Shown in pieces: positions 1-64,000 of a stretch of 64,000 bases of DNA. This DNA comes from Gloeophyllum trabeum ATCC 11539 (Eukaryota > Basidiomycota > Agaricomycetes > Gloeophyllales > Gloeophyllaceae). Location: the NCBI RefSeq assembly GCF_000344685.1, contig NW_006920413.1, positions 2,567,482 through 2,631,481 of the forward strand. Reading direction: 5' to 3'. The position numbers were made by a program, and so were the translations under genes. The notes beneath the pieces were generated by a model, which did not search any database, was not told the DNA's origin, and was given only the letters and a program-made list of their open reading frames with translations. Within the stretch, counting starts at the first letter, position 1. Each line of letters opens with the position of its first letter.

Positions 1-1198
1 TAACGCGCCCACCCGCCTTCTGATTTATAATTCGGGTTATTACAACGGCACCGGGACAAGACACAGTACGGGGATCAGTGCTACCAGGGAGGTACGAGCG
101 AAGCGACTGACGGCGCCCAACGCGACTTCACGCGTGGATCAGGGCGCAAACGTCACCATAGGCGGTGCCATATTTGACGGGATTTGCCAACTTTCTGGGT
201 CACAAATAACAGAAAGCATCGAGGTCGTAGGAGGGTCGCTGTCAGCGTCCGTAGCGATGTCGGAAGCTCTTATCATATATCTATGAGACGCCCGATCTGT
301 TGGGTTGGCGAAGCAGTCGTCGAGCCCCACAGGCTTTATGGGGCATATGATAAGTAGTGTGACGTCGGCCAATCATAATGATGCGTGAATGATGCGGGTG
401 TTCTCTCACAAACGTTTGAGTGCCATGTCCAGTGTGGGCGACTTTGTCTGATACCAGGAACGAGACGTTCGAATCAAGCCATTTAGCTCCAACCGTCGCT
501 CCTCTCAGCCCGTGCATTACCTTCTCGCTTAAGGACCTGCAACAAGATAGTACTAGCATTGCATTAGCCTTCACGCAGCGAATGATAATGATCGCTGATG
601 GCGCAGAAGGTGCACTCAATCTGGGAGGCGGCATGAGGCTCAGGGAATCGACACGCCCGACGCTCGAGATGTTTGATCGGCTATGCCCGAACTTTGCCGA
701 CAATAAATCCGGAAGATCGGAAGCGCTGAAGTGGAGGAGCGCCTGAAATTGGCGATGTTAGCACACTCTGTAGGTTATAGAGTCACAAGCAGATGCAAGC
801 TAGGGACGTAGGGGTGCCTGTTGGAAACATTGTGCGTAACTCTATCAGCGATAGAATGAAGCTTTGACTGGTCTGTGACAGTCTGTCACCGGGCATCAAG
901 GCTCTCCATCTGACTACTTAGACGCGCGGGCTCCGGCGATACCCCAATACCCCGGTTATGTCCCGAGACAATGAGTAGGCAGCCTCACATTTTCGGCAGG
1001 CGGTCTCCGTCACGTCCGGATGAACTGCTCAGATCTCAGCCTGGAACCCTGGCCGTGTACACGTAGGAACGATCAATCTCGTATCTGCGCCTTGAGACCG
1101 TCGCTTCGGCGTTCCCACTGCGTTCCGAAACAAGACAGTATGGCGGTACTAAATACATAAGGGCGCGTCCTTTGTGACGCCCGAGGATAACCTCTAGC
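1..1198. other. Left-edge intergenic region
   Basis: I see no gene here. The open frames on both strands are short, lack recognisable domains and have no convincing splice partners. The last few hundred bases should hold the promoter of the zinc-finger gene that follows. Confidence 0.5.
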
Positions 1199-4100
1199 AT
1201 GTCCTCCGCGGAAGCCTCCCCTGAGAGCGACCGGCAGCAATCGATACCCCCGTCCGTTTTGGCATCCAACCCGGACAGCAATAATACCAGGCCCACCATC
1301 ATAGAATTCAAGAAAGATGGGACTATCTCCAGAATGCGCTCCCATCGAGGCAACATGCCTTCATTGCCGCAGACGAAAGTCTGCCCGTTATGCCCCGCAC
1401 GATTTACGCGGACGACACATCTCAATCGCCACATGAGGACTCGTGAGTTCACTCACTATTTCATGCATTTACATCGTTCTCAGTTCGCATACACAGACTC
1501 GAATGAACGACTCCATCGATGTGACGTAGGTCTAACCCACAGAGATATATTCGTTCGTCCCTGCTGAACCTATGGGCAGACTTGCAGCGCTGAATTCACC
1601 CGGAGCGATCTCTTGACTCGTCATAAAAAGGGATGCGGTGACCCGTAAGTCACTTTCCTCAGTTGTGCGTACACGCGGGCCACGGACGTTCTATTACTAT
1701 AGATGCCACTGGTCCTATGGTCGTAGACCGCTCTAAAGCTTGTTGTACTCCGGGGTCATGAAAAGCAACTGACCAACGTTATGCCTTCCAGTAACACCAC
1801 CCAGCGCACTCGTCGAAAATCTTGCCAGGCTTGCGCCGAGTCCAAAGTGAAATGTGACCTGCAGTATCCGTGTACGAAATGCAAGAACCGCGGGAAGGAG
1901 TGTATATACGTGGGTGGTCCCCCCGTGGCGAGGATATCGCCCTCCTGCCCAACTTCACGGAGCGGTCCTTCATCAAAGTGCACGACGAGGGACTCCACTC
2001 CGACGCCTGGGGCTGCGCCTTCGTCTACCCCCACCGGCGAGTCAGACTACCTGTCCAATAACTTTCCAGGCCTATCTCTCGGCGAGGCTGCTGCGTTCAT
2101 CTCGTCCCCGCCGAGCCCAGAGACGAGGCTGGGTGCCACCGCTCAAGCCAAGACTCCTGCGGCACCAATGCGATCCATGTCTGACTCGGTCGTGCCCAGT
2201 AATATAGCGCTGACACCTGCCGCAACAACTGCCCTCGTAGATGCATTCCTGGCGGATCCCATGGCACAGCCTCCTGTCCCGCTCTCACTACACCGTTCAA
2301 GATCCGACTCAGTATCCGCTCTGACCAATACCTCCGGCTTCTCCTCCCCAGGTTCTCCCGCTGTCCCCAACCTGGCCTACTCGACAGACTCTTCTGCTTC
2401 ATCGTCGCCTTCAGAAACCGATCCTTCTACCGACTTCAACCTTCTCTTCTCCTCGGAACTGGACGCTTTGGCTCTGCAGGGTGACGCGGACAACATATGC
2501 GGCAGTAACCTATTTCAGCCGTTCTTCAGTGATCTTTTCACCGGATCTGCGGCTATGACGAATGACGATCCTATGGCAGTCGATGCGCTTACTTGGGAGG
2601 ACACGCGGACGGATATCGGGAGGGATCCCCAATTCCCCTTTCCGACCGACGTCCTGGGTGGTTCATCGTTCATTCCGGAGTCCTCGCATCAACCTATCAT
2701 GGACAGGAACACGAATAGTCCACATGCGACGTCGCACGACAGCCCGAAGGTAGTCAACAGGGGATATGGTGGACTCGGCAGGAGTTCCTCCAAGGACACT
2801 AGTCCAGAGGAATTGCAGCATTATCGTACGTGGTCATGCTCCTTAATTGTCACTTGCAACTCACAATCTGTAGTTTACTTGTTCTTCACCGCCTTCCTGA
2901 AGCAGATGCCGATCATTCACGGGCCAACATGGGAGATGGAGGGGAAGCCTGCTGTGCTCCTGGACGCGATGTACGCATGCGGCGCGCTTTACGTGAAGAC
3001 TCGCAAAGCCGCGAATTTCGTGACGAAAGTCCTGGATGCATCCAGAGAGACTTTGTTGCAGGAATTTGTCAGTGACGCCTATATACCACCTTCCGCGAGC
3101 TTCCGACTGACGCAACCTACGCAGACACGGGAGCTCAACGACACCACCGACCAGATCCACCTCATCCTGGCCGTATCATTGCTGCAGACGATAGGCTTGT
3201 TTCACCAGAAGGCGAGTCAGAGGGCTACTTCAAGTATCTACCATGGGATGCTCGTCATGGTATGCCACGCATCTGGTTGGTTGACGATCTCAAGTCTGAC
3301 GAGTCCCGTTGACAGATGATTCGCCGGTGCGGTTTGATTTCCAAAGTCAACTCATGGGCACCGCCTGCGATGGTGGATGCGGCATCCACGGACCGTGCAT
3401 GGCGAGAGTGGGGTTTACACGAGACCGCGAAGCGGTGAGTCTAGCATCTCATGACGGTTCTGCGCACTTACTTAAATGGTACGCTAGCGCTCTCTTGCTG
3501 TCATACCTCCACGACTGTTGCCACGCGCTATACTTCGCGATCCGCCCGTCCTTCAACTTCTCCGAGGTCGCTATCAACTTGCCGTGCGAGGACGCTCTTT
3601 GGTTAGCCAGTTCGTCCAAGGAGTGGAGTTTCACGTTGTTGGGACCTTCACCCTATGGCCAATCGATGGATAAGCGGCTTATTGGGGTGAGTATGCCCCA
3701 AGTGCAGGCCGCTATGCGGGAATACAACCGTGTCCCTGGTACACTGCCGCCTTTGTCGCCTTTCGCGCACTTCGTCGTTGTCCACACTATTCTCCGAGAC
3801 ATCTACGCCATAGGCCTAGAGAACTCGACACAGGGCGGCAGAGATGCGCCGGGCTCGGAGCTGTCATCAGAGATGGAGCAATCAGTGTCGCAGGAGATCT
3901 TCAACCTCCAGTACTCGCTACATAATTGGTTGCAGAGCTGGATGACGGCACCCGAAACTCCGAAGATGGACGACCCCGAGGAGGAGCCGCCGTTCACCGT
4001 CAATGTCCTTCCGTACTACTGGCTGGCGCAAGTCTCGATTCTGGCGTACCAGGAAGGCCTGCCACCGTTCAAGGCTGGGGCCGGTCGATTGAATTCAGAA

Positions 4101-4292
4101 CTTCAGTTCCGTCTAGTGAAACATTGGCTAGAACATATAAGAAGCTTTCTCCGCAAGGGCGAGAGAGCGCCTACATTGTTCTGGGATGAGCTCATGAAAG
4201 TTCGACTCCAAACGAAGCACGTCGACTGCGATGGCGGGAGAGGCGTCGCGGAGCATCCGGACGGCCTGCTGGGCTTCTTCACCGAGAATTGA
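1199..4292 (+). CDS. Hybrid C2H2 / Zn2Cys6 transcription factor with fungal-specific TF domain
   Basis: This is a predicted nuclear DNA-binding regulator. I join seven exons: 1199-1442, 1497-1525, 1580-1644, 1792-2825, 2874-3259, 3316-3434 and 3488-4292. All junctions are GT-AG and in phase, giving about 893 residues. The first intron splits finger 1: CPLC before it, and the HMRTH ligands restored across the junction. Finger 2 follows as CDTC...H with a terminal CGD context. A Zn2Cys6 cluster comes next (CQACAESKVKCD, then CTKCKNRGKEC). A Ser/Pro-rich linker leads to a C-terminal region resembling the fungal-specific TF (middle homology) domain, with segments such as MPIIHGPTW and the REWGLHETAKR motif. 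The start is the first ATG in frame with finger 1. Target genes cannot be told; the nearest neighbours are the SDR pair 2.5 kb downstream. The last exon could contain a missed intron. Confidence 0.85.
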
Positions 4293-6756
4293 TTGGATGG
4301 ATGGATTATGTACTATGCTATGCTGTATGAATAGGGTTGCGCATGGATCATGCTGTATCATCAGATTCGCATTTATTTAATACATAGACAAGCTGCGCTT
4401 ATTTACCATCGAGCTGGCCATTCTCGCGGCAGAGTTGCGTTCATTCTTACATGTAATGCATCATATTTGCCACATTTTGAGGTGCGGCCGAAGGGCAAAG
4501 ACAACTCGGGTGTTATCGGAATGCTAGTGTTGGGACGCTACTCATTCGCAAACGAATCCGATAGGACGATGATTTGAGTGCATTAGTTCGTGAGCGACAT
4601 GAGATTAAGCGGTTGCCCGGAAAGAGCCATGTGCTGGGGCTGACCTTCACAACGGGCTTTGCGCGCATCGTTTCACGAAATGCGTCGGACGAAGGATGTA
4701 CTGACCTTCCATGGCGCACCTTTCTACCAATCCTCCAGACGTCCGAGTAGATTTTCTCCCAGAAAACACTGCCAGTGGCAAATTAGGAGCTTTCTTACCC
4801 AGTGCCAGGGCGAGAAAGCGCCTACCTTGTACGTAATGCGAGTGGACGTAATAGCTCGCAGTGGGGTAGGCAACGGTCGGCCACTGCATTCCCCCGGGGA
4901 TGTGGGAGGGGATATCCACGGACTCTCGGACAGTAATACCTACCTTGATCATGATCGTTCGGGTTTCCGCTGGAATTTCCCGACATTCAGATGGCCGGAC
5001 AAAACTAAGATGTAGGATACATCGAGGTGAGGTAGGAAAACTCCGACCTTCGCCGACGAGAGGGTTGCTGCATCGTCAGGAGTGAACCCCTCCGGTGCTC
5101 AATTGTCAGATGAGTCGTTGTCCACTAACTTTAGTGACGAAATAGGACGTACAAAGGTAAAGGAGGCCGCCGAGAAATCCGATGACGATCGCCCGGCTCG
5201 CGTCCTGACCAACGGTCATTGAGGTGAGGGGGCACGCCGATTGCGCTTCGGTGCAAGGCCGCTTGCTCCGCGCTCACCCATGGTTCAGTCTTGCAAGAAA
5301 TACAAAGAGTCGATGCGAAACGGAGTTACGACCAGATAAGGAGCGAACGAAAAGAGGTTAGTGAGGCTCCACAGCGAACGTTAGCCCTTAAATAACTGGT
5401 CGGCGACTTACAGAAGACCGGCTACCAAGTGGGACGGAGAGCGACGCAAACAACAAGAGAGATGCGGACTTGCTTATCACCGCATCGAATGGATCCGGGG
5501 TTCCCATGTCTGATGAAAGTGCAAGACGTGCGGGGGAAGAGGCTGTGGTCCGAGCCTCGCGTTGTTCGTATTTTATCCATGTTCTCATCAAAAGACTGTA
5601 ATGATGACGCTATGCCACAAACTATTTCAAGAGTTACCAAATAGAGCTTGATGAAGGCGGTCATATTCTGCATCGTGCCTGGTGTCGGAGGCGAACGCGC
5701 GTTATCTGGCAACGGCATGCTCACAGCCCTCCAGGCTCCAGCGGGGGTGGATCGTCTGGTACACGAGGTGGGCATCACCCTGCAAGTATTCCATCAAAAT
5801 CCGCGTGAATTCAGAGCTTTCATCAAGAGCGGTCAAAGCACCCGCATCCGTACCCGACTGGTAGCCGCGAAGCGACCACCACAGGAGTGCGGCCGGAGAA
5901 AACACAACTCCAGTTGGATATTCCAGCACTAGTCAGGTTAGCAAACGGGTCTGCGAGGCCGGAGGAGCAAGGGGACGGACTTCAAGAGCCCCACGCCGGC
6001 CTCCTGTTGAATCCTGGGAACAGCGAGCGAGAAGTGACAGAATCAACCAAGCAGCACCCGCGAACCTGTTAGAGTGGACAGGTCACGTCGACAGTATCAC
6101 GATTCCTGGCTCGAATTCTCGAAGATGTTAAGTAATTGGCTTGAGCTTTGACACTGTCAGACCCACTCCCGGATCGTAGGACGTGGTCCGCGGTCGGCAC
6201 GGTGGGTCTGGCCCCGTTCACGCAAAAAGCTGGGAGCGCCAGTTGCGGTGATCTGGTATCGCATTAGCAGCACCCCTCCGCATCCCCCGTCCGGGCGAAT
6301 GAGATATGCTGCTAACTGATTCCGAATTAACTTGTGTTCGTACTCGGAGATTCATGTGGGTAGGCATGCGACAGGCGGAGACCTCATACTCGTCAGTCAA
6401 CATTAAGTTGCAGTTCAGCAGCTGTTACAGCGTTGGATGCTCGAGTATCTTCGTCGCTGGCGGGATGAGCAAGAGAAGGGGAGAGTGGGCGGGATGAACA
6501 TATCGAGATTCGCTGCTCTTAGTACGCCCGCAAGTTCCCACGATCTCAGCTTGGCCTCCTCCGCATTCAACAAGAACTTTCCACTACATCAGTCAGCGCA
6601 GCGGCTGAAATAATCAAGCCGACAATCGTCTGCAGTTGCACTGAACAGCGACTGCAAGAATGTGAGTACAGCTCTTCTGGTGGCTAGTCCAGGATCCATG
6701 GCTATTTATCTGGAGTCTTCAAGCGCAGGTCCACCTTTGCATATCGAACTGCAACG
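4293..6756. other. 2.5-kb gene-free stretch
   Basis: No gene can be supported. Open frames around 4650-5015, 5390-5930 and 5890-6070 encode low-similarity, unstructured peptides. A short GGAT run sits just after the stop of the transcription factor gene. The end nearest 6756 is the 3' flank of the first SDR gene. Confidence 0.5.
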
Positions 6757-7737
6757 TTATACGCCAACGAGAATCCCCCCGTCGAGCTATCGCGAGATGG
6801 ATTCGATTCTGAAGCCGGTGTAAAGTTTCAGCGGCTTACCTTGATAGTGGCGCCTGAGACATAACTGCCGGCCCTCGAACACAGATAGACCACAGTGCCG
6901 ACCACATCCCCTTCGTCCCCGATCCTCCCAATCGGTATAACTTGCCTCCGCAACGCAATGAAGCTCTTGGGATCCGCCGGGTCGTTCATCTCGCTCGGTA
7001 TATTCGCCGGCGCGATGCTATTCACGCGCACGCCGAGCCCGGTGAGCTTACTCGCGAGATTCCTCGTGAGCGACTCCGCGGCCGCCTTCGACGCGGAGTA
7101 CACGTGCCCCTTCGCCGCGCGCGAGACGTAGAGAGCGGAGACGGACGTGTTGTTGACGATCGCGCCGCGTCCCTGCCTGAATCCCTCGGCGTGCTTGGCG
7201 GCGCGCACCAGGCAAGGCAGGAGGGCCGCGGACAGCCACTGGGATCGGAGGGTCCGATGACATGAGATCGCGAAAGCTCATCTGGATAATCTTATCGCGT
7301 ACCTGGATGGAGGAAGCGTTAATCGCGAACTCAAGATCCCAGTCCTCGTCGCCCAATTTAAGCAAGGCGTCTCGCACTTCCTCGGGGGAAGCCTGTTTGT
7401 CGTCCCAAAACCCTTCTCTCAGCATGGCGCCCGCGTTGTTCACCAGGATATCCAGAGCATCGTTCCCCTCTTCTACTCCTCTCTCCCTCTCAGCTCTCAC
7501 GAACGTCTCGGCGACGCGCACGCATCCCTCCTTCGTGGAAAGGTCCCCCACCAATGGAATAATGACACCGGGCGCGGAGGATGCAACGGATAGAAGTGCA
7601 GTCTCTCGTCTACCGACGATGTACACCCTCGCGCACTGGTGCTCTGCCAGGCCCTTTGCTATGTAAGATCCTATACCAGAGCCTGCCCCCGTGACTAGCG
7701 CAACGCGATCTGCAACTGAGAAGAGTGTATCAGCCAT
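6757..7737 (-). CDS. Short-chain dehydrogenase/reductase, tandem copy 1
   Basis: This is a predicted NAD(P)-dependent oxidoreductase of the classical SDR type, probably cytosolic. Exons on the minus strand are 7303-7737, 6840-7238 and 6757-6786, giving 287 residues. The protein starts MADTLFSV. It shows the cofactor motif TGAGSGIG near residue 16, the NNAG motif near residue 98, a Ser of the NNTSVSA segment and the YSASK active-site Tyr/Lys. The last exon codes only for LDGGILVGV and the stop, completing the usual (V/L)DGG tail; without splicing the frame would end early. The neighbour at 8177-9142 is a close paralog with the same two intron positions. The substrate is unknown. The ATG at 7737 is preferred over an upstream in-frame ATG because the Rossmann fold begins directly after it. 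Confidence 0.88.
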
Positions 7738-8176
7738 CTCGAGACTCGGAGTGAAGACGTGGGAATAGCGATGTGAGGGATGCGGTGAGAACGCGTAAGT
7801 TCCCTGAAGCTTACTACTCTGTACCCTTATGACTAACATGAGGTGATCGGGACGGGCGTGGGTTTGGGAAAACTCGTAGAGCTCCAATGTGGGATGCACT
7901 CACCTGCAAAGCATTGCGCTCGGGCTAACATACCTGGTACGGACAAACATAAGGTGACACTTATCTATTTGTTATATGCAGGTGGTACAAATGTGCCGTA
8001 TGTGACCGAACAGTGCTTTGATCTAAATCTTTTGAAAACTCTCATATACCTACAAGCATGCCGCCGAACAACTAACCATGAATCAGCAACTTCCTCCCCC
8101 GACGAGGTACCCCCAGGGACTCACAAATGTGTTGTATGTGGCTCGACGTTTCCGTGATGCAATCCCTTCGTGGTTT
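7738..8176. other. Spacer between the SDR paralogs
   Basis: This is a 439-bp gap between the start of copy 1 and the stop of copy 2. It must hold the 3' flank of copy 2 and the promoter of copy 1. No coding feature is seen. Confidence 0.5.
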
Positions 8177-9142
8177 TCATACACCAACGAGAATGCCACC
8201 ATCCAACTATGCCAGAATTAGCGTCCTTTTCATTAACTACTCAAACTCGAACGACTCACCGTGATATACGTCCCCGAGACATAACTCCCCGCCCTTGAGC
8301 TCAGATACACAATCGCACCCACCGCATCTTCCTCATTTCCCGTCCTCCCGATCGGGATGATATCCTTCAAATTGCTAATAAAGCTGCCCGGGTTCGCGGG
8401 GTCGTTCATCTCGCTGGGAATGTTCGCGGGCGCGATGCTGTTCACGCGCACGCCCATCTTCGTGAACTTGCTCGCGAGGTTCTTCGTGAGCGACTCCGCG
8501 GCGGCCTTGGACGCCGCGTAGAGGTGCAGCTTGTCCGCGCGCGAGACGTAGAACGCGGAGACGGAGGTGTTGTTCACGATTGAGCCGCGGCCTTCGCGGA
8601 AGCCGTCGTTGTGTTTCGATGCGTAGACGAGGTACGGTAGGAGAGCAGCGGAGAGCCACTGGGCTCGGTCAGTGATGTGGTGCATCTCGGAGCTGGGGGG
8701 AGGTTCGTACCTGGATGGAAGATACGTTCACCGCGAACACCTGCGCCCAGTCCTCGTCCTCCAACTTCAGCAGCGCATCCTTGACTTCCTCCGCAGACGC
8801 ACCGTCACCCCAGAGCCCCTCCGGCCTCATGATCCCCGCATTATTCACCAGTATATCCAGCGCGACCTCACCCTCACGCACACCCGCCTGCTTCTCCAGC
8901 TGCACGAACGCCTCTGCGATCTTCACGGATCCCGCTTTCGTCGAGACGTCGCCCACGATGGGGACGATGACCCCCGGAGCGGCAGATGCGATCGACTTGA
9001 GCGCGGCCTCGCGCCGCCCAACGATGTAGACGCGGCTGCACCCGTGCTCGGCGAGCCCCTTTGCGATGTACGCGCCGATGCCGGAGCTGGCGCCTGAGAT
9101 GAGGGCGACGCGGTTCGAGACGGAGAAGAGGGTGCTCGCCAT
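8177..9142 (-). CDS. Short-chain dehydrogenase/reductase, tandem copy 2
   Basis: This is a paralog of the preceding SDR with the same predicted oxidoreductase role. Exons on the minus strand are 8711-9142, 8260-8658 and 8177-8206, giving 286 residues. Visible motifs are SGASSGIG at the N-terminal cofactor site, ILVNNAGIM, the NNTSVSA serine region and the YAASK active site. The final 30-base exon codes for LDGGILVGV and the stop, identical in sequence to that of copy 1. Exon 2 is 399 bases in both genes. The start MASTLFSV is at 9142; an upstream in-frame ATG at 9196 would add 18 residues that copy 1 does not share. Gene order and matching introns point to a recent tandem duplication. The substrate cannot be inferred. 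Confidence 0.88.
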
Positions 9143-10243
9143 GCTGCCTGCGGATAGATCCCTAGCGCTTATGTTGTGGTATACTTCCATTGCCAAGCAA
9201 ACTCTGAACTATATACATAGCGGACAGGTGTTCAGACGTCATATCCAGATAGTTCTGTAGCTTCCAATGTCTCAGGGATAAGGCGGACACAAGGTGGGTC
9301 GAGGCTTGCAAAGACTATATGGAGAGACCGGGCGAAAGGAAAGGGCGACGTCAAGTGCTGGGGCGTATAGCAGCAGGGATTTATATAGCTACAGCCCGCG
9401 AAATAGACACGCTGCGTTCGATAGCTCTTCGATGACCCACGTCTTCAGACTTGAGTGGATGAACATTTCGGAGACAGCAGCCAATTTTTTACGTTCTCTT
9501 CTCAGGCATGAGCTCAGCATCGTTCAAGGTAGAGGCATATTCCAATATCCAGACTGTATCGAAGTTGAGTATGTTGAACTTCGAAAAGGACGAATCGATG
9601 ATGCTGCCGTGCCAAGTCTCCAGAGGATGGAAAATCGTAGGAAATAGTGAGGAAAATCACGATTGGTTCCCTCGGCCACGTGAACGGACAGTGTGATTGC
9701 CATATCCGTCCTATGTCGCTCTCAGAGAAAGTTAGAGATCTGACATACGCTTCCTGTGAGTGTCACGATTTATCGATGCATCCCTCGGGACTCTGAAGGA
9801 GCTAAGTTCCCATGAACAGAAGAATTACTTTGGGTCGCAGGCTGCGTACCTTTTCAGTCAAATCCACGGCCCTACATGAACCCCAACCTCGGACCGAGCT
9901 GCGCAAAGGGTCCACGAACGCCTGCAACGTGTCTCCCAACAGGTGCAGCACAAGACCCTAGTGCCATCCCGCACGAAACGATCTCTCTTCGGGAAGCTCT
10001 TCAGCATTTCAGACTGGGCGTATCACAGTCTCGCCGAACACGTGTATTCCTCGAGCCGCTGCCGATCCTTCATTACTTATGTTCCGCGTCCGTGCTTCAC
10101 TTGGGTCTTTATGCTGCTTTCTGACGTACGCTTGCTTGCAGTCAGCTGGCGGCATATGCAAGGGTACTGCTTGAACCCTTCTCTGCCCAGGTCGTTCGCT
10201 GGTACTATTCAGTCTACTTGAATTGCCCTGGAACACTGGAATC
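9143..10243. other. Intergenic region upstream of the GX3-repeat gene
   Basis: About 1.1 kb without a supported gene. It separates the divergent SDR copy 2 and the coiled-coil gene, so it should carry both promoters. Small open frames at 9294-9696 and 9876-10221 have no recognisable features. Confidence 0.5.
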
Positions 10244-11495
10244 ATGGCTCTCGAGACGATGCATACGTCGATAATGGAGGAACCGGAAAGCCCGAACGAG
10301 CCCCGCCCCTCCATCTCGCACGTCCGTAGTATGGAGTGCGTCGTCCCCCTCTCATCCTCTTTGTCCGCTAACCGAGCAACTACCAGCTCCGACGTGATCA
10401 AGCAAATCCGCGACGCCTCCCTCTCCCCGAGCCCCATCGCCCAGTTCCTCGCGGACCCCGACGTCGCCGCCATCCTCTCCCGGCCGAAGAAATCCCGGCG
10501 CGCCTCCACCAACTCCCTCCGCGAGCGCGTCTCCTCGCCCAAGAAGCAGCGCGAGCGCGACCACGACGACGCGAACTCGATTATCACGCTCGTGCTGGCG
10601 GAGGAGGAGAAGTCGACGCACCGGCTGAAGACGATGCTGCGCAGCACGACGGACCGGCTCGAGCACGAGCTGCGCAGGGCCGACCAGGCGGAGGCGCGCG
10701 CGCAGGCGGCAGAGCGGCGCGCGGGCGCCGCGCTGGGGAAGGTTGCGCTCGCCGACGCCGCGCGCGTGCAGGCCGAGGCGGACGCGAGCCACGCGAAGGA
10801 CGAGAAGGCCAGGGTGCAGCTGTTGTTAGAGGTGGCCCAGAGAGACTTGCAGCGCGCGCAGGAGGCGAATCGGAAAATGGAAGAGCAGAAGCGCGAGGCG
10901 GAGCGCGCGGCGGAGAAGGCGGAGGAGAAGGCGCGGCGGTACCAGATGCTCCTGCGGGAGGCGGAGACGGACGGGAAGGAGAAGGATGCGTCGAGGCAGG
11001 TTGCGGCGACGAGGGGGTTCAACGATGGGCGGAAGATGGGGTACGACGAGGGGTATGAGGAGGGGTTCATTGCGGGGAGGGACGAGGGGTACGAGGAGGG
11101 GCACATCGCGGGGTTCCAGCAGGGCCGGTTCGAGGGGTACGAGGAGGGCCGGTCGGTCGGCCGGGAGGAGGGTTTCGAGGACGGCCGGGATGAGGGCAAG
11201 AGAGAGGAGCGCGAGCAAGCCATGATGGCGCTCAACACGTTCGTGGACGAAGTCGACGGCCGGGGCAGCGCGGTGAGTGTTTTTCGCCTTTCGCCTTCTT
11301 GCGTTTCCTTACCTGACGGCGATGCCCTTGCAGCGCTACGAGAGGACGCAGGAGTGGGTCCGCGGGACCTCCGTAGTATCGGACAACCGCGATAATGACG
11401 CTCCACCGCGAGACAGACATCGGTCGCCGGCCCCACGGCCTATTTGGCTGCACCGACGACTCAATACCGATCCCGTCGTATCTGCGAGGGCGTGA
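10244..11495 (+). CDS. Coiled-coil protein with a 15-unit GX3 repeat
   Basis: I do not recognise a named family. Two exons, 10244-11272 and 11334-11495, join in phase. The start MALETMHTS is used; an in-frame ATG at 10223 would add seven residues. The first third is Ser-rich with a basic patch (RPKKSRRAS). A long Ala/Glu/Arg-rich heptad region follows (about residues 115-255) and is predicted coiled coil. After it comes a run in which glycine recurs every fourth residue about 15 times (for example GYDEGYEEGFIAGRDEGYEE). The tail after the intron is short and basic. GX3 runs of this sort are known from the Yae1/Lto1 family, but the rest does not look like Yae1, so only the repeat is shared. 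The long antisense open frame over this gene is a codon-bias shadow. Confidence 0.75.
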
Positions 11496-11975
11496 AGGAT
11501 CTCCTCGAGGGGGCTTCCGTCATGTCTGGTCCCTGATGGGTTCGACGATTTCAAATTCGTGATAATGAAGGACAAGCTTCCGAATTCGAAGCCACTAGGC
11601 TACACCATCCTGCCCGGTGCAGGCATAGCGCGTTTTCAGAACGCATTCATACCATGTACACGCTGTATCTTTGTTGTATGTAAACATTACTAGTGATAGG
11701 ATTAGGATATAGGACCAACATTACTTCCTGCAATATACATATGCACCTTCCCATGCCTCCTTTTCAGCAGGTTCGTATGAATGGCAGTGAGGGGCTGGTA
11801 GGAGTTCCTTGTCATCCGCCGTCCACAAGTTTGTCGCTGTATACCCCAAAGAGATCCTGGAGGTGTACCGGCATCCAATACCACATCGACTCGTGCAGGT
11901 GACGCATTATCATGAATTCGTAGAGTTCCAAGCTCTAAGGTAACAACAACAACAACACCAAAGTCCAATTTCGCC
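11496..11975. other. Convergent 3' flanks
   Basis: This gap lies between the stops of two converging genes. It contains a short AAC trinucleotide run near 11942-11957. No gene is seen. Confidence 0.5.
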
Positions 11976-13031
11976 TCATCGTTCAGGAAAAAACGCATCC
12001 CAAGGGCCCTGGCGCCCCGCGCCCCGCGGCGGGAGCACCTTCCGCGGGCTGCTCTCGCCCAGCGCCCTCCCCACCGTCCTCACAACGTTCTTCAGCGCGT
12101 ACACCTCCACCGGCCGGCTCTTCACCGGCGCGCGGCACGCCGGGCACGTATAGCCCGGCTGCGGGCCGCGCAGCGCGAGGATCTGCGCCTGCAGGCGCGG
12201 GTCGTGCAGGAGGTGCGCGGGGATGTGGATGTTGGGGTTGTAGCGCGGGTGCTCGGCGACGTGCTTGGCGAGCGTGGAGCTCAGCCAGTCTTCGAGGCAG
12301 GACTGGCAGAAGGTGTGGCCGCAGTCTGGGAGCCTGGGAGGGTGGGGGTCGGGGGGAGAGGAGGGGAGGAAGGGGGGGACTCACGTGTAGGGCGACCACA
12401 TTTTCATGACGCAGATTTCGCAGGTGATGTGCTCTTCCAGCTCGGGGAGGACCTGTGCGTTTTGGGTGGACGGTGTGAGTACGGGATATGATGGCGGAGG
12501 AGAGGGGACGTACGTGGTGGCTCGTCCCCTTGATACTCGCGACGTCCGCCGTGAGCTGCGCAATCTGCGCGTCCTTCGCACCCTTCTCCCGGCTCTCCCG
12601 CGCGACGAGCGCCTTCAGCCGTTCATTCTCCTATCGACGACATATGTCTACGGATGAGCCACCCCTTCTCCCGAAAAATACGATACGGCACTCACCTGCC
12701 GGTGCTTCTTCAGCTGGTCCCGCAAGCTCCTAATAGTCAGCTCGTGGTCCAAGCACGGGCCCTCGTCCGAGCTGGACGAGATCTCGACGATATCGTCCGC
12801 GGACGGCTTCGCGTTCCGGCTGAGCGCGCGCCTCTTCTTCGGCGGGGGGTTCTCCCCGTCCGAGTCGTCCTCGATGTAGATCACGTCGGGCGGGGTGGCC
12901 GCCTTGCCCTTGCCCTTCTCCTGGCTGTCCGGTGCAGCAGAGGCCTGGCGGTTCTTGAGGTCCCGCGCGAAGGTGCTCTTCGGGTCGGGGGCGCTGAGGT
13001 CTTTGCTGGCGGCTCGGGTCGCGGGGGGCAT
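11976..13031 (-). CDS. RING-finger protein, probable E3 ubiquitin ligase
   Basis: This is a predicted ubiquitin ligase. Four exons on the minus strand (12696-13031, 12514-12630, 12385-12452, 11976-12333) join in phase to 292 residues. The N-terminal third is polar, with acidic stretches (IYIEDDSDGE, ISSSSDE) around a basic patch PPPKKRR that may be a nuclear signal. A coiled-coil stretch follows, then the RING: CEIC, about ten residues, then LPDCGHTFCQSCL, then a long insert and YTCPAC. The intron at 12334-12384 splits the RING between its first and second cysteine pairs. The insert between the second pair and the final CPAC is longer than in a minimal RING. An in-frame ATG at 13070 would extend the start by 13 residues. 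Substrates are unknown. Confidence 0.85.
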
Positions 13032-13699
13032 GGCGGTGCGGTATGAGCTAGGTAGCGCAGGTGTAGGCAAGGTGGGAGGCTTGGGTGGCTTAGTGGCTAC
13101 AGTCTACAAGGACGAGACGACCACGTGACCATGCCGGACCCCTATATTCCGAAGATGAAAGAGAATCGAACACGATGTACTACTACGACTGGTCCTGTAT
13201 CCTATGGCTACGCATCCCTGAATGAATATGCATTCTACGTCTTGTGGACGCGTCGCCACGACGCGGATGTGCCTAGTAGGCGCATACAAGTTATGGACCG
13301 TCCTGAAGCTTGGGCTCGACCGTATGAGCTTCCTCAACCTTCTTCGCATGCGAGGATAGCAAGTCGAGGAGCCGGAACCTGCCTTGACTTGACTTGGGGC
13401 ACCCTCTAGAACATGGTTCACGGGCAGAGAATGGGGATCAGATGTCGACGGTACACTTGGATGCGCGCCGTTGTCGTCGGCGGGGAGGATTCGACTTCGA
13501 GCTGGGTGCGAGATTCGATTACACGCGGAAACGGATGGATCTGCAGCTGCGCCTGCTATGCATTGAGTAGACCGCACAGGATTACCGACATGACGAGGAG
13601 AGCGATAATAACAATTAGGTCTAAGCGTACACACCGAGAAACCGGTAGGGAGAGCAGCACATGCGTTCATCACAGCAAGCAGGAAGCGAGAGAACTCAC
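13032..13699. other. Intergenic region
   Basis: No gene is supported. It holds the promoter side of the RING gene and the 3' side of the BTB gene. Confidence 0.45.
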
Positions 13700-14629
13700 T
13701 CAAATAGTGGTTGGCAGCTGGTCGATGCACTCTCTTATAACCCTCGCGGTCTCCACCTTATCATAGAGCACCCGCTTGCACGCCGCATTCGTGCACTTTG
13801 CATCCCAGCACGCCCGCGCCTCTCTCCATTCCATCAAGCCGGGGTTGCATATCGTATCGCCCAGCGGGCGCTCGTCCATCTCCATGATGATCTTGTACTT
13901 GAGCTCGCGCCAGGTGTGGTAGTCGATGGGGAAGCCGCACGCGGAGCACGTCGCGGGCCCGCAGTCGTCGATGAACGGCGGCTCGTTGAGCCGCTGCTTG
14001 AGCCGCTCGCGGCGGTCGCGGTGCAGCGCGAAGAGGTCGAGCAGCGCGTCGGCGGCGAGCTTCTGGAGGTGCGGGCGGAGGGCGGGCGCGTGGATGTTGA
14101 GCGCGAGGGTGCGCGCGGAGGCGAGCGCAGCCTCGGGCGCCCAGGCGTAGCGGCGCGCGATGGCGTAGAGGCGCAGCGGGGCGGCGAGCAGCGCGGGGGT
14201 CATGACGAGCGCGCGGATGATGGAGATGGGCCCGGGCATGTCGTACTTGTCGGCGGCGTAGAGGAGCGGCTCGATCGTGTCGTACGAGTCGAGCGGCGGG
14301 ATGGGCAGCCCGCAGATCATGCGGAAGAGGGCCTCGAGCGTGGGCGCGTCCTCGTCGAGCCGGATGACGTCGGAGGCGGCGGGCGACGAGGTGATCGTGG
14401 CGGTGTCGCTGCATTGGGGCAGGGTGAACATGGCGCGGAACCAGCTCGACGCGGTCTTGAGCGTGAAAGCGTGCAGCCGGAAGTACATCGAGCCATCTTT
14501 GCAGCCCAGGACGACGTTGGCTTCTTCCGAACAAAACAGCGGGTGGTATGTGATGCTTGTTTCCGGCTTTTCCACCTGCATTGGTTCGGGGAATATCAGA
14601 GCGCAGACTTCTTGACGCCAATCGTCCAC
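13700..14629 (-). CDS. BTB/POZ domain protein
   Basis: A single-exon gene of 309 residues, resembling the large basidiomycete set of BTB-domain proteins of unknown role. Residues about 25-130 fit the BTB fold: a NVVLGCKDGSMYFRLHAFTLKTASSWFRAMF core (shown here in part only by position), then a short variable loop, LDEDAPTLEALFRMICG, and LLYAADKYDMP. The rest is helical, with a cysteine set (CSACGFP, then CWDAKCTNAAC) that could bind a metal. No Kelch or MATH partner domain is present. BTB proteins commonly dimerise or recruit CUL3, but nothing here shows a partner. The antisense frames of 286 and 396 residues over it are artefacts of GC-rich codons. Confidence 0.8.
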   Translation of the reverse strand: MDDWRQEVCALIFPEPMQVEKPETSITYHPLFCSEEANVVLGCKDGSMYFRLHAFTLKTASSWFRAMFTLPQCSDTATITSSPAASDVIRLDEDAPTLEALFRMICGLPIPPLDSYDTIEPLLYAADKYDMPGPISIIRALVMTPALLAAPLRLYAIARRYAWAPEAALASARTLALNIHAPALRPHLQKLAADALLDLFALHRDRRERLKQRLNEPPFIDDCGPATCSACGFPIDYHTWRELKYKIIMEMDERPLGDTICNPGLMEWREARACWDAKCTNAACKRVLYDKVETARVIRECIDQLPTTI

Positions 14630-16044
14630 GAGTACTTCAAGGAAGACTCGTTATCCACACTGGAAGAAGTGACGATTTCAGGCGTAGTCGATTGTGGCTC
14701 TTTCATTGAAGAGAAAAGGACAATTCGATCGAGATCGTGGGTTGCACAGCCACTACAGACGGACACTACCGGCGGCAATTATGGTAGCTGTGCATGTGTG
14801 AGGTTACAGGCTATCACTTTTATGGTTGTCAACTTAGGTGTCTGCCAGTAAACACCGTCAAGACGAGATAAATCTTGTATGACTCCCATCGGCTCTCCAG
14901 GACCTTGACTTGTGGTCTATCTGCAGGTACGCAATTGTGGTTTATGACTGACGTTCTGCTGCAGGCTACTGAGCTTGGCATCCTCATCAGCCTGTCTTCT
15001 AGTCCTTACAGCGGGTTTCACCGCGACATGTAACCTGGTAAGGCTCCAACCGTTTTGGTTACATCTACAATTACTTGTAAACTATACCTATGTGCAAGAT
15101 GTTCCCAGTTCACAAAAGCATACCGAGATGCCTCCCGGAGCCTGAGTGATGCATAAATACTACGAACCATCACGGATGACCTTTCAAGTGGCTTCCGGTT
15201 CCAGAGGGTGGACAGATAACTAATAGATCAACCATGTGGCCGACCGGCAAGTCCCGCAACGGATACCAGCCATTGTGGCAGGCTCTCTCAGCATTCTCCT
15301 GCGCACCTGAAAGGTCTATGGTATAGAGCACCCACCATTTGAATGACTTGGTGTTTCCATTACAGCCCCACAGATCAGCTTCTGTCTTACTGTTTGGCAA
15401 TGGATACTGTTCATACTAGTACACTGTCTACGATGTTTGACAGGTCAGGAGTAAACAAACATAAAGTTAACCATTTACAAACTGTTTAAAACAGTACAAC
15501 CTGGGCCATGGGCTCCTCCTGACTCATGGCCTCTGTGGAAAAGATGCGCAATAAACCAGACGCACATGAATAGGGTCCACGCACTCTGCTGGCTTTATAT
15601 CAGTGGAAGCATGTTTCTTCTTGAGGCATGACAATACAAAGTATCACGCACCGGGTACCCTGCGGCAAGCCATCAGCCTACAGTAGATAGTTGTAGGGGA
15701 TAGATAAAAGCCCTTCACCGTTGGAATGTCATTCAGAAGTGAGGGGGCGTTCGGGTAACTGACCTCACAGGTGGGGGTCTCTTGTACACTGAAACTCTAC
15801 TGGTAGACAGGCTGATATGACACCGATATGGACTCGGTAAAGAAGTAGTCCAATGCAAGCATATACAAGGGTGTTACCATGCAGCATAAGCCACCGACTC
15901 AGCTCCGCCGCAAAAGGCAATTCCTGTGGCGGCGCTCGGTGCCGTGCAGGACGCCACAGCTCCCCGCACTCTTTGCTTACGACGCGACTATGCACATTCC
16001 CTCCTCTCACAGCATCCTCTAAGACGAATAAAAAAGAACAAATT
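14630..16044. other. 1.4-kb intergenic region upstream of UPF2
   Basis: No gene is supported. This divergent gap should contain the promoters of the BTB gene and UPF2. An open frame at 15853 runs into UPF2 but its upstream part is treated as 5' leader. Confidence 0.5.
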
Positions 16045-19000
16045 ATGGAGAACACACAGGCAGCGCAGTCTGCTAAGGCCGATGAGGAGCACGCCCGCCG
16101 CGTCAGGCGCGCGAACCTGCGCAAGTTGAACACGGAGCGGGCGGGGCAAGGTGCGCAGTGCAGCGTCCCAGGTTATTGACTTCACCTTACTCATATTGTT
16201 TTTACTATATGCTACGTTAACGACAATCAGAGCCCTCGAAGGCGCTCGACTCGTCGCTGAAGCGGCACACCGCGCTAATCAAGCGCATCCGCCAGTCCGT
16301 CGGCGCGGACAACCGCGAGCAGATCCTGAAAGACATCGACGCGCTCTCGCTGGAGAAGTACGTCGAGGAGATCGTCGGCGCAGTGGTCGAGGGGACCGCG
16401 CGGTGCAAGACGGAGAAGGACGTTTGGAGTGCCGTGGAGGTGCGTCCCCACACCGTCTGCCAGCCCCCTCCCTGCAAACTCATCCACACTTCTGTGCAGG
16501 TGATATCCGCCCTGCACCGCCGCTTCCCGAAGACCTTCACCCCCTCGCTGATCGAGCTCCTCGCGCAGGCGCTGACGCCGCCCAACCGCGCCGCCCTCGC
16601 CTCCCTCCCCGTCGAGCAGCGCGAGAAGGAGGACGCCACGCGCGTCGCGCGGCAGCGCCCCGTGCTGCGCGTGTGCGCCGAGCTTGCATTGGTCGGGATC
16701 ATCAGGGACGCGCCCGGGCGCAGCGGCGCGGAGTGGGTGATGAAGACGCTCAAGGAGCTGGTGCGTCTGTCCCGTCTCATGTATGCGCTGTGTGGAGGGT
16801 GATGGTGTGGTGTGGTGTGGTGGCGCAGCTGAGCAACGACCCGACGCTCTCCTCCCTCCCGCTGCTCTCGACGTTCCTTAAGTCCTACTCGCGCCCGTAC
16901 CTCGGCATCGTCGCGCCGGCGGCCCACGCGAAGCAGATCTCGGCGGCATCCGAGCCCGGGACGCTCTCCGGACAGGCGCAGAACGGGTCTGGTGCGGGTA
17001 TGGAGACGGGGGCGGTGGACGAGGACGAGGAGCTCGTGGAGAAGGACATCCGGGACCGCTTCAAGCGGATGTGCGAGATGTACTTCGAGACCGTCGCAAA
17101 GAAGCTCGTGATCGAGCACAAGGTGTGCATATACGCGTCTTTCTTTCGAGGGACGGGAGGTGACGGTAGGGGTCTTGTATGCGCAGCGGCTGCAAGAGCA
17201 GGATCGCAAGAACCACGAGGCGTACATCCGCTCAGGGGAGATATTCGAGGACCGCCAGCAGGCGTACGAGAAGATGACGAAGAGCTACGAGAAGCTGCTC
17301 GCGAGCTGCCAGACGTAAGCTATCCTCGTCCGACCCGTTCTCCCTCTCACTGACCGTCTTCCCTGAACCAAGCCTGTCCGAGCTCTTGTACATGCCCATG
17401 CCGGAGCTACCCACCGTCGCGCACAAGTCCGAGTCGATCCTCATCGGCGCGGGCACGAACGGGCTCGGCGCGGACGACGACGAAGGCCTGATTACTGCGG
17501 GCGGGAAGTGGGAGGACGAGGAGGAGCGCCAGTTCTTTGAGGATATTCTTGATTTGAAGGATATGGTGCCAAGGAGCGTGCTGGGAATCGAGGAGGAGAA
17601 GGAGGCGGGGGAGGACGAGGAGGAAAGGAGGAGAGAGCGGGAGCGGGAGGAGGAGGAGGTCAGGAGGCTGGAGCGCGAGATTGAGGGCTTGGGGAGCGGG
17701 GAGGGGGTTAATGGGGTAGCGCAGGAGGATGCGGGGGATATTGATGCGGAGGATGAGGGAGATGACGAGTGAGTGGTTCCCATTGCTTGCCACTGCTGTG
17801 ATTACGTTCTGACCGTGCGTGTTCAGTGCGCCGACACCGGTTCCCGGATCGCCGCGGGCGGGTGCAGCCACCCCTCTCCCGGACGGCACGGAGGCCCAGG
17901 GTCCGTCCCAGCTGCTCACTGCGCTTCTCGCTCGTCTCCCGGATTGCACCAATCGTGCATTGATCGATCAAGCTGCAGTTGATTTTGCCTTCCTCAATTC
18001 TAAAGCGGCGAGGAAGAGGCTTGTGAAGGTGCGTGCGTTCAGTCTCGTCTCACCCTGTCCTAAGTCGTTGACTGTTGTCTGTAGTTCCTGTCGCAGGTAC
18101 CGAAGAATCGGACGGAACTGTTACCTCATTATTCCAGGCTTGTAGCTACTCTGAACAGATATATGCCTGATGTTGGCACGGAACTTGTCGCGATCGTGAG
18201 TACTGCGGTTCCCTCTATCCACTTGTCCGTAGTGTAACGAGCCCGTGACCAGCTGGACGAAGAGTTCCGTTATTTGCAGAGGAAGAAGAAAGTTGTGAAG
18301 GAGTTGCACGACGTGAGGGTCAAGGTACGGCGCGCGCCTTCCACCTAGTATGACCCTACTCAGCTGCCGATGCGAAGAACATTACCTTCATATCCAACCT
18401 CACCAAGTTCCGCGTCGTCCCGACGCATTTGATTCTGCATATATTCAAAGTGTGCCTGGACGACTTCTCGGGCACGAATGTGGACAATATAGCCATGTTG
18501 CTGGAGGGCTGTGGTAGGTTCCTGCTGAGGAGCGATGAGACGAAGGAGAGGTTTGCAAAGATGGTGAGGCATATGTTCTGTGGAACTCGTGGTGGGGAAC
18601 CTGACTGAGACGCTCGTGTTGTGCCCTGCAGCTAGAGCTTATGAAGAGGAAGCAGAGCCTGCAGCATTTCGACCAGCGACAGCAGCTGATGCTCGAGAAT
18701 GCTTATTATCAGGTAATCCAGGCAATGTCAGGTGACCCTACCCCGCTGATCGTTGCATAATTTAGTGCAATCCCCCCGAGAGAGCTCCTCGTCAAGAAAA
18801 GGAGCGAACGCCCATGGAGCTCTTCATCCGGCATCTCATCTATGACGTCCTATCTAAGAAGTCTATCGACAAGGTGTTGAAGCTCATCCGCAAGCTAGAC
18901 TGGGACGATGCCGCTGTACGCCGCTCGCTGCACAAGGTCTTCACGAAGCCATGGAAGATCAAGTACAGCAATATCGGGCTGCTCGCGATGTTGACGTACG

Positions 19001-20518
19001 ACTTGCAGCGGTATCATCCCGAGTTCAGCGTGGCTGTTGTTGACCAGGTGCTCGAAGATATTCGCAGAGGCCTCGAACAGAACGTGTACAGCACCAACCA
19101 GAGGAGGGTGGCGACAATGAGGTACCTTGGGGAGCTGTATATCTATAGGTTGCTCAACTCTTCCATTATCTTTGATACATTCTGGTCCCTGGTTACCTTT
19201 GGCCATCGTACGTCCATCTCTGTATCGTCATGCCTCCTTTTTGCCTGACCGCTCTTCGTAGCCGAGGGTCGACCTTTACCCCGTCAGCCTTGTCCTCTGG
19301 ACATGCCGGACGATTTCTTCCGCATCCGTCTTGTCTGCACTTTGCTGGACACCTGCGGGATGTGCTTTGACCGGGGGTCGCAGAAGAGGAAGTTGGACAA
19401 TTTCTTGACGTTCTTCCAGGTGATTGGCTGCTTTGGAACCTGGATTGTGGAGGAACTAATCAATCTCGCTAGTATTACATGTTGTGCAAAGAGCCTCTGC
19501 CCATGGACGTAGAGTTCATGGTCTCAGATTCCATCGAGGTAAGCGTGCCGGCATATCCGCTGTGCTGGGTACACTGATGTTCCTCTTTAGGCTGTTAGAC
19601 CGGAGTTGAAGCTGTATAGGAACGTGGAGCAGGCTGCCATAGCGGTGGATGAAATGTTCAGTGCTGCTTTCCAGGAGGCAGGCTGTATGTTAACACCTCT
19701 GGGCCCATGGCATGATCTGCAGCTCACACCTCTCGTGTATAGTGACCACCAGTGCCGGGGATGATAGTGGGGAAGAAAGCGGGGATGAGGACGACCGGCC
19801 AGAACAACAGGAGGATGACGGTGATGAAGAACAGGGCAATCCGGATTCCCCTGTGAGTTGCAAAAGATCCTCACCTCGACCTGTCTAATATTGCCTCCCG
19901 CAGGTTGATGACCGTGCCCCATCACCGGAGACAGTCTTGGTCGGCTCGATATCCCAGGAGCACGTTGGGCCGACGGAAGACGAGGACGCGGAGTTTGCCA
20001 AAGAGCTCGCAAAGATGCTGGTCGAATCGTCGGCCGAGTCTAAGAAGGTCGATCGCAGGACTGCGCAAGCTCTTTGGGATTCGTCTATCCTTCCCCCCGG
20101 TGCCAGGCGCAGGCGTGGTGACGAGGGCGAGGGCGATGCGTCTGACCTCGACGACAATGGCGTGATGAAGTTCACTCTCGTGACGAAGAGGGGTAACAAG
20201 CCTCAGGTGATTACAATGCCTGCGAACAGGGAGGCGCTGCTCTGACATGCTTCATAGACGCGTTCCCTCGCCGTCCCGGCCGAGAGTGCTCTCGCCGTGC
20301 AGACGCGCACTGCCCAAATGCAAGACAAAGTCGAGCAGCAACACCTCAAGCGCCTCGTCTTGGACTATGAACAGCGTGAAGAAGCCGAGGAGCTCAAAGG
20401 TGCGTCTCCCATACCGAATGAGTCGCGTTCAACCCTGAATCAAAGGTCATCCCAGCGCTGGAAACTCGCACCCGCGGAGGGGCGATCAAGATACGGATCG
20501 CTGGTTAACAAGCGCGTG
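16045..20518 (+). CDS. UPF2: Nonsense-mediated mRNA decay factor UPF2 (NMD2)
   Basis: UPF2 is the cytoplasmic bridge between UPF1 and UPF3 in nonsense-mediated decay. The gene has many small exons and encodes roughly 1,100 residues. The start MENTQAAQSAKADEEH is followed by an intron and a first MIF4G repeat (SLKRHTALIKRIRQS through the VISALHRRFP helix to LSNDPTLSSLPLL). A Glu-rich linker (about 17,500-17,770) leads to MIF4G 2 (ALLARLPDCTNRALIDQAAV; KNITFISNLTKFRVVP) and MIF4G 3 (YDVLSKKSIDKVLKLIRKLD; MRYLGELYIYRLLNSS). An acidic run follows, then the C-terminal UPF1-binding segment with DRRTAQALWDSSILPPG. The last exon ends IKIRIAG before the stop at 20516-20518. Intron positions near the 3' end are inferred from reading-frame continuity. 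This is a conserved core gene. Confidence 0.93.
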
Positions 20519-21076
20519 CCACTGCTTTCTTGCGCCTCCTTCCGGTGATTGGTACCCTCGTCCCCCTACGGCGGGCATGGGGCGTCTGCCTCGCTGCCCG
20601 TCCCCCGCTCTCCACCCCAGTACGGAGTCCGGGCGACGTCGCAGTGGGCGACCCGCCTGAGAGTTATATTGACTGCCACAACAGTGTTTCTCGCGGGTTG
20701 CACAGGATGTCCTGCCGGAGACGACCCCCCCCCCTCTTGCTGCGAGCGTCTGACGGGTTGCAGTATAAGTAACGTCTCTATGCCTTGTGATTTGGACCGT
20801 GTAGTCGCAGAGGATACAGAATCTATGAAGATGTTGGTACCAGAGATACGAGCGTCGTTTCAGAGCCGTACCTCCGTGGAGTGCATTCCGAAAAAGATCA
20901 TTGTCTGCTATAGACTGCGTGATAAATAACTTTAACATCTACAAAAGAGCGGAATAGGTGAGTACCTAAGCAAGGGCGGCGGGGGTAGGTATACAAGATC
21001 CGGTACAGTTATCGCGAGCACTACTAGTCACTAGAATCACACTAATCAAATCAAACTGGCGCCGTCAGATGGAACA
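20519..21076. other. Convergent 3' flanks of UPF2 and the 7-TM gene
   Basis: About 560 bp between two stops. No coding feature is supported. Confidence 0.5.
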
Positions 21077-22297
21077 TCAAACAGCGACCCCGACCGCCTT
21101 CTTCCCGAGACTCGCGACGGTGTCCGTCTCGGCGAGCTCGACGTCGCCGGCGGCGGTGGTGCTGTACGCGCTCGCGCTCGTGGCGTACGGGCTCGCGCTG
21201 CTGCGGTACACCGAGGGGCGGTTCCAGCGCACGCGCGTGAGCGTGTTGGTGTGCGCGCCCGAGGAGGAGGGCTGCGACGCGTAGCCGAGGCCGACGCGGA
21301 TGATGATGAGCGTCGGGGCGATGCCCTGGCGCGCGGGTCAGCGGGGGCGGGGGAGGGGGAGGGGGAGGGGGAGGGGCGAGAGACTCACGTAGACCTGGAC
21401 CGCGATGACGGCGAGGATCGCCTGCGCGGGGTGCTGCATCGCGAAGAGCACGACGAAGGTGAGCTGCACGGCGAGGTAGAGCGCGCCGCTCTCGACGACG
21501 ACGTTGATCGCGCGGTGCACGGTCTGCGCGGACGAGGTGAGGTCGGAGTACTCGCGGCTCGCGCGCGCGATCCAGAAGATGCGCGCGGCGATGAGGGCGG
21601 TGACGAAGACGTTGGTGGAGAGCGGGAGGACGTAGCCGGCGATGCCGAGCGGGACGATCTGCGGCGGGGCGGTGGGCGAGGAGGGGTTGATCGAGAGGAG
21701 GAGGTGGAGGAGCTCCATGATGCATGCTTTGGGGAGGTCAGGGCGGGCATCCGCGACGAGGGGAGGGGTACGACGCACCGAACCCGGCAACGGCGGTCAG
21801 CGTGGGCAGCACCGTCACCCACCACGCGCGGCCCCAGACGAGGTAGCATCGGTAGATGAGGACGAAATCTCCCAGCAAGTCGGCGAGCGAGATGAAGAGG
21901 TCGGCGGCGAAGAGCGGCTTGGTCTCGTTGGCGTAGCCGGGGACGCCGGTGGCGGCGAGCGTGGTGTGGAAGTGGTTGAACTCGAGGGCAAAGTGGGCGG
22001 AGCAGGTGAGGAAGAGCGCGGTGTTGGCCCAGACGAGCGGGTCGCGCAGGCGGTGGCCGCGCTTGCGCCGGAGGAGGATGTGCGAGGCGGCGAGGAAGAG
22101 GATGCAGTACGCGCCTGCGTTGTTGGCATCGTGATCGGCGGAGTCGAGTGGATGGAAATGGGACGGGATTAACATTGCGGTCGATGATGGACTGTGTTTA
22201 GCTCTCCTTCGCCGTCGGCGGTGATGGGAGCGTGCTCACCGTACAAGACAGCCTCGCAGCCGAACCCGACGAGGGCGGCGATGTCGTTGCTCAGCAT
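21077..22297 (-). CDS. Seven-transmembrane-type protein A
   Basis: A multipass membrane protein of a family common and expanded in Agaricomycetes; no function is established. The short first exon (22240-22297) codes for MLSNDIAALVGFGCEAVLY and splices to an exon beginning GAYCILFLAASHILLRRK at 22114. Later exons carry further hydrophobic segments, including LIYRCYLVWGRAWWVTVLP, GYVLPLSTNVFVTALIAARI and LYLAVQLTFVVLFAM, and then GIAPTLIIIRVGLGYA after a splice at the G-rich intron. The C-terminal tail is hydrophilic and Ser/Thr-rich, ending GKKAVGVAV. The topology suggests seven helices with a cytosolic tail, as in a receptor, but homology to G-protein-coupled receptors cannot be shown from the sequence alone. 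It is related to the gene at 54316-55923. Confidence 0.78.
21340..21377 (+). repeat. G-rich hexanucleotide run in an intron
   Basis: Repeated GGGGGA units on the plus strand inside the last intron of the 7-TM gene A. On the transcribed strand this is a long polypyrimidine tract ahead of the 3' splice site. The G-rich strand could fold as a quadruplex. Confidence 0.7.
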
Positions 22298-24053
22298 CGT
22301 CGCGGGTGCGCCGAGCAGGGAGGTCGGCGCAGGGCTTGAAGAGATGCGGACCGGTGGACAGGATCAGACAGCGTGGAGTGGTGCGTGATGGCGTCTGCCG
22401 GCCAGCGCGGGCACTGCGCTAAAGATATCCCGGATATTATTCCCATCTGTGAGACCCTGAACAGCGCATCAATACGATCCAGAGTCCCTCACCTCCTGAA
22501 TGAATCGTGTTAATCGACATACACACATACCGTACCGTATGTGCATTGCAATATGCGGAGGCCTTATCGTCCGGAGGTGCGGCCGGGTTTAGGTTCCGGA
22601 CTGATGGCATTCGGGCCCCGTCACGAGGCGAGGACCTGCGTTTCTCCACAAGGACGACTCGCAACGCTGTAGAAACGGCTCGGGCTTTTATTCCGTGTGT
22701 GTAGGCGCCAGCTTAGAGTGCATTAGCCTCCGCTAGCACGCGTTGTGGGTGTCAAACGCCAGCCGACGTCGACGGCGGTGTCCGATCGTAGCACCGCCGG
22801 CATTCTACGAAATCGCCGGAGTGTCGTGTCCTTGTGCTCAAACGTCGACATGTCTCTGCATGACTTGTGCTCTCTCAGTGACATTGACAGGCATCCTGCA
22901 CACGACGAGGACGAACGTTCGTGTCCCTCACGTCGTTCGTAATCTGGCTGCTTCCTTCGAGCAGTGATAGATAAGGCACGGCGGTGAAGATCTGACGGTC
23001 CACCCTCCGAGTTGCGGACGATCATCGATCAGGGCCCTGTCTTCATTATGCACGTCAATGTCATTCGCGACGACGATGACACGGAATGGCACCGGCAATC
23101 TGTCCGATTAGACCCTACGTCTATGGCCATGGGTGTCATATCCTGGATTCAGTGTACACGGAATAGCTGATACATGGAAATGATCTGCCACAAAGCGTTC
23201 GCAGATATTCCCGGAGCGTAACATGGAACTGTGGCAGTGGCTGCGGACTTACCACTGCTAGCAGTCCCTCGGGTCTCGCCTTCCACAATGCTATCATAAA
23301 CACTTTGAACTCCAGTAAGCACCTCCAGCTGTGGACGCGGCTTATAGTACCTCCGTCGATGCTTGTATTCACAGGTTTGAAATCGGCCTCCGGGGCTCGA
23401 AACATACCAAGTACGTAAGTGTTCGTTAACTTTCTCGAGTCGAAAGTCAGCTCGCACTACGATGTCAGCCCTCTCTCTTCTCCTCCGCTCGCCGTAAATC
23501 TCCCCTTGAAACTGTAAAACCCCCCGAGCGCGACGAGATGGCCGGGGACGACGCATAGATTGTATAGAGTTCTTCGATGCGAGTTGCTGTGCTAATAATT
23601 GCTTCTCTGTGTGTGAGGTACCCGCTTGCCCCTCCCCTATCCAAACGGAGAAGGGATTGACGTGGAGAGTATCTCACAGGTGAGCAGGCGTCGAGCGTCC
23701 CGTCTCTTCGCGGCCGCCTTGCATTAGCTGCGTAGGCTGGTAAATCTAAGGTCGAGGCAAATCACTGGCCGGCGGACGACTCGCGCAAGGTCCGGGGTCG
23801 ACGTGTACCCTCGTCCACAACTTGAATACCGAGCTTGTTTTCAATTCAGATTCAGTTGAGTCGATCGCTGCAGGGCCCCTAGGAAGGTGCCCCGCAGTCG
23901 TGGAACGAACTCTCCATCTCGAGCGTTCTATTCCTGCGGGCCACGGAATAGCGGTCATGCATGCTGGACAGACGTCCACTATTGTCGACTTGCGACTGCG
24001 CTCTCCTGCACCAACAGTAACTATCACGCACGCAATGTCGGGTGCGCACGCAA

Positions 24054-24087
<34 letters not shown>

Positions 24088-25040
24088 TCAGCCCCCACTG
24101 CGAAAGGAAATGTCGGGAGTATACGTCACGACGGCCGGGACTTCACCTCCACGACCAAGGCGCCGAGCACAGCGTTCCCGGCACGTCCGCGCCTGCGCTC
24201 GCATCCCGGCCAGCACGTCGAGACCAGGGCCGTCAGCGGCGTGGTCGTGATGCTGCGCTAGGCAGACGGGCCTGTCGTCGACGGCGCTCTGGAGCATTGA
24301 CAGGCTACTTTCCGCCAAACCGACCAGTGGGAGCGGGTCCGGGCGGGTCTCGGAGGACTGAGTACGCTATACCAGCCCCTCCGGTCTGCAGTAGCCGTAT
24401 GATTATCCCTTGCCTGATTTTATTCGTCGGTCCCTGGTCCGCTAGGTGGAGAGGCATGGCGGCACGGCGCGCTGTTCCGTTTTCTTGCCTGGACCTCTGT
24501 GGGGTGTGTCTTTGGGTGAAGCTGCCAGCTTGAAGGCTCACTCGAACAAATCAGAAAAAGATGAGAAAACGCACAACAAAACGAGTGGGAGGGGGGAAAG
24601 CGCGTGTACGAGTATTCTGAGGACCTACCGTCCGGACTCGGATATGTCTTGGGAGGAGATAGAACAACCGCTCTGTTCTATGTCCAGATTGCGGAATATC
24701 ACAACTGCAGCGTGCCTTCTCCATAACCAAAGTCCGCATCAATATGTGAAAAGAGCCGAATACTGCTGTGTGAGGCTAGATACAAGCGCATTGAATAATC
24801 TGTTTAATTTTGGAGATCCCGTTGCGTAGAGCGTCGATGAATACCTTTTGGATCGTAGGTTTGGGTTCTCGTATATAGTTGCTCCTGAAACGGTTTGTCC
24901 AGAGTCCCTCGGGTCCCTGAATCCTCCACGTGCTGAACACCGCTATCTCCTCGCCACCACAGGCCTCACCATCACGAACAGATGCATTCGAATCGCAGGT
25001 CAACCTGCTTCGTACCTCGTTCCAGCAGGGGACGTGCACG
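22298..25040. other. 2.7-kb gene-free stretch
   Basis: This lies between two divergent genes. No frame carries a recognisable domain or credible splice structure. It contains the CCAG microsatellite listed separately. The ends should hold the promoters of the 7-TM gene and the P450. Confidence 0.5.
24053..24085 (+). repeat. CCAG tetranucleotide microsatellite
   Basis: About eight perfect copies of CCAG in tandem in non-coding DNA. It is a simple repeat and not a CRISPR array, since there are no spacers. Confidence 0.9.
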
Positions 25041-27471
25041 ATGCCAAGTCTTACCGTGTCCCTCCTGCTCGCGTTCGTAGTCTGGGTTGTGGTCCGCCGC
25101 CTGCGCCGACCGCGCTCGCCGCTCGCGGACGTCCCCGGGCCTGAGAGCGACCACTGGCTCAAGGGTACGCTCGTTACATTCGGTGGACGACGCTTGGACG
25201 CTCGCTAATGCGATACCGTGCTCAGGAAACTATGGCAGGATATTTCAAGACGGCTGGGACTACAACCTCCAGTTGCAGGAAAAGTACGGCGGGGTCGTGA
25301 AGGTCCACGCCTTGCTCGGTGTACGCGACGCTCACAGTGCGCGGTGCTCAACTAAACTGATTTTGCATGTGGGCTGTAGACAGAGCAGCTTTATGTCTCC
25401 GATCCCCGCGCACTGCACTACATCGTCGTGAAGGAGCAGCATATTTATACGGAGACGGATATGTTCATCATGTATGTCCACTTTTCCTGACTCACCGTCC
25501 TTCTACAACTTCCCTGGAAGCCCTTTCACCTCACCGTCTTAACCTTTCCCTCGCTGGGTGTCTACTGACCACACTCACGCACCCAGGGGAAACAAGCTGA
25601 TCTTCGGCGACGGCCTGATCTCGACGCTCGGCGCGCAGCACAAGAAACAGCGCAAGATGCTCAACCCCGTCTTCTCCCTCGCGAACATGCGCGACCTCCT
25701 CCCCGTCATCCAGCCCATCGCCGACTCGCTCGCGTCCATCCTCCTCGCGCAGGTCCCCGCGGACGGTGCGTTGCGTCCCGTACCCGTCCCCGTCCCCTGT
25801 CTTCTGACGTGAGCGGCGAGCAGGACCGCGGGAGATCAACGTCCTGCCCTGGATGTCGCGCGGCGCGCTCGAGTACATCTGCCAGGCGGCGCTCGGGTAC
25901 TCGTTCAACGCGCTCGACCCGCGCCGCACGAACGCGTACGCAGAGGCGATCCAGAAGCTCGCGTGCGTACCCTCCCCCTCCCTCCCTCTCCCGCAAGTTG
26001 TAATCGAGCTAAACCGCCTGACAGACCGTCGGCCCTCCGCCTGATCTTCATCCGCCCGTTCGTCCCGCTCTTCCTGCGCACCGTCACCTCTCCCGCCCTG
26101 CGCAATGCGTTCGCGGAGCGCTTCCCGCTCAAGGCGTTCCAGGACCTGCGGGGCGTCGTGCGCGCCATGGACGAGGCTAGTCGGCGCATCTTCCGCGAGA
26201 AGAAGGCGCGGCTCGCTGGGGTTGGCCAAGTCAAGGGGGCGGAGGCCGAGGAGGGAGAGAAGGACCTGGGGGACAGGATGAGGGGGAGGGATATCATGAG
26301 CATCATGCGTGAGTGGCCTTCGCGCGGGTTTGGGTGGAGAGGGCTGAGCGGTGCGCAGTGAACGCGAATATGTCCTCGGAGGAGAGCGAGCGCTTGTCGG
26401 ACGAGGAGCTGTTGGGGCAGATGAGGTGCGTTCTCCTTCCCGCTCACATCGCAGCCCGTCGCTCACCCAAACACGCACTCCAGCACGATCATCTTCGCGG
26501 GCTTCGAGACTACGTCAACGGCCATCTCGCGCATCCTGTTCATCCTCGCGTCCAGGCCGGACGTGCAGCGCAAGCTGCGCTCCGAGATCCGCGCGGCGAA
26601 GCGCGCGTCTGGCAATCACACCGAGGGGACGCGGTGGGAGGACGTGGGGCTGGGGTACGACGAGCTGATGGCGGTGCCCTATCTGGACGCGGTGGTGCGG
26701 GAGACGCTCAGGGTGTACCCGCCGACGTCGCTGCTGGCGCGCACGTACGTTCCCCTCCCCGCGCATCCACTGACCTCTGACCTCTAACCTGCGAGCCGTC
26801 AATGCAGGTGCCGACAGGACACCACGCTCCCGCTCGCCCACCCGCCGCCCGCGCGCCCGGAGCTCGCCGCCATCCCCGTCCCGGCGGGCACGAACGTCAT
26901 CATGTCCCTCCTCTGTGCAAACCACAACAAGGCCGTGTGGGGCGCGGACGCGGACGAGTGGAGGCCTGGACGGTGGCTCACGGAGAAGGGAGAGAGAGTG
27001 CCGCTGAGCGACGTGCAGGAGGAGAGCGAGAGCGGGGAGCGGTATCCGGGGGTGTACGCTAGTATGTGCGTGGTCTTTCTTTGGCGGGGTGCGCGGGAAG
27101 AGAGGCTGATGGGTGTGTTTAGGATGACGTTCCTGGGCGGGGGGCGCGCGTGTATGTAAGTGCCCTTGGGTTTGGGTCCGGGCCATGTCTGACCGGCTCT
27201 CGCAGCGGGTTCAAGTTCGCGGAGATGGAGATCAGTACGTGCTTCCCCCCAGTTGCCTCCTCTGCTACCGTTCACCTTTCACTCAGAACAAGTCCTCGCG
27301 ACGCTCCTCTCGCGCATGGCGTTCGCGCTGCCGTCGCAGCCCGGGAAGACGGTGCGCTGGAAGATGAACGGGCTGCAGGTGCCCGTGGTGGAGCCGCCGT
27401 TTGGCGACGGGGCCACTGCGCAGGTGCCGCTGGAGGTGAGGAGGGTGGCCGCGGGGGATTTCTTGGATTAG
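25041..27471 (+). CDS. Cytochrome P450 monooxygenase
   Basis: A membrane-anchored haem monooxygenase, presumably at the endoplasmic reticulum. About 12 exons are needed. The first codes for MPSLTVSLLLAFVVWVVV, a hydrophobic anchor followed by a basic stretch and a proline-containing hinge (DVPGPES). Diagnostic motifs are the I-helix AGFETTS (in the exon near 26480-26750), the K-helix ETLR, a WRPGRW segment in the PERF region and the haem loop FLGGGRACIG, split by an intron at 27157-27205. The protein ends GDFLD at 27471. The start is the ATG directly before the anchor; an earlier in-frame ATG at 24930 would add 37 residues with no membrane-anchor character. All key P450 residues are present, so it is likely active. 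The CYP family cannot be assigned by eye. It is next to the IGPS-PRAI gene, but nothing else shows a shared pathway. Confidence 0.92.
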
Positions 27472-28082
27472 GGTGGGTTGGACTGGATCACGGAGGGAGG
27501 GTGCGGAGGTTATGTAGAAGGCGTGCTGCGTTTCGGGTGTATTTCATTCGCTTATACTAGTAACATATGAACTCTCCCGAATCTGTTAGACTCGCGCATT
27601 CGAAAGTACGGTGTCAAGGCACTATCACAGCCAGCCTGGGCTACAAACTACCATATTTCGCTCGTAGTAGCTCACACCACATCGGTCGCCGGCGCAGGCT
27701 CACGGAATGCGTCTCTTCGTCCTATTCAATCGCGACACCTTCCGTGCTCGGGCCGTACAGCAGCCTGGTGGATACAAGTCAGCAGCTCGTCGTGCAGGGT
27801 GAGTTCAGGGTTCAAACGTTTATAGGTACGCCGAAGTCCCTTGGGAGTTTTGGTTGTCGAGGGAAATCCTAGGCCAGGTGAGAGCCCGTCATTACATCGC
27901 CTGTTATGCCCTGGTTATTTACGGCTGGAACGCATGACGCGATTCTTCTTTACAGGACAGGCATACATAACGGTGTTTGACAGGAGCAAACTGTGCTTGA
28001 GAGTACCACATAGGTGCGTCATCGACTACATATTGCAAGAGCTAGCACAACTAATCCCAAGGACTGTATACAGCAGCCCACC
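27472..28082. other. Spacer between P450 and IGPS-PRAI genes
   Basis: About 610 bp with no supported gene. No glutamine amidotransferase exon can be read here, although that domain would be expected at this place if the downstream gene were a full trifunctional tryptophan enzyme. Confidence 0.55.
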
Positions 28083-29639
28083 ATGTCCACTGAAACCAAG
28101 TCGAACGGGGTGCCCAGCATCCTACAGAAGATCTACGCCCAGCGCCAGCTCGACGTCGAAAAGGCCAAGTCCACGCCGGGGACCACCCCCTCCGACCTCG
28201 ACACCCTCCTCTCCCTGCACCTCGCCCCGCCGCTCATCTCCGTCGTCGACCGCCTCAAATCCGGGCCCAAGCCCGGCCTGATGGCGGAGATCAAGCGCGC
28301 GAGCCCGTCCAAGGGCGACATCGCGCTCACCGCCAACGCCGCGCGCCAGGCGCTCACCTACGCGCTGGGCGGCGCGTCCGTCATCTCCGTGCTCACCGAG
28401 CCGACGTGGTTCAAGGGCTCGCTGCTCGACATGCGCCTCGCGCGCGACGCCGTCGGCGCGCTGCCCAACCGCCCGGCCATCCTGCGCAAGGAGTTTATAT
28501 TCGACGAGTACCAGATCGCCGAGGCGCGCCTGCACGGCGCGGACACCGTCCTCCTGATCGTCGCGATGCTCCCCGTGCCGCGCCTCCAAGCCCTCTACGC
28601 CTACTCGGTGAGCCTCGGCATGGAGCCCCTCGTCGAGGTGAACAACGCCGCGGAGATGCACAGCGCGCTCGCGCTCGGCGCGAAGATCGTCGGCGTGAAC
28701 AACCGCAACCTGCACGACTTCAACGTCGACATGGGCACGACCTCGCGGCTCGCGGACATGGTCGCCGGGCGGGACGTCGTCCTCTGCGCGCTCAGCGGCA
28801 TCTCGAGCGCAGCAGATGTGGAGAGGTACACCGCCGAGGGCGTCGGCGCGGTGCTCGTCGGCGAGTCGCTCATGCGCGCGAAGGACGCGGGCGCGTTCAT
28901 CCGCGAGCTGCTCGGGCTGCCCGGCACACGCGAGGCGGCGACGCTCAAGCCGCGGGCGCCCCTCGGCAAGGTCGACGGCGTGCGGACGGCGGAGGAGGCG
29001 CTGCGCCTCGCGGCGGAGGGCGCGGGCTTCATCGGCGTGTACCTCTCCGAGTCCCACCCGCAGCACGTATCCCCGAAGGCCGCCGCGCAGATCGCGCTCG
29101 CGCTGCGCCGCCTGCGCGTGGAGAAGAGCGCGTCGTCGTCGTCCGCGGCGATATCCACGGAGACGCCGAACGAGTCGTGGTTCCACGCGCACGCGCGGCG
29201 CACCGCCGCGCTGCTCAACAGCACGTCCGCGCCGCTGCTCGTGGGCGTGTTCACGGGCGCGCACCCGTCGCTCGACGCGCTCATCGAGGCGGCGCACGCC
29301 GCGCAGGTGGACGCGGTGCAGCTGCCCGCGGGCGCGCCGCTGCACTGGGCGGCGCACGTCCCGTGCCTCGTGGTGCGCGCCGTGCGCGCGGAGGCGCCCG
29401 CGCGCGAGCTCGCGGAGGCGCAGACGCCGGGGTACCACCATTTCGTGCAGGTTGAGTTTGCGCGGGACGGGGGGGTGCACGCGCAGGCGGCCGTCGGGCA
29501 GTGGACGGTGCCGGTTATTCTGGGCACCGCGGGTGTGTCGAGTGAGGAGGAGATCGCGGGCCTGACGGAGGGTGTGCGGCCCTGGGCGGTTTGTATGAGC
29601 ATCGAGGGGTACCGGAGTAGTGCTGGTGTGCAGGCGTGA
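28083..29639 (+). CDS. Indole-3-glycerol phosphate synthase fused to a degenerate PRA isomerase domain
   Basis: The N-terminal domain (about residues 10-270) is an indole-3-glycerol phosphate synthase. It has EIKRASPSKG, ILRKEFIFDEYQI, GVNNRNL and LCALSGISS, the expected catalytic and phosphate-binding segments. It would convert CdRP to indole glycerol phosphate in tryptophan synthesis. The C-terminal domain (about 290-518) aligns in outline with phosphoribosylanthranilate isomerase: VSPKAAAQIA, PLLVGVF and VDAVQL are recognisable. Its active-site motif, normally KICG or KVCG, reads KVDG. VQLHG has become VQLPAG, and the Asp-bearing LLDS-type strand reads FVQVEF. Fungal TRP1 is usually a glutaminase-IGPS-PRAI trifunctional protein; this one starts at the IGPS domain. 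It is a single exon starting MSTETKSNG. It is probably a paralog, or a gene whose PRAI half is structural only. Confidence 0.85.
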   Translation: MSTETKSNGVPSILQKIYAQRQLDVEKAKSTPGTTPSDLDTLLSLHLAPPLISVVDRLKSGPKPGLMAEIKRASPSKGDIALTANAARQALTYALGGASVISVLTEPTWFKGSLLDMRLARDAVGALPNRPAILRKEFIFDEYQIAEARLHGADTVLLIVAMLPVPRLQALYAYSVSLGMEPLVEVNNAAEMHSALALGAKIVGVNNRNLHDFNVDMGTTSRLADMVAGRDVVLCALSGISSAADVERYTAEGVGAVLVGESLMRAKDAGAFIRELLGLPGTREAATLKPRAPLGKVDGVRTAEEALRLAAEGAGFIGVYLSESHPQHVSPKAAAQIALALRRLRVEKSASSSSAAISTETPNESWFHAHARRTAALLNSTSAPLLVGVFTGAHPSLDALIEAAHAAQVDAVQLPAGAPLHWAAHVPCLVVRAVRAEAPARELAEAQTPGYHHFVQVEFARDGGVHAQAAVGQWTVPVILGTAGVSSEEEIAGLTEGVRPWAVCMSIEGYRSSAGVQA

Positions 29640-30196
29640 GGGGAGGGGGCGGTTCCCTTCGGTGTATTTCGAGGAAGAGCAACAAAGTGTATTGTGCAGC
29701 CCAAGGTACTGAAGACTGAATTGTATTTCTTGAGTCAATCACATGTGGCAGGATTCGCCTCTGAGCAGTCGAAATGAAGTCGGAACTGAACGTTCGGATG
29801 CAATACATTAGACGTGTTCGCGGTGTGGGTGGGACGGGCAGATAGATACAAACGATATTTAGTATTCCTTAAGGGAGACAACAGGCCCAGGGCCTTTGAG
29901 GATAGACGAATGGGCGGGAACGAATTGTCCGTCTAATAACTTACATCGCCTCGCATGAGGCGCAGAAATATTAACACCTGCTCTTAAGCTCTATTACTCG
30001 ATAATCCAACCATAACGCATTCGGTAATTCGGAGGTGGGGGAGAGGGCGGTAGGGTCCAGAGTTTGAAATCCAATCTAAACGGGAGGGAGGGAGGGAGGG
30101 ACGGTGCTAGTGCACATGTAAGCATAAGAGTATTCTCGTCCCTGACGGGTAGGGGACACGTACCAAGACGTGCGCGGTGGCTCCACGAGCGTGAAC
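29640..30196. other. Convergent 3' flanks before the peptide island
   Basis: No gene is seen. A short GGGA repeat lies at about 30083-30102. Confidence 0.5.
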
Positions 30197-30402
30197 TCAG
30201 TCGGACGCCGGCCCGGCGACCTGGTGGACGTGGTCTTCGAAGAGGAGGCCCTCGCCGCGCGCTGATTAAAGACAGGGTGGTCATCCACCGCGCGCGGAAA
30301 TATCAGCTGATGCAGCCTACCTTGTAGTTGCGCTGGAGAGGGGGCGGCGGCGACGGACATGACGAGCGCGAGGAGGACGGCGCAGAGGGTGGTGGCGCGC
30401 AT
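30197..30402 (-). CDS. Tiny secreted peptide precursor 1 (candidate RiPP precursor)
   Basis: Two exons, 30321-30402 and 30197-30261, join in phase 1 to a 48-residue protein. Residues 1-20 (MRATTLCAVLLALVMSVAAA) form a clear signal peptide. A short linker PSPAQLQ is followed across the splice by ARGEGLLFEDHVHQ and a small tail ending GPASD. The core LFEDHVHQ matches the cores of the genes at 37940 and 40250 and of two orphan exons. Exon 1 is 82 bases, exactly as in the 40250 gene, and the intron is in the same place and phase. There is no Cys and no C-terminal CaaX, so it is neither a cysteine-rich effector nor a basidiomycete pheromone. A TATA-like box lies about 70 bp upstream. I infer a precursor of a modified peptide because a UstYa-type oxidase lies 4 kb away; the motif itself is not one I know. 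Confidence 0.72.
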
Positions 30403-31154
30403 GATGATGAGTCTTGGAGGGTATTGCTGCTGATTGGAATGGAGATGCAGGGAACGCTGGTGGGCGGCGGGTTATATAGCCTCTGCACCGAAAATATTTG
30501 CTGTGGCTATCTGCGCGGCGGTGCGGCGCAGTGGAGCAATGCAGCTCTCAATCACGAATCAAGAAACAGGATCAGAGGGAGTGAATTGGGCGAGAGAGAA
30601 AGAGGCAGGTCGGACAAAGGGGGCGTCGTATTTTTGAAACATTCTGTGAATATGGCAACAGAAGCATTGCAGAAGAATCAGAAGGGCGCCGGGCGAAGGA
30701 TGGATGGATGGAGGTGTTACAGGGACCGAGCGGGAGAAGGATTCGTGCGTACACGGCGGTGATGCCATGATGGACGTGATTGCAGCCTGTCAGTAAGTGC
30801 GGGTCCGCTTCGCCGCCTTTCGGTACCGCCTGGCCATACTTACAGGCGTTTCGTATTGCTGTACTGCATTCGACTTGCCTGCATTTTATGCATTGGATTA
30901 TCATGGTAGTGTTTCGAATCAGATATTCCCTAGTGCGGGAACCGAATCGCCGCGGTTCTCGAACTTTATGCATGCAGATCACGACTCATATGCACTCGCG
31001 CTAACGCTAACGCTTGTCAATAGATAACCTTCCTCGCGCAATCATCCGAGGCGATATCGACTCCATGGGCGCATATAGCAAGAGATGCAACATATAGCAC
31101 TACAGTACCATCGCCCGCGTGCCTTCAAAACAGATAGCGCGTGCGAATCCAACA
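30403..31154. other. Promoter side of peptide gene 1
   Basis: No gene is supported in this 750 bp. It contains the TATA-like element of peptide gene 1. Confidence 0.45.
30472..30478 (-). promoter_or_regulatory. TATA-like box of peptide gene 1
   Basis: TATATAA on the minus strand, about 70 bp upstream of the ATG at 30402. Confidence 0.5.
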
Positions 31155-31427
31155 TCAACCTGGAAGCAGCCCGTCATACACGTTCGGCCGTGGGAGGTCC
31201 CTCGTCTCCCGCATATCGATCCGCGCGCGCACGGCGGCGGAGACGAGCCCGGCGTACTTGGTCGTCGCCGCGAGGCAGAGGAGGTTCACGAGCAGGATAG
31301 CGGCGAGGAGGAGCGAGGTGAGGAGCGAGCGGCGGGAGCTGATGGAGGGATGGGGAGGGGGCGGGGGATAGGTGTCCTTGCTGTCGTCAGAGTCTTGGGT
31401 GAGCGGGAGGTAGTGCGAGGATGGCAT
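31155..31427 (-). CDS. Small single-pass membrane protein with a DxRxTRxLPRPNxYxGL tail
   Basis: An intact 90-residue frame. The N-terminal 30 residues are polar and proline-rich (TYPPPPPHP). A strong membrane helix follows (LLTSLLLAAILLVNLLCLAA, about residues 34-54). The outer tail is short: RIDMRETRDLPRPNVYDGL. The layout of an N-terminal cytosolic segment, one helix and a tail with PRPxxYxGL recalls the anchor and linker of basidiomycete UstYa-type (DUF3328) proteins, but the catalytic HxxHC part is missing and no downstream exon supplying it is visible. It could be a stand-alone partner of the oxidase at 34131, a truncated relative, or unrelated. It lies between peptide gene 1 and the oxidase gene. 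Confidence 0.6.
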   Translation of the reverse strand: MPSSHYLPLTQDSDDSKDTYPPPPPHPSISSRRSLLTSLLLAAILLVNLLCLAATTKYAGLVSAAVRARIDMRETRDLPRPNVYDGLLPG

Positions 31428-32020
31428 GGCTAGTTGGCTAAGTAGGCTTTAGTTGGTTTGGATGTTACGATTGCTATACGTGAGGCTTACCTATGAACCT
31501 CAGGAGTCGTCGCGGTGAAGATGTTATGGTTCGCTGGAAAGCATGCAGGTAATCAACCTGGAGGCCTGCACCTCGGTTTGATCTCGCTTAGATCGAGCCT
31601 AAACACGGGATTATGCTCCCTGGTGGCGCTACAGATATCTGTCAAAGGCAGTGATCCTGACAGCTGCGGAGGCTGTCGGATCATGGATGGACATTATTGA
31701 CGCTCAGCGCTCATGAGAGTCCAGAGATTCGGGGGCATTGCAATCTCGGGGGCGTAATGCACGATATACGAATCCGGGCGCGGATGCTAGCTGAAGCGCT
31801 TGCCGTAATGAGGCTACCATCCCAGTCGCAATCGCAGCTCAATACGTACAATGCAACATGGAATGCATGGTTTATTGCAGTCTTGGGTGCGCGGACAACA
31901 CGTATACTCAGATGCATCCACCTCAGTGACATAGAACAACAAGGATAACAATCGCAACAAGAGGCTCATCTCCCTGGATTGGCGCAGCTTCAAACATAGA
32001 AAGGGTGCGAGAATAGACAA
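31428..32020. other. Intergenic region in the peptide island
   Basis: No gene is supported. Short overlapping frames on the two strands lack recognisable features. Confidence 0.45.
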
Positions 32021-33301
32021 TTACGCCCCAGCGTTGATACCCCTTCCAGCGAGAGAGGCAATCGCGTGATTCAACACTTCAGCTGCGCCTCCATCACACG
32101 CCAATACGTCTGTCGTCTCCAGTTCCCGATCCAGCTTGTCAAGATAATCTGCCGCGCCGGAAAGGTTGGCCACCTTCGCACAGGCTGCGTGCAATGCTAG
32201 GAGCTGTGGGGAAGGGAGAGGGAGACGCTCGGGATCAGGAGTGGTGAACATCACCCGTTCCCTCATCATGGGAGTAAAACCTGACCTCACCGCTGTGACA
32301 CGATAACAGTTCGCCATATCCTGCTCCATCTACTTTCAGAAGAAGTGGTGGTTCACCAACGCTTCGAAGCACTCACCGTTTCCTCCAACCACAGCTGCAA
32401 CCGGTCAAACCTATTGTGGACGTTGTGTTCTAGTGTCATCACGTTGTAGAGCGAGTGAACCTTCGGACCGTTCAATTTGTCGACGTCATAGCCGAAACGC
32501 GATAGGACAGTTAAAACTGATGCCACATAATCTTTCTGAAGTAGGCTGTGTCAGTGAAGAACTTGTATGGGGAGTACTGTGCGGATATCATACTTTGCTC
32601 GAAGCTTCTTGAGAGTTGTCAGTATTAACGTTGAAATACGTGGACTCAGGCACGATATGAGCGCATTCCGTATCGACGAGCCAGACTTGGGGATCCGCAA
32701 GCTCGTCATTGAGCATATCCTGCGCCAGAGTATCATACGCTCCGGTCACAGCGCATCTGTAGCCGTCCCGTAAGAGTGCCTGCAAGACGAGTGCATGAGC
32801 ATGTCGAACCGATTCATAGATCGTGGGACACAACTTGTGCCTTGGCGGTGCTATGATTTTTTGGTGCCTCCTTGATTGAGGCCTTCGGCAATAATCGCTG
32901 CTGGTCAAAGGATGGGCGGCTGAGGTGGTCGGAGGTGAAAGGGGTCCTGCCTTGATATTTGCGAACTGGGGGGTAAATGAGTGCAGGGTCGCTGCGTAAG
33001 ACGCGACGTACTCACATGCACGTATGAAGTAGTTCAAAAAGGCCTGTCCCAGATTATGTAGAGCGTCATAATCCTCGCTGCAGGAGTGAATCTCCTTTAC
33101 GATCTCCGAGAGGGAACCATGTGAAGATGGATGAAGAAGCAGGTAGCCTAAGATTCGAGCAGAAATAATGCGCTCCGTGTCTTGTTCGGTGGAAACGAAC
33201 TCCTCAAAGCGCAGGCAAATATCATATGCACTGACCGCGTTTTCACGGTGTAGTAGTGCGGCGACGTCGACTTGACGCGGCAGTGGTTGAGCGTGATACA
33301 T
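32021..33301 (-). CDS. HNH-nuclease-domain protein of basidiomycete type
   Basis: Three exons on the minus strand (32594-33301, 32377-32535, 32021-32329) join in phase to 391 residues. The first two thirds are helical with no clear domain. Near residue 190 comes the HNH-like module: a DGYRCAVTGAYD strand pair, a spacer, and TECAHIVPES. After the first splice comes YNVMTLEHNVHNRFDRLQLW, the second half with its Asn and His residues. Proteins with this layout are frequent in mushroom genomes and their role is unknown; they are not shown to be mobile-element endonucleases. It sits inside the peptide island, but nothing in it suggests peptide modification, so its presence may be accidental. Confidence 0.75.
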
Positions 33302-34130
33302 GATGTAGAAACCGGGCTAGTGTTGTTGGCAAAATGTTGCCAGGCAAAAGTCCCAATTTTGCCACCTAGCTAGGCTCCTGATCAGCCTGTCGTTCCAATT
33401 GAGTTTGTAGTCCACTACAAACGCGCTTCGACGCGGGTTTGACTTAGAAACTGCTGCGCACATTTGCCTCGGCCTGCTTGTCGCCGCAAATCTCTCTGAT
33501 TCTCTGCGTCTCTGATCATAATGTCTAACAGACATCGGATGCCGACACATGGGACCGGACAGCTTTGTATCACGAATACGTACGGACAAGCATTACGGAT
33601 CACTTGCTATCCCCAATATTGGCAGGGAGTTTCGGATTGCGTTGTAATTCACATTGAAAGGGACTACGTCTCCCCTCCGAGTTCGTATCCCGTTCGACAA
33701 TTTGATTCCCTCTCCTTGCCACATCCGGGCGTAGCTACTACTACATGTACCTTGAAATCTCCATCTTACATCTCCATGCTTATCTGCCTGCGGTCAGCCG
33801 AAAGTCGGAAACGGCGATGATGATGCATCATGCAATGCAGCACTGAGATCTAGAAATGATCATCACAAACTGCACAGCCGCCGAAACTGCAACATTGCAC
33901 TTCCTTGCTCTTCGCAATAGGGCAAGTACAGCAGCCAAGTCCAGAATCTTGAATACAGACTAGACGCTGCCGTCCGCGGGCGCGACATCAGCCCGTAAGT
34001 TCACGCCGATCTTGTAGTCTCGAGGCTCACAGTGACACACAGCTCTCCTTTCTGCGGAAGTTACTACAGCCCGATCCAGCTGGCGTTTATTTATCACTGA
34101 GCGCTAGCGCTGAGTATTGAGTCCCCAGGT
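33302..34130. other. Divergent promoter region of HNH and UstYa-type genes
   Basis: No coding feature is supported. It contains a 12-bp perfect palindrome close to the UstYa-type start, listed separately, and an A/T-rich box (TTTATTTAT) just before it. Confidence 0.5.
34100..34111. promoter_or_regulatory. Perfect 12-bp palindrome AGCGCTAGCGCT
   Basis: It lies 20-31 bp upstream of the UstYa-type start, directly after an A/T-rich TTTATTTAT stretch. Such symmetry fits binding of a dimeric regulator, but I see no second copy in the island. Confidence 0.3.
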
Positions 34131-34828
34131 GTGGTCATGGCTGGTTCAAGCTACAACCAGTGGCCAAACGCCGTCCTCGCCACCCTGCTCGCTGTCACCG
34201 CACTCAACGTCGGCTTCACGTGGTACAACCTCTCGCAGCTCTCGCAGCTCCTACCTCCCAAGAGGAAATACAGTACGCCTCCTTCCTTCCCCGTCCCCTC
34301 CTTGCCTACGAGACCACTCACCCACACACAGGCTACATCGGGCACGACCACCCCGACCAGCTGCCCATCGACCTCCCGGAGGTCGGGCTCGTCCTCACCC
34401 CCGACGCCGAGCACTTCGACCTGTGGAACGACACCGAATGGGGCGCGCTCTTCCCCACCTCCGGCTTCGTCCCGCTCCCCGCGCCCCAGAACCAGACGAC
34501 CTTCCTCATCTCCATGACCCACCAGCTGCACTGCCTCGACGTCATCCGCGTCGGCTTCCTCACGAACCGCACGGGCGCGGCGGAGCATGTCCAGCACTGC
34601 CTGCGCTACCTCCGCCAGGCGGTCCTGTGCTACGCGGACACGACGCTCGAGGAGGACGAGCCCGCGTGGTTCCCCGAGGAGCGGCGGTGGCGGCATGGAG
34701 GCAGTGGCGTGGGCAGTGTGCATCGGTGCAGGGACTGGACAGTCGTTAATAGGTATTTGAGAGAGCATTTGCCTCCCCCGGTGGATTGGCCGCCGCCAGA
34801 GGAGGAGGGGGAGGGGGTGAGTGCATGA
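34131..34828 (+). CDS. UstYa-type (DUF3328) peptide-modifying oxidase
   Basis: In ascomycetes, UstYa proteins oxidise and macrocyclise ribosomal peptides in the secretory pathway (ustiloxin, phomopsin and asperipin types). Two exons, 34131-34272 and 34332-34828, join in phase to 212 residues. After a short N-terminus, AVLATLLAVTALNVGFTWY is a single membrane anchor. The lumenal part carries the two family-defining HxxHC motifs: HQLHC in MTHQLHCLDVIR and HVQHC in EHVQHCLRYLRQ. It also has HPDQLPIDLPE upstream and a RCRDWTVVNRYL segment near the end. All expected His and Cys residues are present. A second in-frame ATG at 34137 may be the real start. Three tiny secreted peptide genes and a small membrane protein flank it within 6 kb, which is the reason for the RiPP proposal. 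Its product is not known. Confidence 0.85.
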
Positions 34829-37800
34829 GAGGGTGCGTGGGTAACGGTGTGGTGTACTGAGTGTATGGGTAACTTGTTGCCGATATATGTGCTTTATTCA
34901 GAGGGCTGTAAGCTACTTTCGGTGTATAACGCATTCGCCCACGGAGCTCGAGCTGGTTGCCGTTAATCGAATGTTCAATATTCGTCGGTCGTATATTCTA
35001 TTCGCCTCTCCGCTTATGCATCTCCCTGTCCCTGCCCCTGTTCTGATTCCATGTTGGCTTCCCCTGCGGATTTCATTCCCCTGCGAGGCTTCAATCTCAC
35101 CATAATAATATGCGACTGGCATATATACAGAGGTAAAGCGCGGATCCGGAGAAGTCGTGGGCCGGACGATGATACGTGCATTTAGACTATGACATACAGT
35201 ATTCACCCGTGGAAGGGACCCTTTCGCGGGATTCTAACCCAGGAAAACCTCCTCTCAATCGTACTTTCGCGCCGTGCAGCACCAACGGAGTCGAGGTAAG
35301 TTCCGATGATGTTCATCTCAGAAGTGTTTCGCTCAGAGGAAAGCCAGCTCAAAGTGATCCTGAATCATCCATGGACAAAGATCCAGCGCCGTCCTAATGC
35401 GCGTCATGGAGGCACCGCGTGAGCTCGATCCTGGAATAAGGCACGGAGGCAGGGCCAACAAGAGCAGACGATTTGCTTGATAGGTATCACCACTTTCGGT
35501 ATCGGTCACAGTGCCTCTGTCTGGACAAATTTTGGAGCAGACACCGCGATGGAATTCGAGTGGCTAGATTCATTTCGTACCTCTGCCGGTTGTTCGAGCT
35601 TGTGATCCACCCCTCCTGCGTTGCACCTGGCAGATCCTTGAGCTTGAGACGTGACTTGTACGAGAGCTCCCAAGGCACGAAGAATGCTGGGAGCAAACAT
35701 AGGCGGAACCGCACAGATTCCCGTACGCGTAGAGCGGTAGCGCCGCTGGGTGCAAACCAGTCAAATAGGTGATTCTTCAATCTACTCGCCTTCGTTTACG
35801 ACGACTCATCATGGTGCCAGGATCGACGGTGCTCAGCCGCAAATCCGAGACGCACGAAGCCGGAACATCAGTAGTCGCGTGCATGGTTCCGACTCTTGCA
35901 ATCCGCCAGAAAATCTTAGCGGGAAGCAAAGGGAAATCAACGTCAAGAGTATTTGGGTCTGCTCGCTCTCACCTCGGTTGAGACGAGAGGTATCATGATC
36001 CATGATCCATGGATCAACTCCGCGCAAACAAAGGCACGAAACAACCCTAGGCCATCGCACTCAGGCTGATTTATCCCGCATTACACGGCGTTTATTGCTC
36101 CAGGATAAGCATTGTAATCAAGTGGCTGCCAGTACCGCGGCCTCGCTGGACGTGTCGTGATTCACCCGCTGGATTATACCAGAAGCTGGAGACACTTTCA
36201 GCAGACGTGTAGCTCGGATGTTCTCTGGTGACTGTCCCACTACCTACTCGCCCAACAATGATGAGTCAAGTCTTCCGAGACCGCAGGTAGTGATCCATCA
36301 TTACAGAAGCCTGTGGTGGAGGACGCCGGCCTTGCACCGTCGACTGTAGCGTATTTGGCTATATGGATACTGGTGCCAACGGGGATCCATCCATCTACGG
36401 GTCCTATCTTCTGAACAAGTTGGGCATGGGAGCATTGATCCCTGTTTAAGAGCGGAGAAAGCGACGGGGAATGAACTGCATCATGGGTGTTACAGCTCCT
36501 CTGGCAGCATAGTCAGTTCGTTGAATCTTCGTTCGAGCGGTTAATCCATTATCATTTGGCCAGGGGTTCGAGCTGCGCATGATACGGTAAGCTGATGTGA
36601 GCAAAACTGTTATATGATAGTATCAGCCAAATAACTAGGACGTGCAAGGGTGAATTTTCCCAATAGCAACTTATACGTGCGTCATCAGTGATAATATTGC
36701 CTTCACCCATGATGCGCTTACCTGTATAGGCTGTCAAAATGCGCAGGCCGAGAAATACATAGACCTACGTTCTCACCCCGTGCATCGCTCTTACGCCACA
36801 AGTGAAGTAAGTATCAGCAAGGATCATCAAAGAGCCGCTGGACTACGCAGGAGTTCCGAAAGCTTAGATCGCTGATATCGCCTAGCAAGGCCGTAGATAT
36901 GCTAGTGAAAGAATGAAGAGCGGGGACACAACCGAGAAGCATACATTGCGAGACAAGAGTCAGTCGTACCGGTACGAATCCCTTCCAGCGTAAAAAAGAA
37001 ACAGCCAGGAGTCGCTAGCATAACATTCCCATGCTCAGCCAAGTCTCGGAAGCTAGACATTGATAAATGCATAGAAGCATATCATCGCTGGATATCAACA
37101 AAGAAGCGTTCCATGAAAGATATCATGATCCACGAAACGCGCTCACCGACTACATAGAAGTGGGGATGTCATTGGATCCGCGATGACCTGCGAAGATGAT
37201 CCGTAATCGTCATTATGTGAAGGTTAGACGATGGAGACGATGGTCAACGGGACCGTGATACTTCTGAACAAGTTCGCGAAACCCACCGCCGCCAATTTAC
37301 GATATGTTTGGGAGCGGTAGAACGCTGCATATCCTCAATCCCTCCGCGGGATTAGCGATCGCGCCGAGGCTTTAACTTCAATAGGCGAGCGTCTCACCAG
37401 GTACATCTGCCACACAATGATGCATTGATGATGGAGGGCAGCTGGGATTTGATATGGCATTTGGGCATGGTTGTTCACCGACAGGGACGCCATGGACCCA
37501 GTTTATCTTCGATAATGTCATTCTTGTGATGTGCATTGCGAAGTGGATGCTCTAAATACGCATCTCTGCCTTGCTTGCCAACTCGGCATAGCCTTAGGCC
37601 TCAGCAGGGTGCGTAAGTCATCAGCGCAGTCCGAACCCCGTACGTGTGTTTGATAGTGCTGTGACTGGTACTAATCGTGTTAACAAAGCAGACAGGGTAG
37701 CACATACCGATACGTACAGTAATATAATCAACAGTTGGGACAGCACGGCATCACCACGGCGCACGAGCGCCATCATCTCATCACCAAGGCCGCGGGTGCG

Positions 37801-37939
37801 ATGCGGTGCTGCCGCACTGTATAACTTGCCATTCACATGACAGCTCAAGACCTCCGCCAGCTTCTTATAGCTGAAGCAAGGTAAGAGATCTGTCAATCAC
37901 TTATCCCCCAAGTCCGAGTCTCAGGTCAAGGCAATCAAG
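34829..37939. other. 3.1-kb gene-free stretch in the island
   Basis: No gene is supported. Open frames are short and the base composition is closer to even than in the flanking genes. Near 35996-36015 a short ATGATCC unit is repeated. I see no transposon ends or core-exon copies here. Confidence 0.5.
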
Positions 37940-38139
37940 ATGCGCAGTACACTGCTATTTTTGATCTTTCTCGCCTTCGTATCCTCGGTGCTCGCTACCC
38001 AACCAGCTGCATCAGAGAAGCCCGGTCGTAAGCGCATCATACCTCTCCTTTCGTCATGCCTGACTCTTGTGGGCGCACGGCTCGAACAGGTGGCAAACTA
38101 TTTGAGGCACATGTCCACCAAGAAGTAGGTCTGGATTGA
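37940..38139 (+). CDS. Tiny secreted peptide precursor 2 (candidate RiPP precursor)
   Basis: Two exons, 37940-38027 and 38090-38139, join in phase 1 to 45 residues. Residues 1-20 (MRSTLLFLIFLAFVSSVLAT) are a signal peptide. A short propeptide QPAASEKPGR leads directly to the core GKLFEAHVHQ and the tail EVGLD. I prefer the donor GTAAGC at 38028 over GTCGTA three bases earlier; the two differ by one residue. Reading through the intron gives a frame without the core, so splicing is needed. The core matches peptide genes 1 and 3 at L-F-E-x-H-V-H-Q. The Arg just before GKLFE is a possible processing site. Intron and 3' sequence are also similar to the orphan copy at 39247, which shows common descent. 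Confidence 0.72.
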
Positions 38140-39119
38140 GCTCCGTGAGTCAAGCATCAGTTCGTATACGCATTTGGTCTCATTAACGTGCGCTTACCGG
38201 AAGGATATGCACCTGCTGTCTCCGTGATGTGGCGTGCGTTTAAGCCACACAGCGGGTTATATATTGGAAGTCCACGAGGATGCTATTGGCTTCCACGGTG
38301 ATGTCATTTCCAGCTCTGGTCCCATCTATGAGGGCGGAAGTCAAAGAACAGCGTTCTGCGTCGTTTGCGTTGGCATGACATCAGTATTCGCAAGTTCGCC
38401 AGCTCCTGGGACTTCCGACTATGATCAAATTATTCAGTATGTATCTGTTGTGCTGAGATATAATCTCAGACACAGTTTTGGGTAAGACAATGTTTAGCAC
38501 CGGCCGCTGAGTTCGTATCTGCCTTGAGGGTTGCCGTAACTCAGTATTCATACGCTGAGAGACGCCGGAGGACTTCGTTGTCCATCGTCATCTGTCAGGG
38601 GTTCGTGGACGAGCACGCTGCAGTCATACCTCGCCAAATGCCTATAGACACACCGTATTAACGTTGTCGCGACCGGGGCTCCACAGCAATCGGCTACGAG
38701 GTGCTCAGAGACGCCTAAATCTCGCCCATCGACGGCGCAGTGCGGGAGCACCCTATGGTACATACTGTATGTGTCAGAGTGCACCCATATCCTAGCACGA
38801 TCTAGTGTGGCAGACCCTATTAGGGGTAAAGGCGGAAGTCCTGAGGTTACCTCGTTAGCTCTAAGTTCACACAGTTCACCCGGGCCAGCAAATACTGGTC
38901 ACAGAGTATGTTCAGGCTAGATCGTAGGTCCATGGTTAGTAACACTAAAGTCTCAGGAGCTGCTGGGCTTACAAACTGTGAGGTTGTGTTAACGGAAACG
39001 ACCTGGAACGTGACTCTTAGGATGGTTGCTTGGATAGCACAGAGCACTCCGACAAGTCCTTGCTCAAACGCATCTGATTTCTTGCGTGCATATAGCTCGC
39101 AATAATGCACAGAAAGTAG
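38140..39119. other. Spacer after peptide gene 2
   Basis: No complete gene is seen. It would need to hold a signal-peptide exon for the orphan core exons downstream, but I cannot find one. Confidence 0.45.
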
Positions 39120-39199
39120 GACCTCTCTGGGAGGACCATGTCCACCAAGAACTAGGTCCAGAGAAACTCGTTAGTGCGTGCATTAGCCGTACTTCTTGA
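39120..39199 (+). pseudogene. Orphan core exon A of the peptide family
   Basis: After a good 3' splice site (AAAGTAG) the frame reads PLWEDHVHQELGPEKL and ends at a TGA at 39197-39199. WEDHVHQ corresponds to FEDHVHQ of peptide gene 1. No signal-peptide exon is visible upstream, so it is a remnant, an alternative second exon, or an internal exon joined to the next copy. A possible donor (CTC|GTTAGT) lies at 39168-39170. Confidence 0.5.
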
Positions 39200-39246
39200 T
39201 GATGCCTCCCTTGACTTCGTCGTGCATGTAGCTCGCGAGCGGACAG

Positions 39247-39293
39247 GCGGACTATTCGAAGCGCATGTTCATCAAGATATGGGATCTGAATAA
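39247..39293 (+). pseudogene. Orphan core exon B of the peptide family
   Basis: After the 3' splice site GGACAG the frame reads GLFEAHVHQDMGSE and stops at 39291-39293. The preceding 90 bases and the sequence after the stop resemble the intron and 3' flank of peptide gene 2. No start exon is visible. It may be spliced from exon A, giving a two-core product, or be a broken duplicate. Confidence 0.5.
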
Positions 39294-40249
39294 GCTCGGT
39301 AGACAGCTGTGAGGCTCCGTGTAGGCGAGATCCGACTGGGATTCCCTAATCTGTTGGTTGACGAGGAAGTCCAGGCTCTATAGTTGACTTTGTGAGTCGC
39401 GGACGTTCATGACCCGGACAGAGCATACCTAGCTGTCGATCGTCTGTAAGAAAGATGGACATGTTCACTACCACCATTTTCACAGGCTCCAGCCGCTCGG
39501 TCGCGTGATATCGCGTTGTATATGTGCGACCTTCGAAGAAGCCCAGCAGCGTGTGAGGTGTAACGATCACTTCGGAAAACAACGACGATAATGACAAGTT
39601 GCCACCTCGGTCATCGGGACGAGCATCCAACACCGATTTTATAATTGCTCACCCACCTTGAACTGTAATTATCTCCCAGCCACTATCCCCTTTCTTCGCG
39701 TCCAAATTGGGCCGTCCTGTCCGAGCCCATTCTGCTCCGAACTCTAAGCGCCGCGTACCTGGTTTATTGAGCGCGCCGAACAGATCCATCCATCTTTTGT
39801 TAGACATCAAATCTGCCACCTGTCTGCTTATGACCCACTGCTACGAGTATAGTTGACTTGCCGTCAACGCCTCCCTGCAGAATTGATATGCGGCTAAAAA
39901 TACGGGTCTCAATGAGCACTCTTAAGCAAAGACTGGCCAACAATGCTCGCGTTGAAGGTCGGACAGCTGATAGAGGATTGGATCCAACTCACTCACGCCC
40001 TAATACCAAATACTCGACCGAAGACGTCGCGAATGACATTAGCGTCAAAACACTTGCCAGACCCGTGCTTGAGCGGCAATCCTATCCTACTGACGGGCGC
40101 AAGCATCACACCGGCCTGCGATGAACAAGAACTAAATATAGTTCAGCTTGTCAGCCACAGTATAAAGGTAGAACCCCGCCTTACCTGCCTACCTGAGCCC
40201 TCTCGTCCCGTCTGCGAGCCAGGAAAAATATACCTCCTAACTCCCAACT
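39294..40249. other. Promoter side of peptide gene 3
   Basis: No gene is supported in about 950 bp. It contains the TATA-like box of peptide gene 3 at 40161. Confidence 0.45.
40161..40167 (+). promoter_or_regulatory. TATA box of peptide gene 3
   Basis: TATAAAG, 89 bp upstream of the ATG at 40250. Confidence 0.5.
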
Positions 40250-40491
40250 ATGCGAACCATCTTTGCGCTCTTCACGCTCGTGGTGTCAGTTATGTCAGCC
40301 GTAGCGGTACCTGCACCCGTACAACCCCGAGGTAAGCAAACTGCAGTTCCCGCCCTGATCCCTCGCGCTGAACGCTGACACTGGCGTCACGCGCAGCTGA
40401 CAAGGGCGTCCTCTTCGAGGAGCATGTACACCAGAGTATCCGAAGCCCCGGAGACGACGGTACGCCATCCGCGCAAGAAGTATCCCTGTAA
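40250..40491 (+). CDS. Tiny secreted peptide precursor 3 (candidate RiPP precursor)
   Basis: Two exons, 40250-40331 and 40397-40491, join in phase 1 to 58 residues. MRTIFALFTLVVSVMSAVAV is a signal peptide. The linker PAPVQPR crosses the splice to ADKGVLFEEHVHQ, followed by a longer tail (SIRSPGDDG, ending AQEVSL). The first exon has the same length as that of peptide gene 1 on the opposite strand 10 kb away. The Arg two to four residues before the core recurs in all three precursors. There is no dibasic Kex2 site and only one core, unlike ustiloxin or epichloecyclin precursors, which carry several. It is the member closest to BOS1, where the island ends. Confidence 0.72.
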
Positions 40492-40864
40492 CGTTCCGCT
40501 CACGGGCTACCCTCAGTACGGCACTCATATATCAAACCGTGATTTGCGTCTCCTGCACGAGAATAATACGGGGGCGGAGCCTAATGCGCAGCGGATACGG
40601 CGACAGATAGTGTTAATGAAGAAAGAATACCAGAGATACTATACAGAACTCACGAGGATGACGGTTGTCCCTTATCTCCCGGACTATGAGTGCTCCAACC
40701 ATGTTTTCAGAGCCCTCGCGTAAGTCACAGACACCCATCAGGTCCGGCGGGACCCTTGGTGATAGGAGAATATATCCAGAAACATACAGACAATAAAATA
40801 CGACTAAAAGCATCTGTACAGATACCAATGTCCAGCAACAGAGTGAATGGGTATACCCGTCTCC
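40492..40864. other. Convergent 3' flanks of peptide gene 3 and BOS1
   Basis: No coding feature is supported. Confidence 0.45.
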
Positions 40865-41845
40865 TCACCCCAAATACCGCCAAATGAGATAGAAACAAAA
40901 GAACGTGAATATCGCACCCGCGAAGAATATGTACATATCCTGCGTACTGCAAACCAATGAGCCAATCAGTCACATTCTCCACTTCACCGATAAAAGAACC
41001 TGAACAGCGGCGAACGGCACGCACCTGCGCCGCTCAATCCAGCCGATGACATCCCTACTCATTCCGAGAGTGTTCGCCGCATCTAGCAGCCGGCGCTGTG
41101 TGCCCTTGAGCACGTTGCGCTGGTCGACGAGGTTGTCGAGCACCTCGCGGCCCTGCGCGAGGAACTCGTCCAGCCGCGCCTCCGTGTTCTGGATGAACGT
41201 GTGTTCGCGGAGCGCGTGGTCTTCCCGAAGCGTAGAGTTTACCAGGGGCGTGGATGCGCGGAAGGGAGAGGAAGAGGAGTCAGAGTCGGGTGGGGGGATG
41301 GTGGGCGCAAAGCGCCGTCGTGTGTCGGAGGCGCTGGGGGAGAGGGGGCCGGCTGAGGATCCGAAGAGGTCGTTGCGTTTCTGGATGCAGAGTTGAATTC
41401 ATTCAACGCTACAGGAAGTCATCCAGATCAAGACACGTACTGATGACTCCGCCTGCGTCTTCAACTGCTCAAACTGCGTCCTCAACTCCGCATAATCGCT
41501 CCGGAACTTCTGCACCCGCCTGCCCCGCCATCAGCCCTCACACCACACCATACAACACAACACTTACATCTGGGCCTTCTCCTGCTTCGCCTTGATAATC
41601 TCCCTACGCGCCATCGAGTCGTAGTCCTCGATCGTCCGGCTCATAGCAGCCAGCGACGCCGATATCTGCCCTGGCGGGTCGATCAGTGAGACGAGACGCG
41701 ACAGACAATACATATCCCGAGCAGAAGCACCAAAGAGCTGTTACGCACCTAATAACGACGCAGACGAGTCCCCATTCCGTAGCCTTTCGAGGTCGGCCTG
41801 GATAGAATTCGTCTGCCGTACGCCCAGAGTGTATAGCGAGTTCAT
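40865..41845 (-). CDS. BOS1: ER-Golgi v-SNARE BOS1 (GOSR2/membrin type)
   Basis: A Qb-SNARE for ER-to-Golgi vesicle fusion. The start MNSLYTLGVRQTNSIQADLE is at 41845. Exon 1 is 41749-41845 and exon 2 is 41568-41670, followed by further exons joined in phase. The N-terminal helix region includes LAAMSRTIEDYDSMARREII. The SNARE helix is unmistakable: RLDEFLAQGREVLDNLVDQR, then NVLKGTQRRLLDAANTLGMS and RDVIGWIERR. The last exon encodes STQDMYIFFAGAIFTFFCFY and the end of the tail anchor, LIWRYLG. The glutamine of the zero layer is present in this helix. This is a housekeeping gene and marks the right border of the accessory island. The plus-strand frame of 116 residues over it is a shadow. Confidence 0.9.
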
Positions 41846-42633
41846 AGCGGATGTAAGATAGTTCGTAGCCCCTTATGCCAGGCCTCCAAACGTCAAAGCC
41901 GTGATAGGGAGAGTTGAGAGAACGAACAAGCACGAGCTGTGGAAGGACTGCGTTCACTTTGCACGCACTTGGAACACGTCGCGGTAGACAGGACATCCGC
42001 GTGGCAGCCATGTGGCTTCCCCGGCCCGTGCCGGCAAAGCTCAACCAAGAAAGGGAATACGAGTACCATATACAGATAACCTCCTACTCTTTCTAGCCAA
42101 CACGCCGGACAGCCGCCGGGCGGGGCTCGCGCACTCTTCAGAACGACTTCATAATCTATATGCGCCCACATACATTACACTGAAGCAGAACACATAACAT
42201 ATACTGAACAGCAGCAAATGGGGGGAAAAACAAACACGAAACGAAACAACACAGCAACGAAACGCAACGATACACAGCTAAACGACAGAACAGAACGTAC
42301 ACCGAGCTATTCATTAGCACAGAACAAGTCTTAGTAAATGGTATCATACTTTGCAAAGTAACAGCTAAAGCGCGACGCGGACATCGGAGCATGGGACAAC
42401 AAACTAAAGCGCGTATATGCAGCAACGTCCGACAAGAGATGCGGCGAGATCTATCACGAGTCCGTATGCAGGAACAGGAACGTCCGAATCTTGTCGAGTG
42501 TCAAGCGAGTGAGTGCAAAGAGCGTCAGTACAGGTCTCGAGTCAGTAGTGAGCGACTTGACGGGCGGCGAGCGTCCTAAAACCACATGAATCACCATATC
42601 CGGAGGAAAACGCAGTCACCCCCTACCTCTGAA
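41846..42633. other. Intergenic region between BOS1 and the Mei2-like gene
   Basis: About 790 bp. It holds the promoter of BOS1 and the 3' flank of the Mei2-like gene. A/C-rich low-complexity sequence occurs around 42200-42300. No gene is seen. Confidence 0.45.
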
Positions 42634-45600
42634 TCACATATGCGGCGCCCGCCCCCTCTTGAACGGCGGCTGATAACTCCCCTCCGCCCTCCTCCGATCC
42701 TCCAGCCGTACCCCCCGCCCCTCCTCCTGGTGGTGGTGGTGATGCAGCCCGGGCACATACAGCGCCCCGCGATTATGCGAGCTCCGCTCCTTCCTCCGCA
42801 GATGCGTCGGCTTCGGGAACGGCTCCGGCAGCCCCTGGTTCGGCCCGTCCGAGTAGAATATCTTCGGCCGCCACTCCTCGCGCTCGTCCATGATGCACGA
42901 GTTCTTGAACTTCTCCACGAGCGCTTCCTTGCCCCTGCGACCATCCATCAGCTCTGCAGGTGGCGTAGATCACAAGGATGCGTACTGGTAGTTCGCGTAG
43001 CTCATCTGCAGCACCTTCTCACTCGAATACATATTCCTAAGACACCGCACCCGTTAGCATCCATCCGTGCTTCAAGCCCAGAAGGCCACTCACCACTTCA
43101 CACCCAACTTCGCCTTCGCAAACAGCAACAAATCCTGCACCGTAATAAAATTGACAAACGCATACCCAACATTACACCCTGTCCCCACCGCATCAGCCCC
43201 TCCCCCCTCCTCACACGAAAGACCAGCGCACGCACCATTCTGGAAATCCATCCTCAAATACAGAAAATCAATCCTCCGCGGCGTAACCCTCCCGATAAAC
43301 TCCAGCAAATCCCGATCACTCATCTTATTCGGGATATTCTTGATCATCACCGTCGTCCGCGTATCCATCCCGTCCTCAATCCGCGCCAAATTCACCTGAT
43401 TGTGCTCCGGGCGCACCTCCCTCGCCGGGCCCGCGGCCGCGTACGGCGACACGGGCGTGAGGTACGTCGGCGACAGCGCCACGGGCGACACCTGGTGCTC
43501 GTACCCCAGGTATCCCGCGTTTACGCCGCCCCCGACCCCCGCGCCCGCCATCCCGTCCGCGTGCCCGTGCATCGCGTACCCCATCCCATACGCGCTCATA
43601 TACTCCAGGTACTCCTGCTGCTGCTTCAGCAGCTCGAGCTCCTGCTGGTGGGGGTGCAGCGCGTGGGGCGCAATGTGGTACCCCCCGAACGCGTGCGGCT
43701 GCGGGCTGACGAGCTTGCGCTGCACCGGCGTCGCGTAATAATACCCCGCGTCGTTCCACGTTGCCTGGTGTTGCTGCTCGGGCATCGCGACGCCCGTGTG
43801 GTAGCCCTCCCACCCCTCCCCCTGCGCCTGCCCATACGCCGCCGCGGCCGCGTACCCCGCAGACGCCGCCGACTCGTACAGCGGCTCCCCGCCATACTGC
43901 GCCTGCGCCGCCCGTCCAAAGTCGTACACCGGCCCGGCGCTGGGATACTCCTCCGCGCCCACCCGCTCCTCCTGCACGCTCCCCCTCCTGTCCCCCTGCT
44001 CCACCCCATTGCCCACCTTCCCCACCGCATCATACAGATGATAATTGCTCCCGCGCCTCCCAAACCCGTCCACGCTCACCGCCGCCTCCTTCCGCCGATC
44101 CGCGCTGACGCTGCGCGCGCGCCCGCCGCCCGCGGGGCTCTTCAGGATCGCATGCCCGATAGGGCCGACGTCCTCGTCCTCCCCGCCAAAGCGGACCGCG
44201 CGCACGGACGGGCTCGCGCTGAGGTTGTTGTTGGTGTCCCGCATGTTCGGGCTGGGAGGAACATCCCTGGATCCTCTGCGCTCCAAGTTCGGCATGAGCC
44301 CTGCGTCTCTGGATCCTCGGCGCTCCATATTCGGTGAGAGTCCCGCGTCCCTCGAGCCCCGGCGCTCCATGTTCGGAAAGAGCCCAGCGTCCCTCGATCC
44401 CCGTCGGTCCATAATACCGGGAGGGAAACCTGCGTCCTTGGATCCACGGCGCTGCATGATGGCAGAAGGGACCGGCGTGCCGTCATCCCCCCGCTCCCCA
44501 TCCCGCTCCCTCCTGAACACCCTGAGCGTCGCGCCGAACATCGTCCGGCCGTCCAACTCGAGCGCAGAAGCGGCGTCGCGGATATCGGAATACTCCACCC
44601 TAACAATCTACATAAACGAGCGACGTGTCAGTAATTTATTCAGACCATATATAAGATGAGATAATGTCCCGAGAGGCGAACGTGGAACGAAGATCCAGAC
44701 TAGAGCGGCTCACCTCCCCGCAGACCTCCCACCCCCTCACCCTCCCGATTCCCTCAAACAGCGCACGCAGAGCGCCCACCTCCCCCTCCCTGAGGGCCGC
44801 ACCGGTAAGTCCTACACATACCTCCCCGAGCGTCTCGACCTCATCAATGAACATCGAGTGCCCGATCAACTACAATGGACGAGCATATAGTCCAATTGAA
44901 AGTCAGGTTACATATTATGTGCACGAAAATCCACAACGGAGAGCGAGAAGACGCACCACCCTCAGCTCCTCAGCACTAACAAACTTCGCCCCGATCCTCT
45001 CGCGCTCCCCGCCCTTCGCGAGCCTCACCTGCCCGCTCTCCGCCTCCCCCACGATCCCCGCGCCGTCCACCTCCCGCCGGACGCGCGCCGCCTCGCCCTC
45101 GTCCCAGAACGCGAGGACCACCACGCCGTGGCTCTCCTGCAGGCGCACGTACATACCCTTGACCTCCCCGCTATAGGGCGCGAAGAGCGTCTGGAGGATA
45201 TCCGGGGACAGGCGCGCGGGCACGCTCGATATCTACCGGCCACCGCAACAGTAAAACGAACGTCCCCAGTCCCTGTCACCCCGCGTCTTCTTCGGTAGGT
45301 CGAACAATCCACTCACCAACAAAAACCGACTGCGCTCCTCCTCAACCGCCAACCCCTCCACCCCCTGGGTGACCTCCTCCACGCTCCCGCTCCCGTCGCT
45401 CCGCATACTGCCCCCGGCGCGGCGGCCCACGACGGAGCTCGACGGCGTCAGCGGGGGCGTGAGCAGCGGCGTCCTTGGCTTCTCGCGGCCCTTGCCCTTG
45501 TCTTTGTCCTCCGCCTCGGAGTCGCTGAGGGGCTTGGCTGCCTGGCGCGGGGGCGCGAGGGTGCGCGGCTGGGGAGGCGGGTTGGGGGAGATGGGCTGGG

Positions 45601-45865
45601 GCGGGGTCTGCTGCGCGCGGGAGAGGTGCGCGGGGATGGGGCCGTAGCGCGGCGGGAGCCTGTTTACACGGTTGAATGTTGCATATGGGCACGCGTGGTG
45701 GAGGGGGATACGCACCATAGGTTTGGGAGGGACTGTTTCGTGTGCAGGGATCGCTGGCCCTGGGCGGGTGGCTGCAAAGACAGGATGGAAGCTGTGAATA
45801 GCTGTGCGCTGAGGGGAGACTGGACGCACTTTTTCAGAGCCGCGGGGGGCGGGAAATTTGTCCAT
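42634..45865 (-). CDS. MEI2: Mei2-like RNA-binding protein
   Basis: Mei2 proteins bind RNA through a C-terminal RRM; in fission yeast Mei2 drives entry into meiosis. The start MDKFPAPRGSEK is at 45865. A proline-rich N-terminus leads to an RRM-like stretch (PARLSPDILQTLFAPYSGEV; VVVLAFWDEGEAARV), then a second one (RVEYSDIRDAASALELDGRT). A low-complexity middle region follows, with five RRGS repeats (44242-44451) and then Tyr/His/Gln-rich sequence. The Mei2 C-terminal RRM begins TTVMIKNIPNKMSDRDLLEF, continues FLYLRMDFQNG and CNVGYAFVNFITVQDLL, and ends after VLQMSYANYQGKEALVEKF. The tail is basic and His-rich and ends RAPHM. Exon borders in the N-terminal half are only approximate. In fission yeast Mei2 is inhibited by phosphorylation by Pat1; whether that holds here is unknown. 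Confidence 0.87.
44242..44451 (-). repeat. Five tandem RRGS(R/K)DAG-type repeats in the Mei2-like protein
   Basis: Units of about 15 residues, RRGSRDAGLFPNME and variants, occur five times in a row. The first reads RRGSKDAG and the last RRGSRDVP. Each contains an R-R-x-S site of the kind preferred by basophilic kinases. Confidence 0.85.
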
Positions 45866-47109
45866 TGCTTTCGCTTTGGACGAGTATTAGTATAAGACTA
45901 GGTGAAGCGGTGTAAACCGCAGGAAACGAGAGACGAGCGGGGGGTATATGGAACAAGGCAGGGCGCGATCAGTGCGGTCAAAGTGAGTGGACAAATCGGG
46001 ACTGCGAAGGCGGTGGCGATGATGATCAGGAAACAAGTGCAAGACTGCCAAAAACGCGAGCTGGACGAGATCGCACGGTGTGCAAGAACAGGGGAGCACA
46101 GCAAGAGGGCGCAAAGACAAAAGAGCACACCGCGGCGGCCTGACTGGGGGGTTTATATTGCGTGGGCTGGCGGGGGAGGATCGATTGGAAGGTGCCCTGG
46201 GTGGCAGCAAGGAAGGAAGCGTCCACGGCCACACATACACGGGCAGGGCGCAGCCAAACCAGGACGGCGTCGCAGCAGCCAGGACAGACAAGCGGGGTCG
46301 CCGCGCAGAAAGGCAATAAGACCGTCACGGACGCGCGCGCGGATCATCGTCGCTGCCCGGGGGGGAAGTCCGCTGCCTGCATTGGGCGCGGGGCACGGAT
46401 GCTCGCAGGCGCTGGGGAGCCGAGTACCGTCTGCTTTCGGTAGTTCGGGTCGCTGCGAAATGAATTTCCTCCTCCCGGGATCGGTGTCACTTGACAGGCG
46501 CCCAATGATATAGCTATAATCGGCTCCCGTCCTGGTCTGCAGCCATAACAATGTCTCTGTTGCTAAGACCACTCGATGCCTCCATTCAATTCATCGTCGT
46601 AGTCGTCCACTCACCTAGCAACACGACCGCCCACATTTTTCGTCCGACCTGGACTCTGTCCGTGGCGCAGTCAAACCCCAATCGGGCTCAAGAACCGCAA
46701 AGACTCCGAACCGCCGGTCCCAATCCTTCTGACAAAAGCACCGTCGACCGTCGGAGCATCGGATTCCCAATCCTCCGCGTCCTAGCCTATAATGAAAGAA
46801 TCACTTGCGACGCTTCTCTATGTCCTCGAGCACCGCTCCAACATCGGATCCGTCGACGTCCCTTGATTCAGACTCGGACACAATGCAGGCCCCGTGTGCG
46901 TTCGAGTCTCGACCATCTCGTTACCTCCTCCTCGTGGCTTGCTGGACAACGGCTGACCCGATAACATTGTCCATCGAATAGGATACATTGAGCCGTGTGT
47001 ATGTATGTATGACCGTACGAGCCCGGCGGGAGCCGCGCCGCTGGATTTCAATTTTGCTTCCGTGAAGTTCCCACGTTTGTTTCTCTTCCTACAAGTTTTT
47101 ACGACTCGG

Positions 47110-47117
47110 ACTGGCAC
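47110..47117. repeat. Target site duplication, left copy
   Basis: ACTGGCAC, identical to the right copy at 47477-47484; evidence of insertion of the MITE. Confidence 0.88.
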
Positions 47118-47476
47118 AGGACCCCCGATAATTGGTATAAATGCCTGATCAGGTTCCGGACAAATTTTGGGACTTTAGAGCCCTCAATGGCTGATTTTTC
47201 ACAGACAAATCGGCCGATTCTGGAGAACAGGCCTGATTTTTTTCCGGACATTTTGGTCAGACTTGGCCATTTCGAGGCCATATTTACCCCGGCACCTGCC
47301 GGGGAAGCTAAATTTAGACGTACCCACGCCACAGTTGCCTTTCAGAGCGACTTTTTCGCTGTGATGCCTGTTTTTTTCCGGACAAAAGGTCCAAAATCGG
47401 CGATTTTCTTCCGGACAAAATGGGTCTACTTATGGGTCCTCGGGATCAGGCATTTATACTGATTATTGGGGGTCCT
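47118..47476. mobile_element. hAT-type MITE (non-autonomous DNA transposon)
   Basis: A 359-bp element with 33-bp terminal inverted repeats at 47118-47150 and 47444-47476, starting AGGACCCCC and differing at three positions. It is flanked by a perfect 8-bp direct repeat, ACTGGCAC, at 47110-47117 and 47477-47484. Eight-base target duplications are typical of hAT transposons. Inside are four same-orientation copies of TTCCGGACA (47154, 47242, 47376, 47409), like subterminal transposase sites, and a perfect hairpin CCCCGGCA/TGCCGGGG at 47287-47304. It has no open frame for a transposase. Confidence 0.88.
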
Positions 47477-47484
47477 ACTGGCAC
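47477..47484. repeat. Target site duplication, right copy
   Basis: ACTGGCAC directly after the right inverted repeat of the MITE. Confidence 0.88.
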
Positions 47485-48653
47485 GCGATTCGCGCGGTAC
47501 GATCCAGGCGACACTGTCGTCACCTGCAGACCAGGCATCGACGGGAGGCTCGAATGTGTCAAGTCCAACTGGAGCATCTCTGATCTCACGCTGCTCTGAC
47601 TTTGAATCATATAGCCACCGCTCGATCTGCGTACGCATCGAGAAACACCATCCGCGAGAGGGACAACTCCGATATCTCTCGTCGCCGAGTACTACAGAAA
47701 GTCTCCTACTGGCAGAAGCCGTGCACTAGTCTCCACGCTGTATCCCCATCATGTCGGACTGGTTACAGCTTATACGCCTCGGAGGTTGTTATGCGGCCTA
47801 GGTCCTTGCAAAGACTTCGCATTCGAATCGACAATATGTACTTAACATCTCCGCGATCGGGGATCGCGAGTAATAACTCTCCGTACTTGCAGCCAGTCGC
47901 GACGCTCGTAAGTTATTTCGATACACATGTCCTGTTCACTCCCCGCTGCCGCCGTGTTTGCGGGTAATTGGCTTCATGATAGATAACCTGGCGGTCCCGA
48001 TGAGCGTGCGGACTCTGTACCAGGCTTGGTGCTGCACTACGTACCAAGCTTCGTTACTTCGAGTCCCGGGAACCAGGTAGATCATGAACTCGGCAGCTGT
48101 ATTTTTAGGGTTCTCCGCCTTGTACTTATTGGGCGCGTTGACTGCAGGTGGAATGCGAGCTCATGAGCAGCTTGAACTGTAGGTAATTCGATGCGCTCAG
48201 TGACTCGTGTTTATAGCGCCCAAGTTACTTGTTAGTCGGATGCAATGGGGTAGTAACTTGAGAAGAGCTGATAGAGATGGTCTCGGACATACTGGGTGAG
48301 TTAACTTCAAACCCTCTCCAATTTCGAAAATCGTGACACTGATAGGTGCATGTCCCATATAGTGATGCGCCTGTGCTCTGACGCGACTGAAGCAGTGGCG
48401 AAGCACGTGAGATTTTTGTTTAAGGGTCTGAATCAGAAGAGCAGTGACTTGCTTGATGAGCCACAGGTGCTGTTCGTCGCCTGCGTGTCGTGCGCGTCGA
48501 CCAGACTCTGGTGCGTAGACCTTGGCATTCGGGAATCGAAGATGGGCGCCAGTCTGCCGTCCTCACACGATCCCCCCGTAAATGCATCATATACGACTCA
48601 GCTCCAACCATGCATACATACAGAGCAAACAGAGCGTCGCGGATCCAAGCGCT

Positions 48654-49162
48654 CTAATACTCCGTCACGTACTTGGTGTACGACCCCGTCGTCCCCTGCC
48701 CCGCATACTCGCACGCAAACGACGACACGGCGTCGTTGAAGCTATACTGCCTCAAGTCCGCCGCGCCGGGATACTCGAGCGGCAGCACGTCCCCCGTGCA
48801 TCCCCAATCCCTGTGCATCCATTTGTCAGTCAGCAATTTGTCTCGCATCGGCATCGAACAGAAGGCAAAGGAGGGTGAGACTGACGTGTACAGGTAGCAC
48901 TCCAGCCCCTGGTCGGGCCCGAAGCTCGAGACCTGGTCGTTCCAGTCGCTCCCGCCGAAGGTGACGCACACGCCGTAGTCGGGCGTGTACTGGCAGTTGC
49001 CGCCCCAGTTGATGTCGGTGCAGTAGTACGCCTGGTCAAGGGGCGCGGGCGGGTATTCTAAGGTGAGCACGGCGCAGAGTGGGCGGCACTCACGCCTTGG
49101 GCGCGCACGCCTGCGACTGCGGCGGCAGCGAGCGCGGCGAGCGTCTTCGATGTGAAGAGCAT
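48654..49162 (-). CDS. Secreted beta/gamma-crystallin-like small protein
   Basis: Three exons on the minus strand (49094-49162, 48886-49031, 48654-48810) join in phase to 123 residues. MLFTSKTLAALAAAAVAGVR is a signal peptide. The mature part starts AYYCTDINWGGNCQY and has GVCVTFGGSDWNDQVSSFGP, a Greek-key-like pattern with paired Cys as in fungal crystallin-like secreted proteins; DWGCTGD and FNDAVSSFACEY follow and resemble a second half of the motif. Such proteins are common small secreted proteins of mushrooms and their function is open. A TATA box lies about 70 bp upstream, suggesting strong or conditional expression. Confidence 0.8.
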
Positions 49163-50760
49163 CTGGCTTGTCTTCGTGCTGTCTGACCCGTCAGAGACAG
49201 GTTGGGGGCAGGAGGGAGAGCGCGGGTTTTTATACCCTTCTCGAGTCTGACTGGAAAGGCACCGGTCTCGCATCGGTGTAGACGGGACCCCGCCTACATG
49301 CCGCCTGCATCGCTCTCGCACAAAGAGACGATGCATATGACCTGTGGGCCCAGGGTCGAACGGCAAGTATTTAGAGCGCATCAGCGGGTTGACGTTGCGC
49401 GCTCTGCTAATGCCTTGCTTTACGCAATAATGGGGGCCTGCGCCCCTCGTGGTATCCCCTTCCAGCTGTTTGTCGTTTATTAAACCGCTGGCAGAGGGAG
49501 GCGCAGCGCCACCCCTGCTGTGCTCATATCAAAGATCAGTCAAGTTAGCTCGGATTGATAGGGTGGTGACAATAGTGGGAACTTAATCATGCCTTTTATT
49601 TCATCGTCTACTCTCTCGCCGGCGGGATGAAGGCCCGTGGCCAATGCGACTGCGACTCTAGCCAACGTCCTAGCGACGGGAAGTTCGGCGTCCAGAATTA
49701 AATTGCATATCCTTCGCGTTAGGCAACGAAGACTTCCCTGGATATCTCTTGGGTAAGGTCGACATCCGCGAGCTCGGTGGAGGTCGAGGCATAACGAGGC
49801 CGTTCAGGGCTACTGTCTACCGCCTGTATATATCATCGGGTGTCGCGGTGAGCTATTCTTGCCTCTAAGAGATTGATGCTTGAGCGTCGTTGGTACTCCG
49901 GCGGCTGAGGGTTTATGTGAGCGCAGCGGGACGCGCATTGTATTGCTGCCACCACTCATATGTGCCTACGCAGAAGTTCAGGTAAACTCGCAAATACTCG
50001 CGTGTCTGCATAAAAGAGGCTCAAAGACCAGTGCAGCCTGAGATTCGTTTACATACTGTGCGGCACCGTCCCGGGAATGCGACTTGAGAACCGCACCTAG
50101 TATAGTGTCGAGAGATAATTGTTCCAATGAGTCAATGACTGTTGAAAGGGACGTTCCGATTCCTCTAGAATTCGGTTTACTGTTCAGTAGTTGTATAGGG
50201 CTCTCTGGTGATCGAGAAAGCGAGCGCTTAATAGGGGTTATACCACTTACAGCCCGAATTACTCGAAATGTAATAGGAGCACTGTTCATAAATGGTAGGT
50301 GGACCGATCCAAATCTTACCGCCACCAACAAATAGGAACTACCGGCGGGCCGCTAACTTGAGAGTTAGAAGTTGATATCATTCAGTATCATTCAGGTCAA
50401 GATGAAATAACTATGAGCATTGTTGATGCCGCGCAGCGCCCGGGGAGCAAGAAAGATTATTTCCCTGCTTGTAGAGTCCCTGCCGTGGGTTTACCATAGA
50501 CTTTTATATGTGAGGAATCGGGCCTGGCGTGCGCCGCAGCGCCGAATACTTCCCAAGTTCGTAATACTCGAATTGTGGCGGCGCGTTGAGCACCGTGACG
50601 TTCCCACGCCACAGACACGTTTGCTGGCGGCGAATTCTCCAAGACGAGTTCAAGTTACAACTCTGTTGTCTACGTTTTGCTCTGGAGGCTCAACTGAATA
50701 CCTGAGATACACTGTACTTGCATATAGAGCTGCTCCTGGAAGCTTCTCAAAGCTCCTTCA
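49163..50760. other. 1.6-kb intergenic region
   Basis: No gene is supported. It separates divergent genes and contains the TATA box of the crystallin-like gene. If the start of the next gene lies further upstream, part of its 5' end could be here. Confidence 0.45.
49228..49234 (-). promoter_or_regulatory. TATA box of the crystallin-like gene
   Basis: TATAAAA on the minus strand, about 70 bp upstream of the ATG at 49162. Confidence 0.55.
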
Positions 50761-52280
50761 ATGATTCACGGATCACCTCCCGGCCGTCTGTCGCAGGTTC
50801 AGTCGCAAAGTTTGCAGAGTCATCTTTCCAGTGCAAACTCTTTGCATCGGATTCGGCCCTCTTGTTCTCAGCCTGCATACCTTGGAGAATCCCACACTGA
50901 CCTGGAGAATGTCAAGGAGAAGGTCCAACTCTTCCCTCCAGCATCTTTGGCGTTGCAGTGCGACCTCCACGAACAAGGCTCTACGAGTACGATCAATGGT
51001 GCTAGGGCTTTGGACTTGCTAAAATGGATGTTCTACGCATATGCTGGCTTGTGTGTCTTGTATCTCTCTTTTGCGTTGCTGCTTCGTTTTGGATCTGGCT
51101 TTCCGACTCTGTATAAATCGCCTGGGTACCTTGGCGCCACAATGCGGAATCCTCTTGCACCTTCACAAAACGCGCTTTCCCTAGGATATCGTTTCTCTCG
51201 GCTCTCAAATGTATACTGGCAAAGCGTCGCGTTTTATCCTAACGTGGTTAGAAGCGATTCTGCTCCGGGTCATCCTGCCGCTTGCGTCTGGACCCATAAC
51301 ATGGACTTACACATCATTCATTCCTTCAGTGCTGCATGGTCTGGTATGTATTGTTTAGCCGTTACTCGACGAGGATTCTCGTAATGATATCTATAGGACC
51401 GATGTCGATCTTGCTGGTGACCCGGGAACTCCCCTCCTCTCCTGCTGTCGGTGCTTTCATTTCGAACCTGTCCGCCTCCAACGCTAAAGGCCTGCCTAAT
51501 GCTTTCTTTCTCCACTTCCTCGTTATGAATGGTAAGACGGAAGCCTCCCCGAACGCCTACCTCAATCTCGCCCGACTGTATGCGCCGACACAATCCGTGG
51601 TTCTCTTTCCAGACGACATATCCAATCGGCCGAACTTCACATCACCCACCTCTGCTGCACTGCTCTCTGACTTCTCTTCTCCGTCCGTCCTGGTTGGCTC
51701 TGATGATCATACTTCGTTCCCTTTCGAGCCGCTAGCGCCTCTGGCTCTGGACCGCGTCTTTCCTCTGTGGTGCGATGAGCGGTTCATATCTGGTTCAAGG
51801 GAACTCGATTGGACGGAATATCTGTGGCAAGTGTGGCTAGAGACGTTTGGTGATGTCTCGGTCTATAATACAGCCCAATGGTCCGAGGCCCTCCCGGCTA
51901 CTCGGGCTGTATCAGGCAAGCCATCCCCTGCCCCGCTCGGTGCCCTGAGTGTAAGTTCCAGGTGTACTTCCTAGTGCCTCATTGCTCCTTACCAACGAAA
52001 GACGAGTAGAGAAAGATTCACACGAAGTTCAGCACGAGGTTCCGGCTGGAGTCGTGTATTCTCGCGTCCAAGCAGCTCGCTTCGACGGGTGATCCTGAGC
52101 TCATCACCCCTAAAGCCCGGTGGTTGAAGGAAAATTGTCCGCAAGTACGCAGTCCACGCTCGGGTCATGATACCTTCACTCACGTATGTAGGGATTGAGC
52201 GTATTGTCGTAGAGAAAACAGGACCTTCATATCGACCTTGGCTGGTGCAGTCCTTGTCGTGGCAGGCTTTGTGCATCTGA
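50761..52280 (+). CDS. Type II membrane protein, possibly glycosyltransferase-like
   Basis: I do not recognise a characterised family, though the layout matches a set of basidiomycete proteins of glycosyltransferase-like type. Exons run from 50761 to the donor in GCATGGTCTG near 51341, then to GGTGCCCTGAGT near 51951, then LARGE-like positions aside: RKIHTKFSTRFRLESCILAS, and a last exon GIERIVVEKTGPSYRPWLVQ ending QALCI at 52280. One membrane helix (WMFYAYAGLCVLYLSFALLL) lies near residue 95, giving a short cytosolic N-terminus and a large lumenal part. Conserved-looking segments are NAYLNLARLYAPTQSVVLFP, FPLWCDERFISGSRELDW and EYLWQVWLETFGDVSVYN. No classic DxD motif is certain. The start is doubtful: the 90 residues before the helix are poorly structured and translation may begin at the ATG in KWMFYAY. 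Confidence 0.65.
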
Positions 52281-52538
52281 CTATTGGGCTATATGGGCAT
52301 GAGGAACGATATTGATTACGCGCCGTCACTTCCCGCCCCCTTCAGCCTCGGATCCCATGTATACAGTGAGTGGATAATGCAATCGAGTATTGAGGTTTGT
52401 TTTGGGCGGCCATCGGCCCGAAGGGATGAAAGAAGACTGAGAACATTCACACGTCTCTCACCATAGAGTTACATTCTCGCCACTCAGACTTGTCATATTT
52501 TACTTTGCAATACCAATAGCCATTGGGGCCCTCGTAGG

Positions 52539-54101
52539 ATGTCGTTCCCGTCATTCCGTCTGAACAATGGTCTGGATATCCCGGGACTAGGTATCGGGTA
52601 CGTGGACATCCTCAGTTCTCGAGTTAGAGCACCCGGTAACTGGCAGTTGCATGCCGCAGATGTTGGATGGGATATGTCGGCCAAGGCGAGGACCAGGAGG
52701 TCACGAATATGGTGCTGAACGCGCTGAAAGTCAGTTATACGCCTTCCCGTTCATCAATCTCTACCATTTCAATGCGATCATATTACGACGCCCAGGTTGG
52801 CTATCGGCATATTGATACGGTAAGTCCTCCTGGATGGATCGCATTCTGGGTTCAAGGCATACACATGACTAGGCTTTCAACTACGGTAAGGAACCGAGCC
52901 CCTCAAGTCCTTCATGCTTTATGTTTGAACGGTTCTCTTGAACCTTCGAAGGGAATGAAAGAGCGGTAGGCATTGCCCTGCGAGAGGCCGGCATCCCCAG
53001 AGAACATATCTTCGTCACCACCAAACTGACGTTAGTGAGCACCCTTTCCCACAATAAAAGCTCCGCGCTGGACGCAATGCTAGTGGAGAGCATCACGCAT
53101 GCGTAGCCAAAAGCCTCCAGAAAAGCCTGGACAACCTAGGTTTAGACTATGTCGACCTGTTTCTCATGCATTGGCCGCAGGCGCTGAAGGAGAATGGTTG
53201 GTGTTTTATTCTCTTGAATAGTGATTCATCCGCAGATCTGACCTGTGATGGAGGGGAGGCGCTCAAACCGCATGAACGCCCGACCTTTGTGGATACCTGG
53301 CGAGATATGGAGAAGTTATTGCCGACTGGTATCCTTATCATTGTCTGGGTTAACCGTATTGAGTCTGACTATCTGCCGAAACGTAACCCTGTAAGGTAAA
53401 GTCAAGAGCATCGGGGTATCCAACTTCAGTATGAAGACCCTCGAAGTCCTCTTAAAGGAAGCCAGTGTGGTGCCTGCTGTGAATCAGGTCCGTGACATCC
53501 CAAGCCTTACGTTCCGCTTGGAACTAAAAACTAATATTGCGTTGGCTTGGTTTGCTCTGTACCCGGTGCCATGATCCTAGGTCGAGCTCCATCCCCTCCT
53601 TCCCCAACTCGACCTCCTCTCCTTCTGCTCCTCACATGGCATACTTCTTACCGCCTACTCACCTCTCGGCAAACACAAACCCATGCTAGTAGAACATCCC
53701 TCATTGCAAGCAATAGTGCAAAGTTGGAATGAGCAATGCGAAATTGTAACGCCAGCCCAGGTCCTCCTGAGCTGGTCTGCCGCGAAGGGGATTGTAGTTG
53801 TCCCGAAATGCAGAGACGTCGGCCGGATGAAGGAGAACATGAAGGTACGCCCGCCATTCCGAGCCGAGCCGGACATACTTCCTGTAATGAAAACGGATAT
53901 CACTAGTTGGTCAACCTCACTGACGTGGAGATAGCTGCGCTCGACGGGATACACACAGCGCCCGGTATGCACAGGAGCGTTTGTGGATTCCATACGAGGG
54001 TGAGGGACGATTCGACAGGCAAGGAGACGGGCGGGTGCTTCGGGTGGACGTATGAACAACTTGGCTGGGATATGATGGAAGGCGGGGTTATGCGTGGTTA
54101 A
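52539..54101 (+). CDS. Aldo-keto reductase
   Basis: A predicted NADPH-dependent AKR acting on aldehydes or ketones. It is encoded by several small exons. The first starts MSFPSFRLNNGLDIPGLGIG. The next exons give VGYRHIDT, then a Tyr-containing short exon (FNYGNE), HIFVTTKLT with the active-site Lys, and YVDLFLMHWPQ with the active-site His. KSIGVSNFSMKTLEVLLKEA, AVNQVELHPLLPQLDLLSFC and ILLTAYSPLGKHKPM follow, and the NADPH-binding end IVVVPKCRDVGRMKENM. All four catalytic positions (Asp, Tyr, Lys, His) are visible. The C-terminal tail is longer than usual and ends GGVMRG. Some intron borders, especially near 53195-53395, are uncertain. No pathway link to neighbours is apparent. Confidence 0.87.
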
Positions 54102-54315
54102 TAACCCCTAGGAGGGTAGAAACGGACACAGGTTGTACGGATGTTTGCTGTTTACGATTACTAATACAACAAAGGTGGAGGAGCAGGAGCTACAAGACTG
54201 GTGGGGCAAGAGACGTGCTTCCCATCGGGATATTGAATATCTTTCACTCAGCGGAGGAAGGTATGTGGGCTTACACGGCAGCCTGAAGTCAACGTCAGCA
54301 GAGCGGGAGAGCAAT

Positions 54316-55923
54316 TCAGCATGTCCTCACCTCCCCATACTCTGTCCCGTCATCCCTCGTAGCGGTGTACCCCGTCATGCCCGTCTCAGTAGCGGGATCC
54401 CGAGCACTCCTTGCACCCCCAAACCCATTCAACCCAAACGTCATCTTCTTTCCCCTGCTCTTTCCTCTTCCCCCCACATCCCCCTCGGTACCCGTATTCG
54501 TCGCGAAATCTAGGTCGATCTCCTCGCCAGCGGGCGTGGCGTTGCTCTTCGTGAAGTCGATATTCGGCTGCGTGCTGGTGAAGTGCTGAGCGCGCTCCTG
54601 GCGTCCCCAGAGGGCAGAGGTAGAGGGGATGTCCTGGAAGGGGCGCGTGACGCCGTCAGGGTCGGACAGGCCGATGGAGAGGCGCAGAATGACGAGCGAG
54701 AAGGTGATCCCCTGGCAGCACAGTTCCAGGTCAGCGCTCGTCTACTGGCTGCGGATAACGAGGGGGTGAGGTCTGGGACGTACCACAATAGGCGAGACCG
54801 CGTCCAGCATCAGGTATTGCGCCCAGCTGCCGACCTCATATGTCACCAGCAGTGTGATCAGCGTAGCGGAGTAGATCATCCCGCTCTCGACCACGACGAG
54901 CAGCACTGGCGTGAGGTTGTCTGCGCCGACGCGGAGGCTCAGCTTGTTGATGTGCCAGATGCGGAAGGCAACGAGCGCGGTGCAGATGATGTTAGTCGAC
55001 AGGGTGAGTACGAAGAACGCCGTGATCCATTGGTTGAGCTGCGCGGCGAAGATGACGGTGTCGGTGGAGATCTTGGCGAAGGAGTAGAGGATGCCGATGC
55101 CCGAGACTGGCAAGTGAGAGAGTTAGTATGAGGATAAGACCTGGGAGAGGGGGAGGGGGCACCTGTGCTGCCTACTAGGAGGAGGGAAGGGAAGGCGATT
55201 GTCCAGTAGTTTCGTCCCCATACCACGGCACATCTGTACAGCTGGCAAACGGGACATATCGATTAGTCACATACGATAACTGAAGTCAAATTGATCAATC
55301 TATTAAACCTGCGTGGCACGAAGAGCATCGGTCATACTCTGTTCACAGAGGCTACGCAGGTGGTTGCGATCAAAAAAACGGGGACAATATGCTACTTACC
55401 ACAAAGGCGTCTCCAACGAGTGTCTGAGCCACATATATCGTACTTCCGAATATATTCGTGAAGTTCGACAGCTCGTTGAAGTAGTCCGAGGGTCCTCCAG
55501 GCAACTCCGGCCCAATGGTGATGAACGCCTTTATTATACGGCTGAAATTCACACCGATGTGCTGGACGTGGTGCATTAAATTATTTTACCAGAGCTCGGC
55601 GGCGTGTGAGGTAGAAACACACCATGGTTGCCAAGACAAACATGGTGATCAACGTCCCGAGCAATGATTTACCCATCTTGCTGGTGTTGGCTTTCATGCG
55701 CTGCCGAAGCACGTAGAGGGAGGCGAAAAACAGGACGCAAAAGAGGCCTGAGTATACCACTCAGACTTCCTGTGTTCTGGTGGAGTACAGCGTTGGTGCG
55801 TACCATAAAGCAATGTCTGGCAGAATATCGAGACTAGTTTGGCCTGCAGTGTGCAGTTAGCGTTCCAAATCACAATCTAAGATACATTCACGATACCTCG
55901 TCTGCTGGAAAGGTGCCCGGCAT
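54316..55923 (-). CDS. Seven-transmembrane-type protein B
   Basis: This belongs to the same Agaricomycete family as the gene at 21077-22297. The start MPGTFPADE at 55923 ends at a splice; the next exon begins AKLVSIFCQTLLYG, equivalent to the first helix of protein A. Further helices are GLFCVLFFASLYVLRQRM, NIFGSTIYVAQTLVGDAFV, VWGRNYWTIAFPSLLLVGS, TLSTNIICTALVAFRIWHI and SGMIYSATLITLLVTYEVG. GITFSLVILRLSIGL is followed by a hydrophilic Thr/Gly-rich tail ending GEVRTC. The C-terminal Cys is a single residue before the stop, not a CaaX box. The VWGR and GITxxLxIxRxxxG segments match protein A in place and splice context. Its function is unknown; membrane topology is inferred from hydrophobicity. 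Confidence 0.77.
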
Positions 55924-56951
55924 GGTTGTCCCGAGTCTTGCCTCCCGGCTTCAGGCTTAGAAAGGCAGAGATAAGAGGGACGGGGAAGAGGGGAGCTCGG
56001 GGATACCTACGGGATGCAGTATGTACACGCCAGGATGGGGGATCCACTCAAGAATCGGAATCCACGAGCTCATTCTCTTCTGTAAGCGCCTAACAGGCTA
56101 TTTGCACCCAGGATCGGACAGAACGTTGTTTGGAAGCTTCGTGTTCACGGCATCATCTCCCATCTCTAGTCGCGTCGGTCTCCGCGGGATCAGTTAACTA
56201 CCCCAGACATGGCTGTCATGTATACGCAACGCGACCATCATCTTTAGTTGGGTTACGCAAATTCCGCTATAATCGCATCTGTACGATAGCAGAATATGCG
56301 ATGGTTGGTGGACAATAATGCAGTGAGAAATGGTATATGATTGGCCTATGGTGGCACTACGTTCACAGGCCATTCATTGGCTGTGGCGCGGAATAGGAAG
56401 CCAGAGCCTCCGCAAGGATCCTTCTCTTAAATAGAAATGCAGGTGCAACTTGAATGTGAAGATAATATCAATGAAATCGCGCCACATGAAGGATTGAGGA
56501 GTCGCCAACTTAAAGTCAAGGGATGATGACAGCTGTGAGGTCGTAATGACCTGGGAGTGGCCTGGTAAAAGCTGCCAGTGGAGCAGAGCAGAGCGGCAAG
56601 CCACTCACGAGTCCCGTACCTGACCCTGAAGAGTCTGTTAGCAAGCTTGCATAAGTATTGGCCTTCCGACGATATGAACACGTATAGTCTCCACGCCATG
56701 CTGGTGAGAGCTCATGTTTGTCAGTCATAGGGCATGACCTTATCAGAAGAGCGTAGAACTCACGGAGATTCCGCAACTCCCCAATCGCCGATGAGTACGC
56801 CCGGCCAAGTTGATGCAAACCTAAATGCGGGATCCCACCAATATATGCTCGAAAATATACAACGTTATGTCGACATGCAGGCAAACAAAGTGAGTTCTTT
56901 ATAACGGTCAATGTGTGGTCACTCGCAACACCGATAGCCACCTCTCATCAC
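55924..56951. other. Intergenic region between protein B and MED12
   Basis: About 1 kb with no supported gene. It holds the promoter of protein B and the 3' flank of MED12. Confidence 0.45.
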
Positions 56952-59900
56952 CTAAGACTTCTTCTTCCCCGACTTCCTCCCAGTTGTCTTCCTCGCCTTC
57001 TTAGCCTTCGAGCCCGAAGGCACCGTATCCAAAATCTCAACCTCATCATCACCGTCCTGGTCTCTCGCCCTTTTCGAAGCGCCGACAGACACAGCGACGC
57101 TATCCACGTCAATCGGCTCGCTCATCGAGGATCCCACCACAGACCGGCGAGTCGGCGTCGTAGAACGCGACCCCGAATGGTGACTCGGGTGCGCAGACGA
57201 CCGCGACACGACGGACGACGCGGGCGACGGCTTTCTTGATCCCTGCTTTCGCTTCTCGCTCACGTGCAAGCTCGAAGTCATACCTGCAGCAGCAGTGCCG
57301 TCCTCGTCCTCCTCGCTCTTGCTCCGTCCGGCCCCAGAACCGACGAGCTGCACCCGACTCTCCCGCCAGTCGCGCTTGAATATGCTCTCGCCCCACAGCC
57401 CATCCTGGAATGACCTCAAATCGCCCTCCAAGCGCGAGTCCGCGTCGTTGACGTGAACTGCTCTGTCCGACGTCACTTGCGTCCCGAATAGTTCTAGGGA
57501 CAGCGACGTAGTGTTCTTCACAAGCTGCCGCGCCCTTAGCCTCTCCCTCTCCTGCTTTTCTTTCTCTTCCTCTTTGGGGTCCAGAGTAATCGGATCGCCG
57601 AGGTACTCGACCCATTCCCAGGGCCTGTTCTGCACGGGCACCAGCTGTGATTCAGGTACGTCTCCTGAACCAGAGGGCTCTGCGGACGCGTACGCGAGGT
57701 TCTCCACTGGTCCGGCCAGGTTCACGTAGGGCAGGAGGCTGCGGACCCTGACACGGAACGGGGGCGGCATATCCGGGGGCAGATCAGAAAGAGAAATCTG
57801 GGGATAGAGACGGAACAGATCCACCGTCTGAGAGCGCAAATCTACGGGGTAAGCTGTAAAAATACCATTCAATTAGCGTCCTCTGGAGACGAAAGTGAGA
57901 CGTACCATCGAGAAGGTAACACAGAGTATCTAGGAGCAGCGAATACGAGACTACGTTGAAATGGTTTCCGCTTGAGTGCAACTATGGTCCACACGGTCAG
58001 TAGATACTGATTTCTGCGTTGGCGAAACATACCAAAGCAAGACGAAACACCACCTCCGTCATCCGCGGAAGAAGCTCCTTAGTCGGCGGCGTCCAAATAT
58101 TCTCGCACCTCATATCAAACTGTAGTAGTCTTGCAAGCTCAATGATGAACCCCGGGATATCTGATGACTCCTCAAAAGTGCTAGATTTCAGGGCGACCTC
58201 AGCTGCCTCGAGCTTAACGCAGATGCCATTGAACAACTGTTCCTGGATCAGCGCGTCGAGCTGGGGAGCCGCGTGGCGCTCTTCAGAGCACCGATCCAGG
58301 ACTTGCACGAGTAGGCGGAGCAGCTCCCCCGTCCGAGTTTTAAAATCCCGCAATTTTTGCGACTCCATGTCTTGAGGGACGCCGCCAATCAGCTCCGCAA
58401 TACACTTGAGGCCATTGTTGACAAACTGGACAACACAATGTTAGCGAAAACGACATCTGTGATGTAGTCCTGGGTTTCTCGCCTTTCCAGCGACCGCGTG
58501 GCCGACACCGCGCGCCATGTCAGCCACAAAATCGACTTGCTCCGAGGTCATGGAGTGGTGAAGCAGCTGAGCAGTTAGCTTGTCCAGATTAGCACTCGCT
58601 TCCCGCCGTGTTTCATCCTTCGACATGCCTTCCGCTATACCTCTCAGCACGAACTTCATCTCGATGGCCGTCGCTGCCAATTTCCACGGGCTGAACAGCG
58701 AGGACACAGCTTGCCACTGGTGCAGTCCTAATTCGTCTGATCCTAGCGGCGGACACGGGCGTCAGAAGACTCACTATGAAGTTGAGAATTTACCAACCGC
58801 TATCACTCAGTATGAGTCGTAGAGCATTCACCAGCGGTTTGTGTAATCGCGGTGAGATAGTCTCGGATTCAAGGGTGCGCTCGATGGCCACACGGACGGT
58901 GTCGAGGTTCCTATAGGCGCCCTGCCTGAAGTCACTTCGTCTGCAAAGCTTTTCTCTGATCATTCTACTAGCACTGCGGATATCGTCGTGGTGGAACTCG
59001 CTCTCTTCGATGAAGACCAAGTTGGGAATCATAGCTACCAAAGGAGGGAAGTGTTTCTCGCCATAAACATCAAGACGTCGGGTAAAAAGGCGCTGGAGCT
59101 GAAGCAGATCGGAGGGTGGGAAGTCGTCGAGGTTGCAATCACTAGCAAGGAGCAAGCGCTCGAACAGGTCGTTGGCCGCGCAGAGGAACACCTGAACCGC
59201 AACGCCCTGTTCGGGGGATCCACAATTCGCACCCGATTGCCACGCGGGATAGACGAAGCCTTGCAAAATGGTAGTAATCGTGAGAGCACCCTGAACCGCC
59301 AAGAACAACAACACGATGGTCACTATAGGCCAGGAGTCCGAGGTTAACGCAGCAACTTCGTTCTTCCCTGATCCAAGGCACCACTCTAAAACTTGCTCGT
59401 CGAATCCCCGGGGCAGATGTTGATCGACATGAAGCAGGAAAGACCCATACCGCAGAGCGCAAATGTGTCGGCTACTGGGATCAGAGCTCATCATCGGGAT
59501 CTGGCGCAGGCTCGCCACAGTATTGTCCCAGACCTTCCAGGCCCAGTCGGGTGCCGTTCTGTATTTATACCATAGACTGTTGGCAAGCCGTGACGGAGCA
59601 TCCTGCGTGAGATCTTGGGCAAGCAAAAGTATCTCAGGCAGTACAGCGGGTACGCTATCCCGATGGTCGCTGTGCGGGCAAAGAGCAGTAGCAAGACTCG
59701 CTACGTCCGCTTCAAGTTGATCTCTCGAGGCTTGATCAAGATGCCTCCCAGCGTCCATTTCAGTTAGCAGATCTAGTAACGCTCGTGTTTGTATTCCCTG
59801 GTGTCGCCAGTATTGATGAGCCTCGTACAGAGCAGAGGTTATCGATCCTGTGGCGTCCATGCAAATCCACACTTTCAAGTGACGGCGCAAGGTCTCTAGC

Positions 59901-62491
59901 ACTGCAGTGAGCATCTCACTCGTCGTAACGTGCTGTAGGGCCAGGAGGCTCATCTGATCTAGTGTTAACGTCACGCATAGGCGAAGCATACGACACACTG
60001 ACCTCCAGAATAGACTCGTAGCATTTCACGAGCTCCAACAGTGTTATCGTTGTACAGTACACACTCGCTATCGCGAAGGAATCCGTCTGATCGCCAGAGT
60101 GGCTACAGCACTTGTCAATACCAGATAATACGCTGAGAAGGACGACTCACCGCATTATGTACTTCCTTAAGACAGGAAGGAACCACTGCCCCACCGTCCT
60201 GATCTGCTCGAACCGGCATGCATTAATCAACAAAGGACAAATCGCTGCGATGGACGAAAGCGAAACAGGGTTGCTTTGGATCATCCCGTCAAACAATTCC
60301 GGGAGCAACGCCCGGACTTCCTTCCGCAGCTGCTTCTCGACAGCATCCTCCGGGGTCTCTCGGGCACGTACCCCGTATAAGATCACTTTCCTTTGGTTCA
60401 CGAGCGCAGGAGTACTCTTCTGCAGTGGTATCCACCTCAGAAACCTGCGATGCCTAGACGGCTTCTGCATCACAACAGCGAGTTAAAATTCGCAGAACAG
60501 TAGTCAAAGTTAAACGGGGCGTACTTCAGGATCAGACAAACCCTGCTCCCCACGCGAAACAAGTCTTTGCAAGTACTCCGCATAAGAGAACAAATCGTGC
60601 TTTGCCAAGCCGCCATACAACCAAGCAATCGCGCGCAAGTTCTCCGGGTCTCCTGCAACCTCCGAGTCATCCAGCCAATCGAACAGCAAGTCCTGGAGCA
60701 CTTGCGCCGGTCCCGCATTCGGAGGAACATTTCTCCGCCACGCACACTCTTGTGCTTGGTTGCGCCAGTGCGATAACAGGGACATCGCTGCGTACGTCCT
60801 ATGGTCCCCGTACTGCAGAGGCGTGACGCACCACGAAAGAAGCAGGTCAAGCTTACGAGAGAAGAATGCCACGTCCTCGCTGTGTGCGTCGAAGAAGGGT
60901 GCGCGGTCAAGCGCGTCGATCGTGGAGAGGGAGTTGAGGAGCTGAACGTCGCGCACCGCCGAGCTGAGGTCCGCGAGTGCACGAGGTGGCAGACTGCGGA
61001 GGAGTAGTGCCTCGTTACGGCGTGTGATGTCGGTAATGTTGTCCTCGAGATCTTGCTGCACTGCCTGAGAAGTGAGAGAACCGATTTTGTGACGGAGGAC
61101 GGCAGATATGAGGTCCGCATGAGTGGCCCATGTGCGTGGGCTCACAAATGCGTCAGGAAGACCCAAACATACTCGCTACTAGGCGTCCAATATCAGACAA
61201 ATTACCAGTGGGAACGTCTACCGTACCTGTAAAATGCTCGTCAGAGATGACTCGAGGTTCGGTAGGGCATCTTGCACAGCAGTGTTCTTGATCTAGTAAA
61301 GCGGGATCGGCACGAGCGCCCTTAGTAGTAGGGTTATTTCACCTCACCTCGGCGAGCTTGTTCAGACATGCGTCGACGAAAGGTCGCGTCAAAGCTCGAC
61401 TGACAAGCATCCCATCCAGATATTCGTCCGCCAGTCGGGCGACGAAGCCTGCCTGGGCAAGGTTGCAGCTAGCCATTTGCTGCACCAACCACGATAGAAA
61501 TGTGCGATTATCAACCAGACCTTCGGCATAGAATGTTCGCAGCAAATCGAGGCTACCGAACGAATGAGTGAGAGTTTCGATGGAATAGATGTGACCCACC
61601 AGTAGGAAAAGCGGGACATCCAGCGTTCGCGAGATGCGGGATCCGATAGCACACCTTTGAAGGTCTGCTTGACATTCATACCAGCTCGGACAGCTACGGG
61701 TAGAGCGATTTCCGACAGCTGCTTCTTCAGATGCGCGGTGACGACGTTCGCCCACTCGACGCTGTATTGGGTGGGATTATACGATGGCTTGTTCCTAAGG
61801 CCTGCCTAGTTCTGATTAATGGCTGGTGCGAACACGCCGCCGTGTAGACACGTACCGTCTCATTTGCACCGAAGACGCGTAGGAACCAAACCGCTCGGGG
61901 GATTGCAACGTTCTTGGCCTGGAGAAGGTCGAGGAGATCGCCGCCTTTGGCGCCGTGTGGCACACTCTTACCCAGCTTCTGAAGAGGGACATCCGGGTTG
62001 GCGAGATCCTCGAACCATGCGTGACGTTTGGCATCATTAAGCGTGACGCGAGAAGGTAATCGGAAGGAGGAGGGGCTGCGGTTGCTCAGCCAGATTTAGC
62101 GATATATGGACAACGCTGCACTCACGGAATAGCTGGTACGCTCTCAGCACGTCTGGCGAAGACCTGATTCATGAAATCATCCAGCTCCGTCAGGACCTCT
62201 CCCTTCAGGTGCTGATTGACCGCTTCCACAGACGTGAACGTCTCCGCCTGATCTGTTCCATTAGAGCGCCGTACTCCGCTAAGCATTGTTTTCACTCACT
62301 GAGACGGTATGCCCAACACTGAAACCATTCTGGATATTTGACTGCGACAGAACATCCTCTGGCTGTCCCGGATGGGGTGGATGAAACCCAATGTACCCTA
62401 GATCAGCACTGGTAGAAACTTTCGGCAGCCACTCGGGAGGCCTGAGTTCGTATATCGGTGGGTCAACCTTGTCAGGCCTCGATTCTCGCAT
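56952..62491 (-). CDS. MED12: Mediator kinase-module subunit MED12 (SRB8)
   Basis: MED12 links cyclin C-CDK8 to the core Mediator complex in the nucleus. The N-terminus MRESRPDKVDPPIYELRPPE runs into WLPKVSTSADLGYIGFHPPH, the conserved opening of MED12. The Med12 domain follows near 61870-62060 (NPDVPLQKLGKSVPHGAKGG; AIPRAVWFLRVFGANE). Large helical exons come next, including IETLTHSFGSLDLLRTFYAE near 61570 and LISAVLRHKIGSLTSQAVQQ near 61080. The C-terminal exon (to 56952) is low-complexity, with an acidic and basic tail ending KKARKTTGRKSGKKKS, a likely nuclear signal. The gene has a dozen or more introns; borders between 58,000 and 62,200 are approximate. The start is uncertain: an in-frame ATG at 62605 would add 38 residues, and an upstream exon cannot be excluded. 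Confidence 0.87.
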
Positions 62492-62605
62492 ATCGACTTG
62501 ACAGCTGTTTGAAAACGGCAGAGCCAGCTGCGGTCGTTGTTCGTGAGCGCTTGCCAACGTGTACTCACCAAGTCCAACGAAAGCTAGTATACTCCGTCCA
62601 ACCAC

Positions 62606-63258
62606 ACACCACTCTCAGCCACAGCCAAGGCACTAAGAGTCTCGAAGGAACAGCTGACTACCTTCCGACCGTTCTCTTCGCCGTTCCTCAGGATTTGTGG
62701 TAGTCGGTCCTTGGAGAGGCCCTGGACGAGTAAAAACACAGACTGGCTCGATCGGTTTGCAAGTAGTTGTAACGCCAAAAATGGAACGAGATTACGATTA
62801 GACTTGCGACACTGCATTCCGCATGTTCTCGCGTTATTTCGTACGCCTGAGCTCCGCTGCAGCGTACATAGAACAAAGACGGTTTACTCATCGCCGAGCG
62901 TCAAAAGTCTCAATCGCATGGGTTCCCACGCCACCTATGCGTAGCACTTAGCTGTTACAGCAGGCTAGTGGCAAACCGCTTCAAGCTGCTTCAAGCTGAG
63001 ACTCAGGATCTGTCTGGCATGGCATGATATAGCTCCTGCCTTTCACCAATTTTGGCTACTATCTGCGTGCTGAAATATTATTAAGCGCCTGGTGCTGTAG
63101 GAATCCACGAAATGTGAGTCCTATGGCCAACCGCCACTTCGTTTCAGCGCGATGCGGTTCTGCCTTTCGTAGAGAGTCCCGTGGATTAAAGGCATTCTGC
63201 ATTAGAGTCTCAGAAACTCCTGGCCTATTGTAGTAGAACCCCTCTATGACCGTTTTCT
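62606..63258. other. Divergent promoter region
   Basis: About 650 bp between MED12 and the right-edge gene. A minus-strand frame at 62584-62817 reads somewhat like coding sequence (NGEENGRKVVSCSFETLSAL) and might be an extra 5' exon of MED12 or chance. Confidence 0.4.
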
Positions 63259-64000
63259 ATGGACGACTCAGACGACTATTTCGACGACGACGACCTTGTT
63301 CTGGACGAGGCCACCTTGGCTATCCTTGACAAGGAAGAACACAAGCATACTGTCCCCCAAAGCACGCCCGATAGCCAGTCACGACCGGCGAAGCGCCAAA
63401 AGACAGGCCATGGAGGATGGGGCGGGTTTGTCGGACGCAGCACGGTCGAGGATGACTTCGAAGACATGCCTGAGATTTCAGTGAGGGACGACGGGTCATA
63501 CGGCATTCGAGGGTCGCAAGGGCTGGATGTATTGGTACGAGCTAATAACACCGTTGACCTACCCCAATCTGCCACTCTATCCACAAGTAAGCCGAATCCT
63601 CCTTCAAGAGTACCTACACGCACCGAGAGCGTATTGCGACCCCCTCCCACGCGCCGTGCATCAACTCCTTCCTCTATATTTCAGCGCAACCGTTCGATAC
63701 GCGAAGCTCTCAAGGACTCCCCTCATGTACCGGCTGCGGGTACGAATAATCGTGTCGACCCTACCTTTCGCGCGTCTCAAGCACCCCAGTTACTTCCGTC
63801 TCAAGCCCTACAGCTACCTCCGTCTCAGTCTCAACGTCGAAATTCCCCCGCGCCTCCCGCCTCCCTTGGAACGAATGAGAGACGCCTTCAACGCGAACTA
63901 GAAATTCTCAATGCCCGTATGGAGGAGGTTCGTCGCATATTACTCTACTACCCTCTGAGTTACGTCACGTTCTTAGCCTGCATATGCAGCTCCAGCGCAA
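63259..64000 (+). CDS. N-terminal part of a nuclear-type protein, possibly ATRIP/Rad26-like (cut by window edge)
   Basis: An open frame starts at 63259 with MDDSDDYFDDDDLVLDEATL and stays open to about 63925, where a donor (GAG|GTTCGT) begins an intron ending at a CAG before 63990. The acidic start is followed by AILDKEEHKH, a basic patch PAKRQKTGHGG, and EDMPEISVRDDGSYG. A Ser/Pro/Gln-rich stretch with SQ motifs comes next (SQALQLPPSQSQRR), and then a probable coiled coil (RRLQRELEILNARMEE). An acidic start, a nuclear signal and a coiled coil after a disordered part fit the checkpoint protein ATRIP (Rad26/Ddc2), and SQ sites suit an ATR partner. That is a guess from layout only. The gene continues beyond the window. 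Confidence 0.55.
   Translation, partial: MDDSDDYFDDDDLVLDEATLAILDKEEHKHTVPQSTPDSQSRPAKRQKTGHGGWGGFVGRSTVEDDFEDMPEISVRDDGSYGIRGSQGLDVLVRANNTVDLPQSATLSTSKPNPPSRVPTRTESVLRPPPTRRASTPSSIFQRNRSIREALKDSPHVPAAGTNNRVDPTFRASQAPQLLPSQALQLPPSQSQRRNSPAPPASLGTNERRLQRELEILNARMEEVRRILLYYPLSYVTFLACICSSSA

What the first reader, a model, noticed from the sequence alone, without database searches (positions are those of the whole stretch)
30197..40491. Candidate basidiomycete RiPP locus: UstYa-type oxidase among tiny secreted LFExHVHQ peptides
Seen: a UstYa-type protein with two HxxHC motifs and one anchor (34131-34828) lies between three signal-peptide genes (30197, 37940, 40250) that share the core L-F-E-x-H-V-H-Q, the same phase-1 intron and a similar short propeptide. 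A small membrane protein at 31155 lies inside the same stretch. Known: UstYa homologs crosslink ribosomal peptides in ascomycete dikaritin pathways (ustiloxin, phomopsin, asperipin), whose precursors carry a signal peptide and Kex2-type cut sites. Inference: a mushroom peptide pathway with single-core precursors encoded by several small genes, unlike the multi-core precursors of ascomycetes. The motif is not one I know from described RiPPs.
Basis: partly seen in the sequence, partly recalled or inferred. Interest (0 to 1): 0.93.

Follow-up and report, generated by a model that had tools for sequence, protein, structure and literature searches.

The report
Wood-rot fungus peptide and oxidase cluster
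In a wood-decay fungus, one gene for a peptide-modifying oxidase sits among several tiny genes for secreted peptides that share the sequence LFExHVHQ, which suggests, but does not prove, that such fungi make a modified peptide of a kind not described before.

Summary
The window is Gloeophyllum trabeum ATCC 11539. The DNA pattern for LFExHVHQ occurs 4 times in the 35.5 Mb genome, all in this window, against 0.013 expected; a fifth core, LWEDHVHQ, lies among them. Two of the five were not reported: they sit on neighbouring exons joined by a plausible 58-nt phase-1 intron, giving a possible two-core module. So 'single-core' is incomplete, and P1, P2 and P5 have no dibasic Kex2 site. The UstYa belongs to a clade with members in 47 named species including G. 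trabeum (my count), separate from the genome's 12 other UstYa hits. Most likely reading: a Tyr-free UstY-type RiPP pathway with one core per exon (0.55). Whether the enzyme acts on these peptides, what it does to them, and whether the precursors exist in other fungi are untested: no other fungal genome could be searched.

The parts
30197..30402 (-). P1 precursor gene, 48 aa, two exons (30402-30321, 30261-30197), core LFEDHVHQ
   Evidence: public model GLOTRDRAFT_127971 covers it but leaves the intron unspliced
31155..31427 (-). 90-aa single-span membrane protein; part in the pathway unproven
   Evidence: no Pfam match; no convincing paralogue in the genome
34137..34828 (+). UstYa/DUF3328 oxidase, 210 aa, intron 34273-34331, HQLHC and HVQHC motifs, N-terminal membrane helix (residues 9-38 in the model)
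37940..38139 (+). P2 precursor gene, 45 aa, exons 37940-38027 and 38090-38139, core LFEAHVHQ; no public model found here
39096..39173 (+). P3 core exon, 78 nt, phase 1 at both ends, core LWEDHVHQ (39125-39148)
   Evidence: inferred exon, no transcript data
39174..39231 (+). inferred 58-nt phase-1 intron joining P3 and P4 in frame
   Evidence: such an intron in 0.41% of 20,000 shuffled linkers; criteria set after the intron had been seen
39232..39293 (+). P4 terminal core exon, core LFEAHVHQ (39252-39275), stop after DMGSE
   Evidence: inferred exon, no transcript data
40250..40491 (+). P5 precursor gene, 58 aa, exons 40250-40331 and 40397-40491, core LFEEHVHQ; C-terminus uncertain (public model ends differently)

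Best explanation
This is a small UstY-type RiPP pathway. The P peptides enter the secretory route through their signal peptides. In the lumen the membrane-anchored UstYa, expected to be a binuclear-copper oxidase like its relative CctR, oxidises the conserved G-x-L-[F/W]-E-x-H-V-H-Q core, most likely by linking the aromatic residue (Phe or Trp) to a neighbouring side chain. The core is freed by cleavage at a non-dibasic site, perhaps after a single Arg, and secreted. Cores are supplied one per exon: P1, P2 and P5 singly, P3-P4 possibly as a pair. Shown: enzyme family and intact motif, gene structures by sequence, core conservation, exclusive co-location in this genome. Inferred: enzyme-substrate pairing, reaction, cleavage, secretion, use of the P3-P4 exons.
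For: All 5 cores found in the genome lie within 5.7 kb of the ends of this UstYa gene, on both sides; about 0.3% of the genome lies within 6.6 kb of one of the 8 UstYa loci. The intact genes keep the core while their codons differ: P1-P5, whose homology is shown by a whole-gene alignment (score 45, maximum of 200 shuffles 24), differ in the core outside the x codon by 3 changes, all synonymous (null 0.004). UstYa motif positions H112, C113, H131, H134 and C135 are the same in 101 of 101 aligned rows and H109 in 100 of 101, with one gap. Family mechanism: CctR is a copper-dependent DUF3328 enzyme anchored in organelle membranes, its C-terminal domain proposed to lie in the lumen (PMC12435403, parts 1 and 2 of 3 read), the compartment that signal-peptide precursors pass through. 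A Tyr-free cross-link has precedent in victorin (Phe side chain to Leu; PMC9233826, passages read).
Against: No transcript, mass or genetic data. No peptidase, tyrosinase, methyltransferase or transporter matched among 38 of the 64 ORFs listed, the small membrane ORF and the spliced UstYa; 26 listed ORFs were not scanned and a single-exon scan can miss genes. No dibasic site. P2 does not align with P1 or P5 beyond shuffles (17 and 21 against shuffle maxima of 21 and 22), so its kinship rests on core, intron phase and layout. The synonymous-only pattern for P2-P4 (4 of 4, null 0.0004) and P1-P4 (5 of 5, null 3e-05) is biased, since P4 was found by the amino-acid pattern itself. A survey found 103 of 1680 basidiomycete KEPs with a DUF3328 gene nearby and suggested that cyclisation might hardly occur in Basidiomycota or that its factor differs there (PMC7329392 section 7). 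The precursors were not seen in any other species: one search returned 2 proteins, both from this genome; a broader one did not even recover those two. P3-P4 have no convincing signal-peptide exon of their own.
Confidence: 0.55

Rival explanations
1. Secreted signalling or defence peptides that are never modified; the UstYa is a neighbour by chance or acts on something else.
For: Signal peptide plus a short conserved core is enough for a hormone or antimicrobial; no other tailoring gene was seen close by. UstYa relatives are widespread and may have another substrate.
Against: About 0.3% of the genome lies as close to a UstYa locus, and cores lie on both sides of the gene. Enzyme and peptides share the secretory compartment by prediction.
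Confidence: 0.25
2. The HVH peptides bind copper and hand it to the UstYa, or scavenge copper outside the cell, instead of being its substrate.
For: His-Val-His is the same in all 5 cores; the CctR authors suppose an accessory protein that delivers Cu(I) or electrons (PMC12435403 part 2).
Against: The conserved L, [F/W] and E are not obviously needed for copper binding; several gene copies are many for a chaperone; no binding data.
Confidence: 0.08
3. The locus is partly or largely a relic: P3 and P4 are exon remnants and the pathway is decaying in G. trabeum.
For: P3 has a changed core and neither P3 nor P4 has a convincing leader exon of its own.
Against: P1, P2, P5 and the UstYa are intact; the P3-P4 intron is unlikely by chance (0.41% of shuffles).
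Confidence: 0.12

Closest known systems
Dikaritins (ustiloxin, phomopsin, asperipin-2a) of ascomycetes
   Same: Signal-peptide precursors beside a DUF3328/UstYa gene; repeated short cores within one locus
   Different: No dibasic Kex2 sites in P1, P2, P5; no Tyr in the core; cores spread over separate exons and genes; no tyrosinase, methyltransferase or peptidase seen; host is a basidiomycete
Victorin (Cochliobolus victoriae)
   Same: Fungal RiPP whose cross-link uses Phe and Leu, not Tyr (PMC9233826 passages)
   Different: Multi-core precursor, likely Kex2-processed (same passage); other core sequence
CctR (cyclochlorotine hydroxylase)
   Same: DUF3328 protein with one membrane helix and the HxxHC(x)nHxxHC motif (PMC12435403)
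   Different: Acts on a non-ribosomal peptide
Kex2-processed repeat proteins (KEPs) of Basidiomycota
   Same: Secreted peptide precursors, some near DUF3328 genes
   Different: KEPs need 3 or more tandem repeats between dibasic sites (PMC7329392 Methods); these have one or two cores and P1, P2, P5 have no dibasic site
Burpitides (plant BURP-domain cyclases)
   Same: Copper-dependent side-chain cross-linking of ribosomal peptides (PMC12186524, abstract start and passages)
   Different: Another enzyme family and host

Membership tests
UstYa / DUF3328 (PF11807) | Pfam match above the curated cut-off | tested here: met
   73.2 bits against 25
UstYa / DUF3328 (PF11807) | Two HxxHC motifs | tested here: met
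   HQLHC at residues 109-113 and HVQHC at 131-135
UstYa / DUF3328 (PF11807) | One N-terminal membrane helix and a lumenal domain | tested here: met
   Helix 9-38 in the AlphaFold2 model, mean pLDDT 84.5 overall and 95-98 per block over residues 11-40; the lumenal side is inferred from CctR
UstYa / DUF3328 (PF11807) | Copper-dependent oxidation | not testable with these tools
   Needs biochemistry
Dikaritin-type RiPP | DUF3328 gene close to the precursor genes | tested here: met
   All 5 cores within 5.7 kb of the gene
Dikaritin-type RiPP | Precursor with signal peptide | tested here: met
   P1, P2, P5 by a hydropathy heuristic only; P3-P4 show none of their own
Dikaritin-type RiPP | Several repeated cores in one precursor | tested here: inconclusive
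   P1, P2, P5 have one core each; P3-P4 could give two
Dikaritin-type RiPP | Kex2 dibasic sites (KR, RR, KK, RK) around the cores | tested here: not met
   None in P1, P2, P5 (sequences) nor in the P3-P4 reading
Dikaritin-type RiPP | Tyr in the core as cross-link site | tested here: not met
   No Tyr in any of the 5 cores; 65.6% of repeats of DUF3328-accompanied KEPs have Tyr, so it is common but not required (PMC7329392 section 7)
Dikaritin-type RiPP | Cross-linked core peptide | not testable with these tools
   Needs mass spectrometry
KEP | At least 3 tandem repeats between dibasic sites | tested here: not met
Basidiomycete lipopeptide mating pheromone | C-terminal CaaX box (recalled) | tested here: not met
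   C-termini ASD, GLD, VSL (IKP in the public P5 model), GSE

The most novel reading that the evidence does not exclude
A distinct class of mushroom RiPP: Tyr-free, His-Val-His peptides cross-linked by a stand-alone UstYa that is conserved through Agaricomycetes, with cores on symmetric phase-1 exons, so that one leader exon (37940-38027) can be spliced to its own core or, by skipping, to the P3-P4 core pair. Core choice would then be made by splicing, and the product would be a conserved signal or copper-binding peptide instead of a lineage-specific toxin.
Probability: 0.15. Interest if true: 0.9.

Novelty: new variant of a known kind. Interest (0 to 1): 0.7.

Why it matters
UstYa genes are not rare in mushrooms (16 in Pleurotus, PMC8893723 passage; at least 13 here), yet a survey of repeat precursors found only 103 of 1680 basidiomycete KEPs beside them (PMC7329392 section 7). 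Tiny one-core-per-exon precursors would escape searches that look for repeats or rely on annotation: of the three intact genes here, one is annotated with its core, one without it, and one was not found. The locus gives a concrete substrate candidate and a search design for a UstYa clade seen in 47 named species.

Tried and rejected
Degenerate-core protein search (A4): no candidate, but it also missed P0001 and P0002, so it says nothing about other fungi. UstYa in viral and prokaryotic contigs: 108 and 41 pattern matches, none a relative, as expected for a fungal gene. PDB by sequence: 0 matches; by fold with Foldseek: 51 matches, 0 at E 0.001 or better; pdb_via was not run. Shared promoter motif: one 8-mer and its reverse complement in 3 of 5 upstream regions, fewer than the null mean of 5.6: rejected. 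Similar peptide families at the 7 other UstYa loci: none seen in a self-comparison at 8 of 10 identity (rows cut there for three regions are listed); this would miss single, unduplicated genes. A two-mismatch core search gave 135 hits against 99 for its control, listed only in part, so it does not separate further members. P2 against P1 and P5 at DNA level: not above shuffles. Mating pheromone: rejected for lack of CaaX. The motif is in no paper of the held PMC library under six spellings, which did not include LWEDHVHQ; preprints and most subscription journals are not held. The paper on a copper-dependent DUF3328 macrocyclase is not held; I know only its title, from a reference list.
Full report
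What was checked. All four gene models are present as described. P1 is 30197-30402 on the minus strand, P2 is 37940-38139 and P5 is 40250-40491 on the plus strand; each has one phase-1 intron (59, 62, 65 nt) and carries the core in exon 2. The UstYa is 34137-34828 with a 59-nt phase-1 intron and 210 residues; it matches PF11807 at 73.2 bits against a cut-off of 25 and equals the public protein GLOTRDRAFT_137892.

Origin. A search with the precursor family returned two proteins among 8 candidates, both named Gloeophyllum trabeum ATCC 11539 and on a contig of 2,803,634 bp, the length of the window's contig C4. G. trabeum belongs to the Gloeophyllales, Agaricomycetes (that it is a brown-rot fungus is recalled). 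The public model of P5 has the same first intron and core but another C-terminus; that of P1 reads through the intron and so lacks the core; P2 was not among the hits.

Is it more than chance? The degenerate DNA pattern for LFExHVHQ hits 4 times in 35.5 Mb, all in this window, with 0 for the reversed control; 0.013 are expected from base composition. The pattern for ExHVHQ hits 17 times (control 5), 5 in the window; none of the other 12 has L-F or L-W before the E, and 5 of those 12 are one identical 18-mer. The fifth window core is LWEDHVHQ at 39125. With two mismatches the search is uninformative: 135 hits against 99 for the control.

How the copies relate. P1 and P5 align over promoter, exons and intron (score 45, maximum of 200 shuffles 24). 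P2 does not align with either beyond shuffles (17 and 21, shuffle maxima 21 and 22), so its kinship rests on the core, the intron phase and the gene layout. Core codons outside the x position differ by 3 synonymous changes and no others between P1 and P5 (null 0.004). For P4 the matching figures (4 of 4 against P2, 5 of 5 against P1) are biased, because P4 was found through the amino-acid pattern.

The cores at 39125 (P3) and 39252 (P4) are 103 nt apart and in different frames. A GTGCGT...TGTAG intron of 58 nt (39174-39231) joins them in frame at phase 1, the phase of the introns in the intact genes. An intron with a GTRNGT donor, a YTRAY branch site and an in-frame, stop-free join arises in 0.41% of 20,000 shuffled linkers, 1.1% with a looser donor; I set these criteria after seeing the intron. 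A 73-nt intron with a later acceptor would also fit. The P3 exon is 78 nt with phase 1 at both ends, behind an acceptor whose surroundings resemble those of P4 (17 against a shuffle mean of 7.7; 1 in 1000 shuffles as high). P3 has Trp for Phe. No good signal-peptide exon lies between P2 and P3: with ten common donor types the only candidate was the P2 leader exon, and with any GT donor the others were weak (best hydropathy 2.2). So P3-P4 either uses the P2 leader across an intron of about 1.07 kb, long beside the 58-65 nt introns here, or has lost its leader. Transcripts would decide.

The enzyme. 101 proteins, the window's own included, matched at E 0.001 or better; below the self-match, bits run from 311 down to 107 and then drop to 45 for one Mycena protein. 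By my count the rows above that gap carry 47 named species, G. trabeum included, from Gloeophyllales, Boletales, Polyporales, Russulales and Phallomycetidae among others (orders recalled), besides unnamed sequences. In a quick tree with the 12 other UstYa hits of this genome, the 101 and the 12 are divided by one branch (SH-aLRT 98; several long branches), and the window protein groups with Heliocybe and Neolentinus (99), as the species would. The clade thus looks vertically inherited. Motif residues H112, C113, H131, H134 and C135 are the same in 101 of 101 rows, H109 in 100 with one gap; a fixed-spacing pattern finds both motifs in 98 of 101. The AlphaFold2 model (mean pLDDT 84.5; an earlier one from 30 rows reached 73.5) has one N-terminal helix and two motif helices; no solved structure resembles it significantly. 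For the family, CctR has been shown to be a copper-dependent, membrane-associated homodimer with two copper ions per monomer; alanine mutants of the motif lost activity (PMC12435403, parts 1 and 2 of 3 read).

Surroundings. The cluster lies between an IGPS (trpC-like) gene (28014-29636) and a V-SNARE gene (40973-41398). Further out are a Zn2Cys6-type regulator (1727-4289), two short-chain dehydrogenases (7051-7899 and 8236-9208), MIF4G (18766-19245) and Med12 (61730-62095); the regulator and dehydrogenases are 20 kb or more from P1 with other genes between, so I do not count them in. I gave Pfam 38 of the 64 ORFs listed, the small membrane ORF and the spliced UstYa: no peptidase, tyrosinase, methyltransferase or transporter matched. 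This scan saw single-exon ORFs only and 26 listed ORFs were left out. An HNH-like ORF (32591-33316, below cut-off) and the 90-aa membrane protein lie inside; nothing shows that either takes part.

Interpretation. Peptides and enzyme should meet in the secretory lumen, the core is the most conserved part of the intact genes, and nothing like it was found elsewhere in the genome. That favours a UstY-type RiPP pathway. It differs from dikaritins in lacking dibasic sites and Tyr and in spreading its cores over genes and exons. Trp for Phe in P3 hints that an aromatic side chain is needed; a Phe-Leu cross-link is reported for victorin (PMC9233826, passages read). The reaction type is a guess: DUF3328 proteins are also implicated in hydroxylation and halogenation (PMC12435403). 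Rivals are unmodified peptides with the UstYa as bystander (0.25), a copper-carrying role (0.08), and a decaying locus (0.12, raised from 0.10 because of the biased P4 test).

Limits. The decisive comparison, whether the precursors accompany the related UstYa in other mushrooms, could not be made: other fungal genomes are not searchable here, and annotated-protein searches see few genes of this size. Statements on the literature cover only the held PMC library.

Noticed in passing
G000 C6:576013/578935 (L016-L017), C5:695286/696770 (L020-L021), C7:393343/395064 (L022-L023), C14:701070/702594 (L024-L025): Four head-to-head UstYa gene pairs, each with one member holding both HxxHC motifs and one with degenerate motifs (HQLRC, HQLAC, HQLYC, HQFKC). 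Perhaps a catalytic subunit paired with an inactive one, unlike the stand-alone window gene.
   Followed up: partly
G000 C6:217196 (L026-L027) and C4:2241387 (L018-L019): A lone UstYa with degenerate motifs and a lone one with intact motifs; no partner in the family search.
   Followed up: no
window 31155-31427 (-): 90-aa membrane protein ending in LPRPNVYDGLLPG, no known family; might be a partner of the UstYa or unrelated.
   Followed up: partly
   Followed up: no
one search list: The UstYa clade is nearly absent from Agaricales among the hits (one Cristinia protein and a distant Mycena one), although that order is heavily sequenced; order names and sequencing depth are recalled.
   Followed up: no
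G000 C1:159554, C7:715787, C7:716883, C10:40809, C15:397261: The 18-mer GAACAACATGTACATCAA recurs with much the same flanking reading, probably a dispersed repeat.
   Followed up: no
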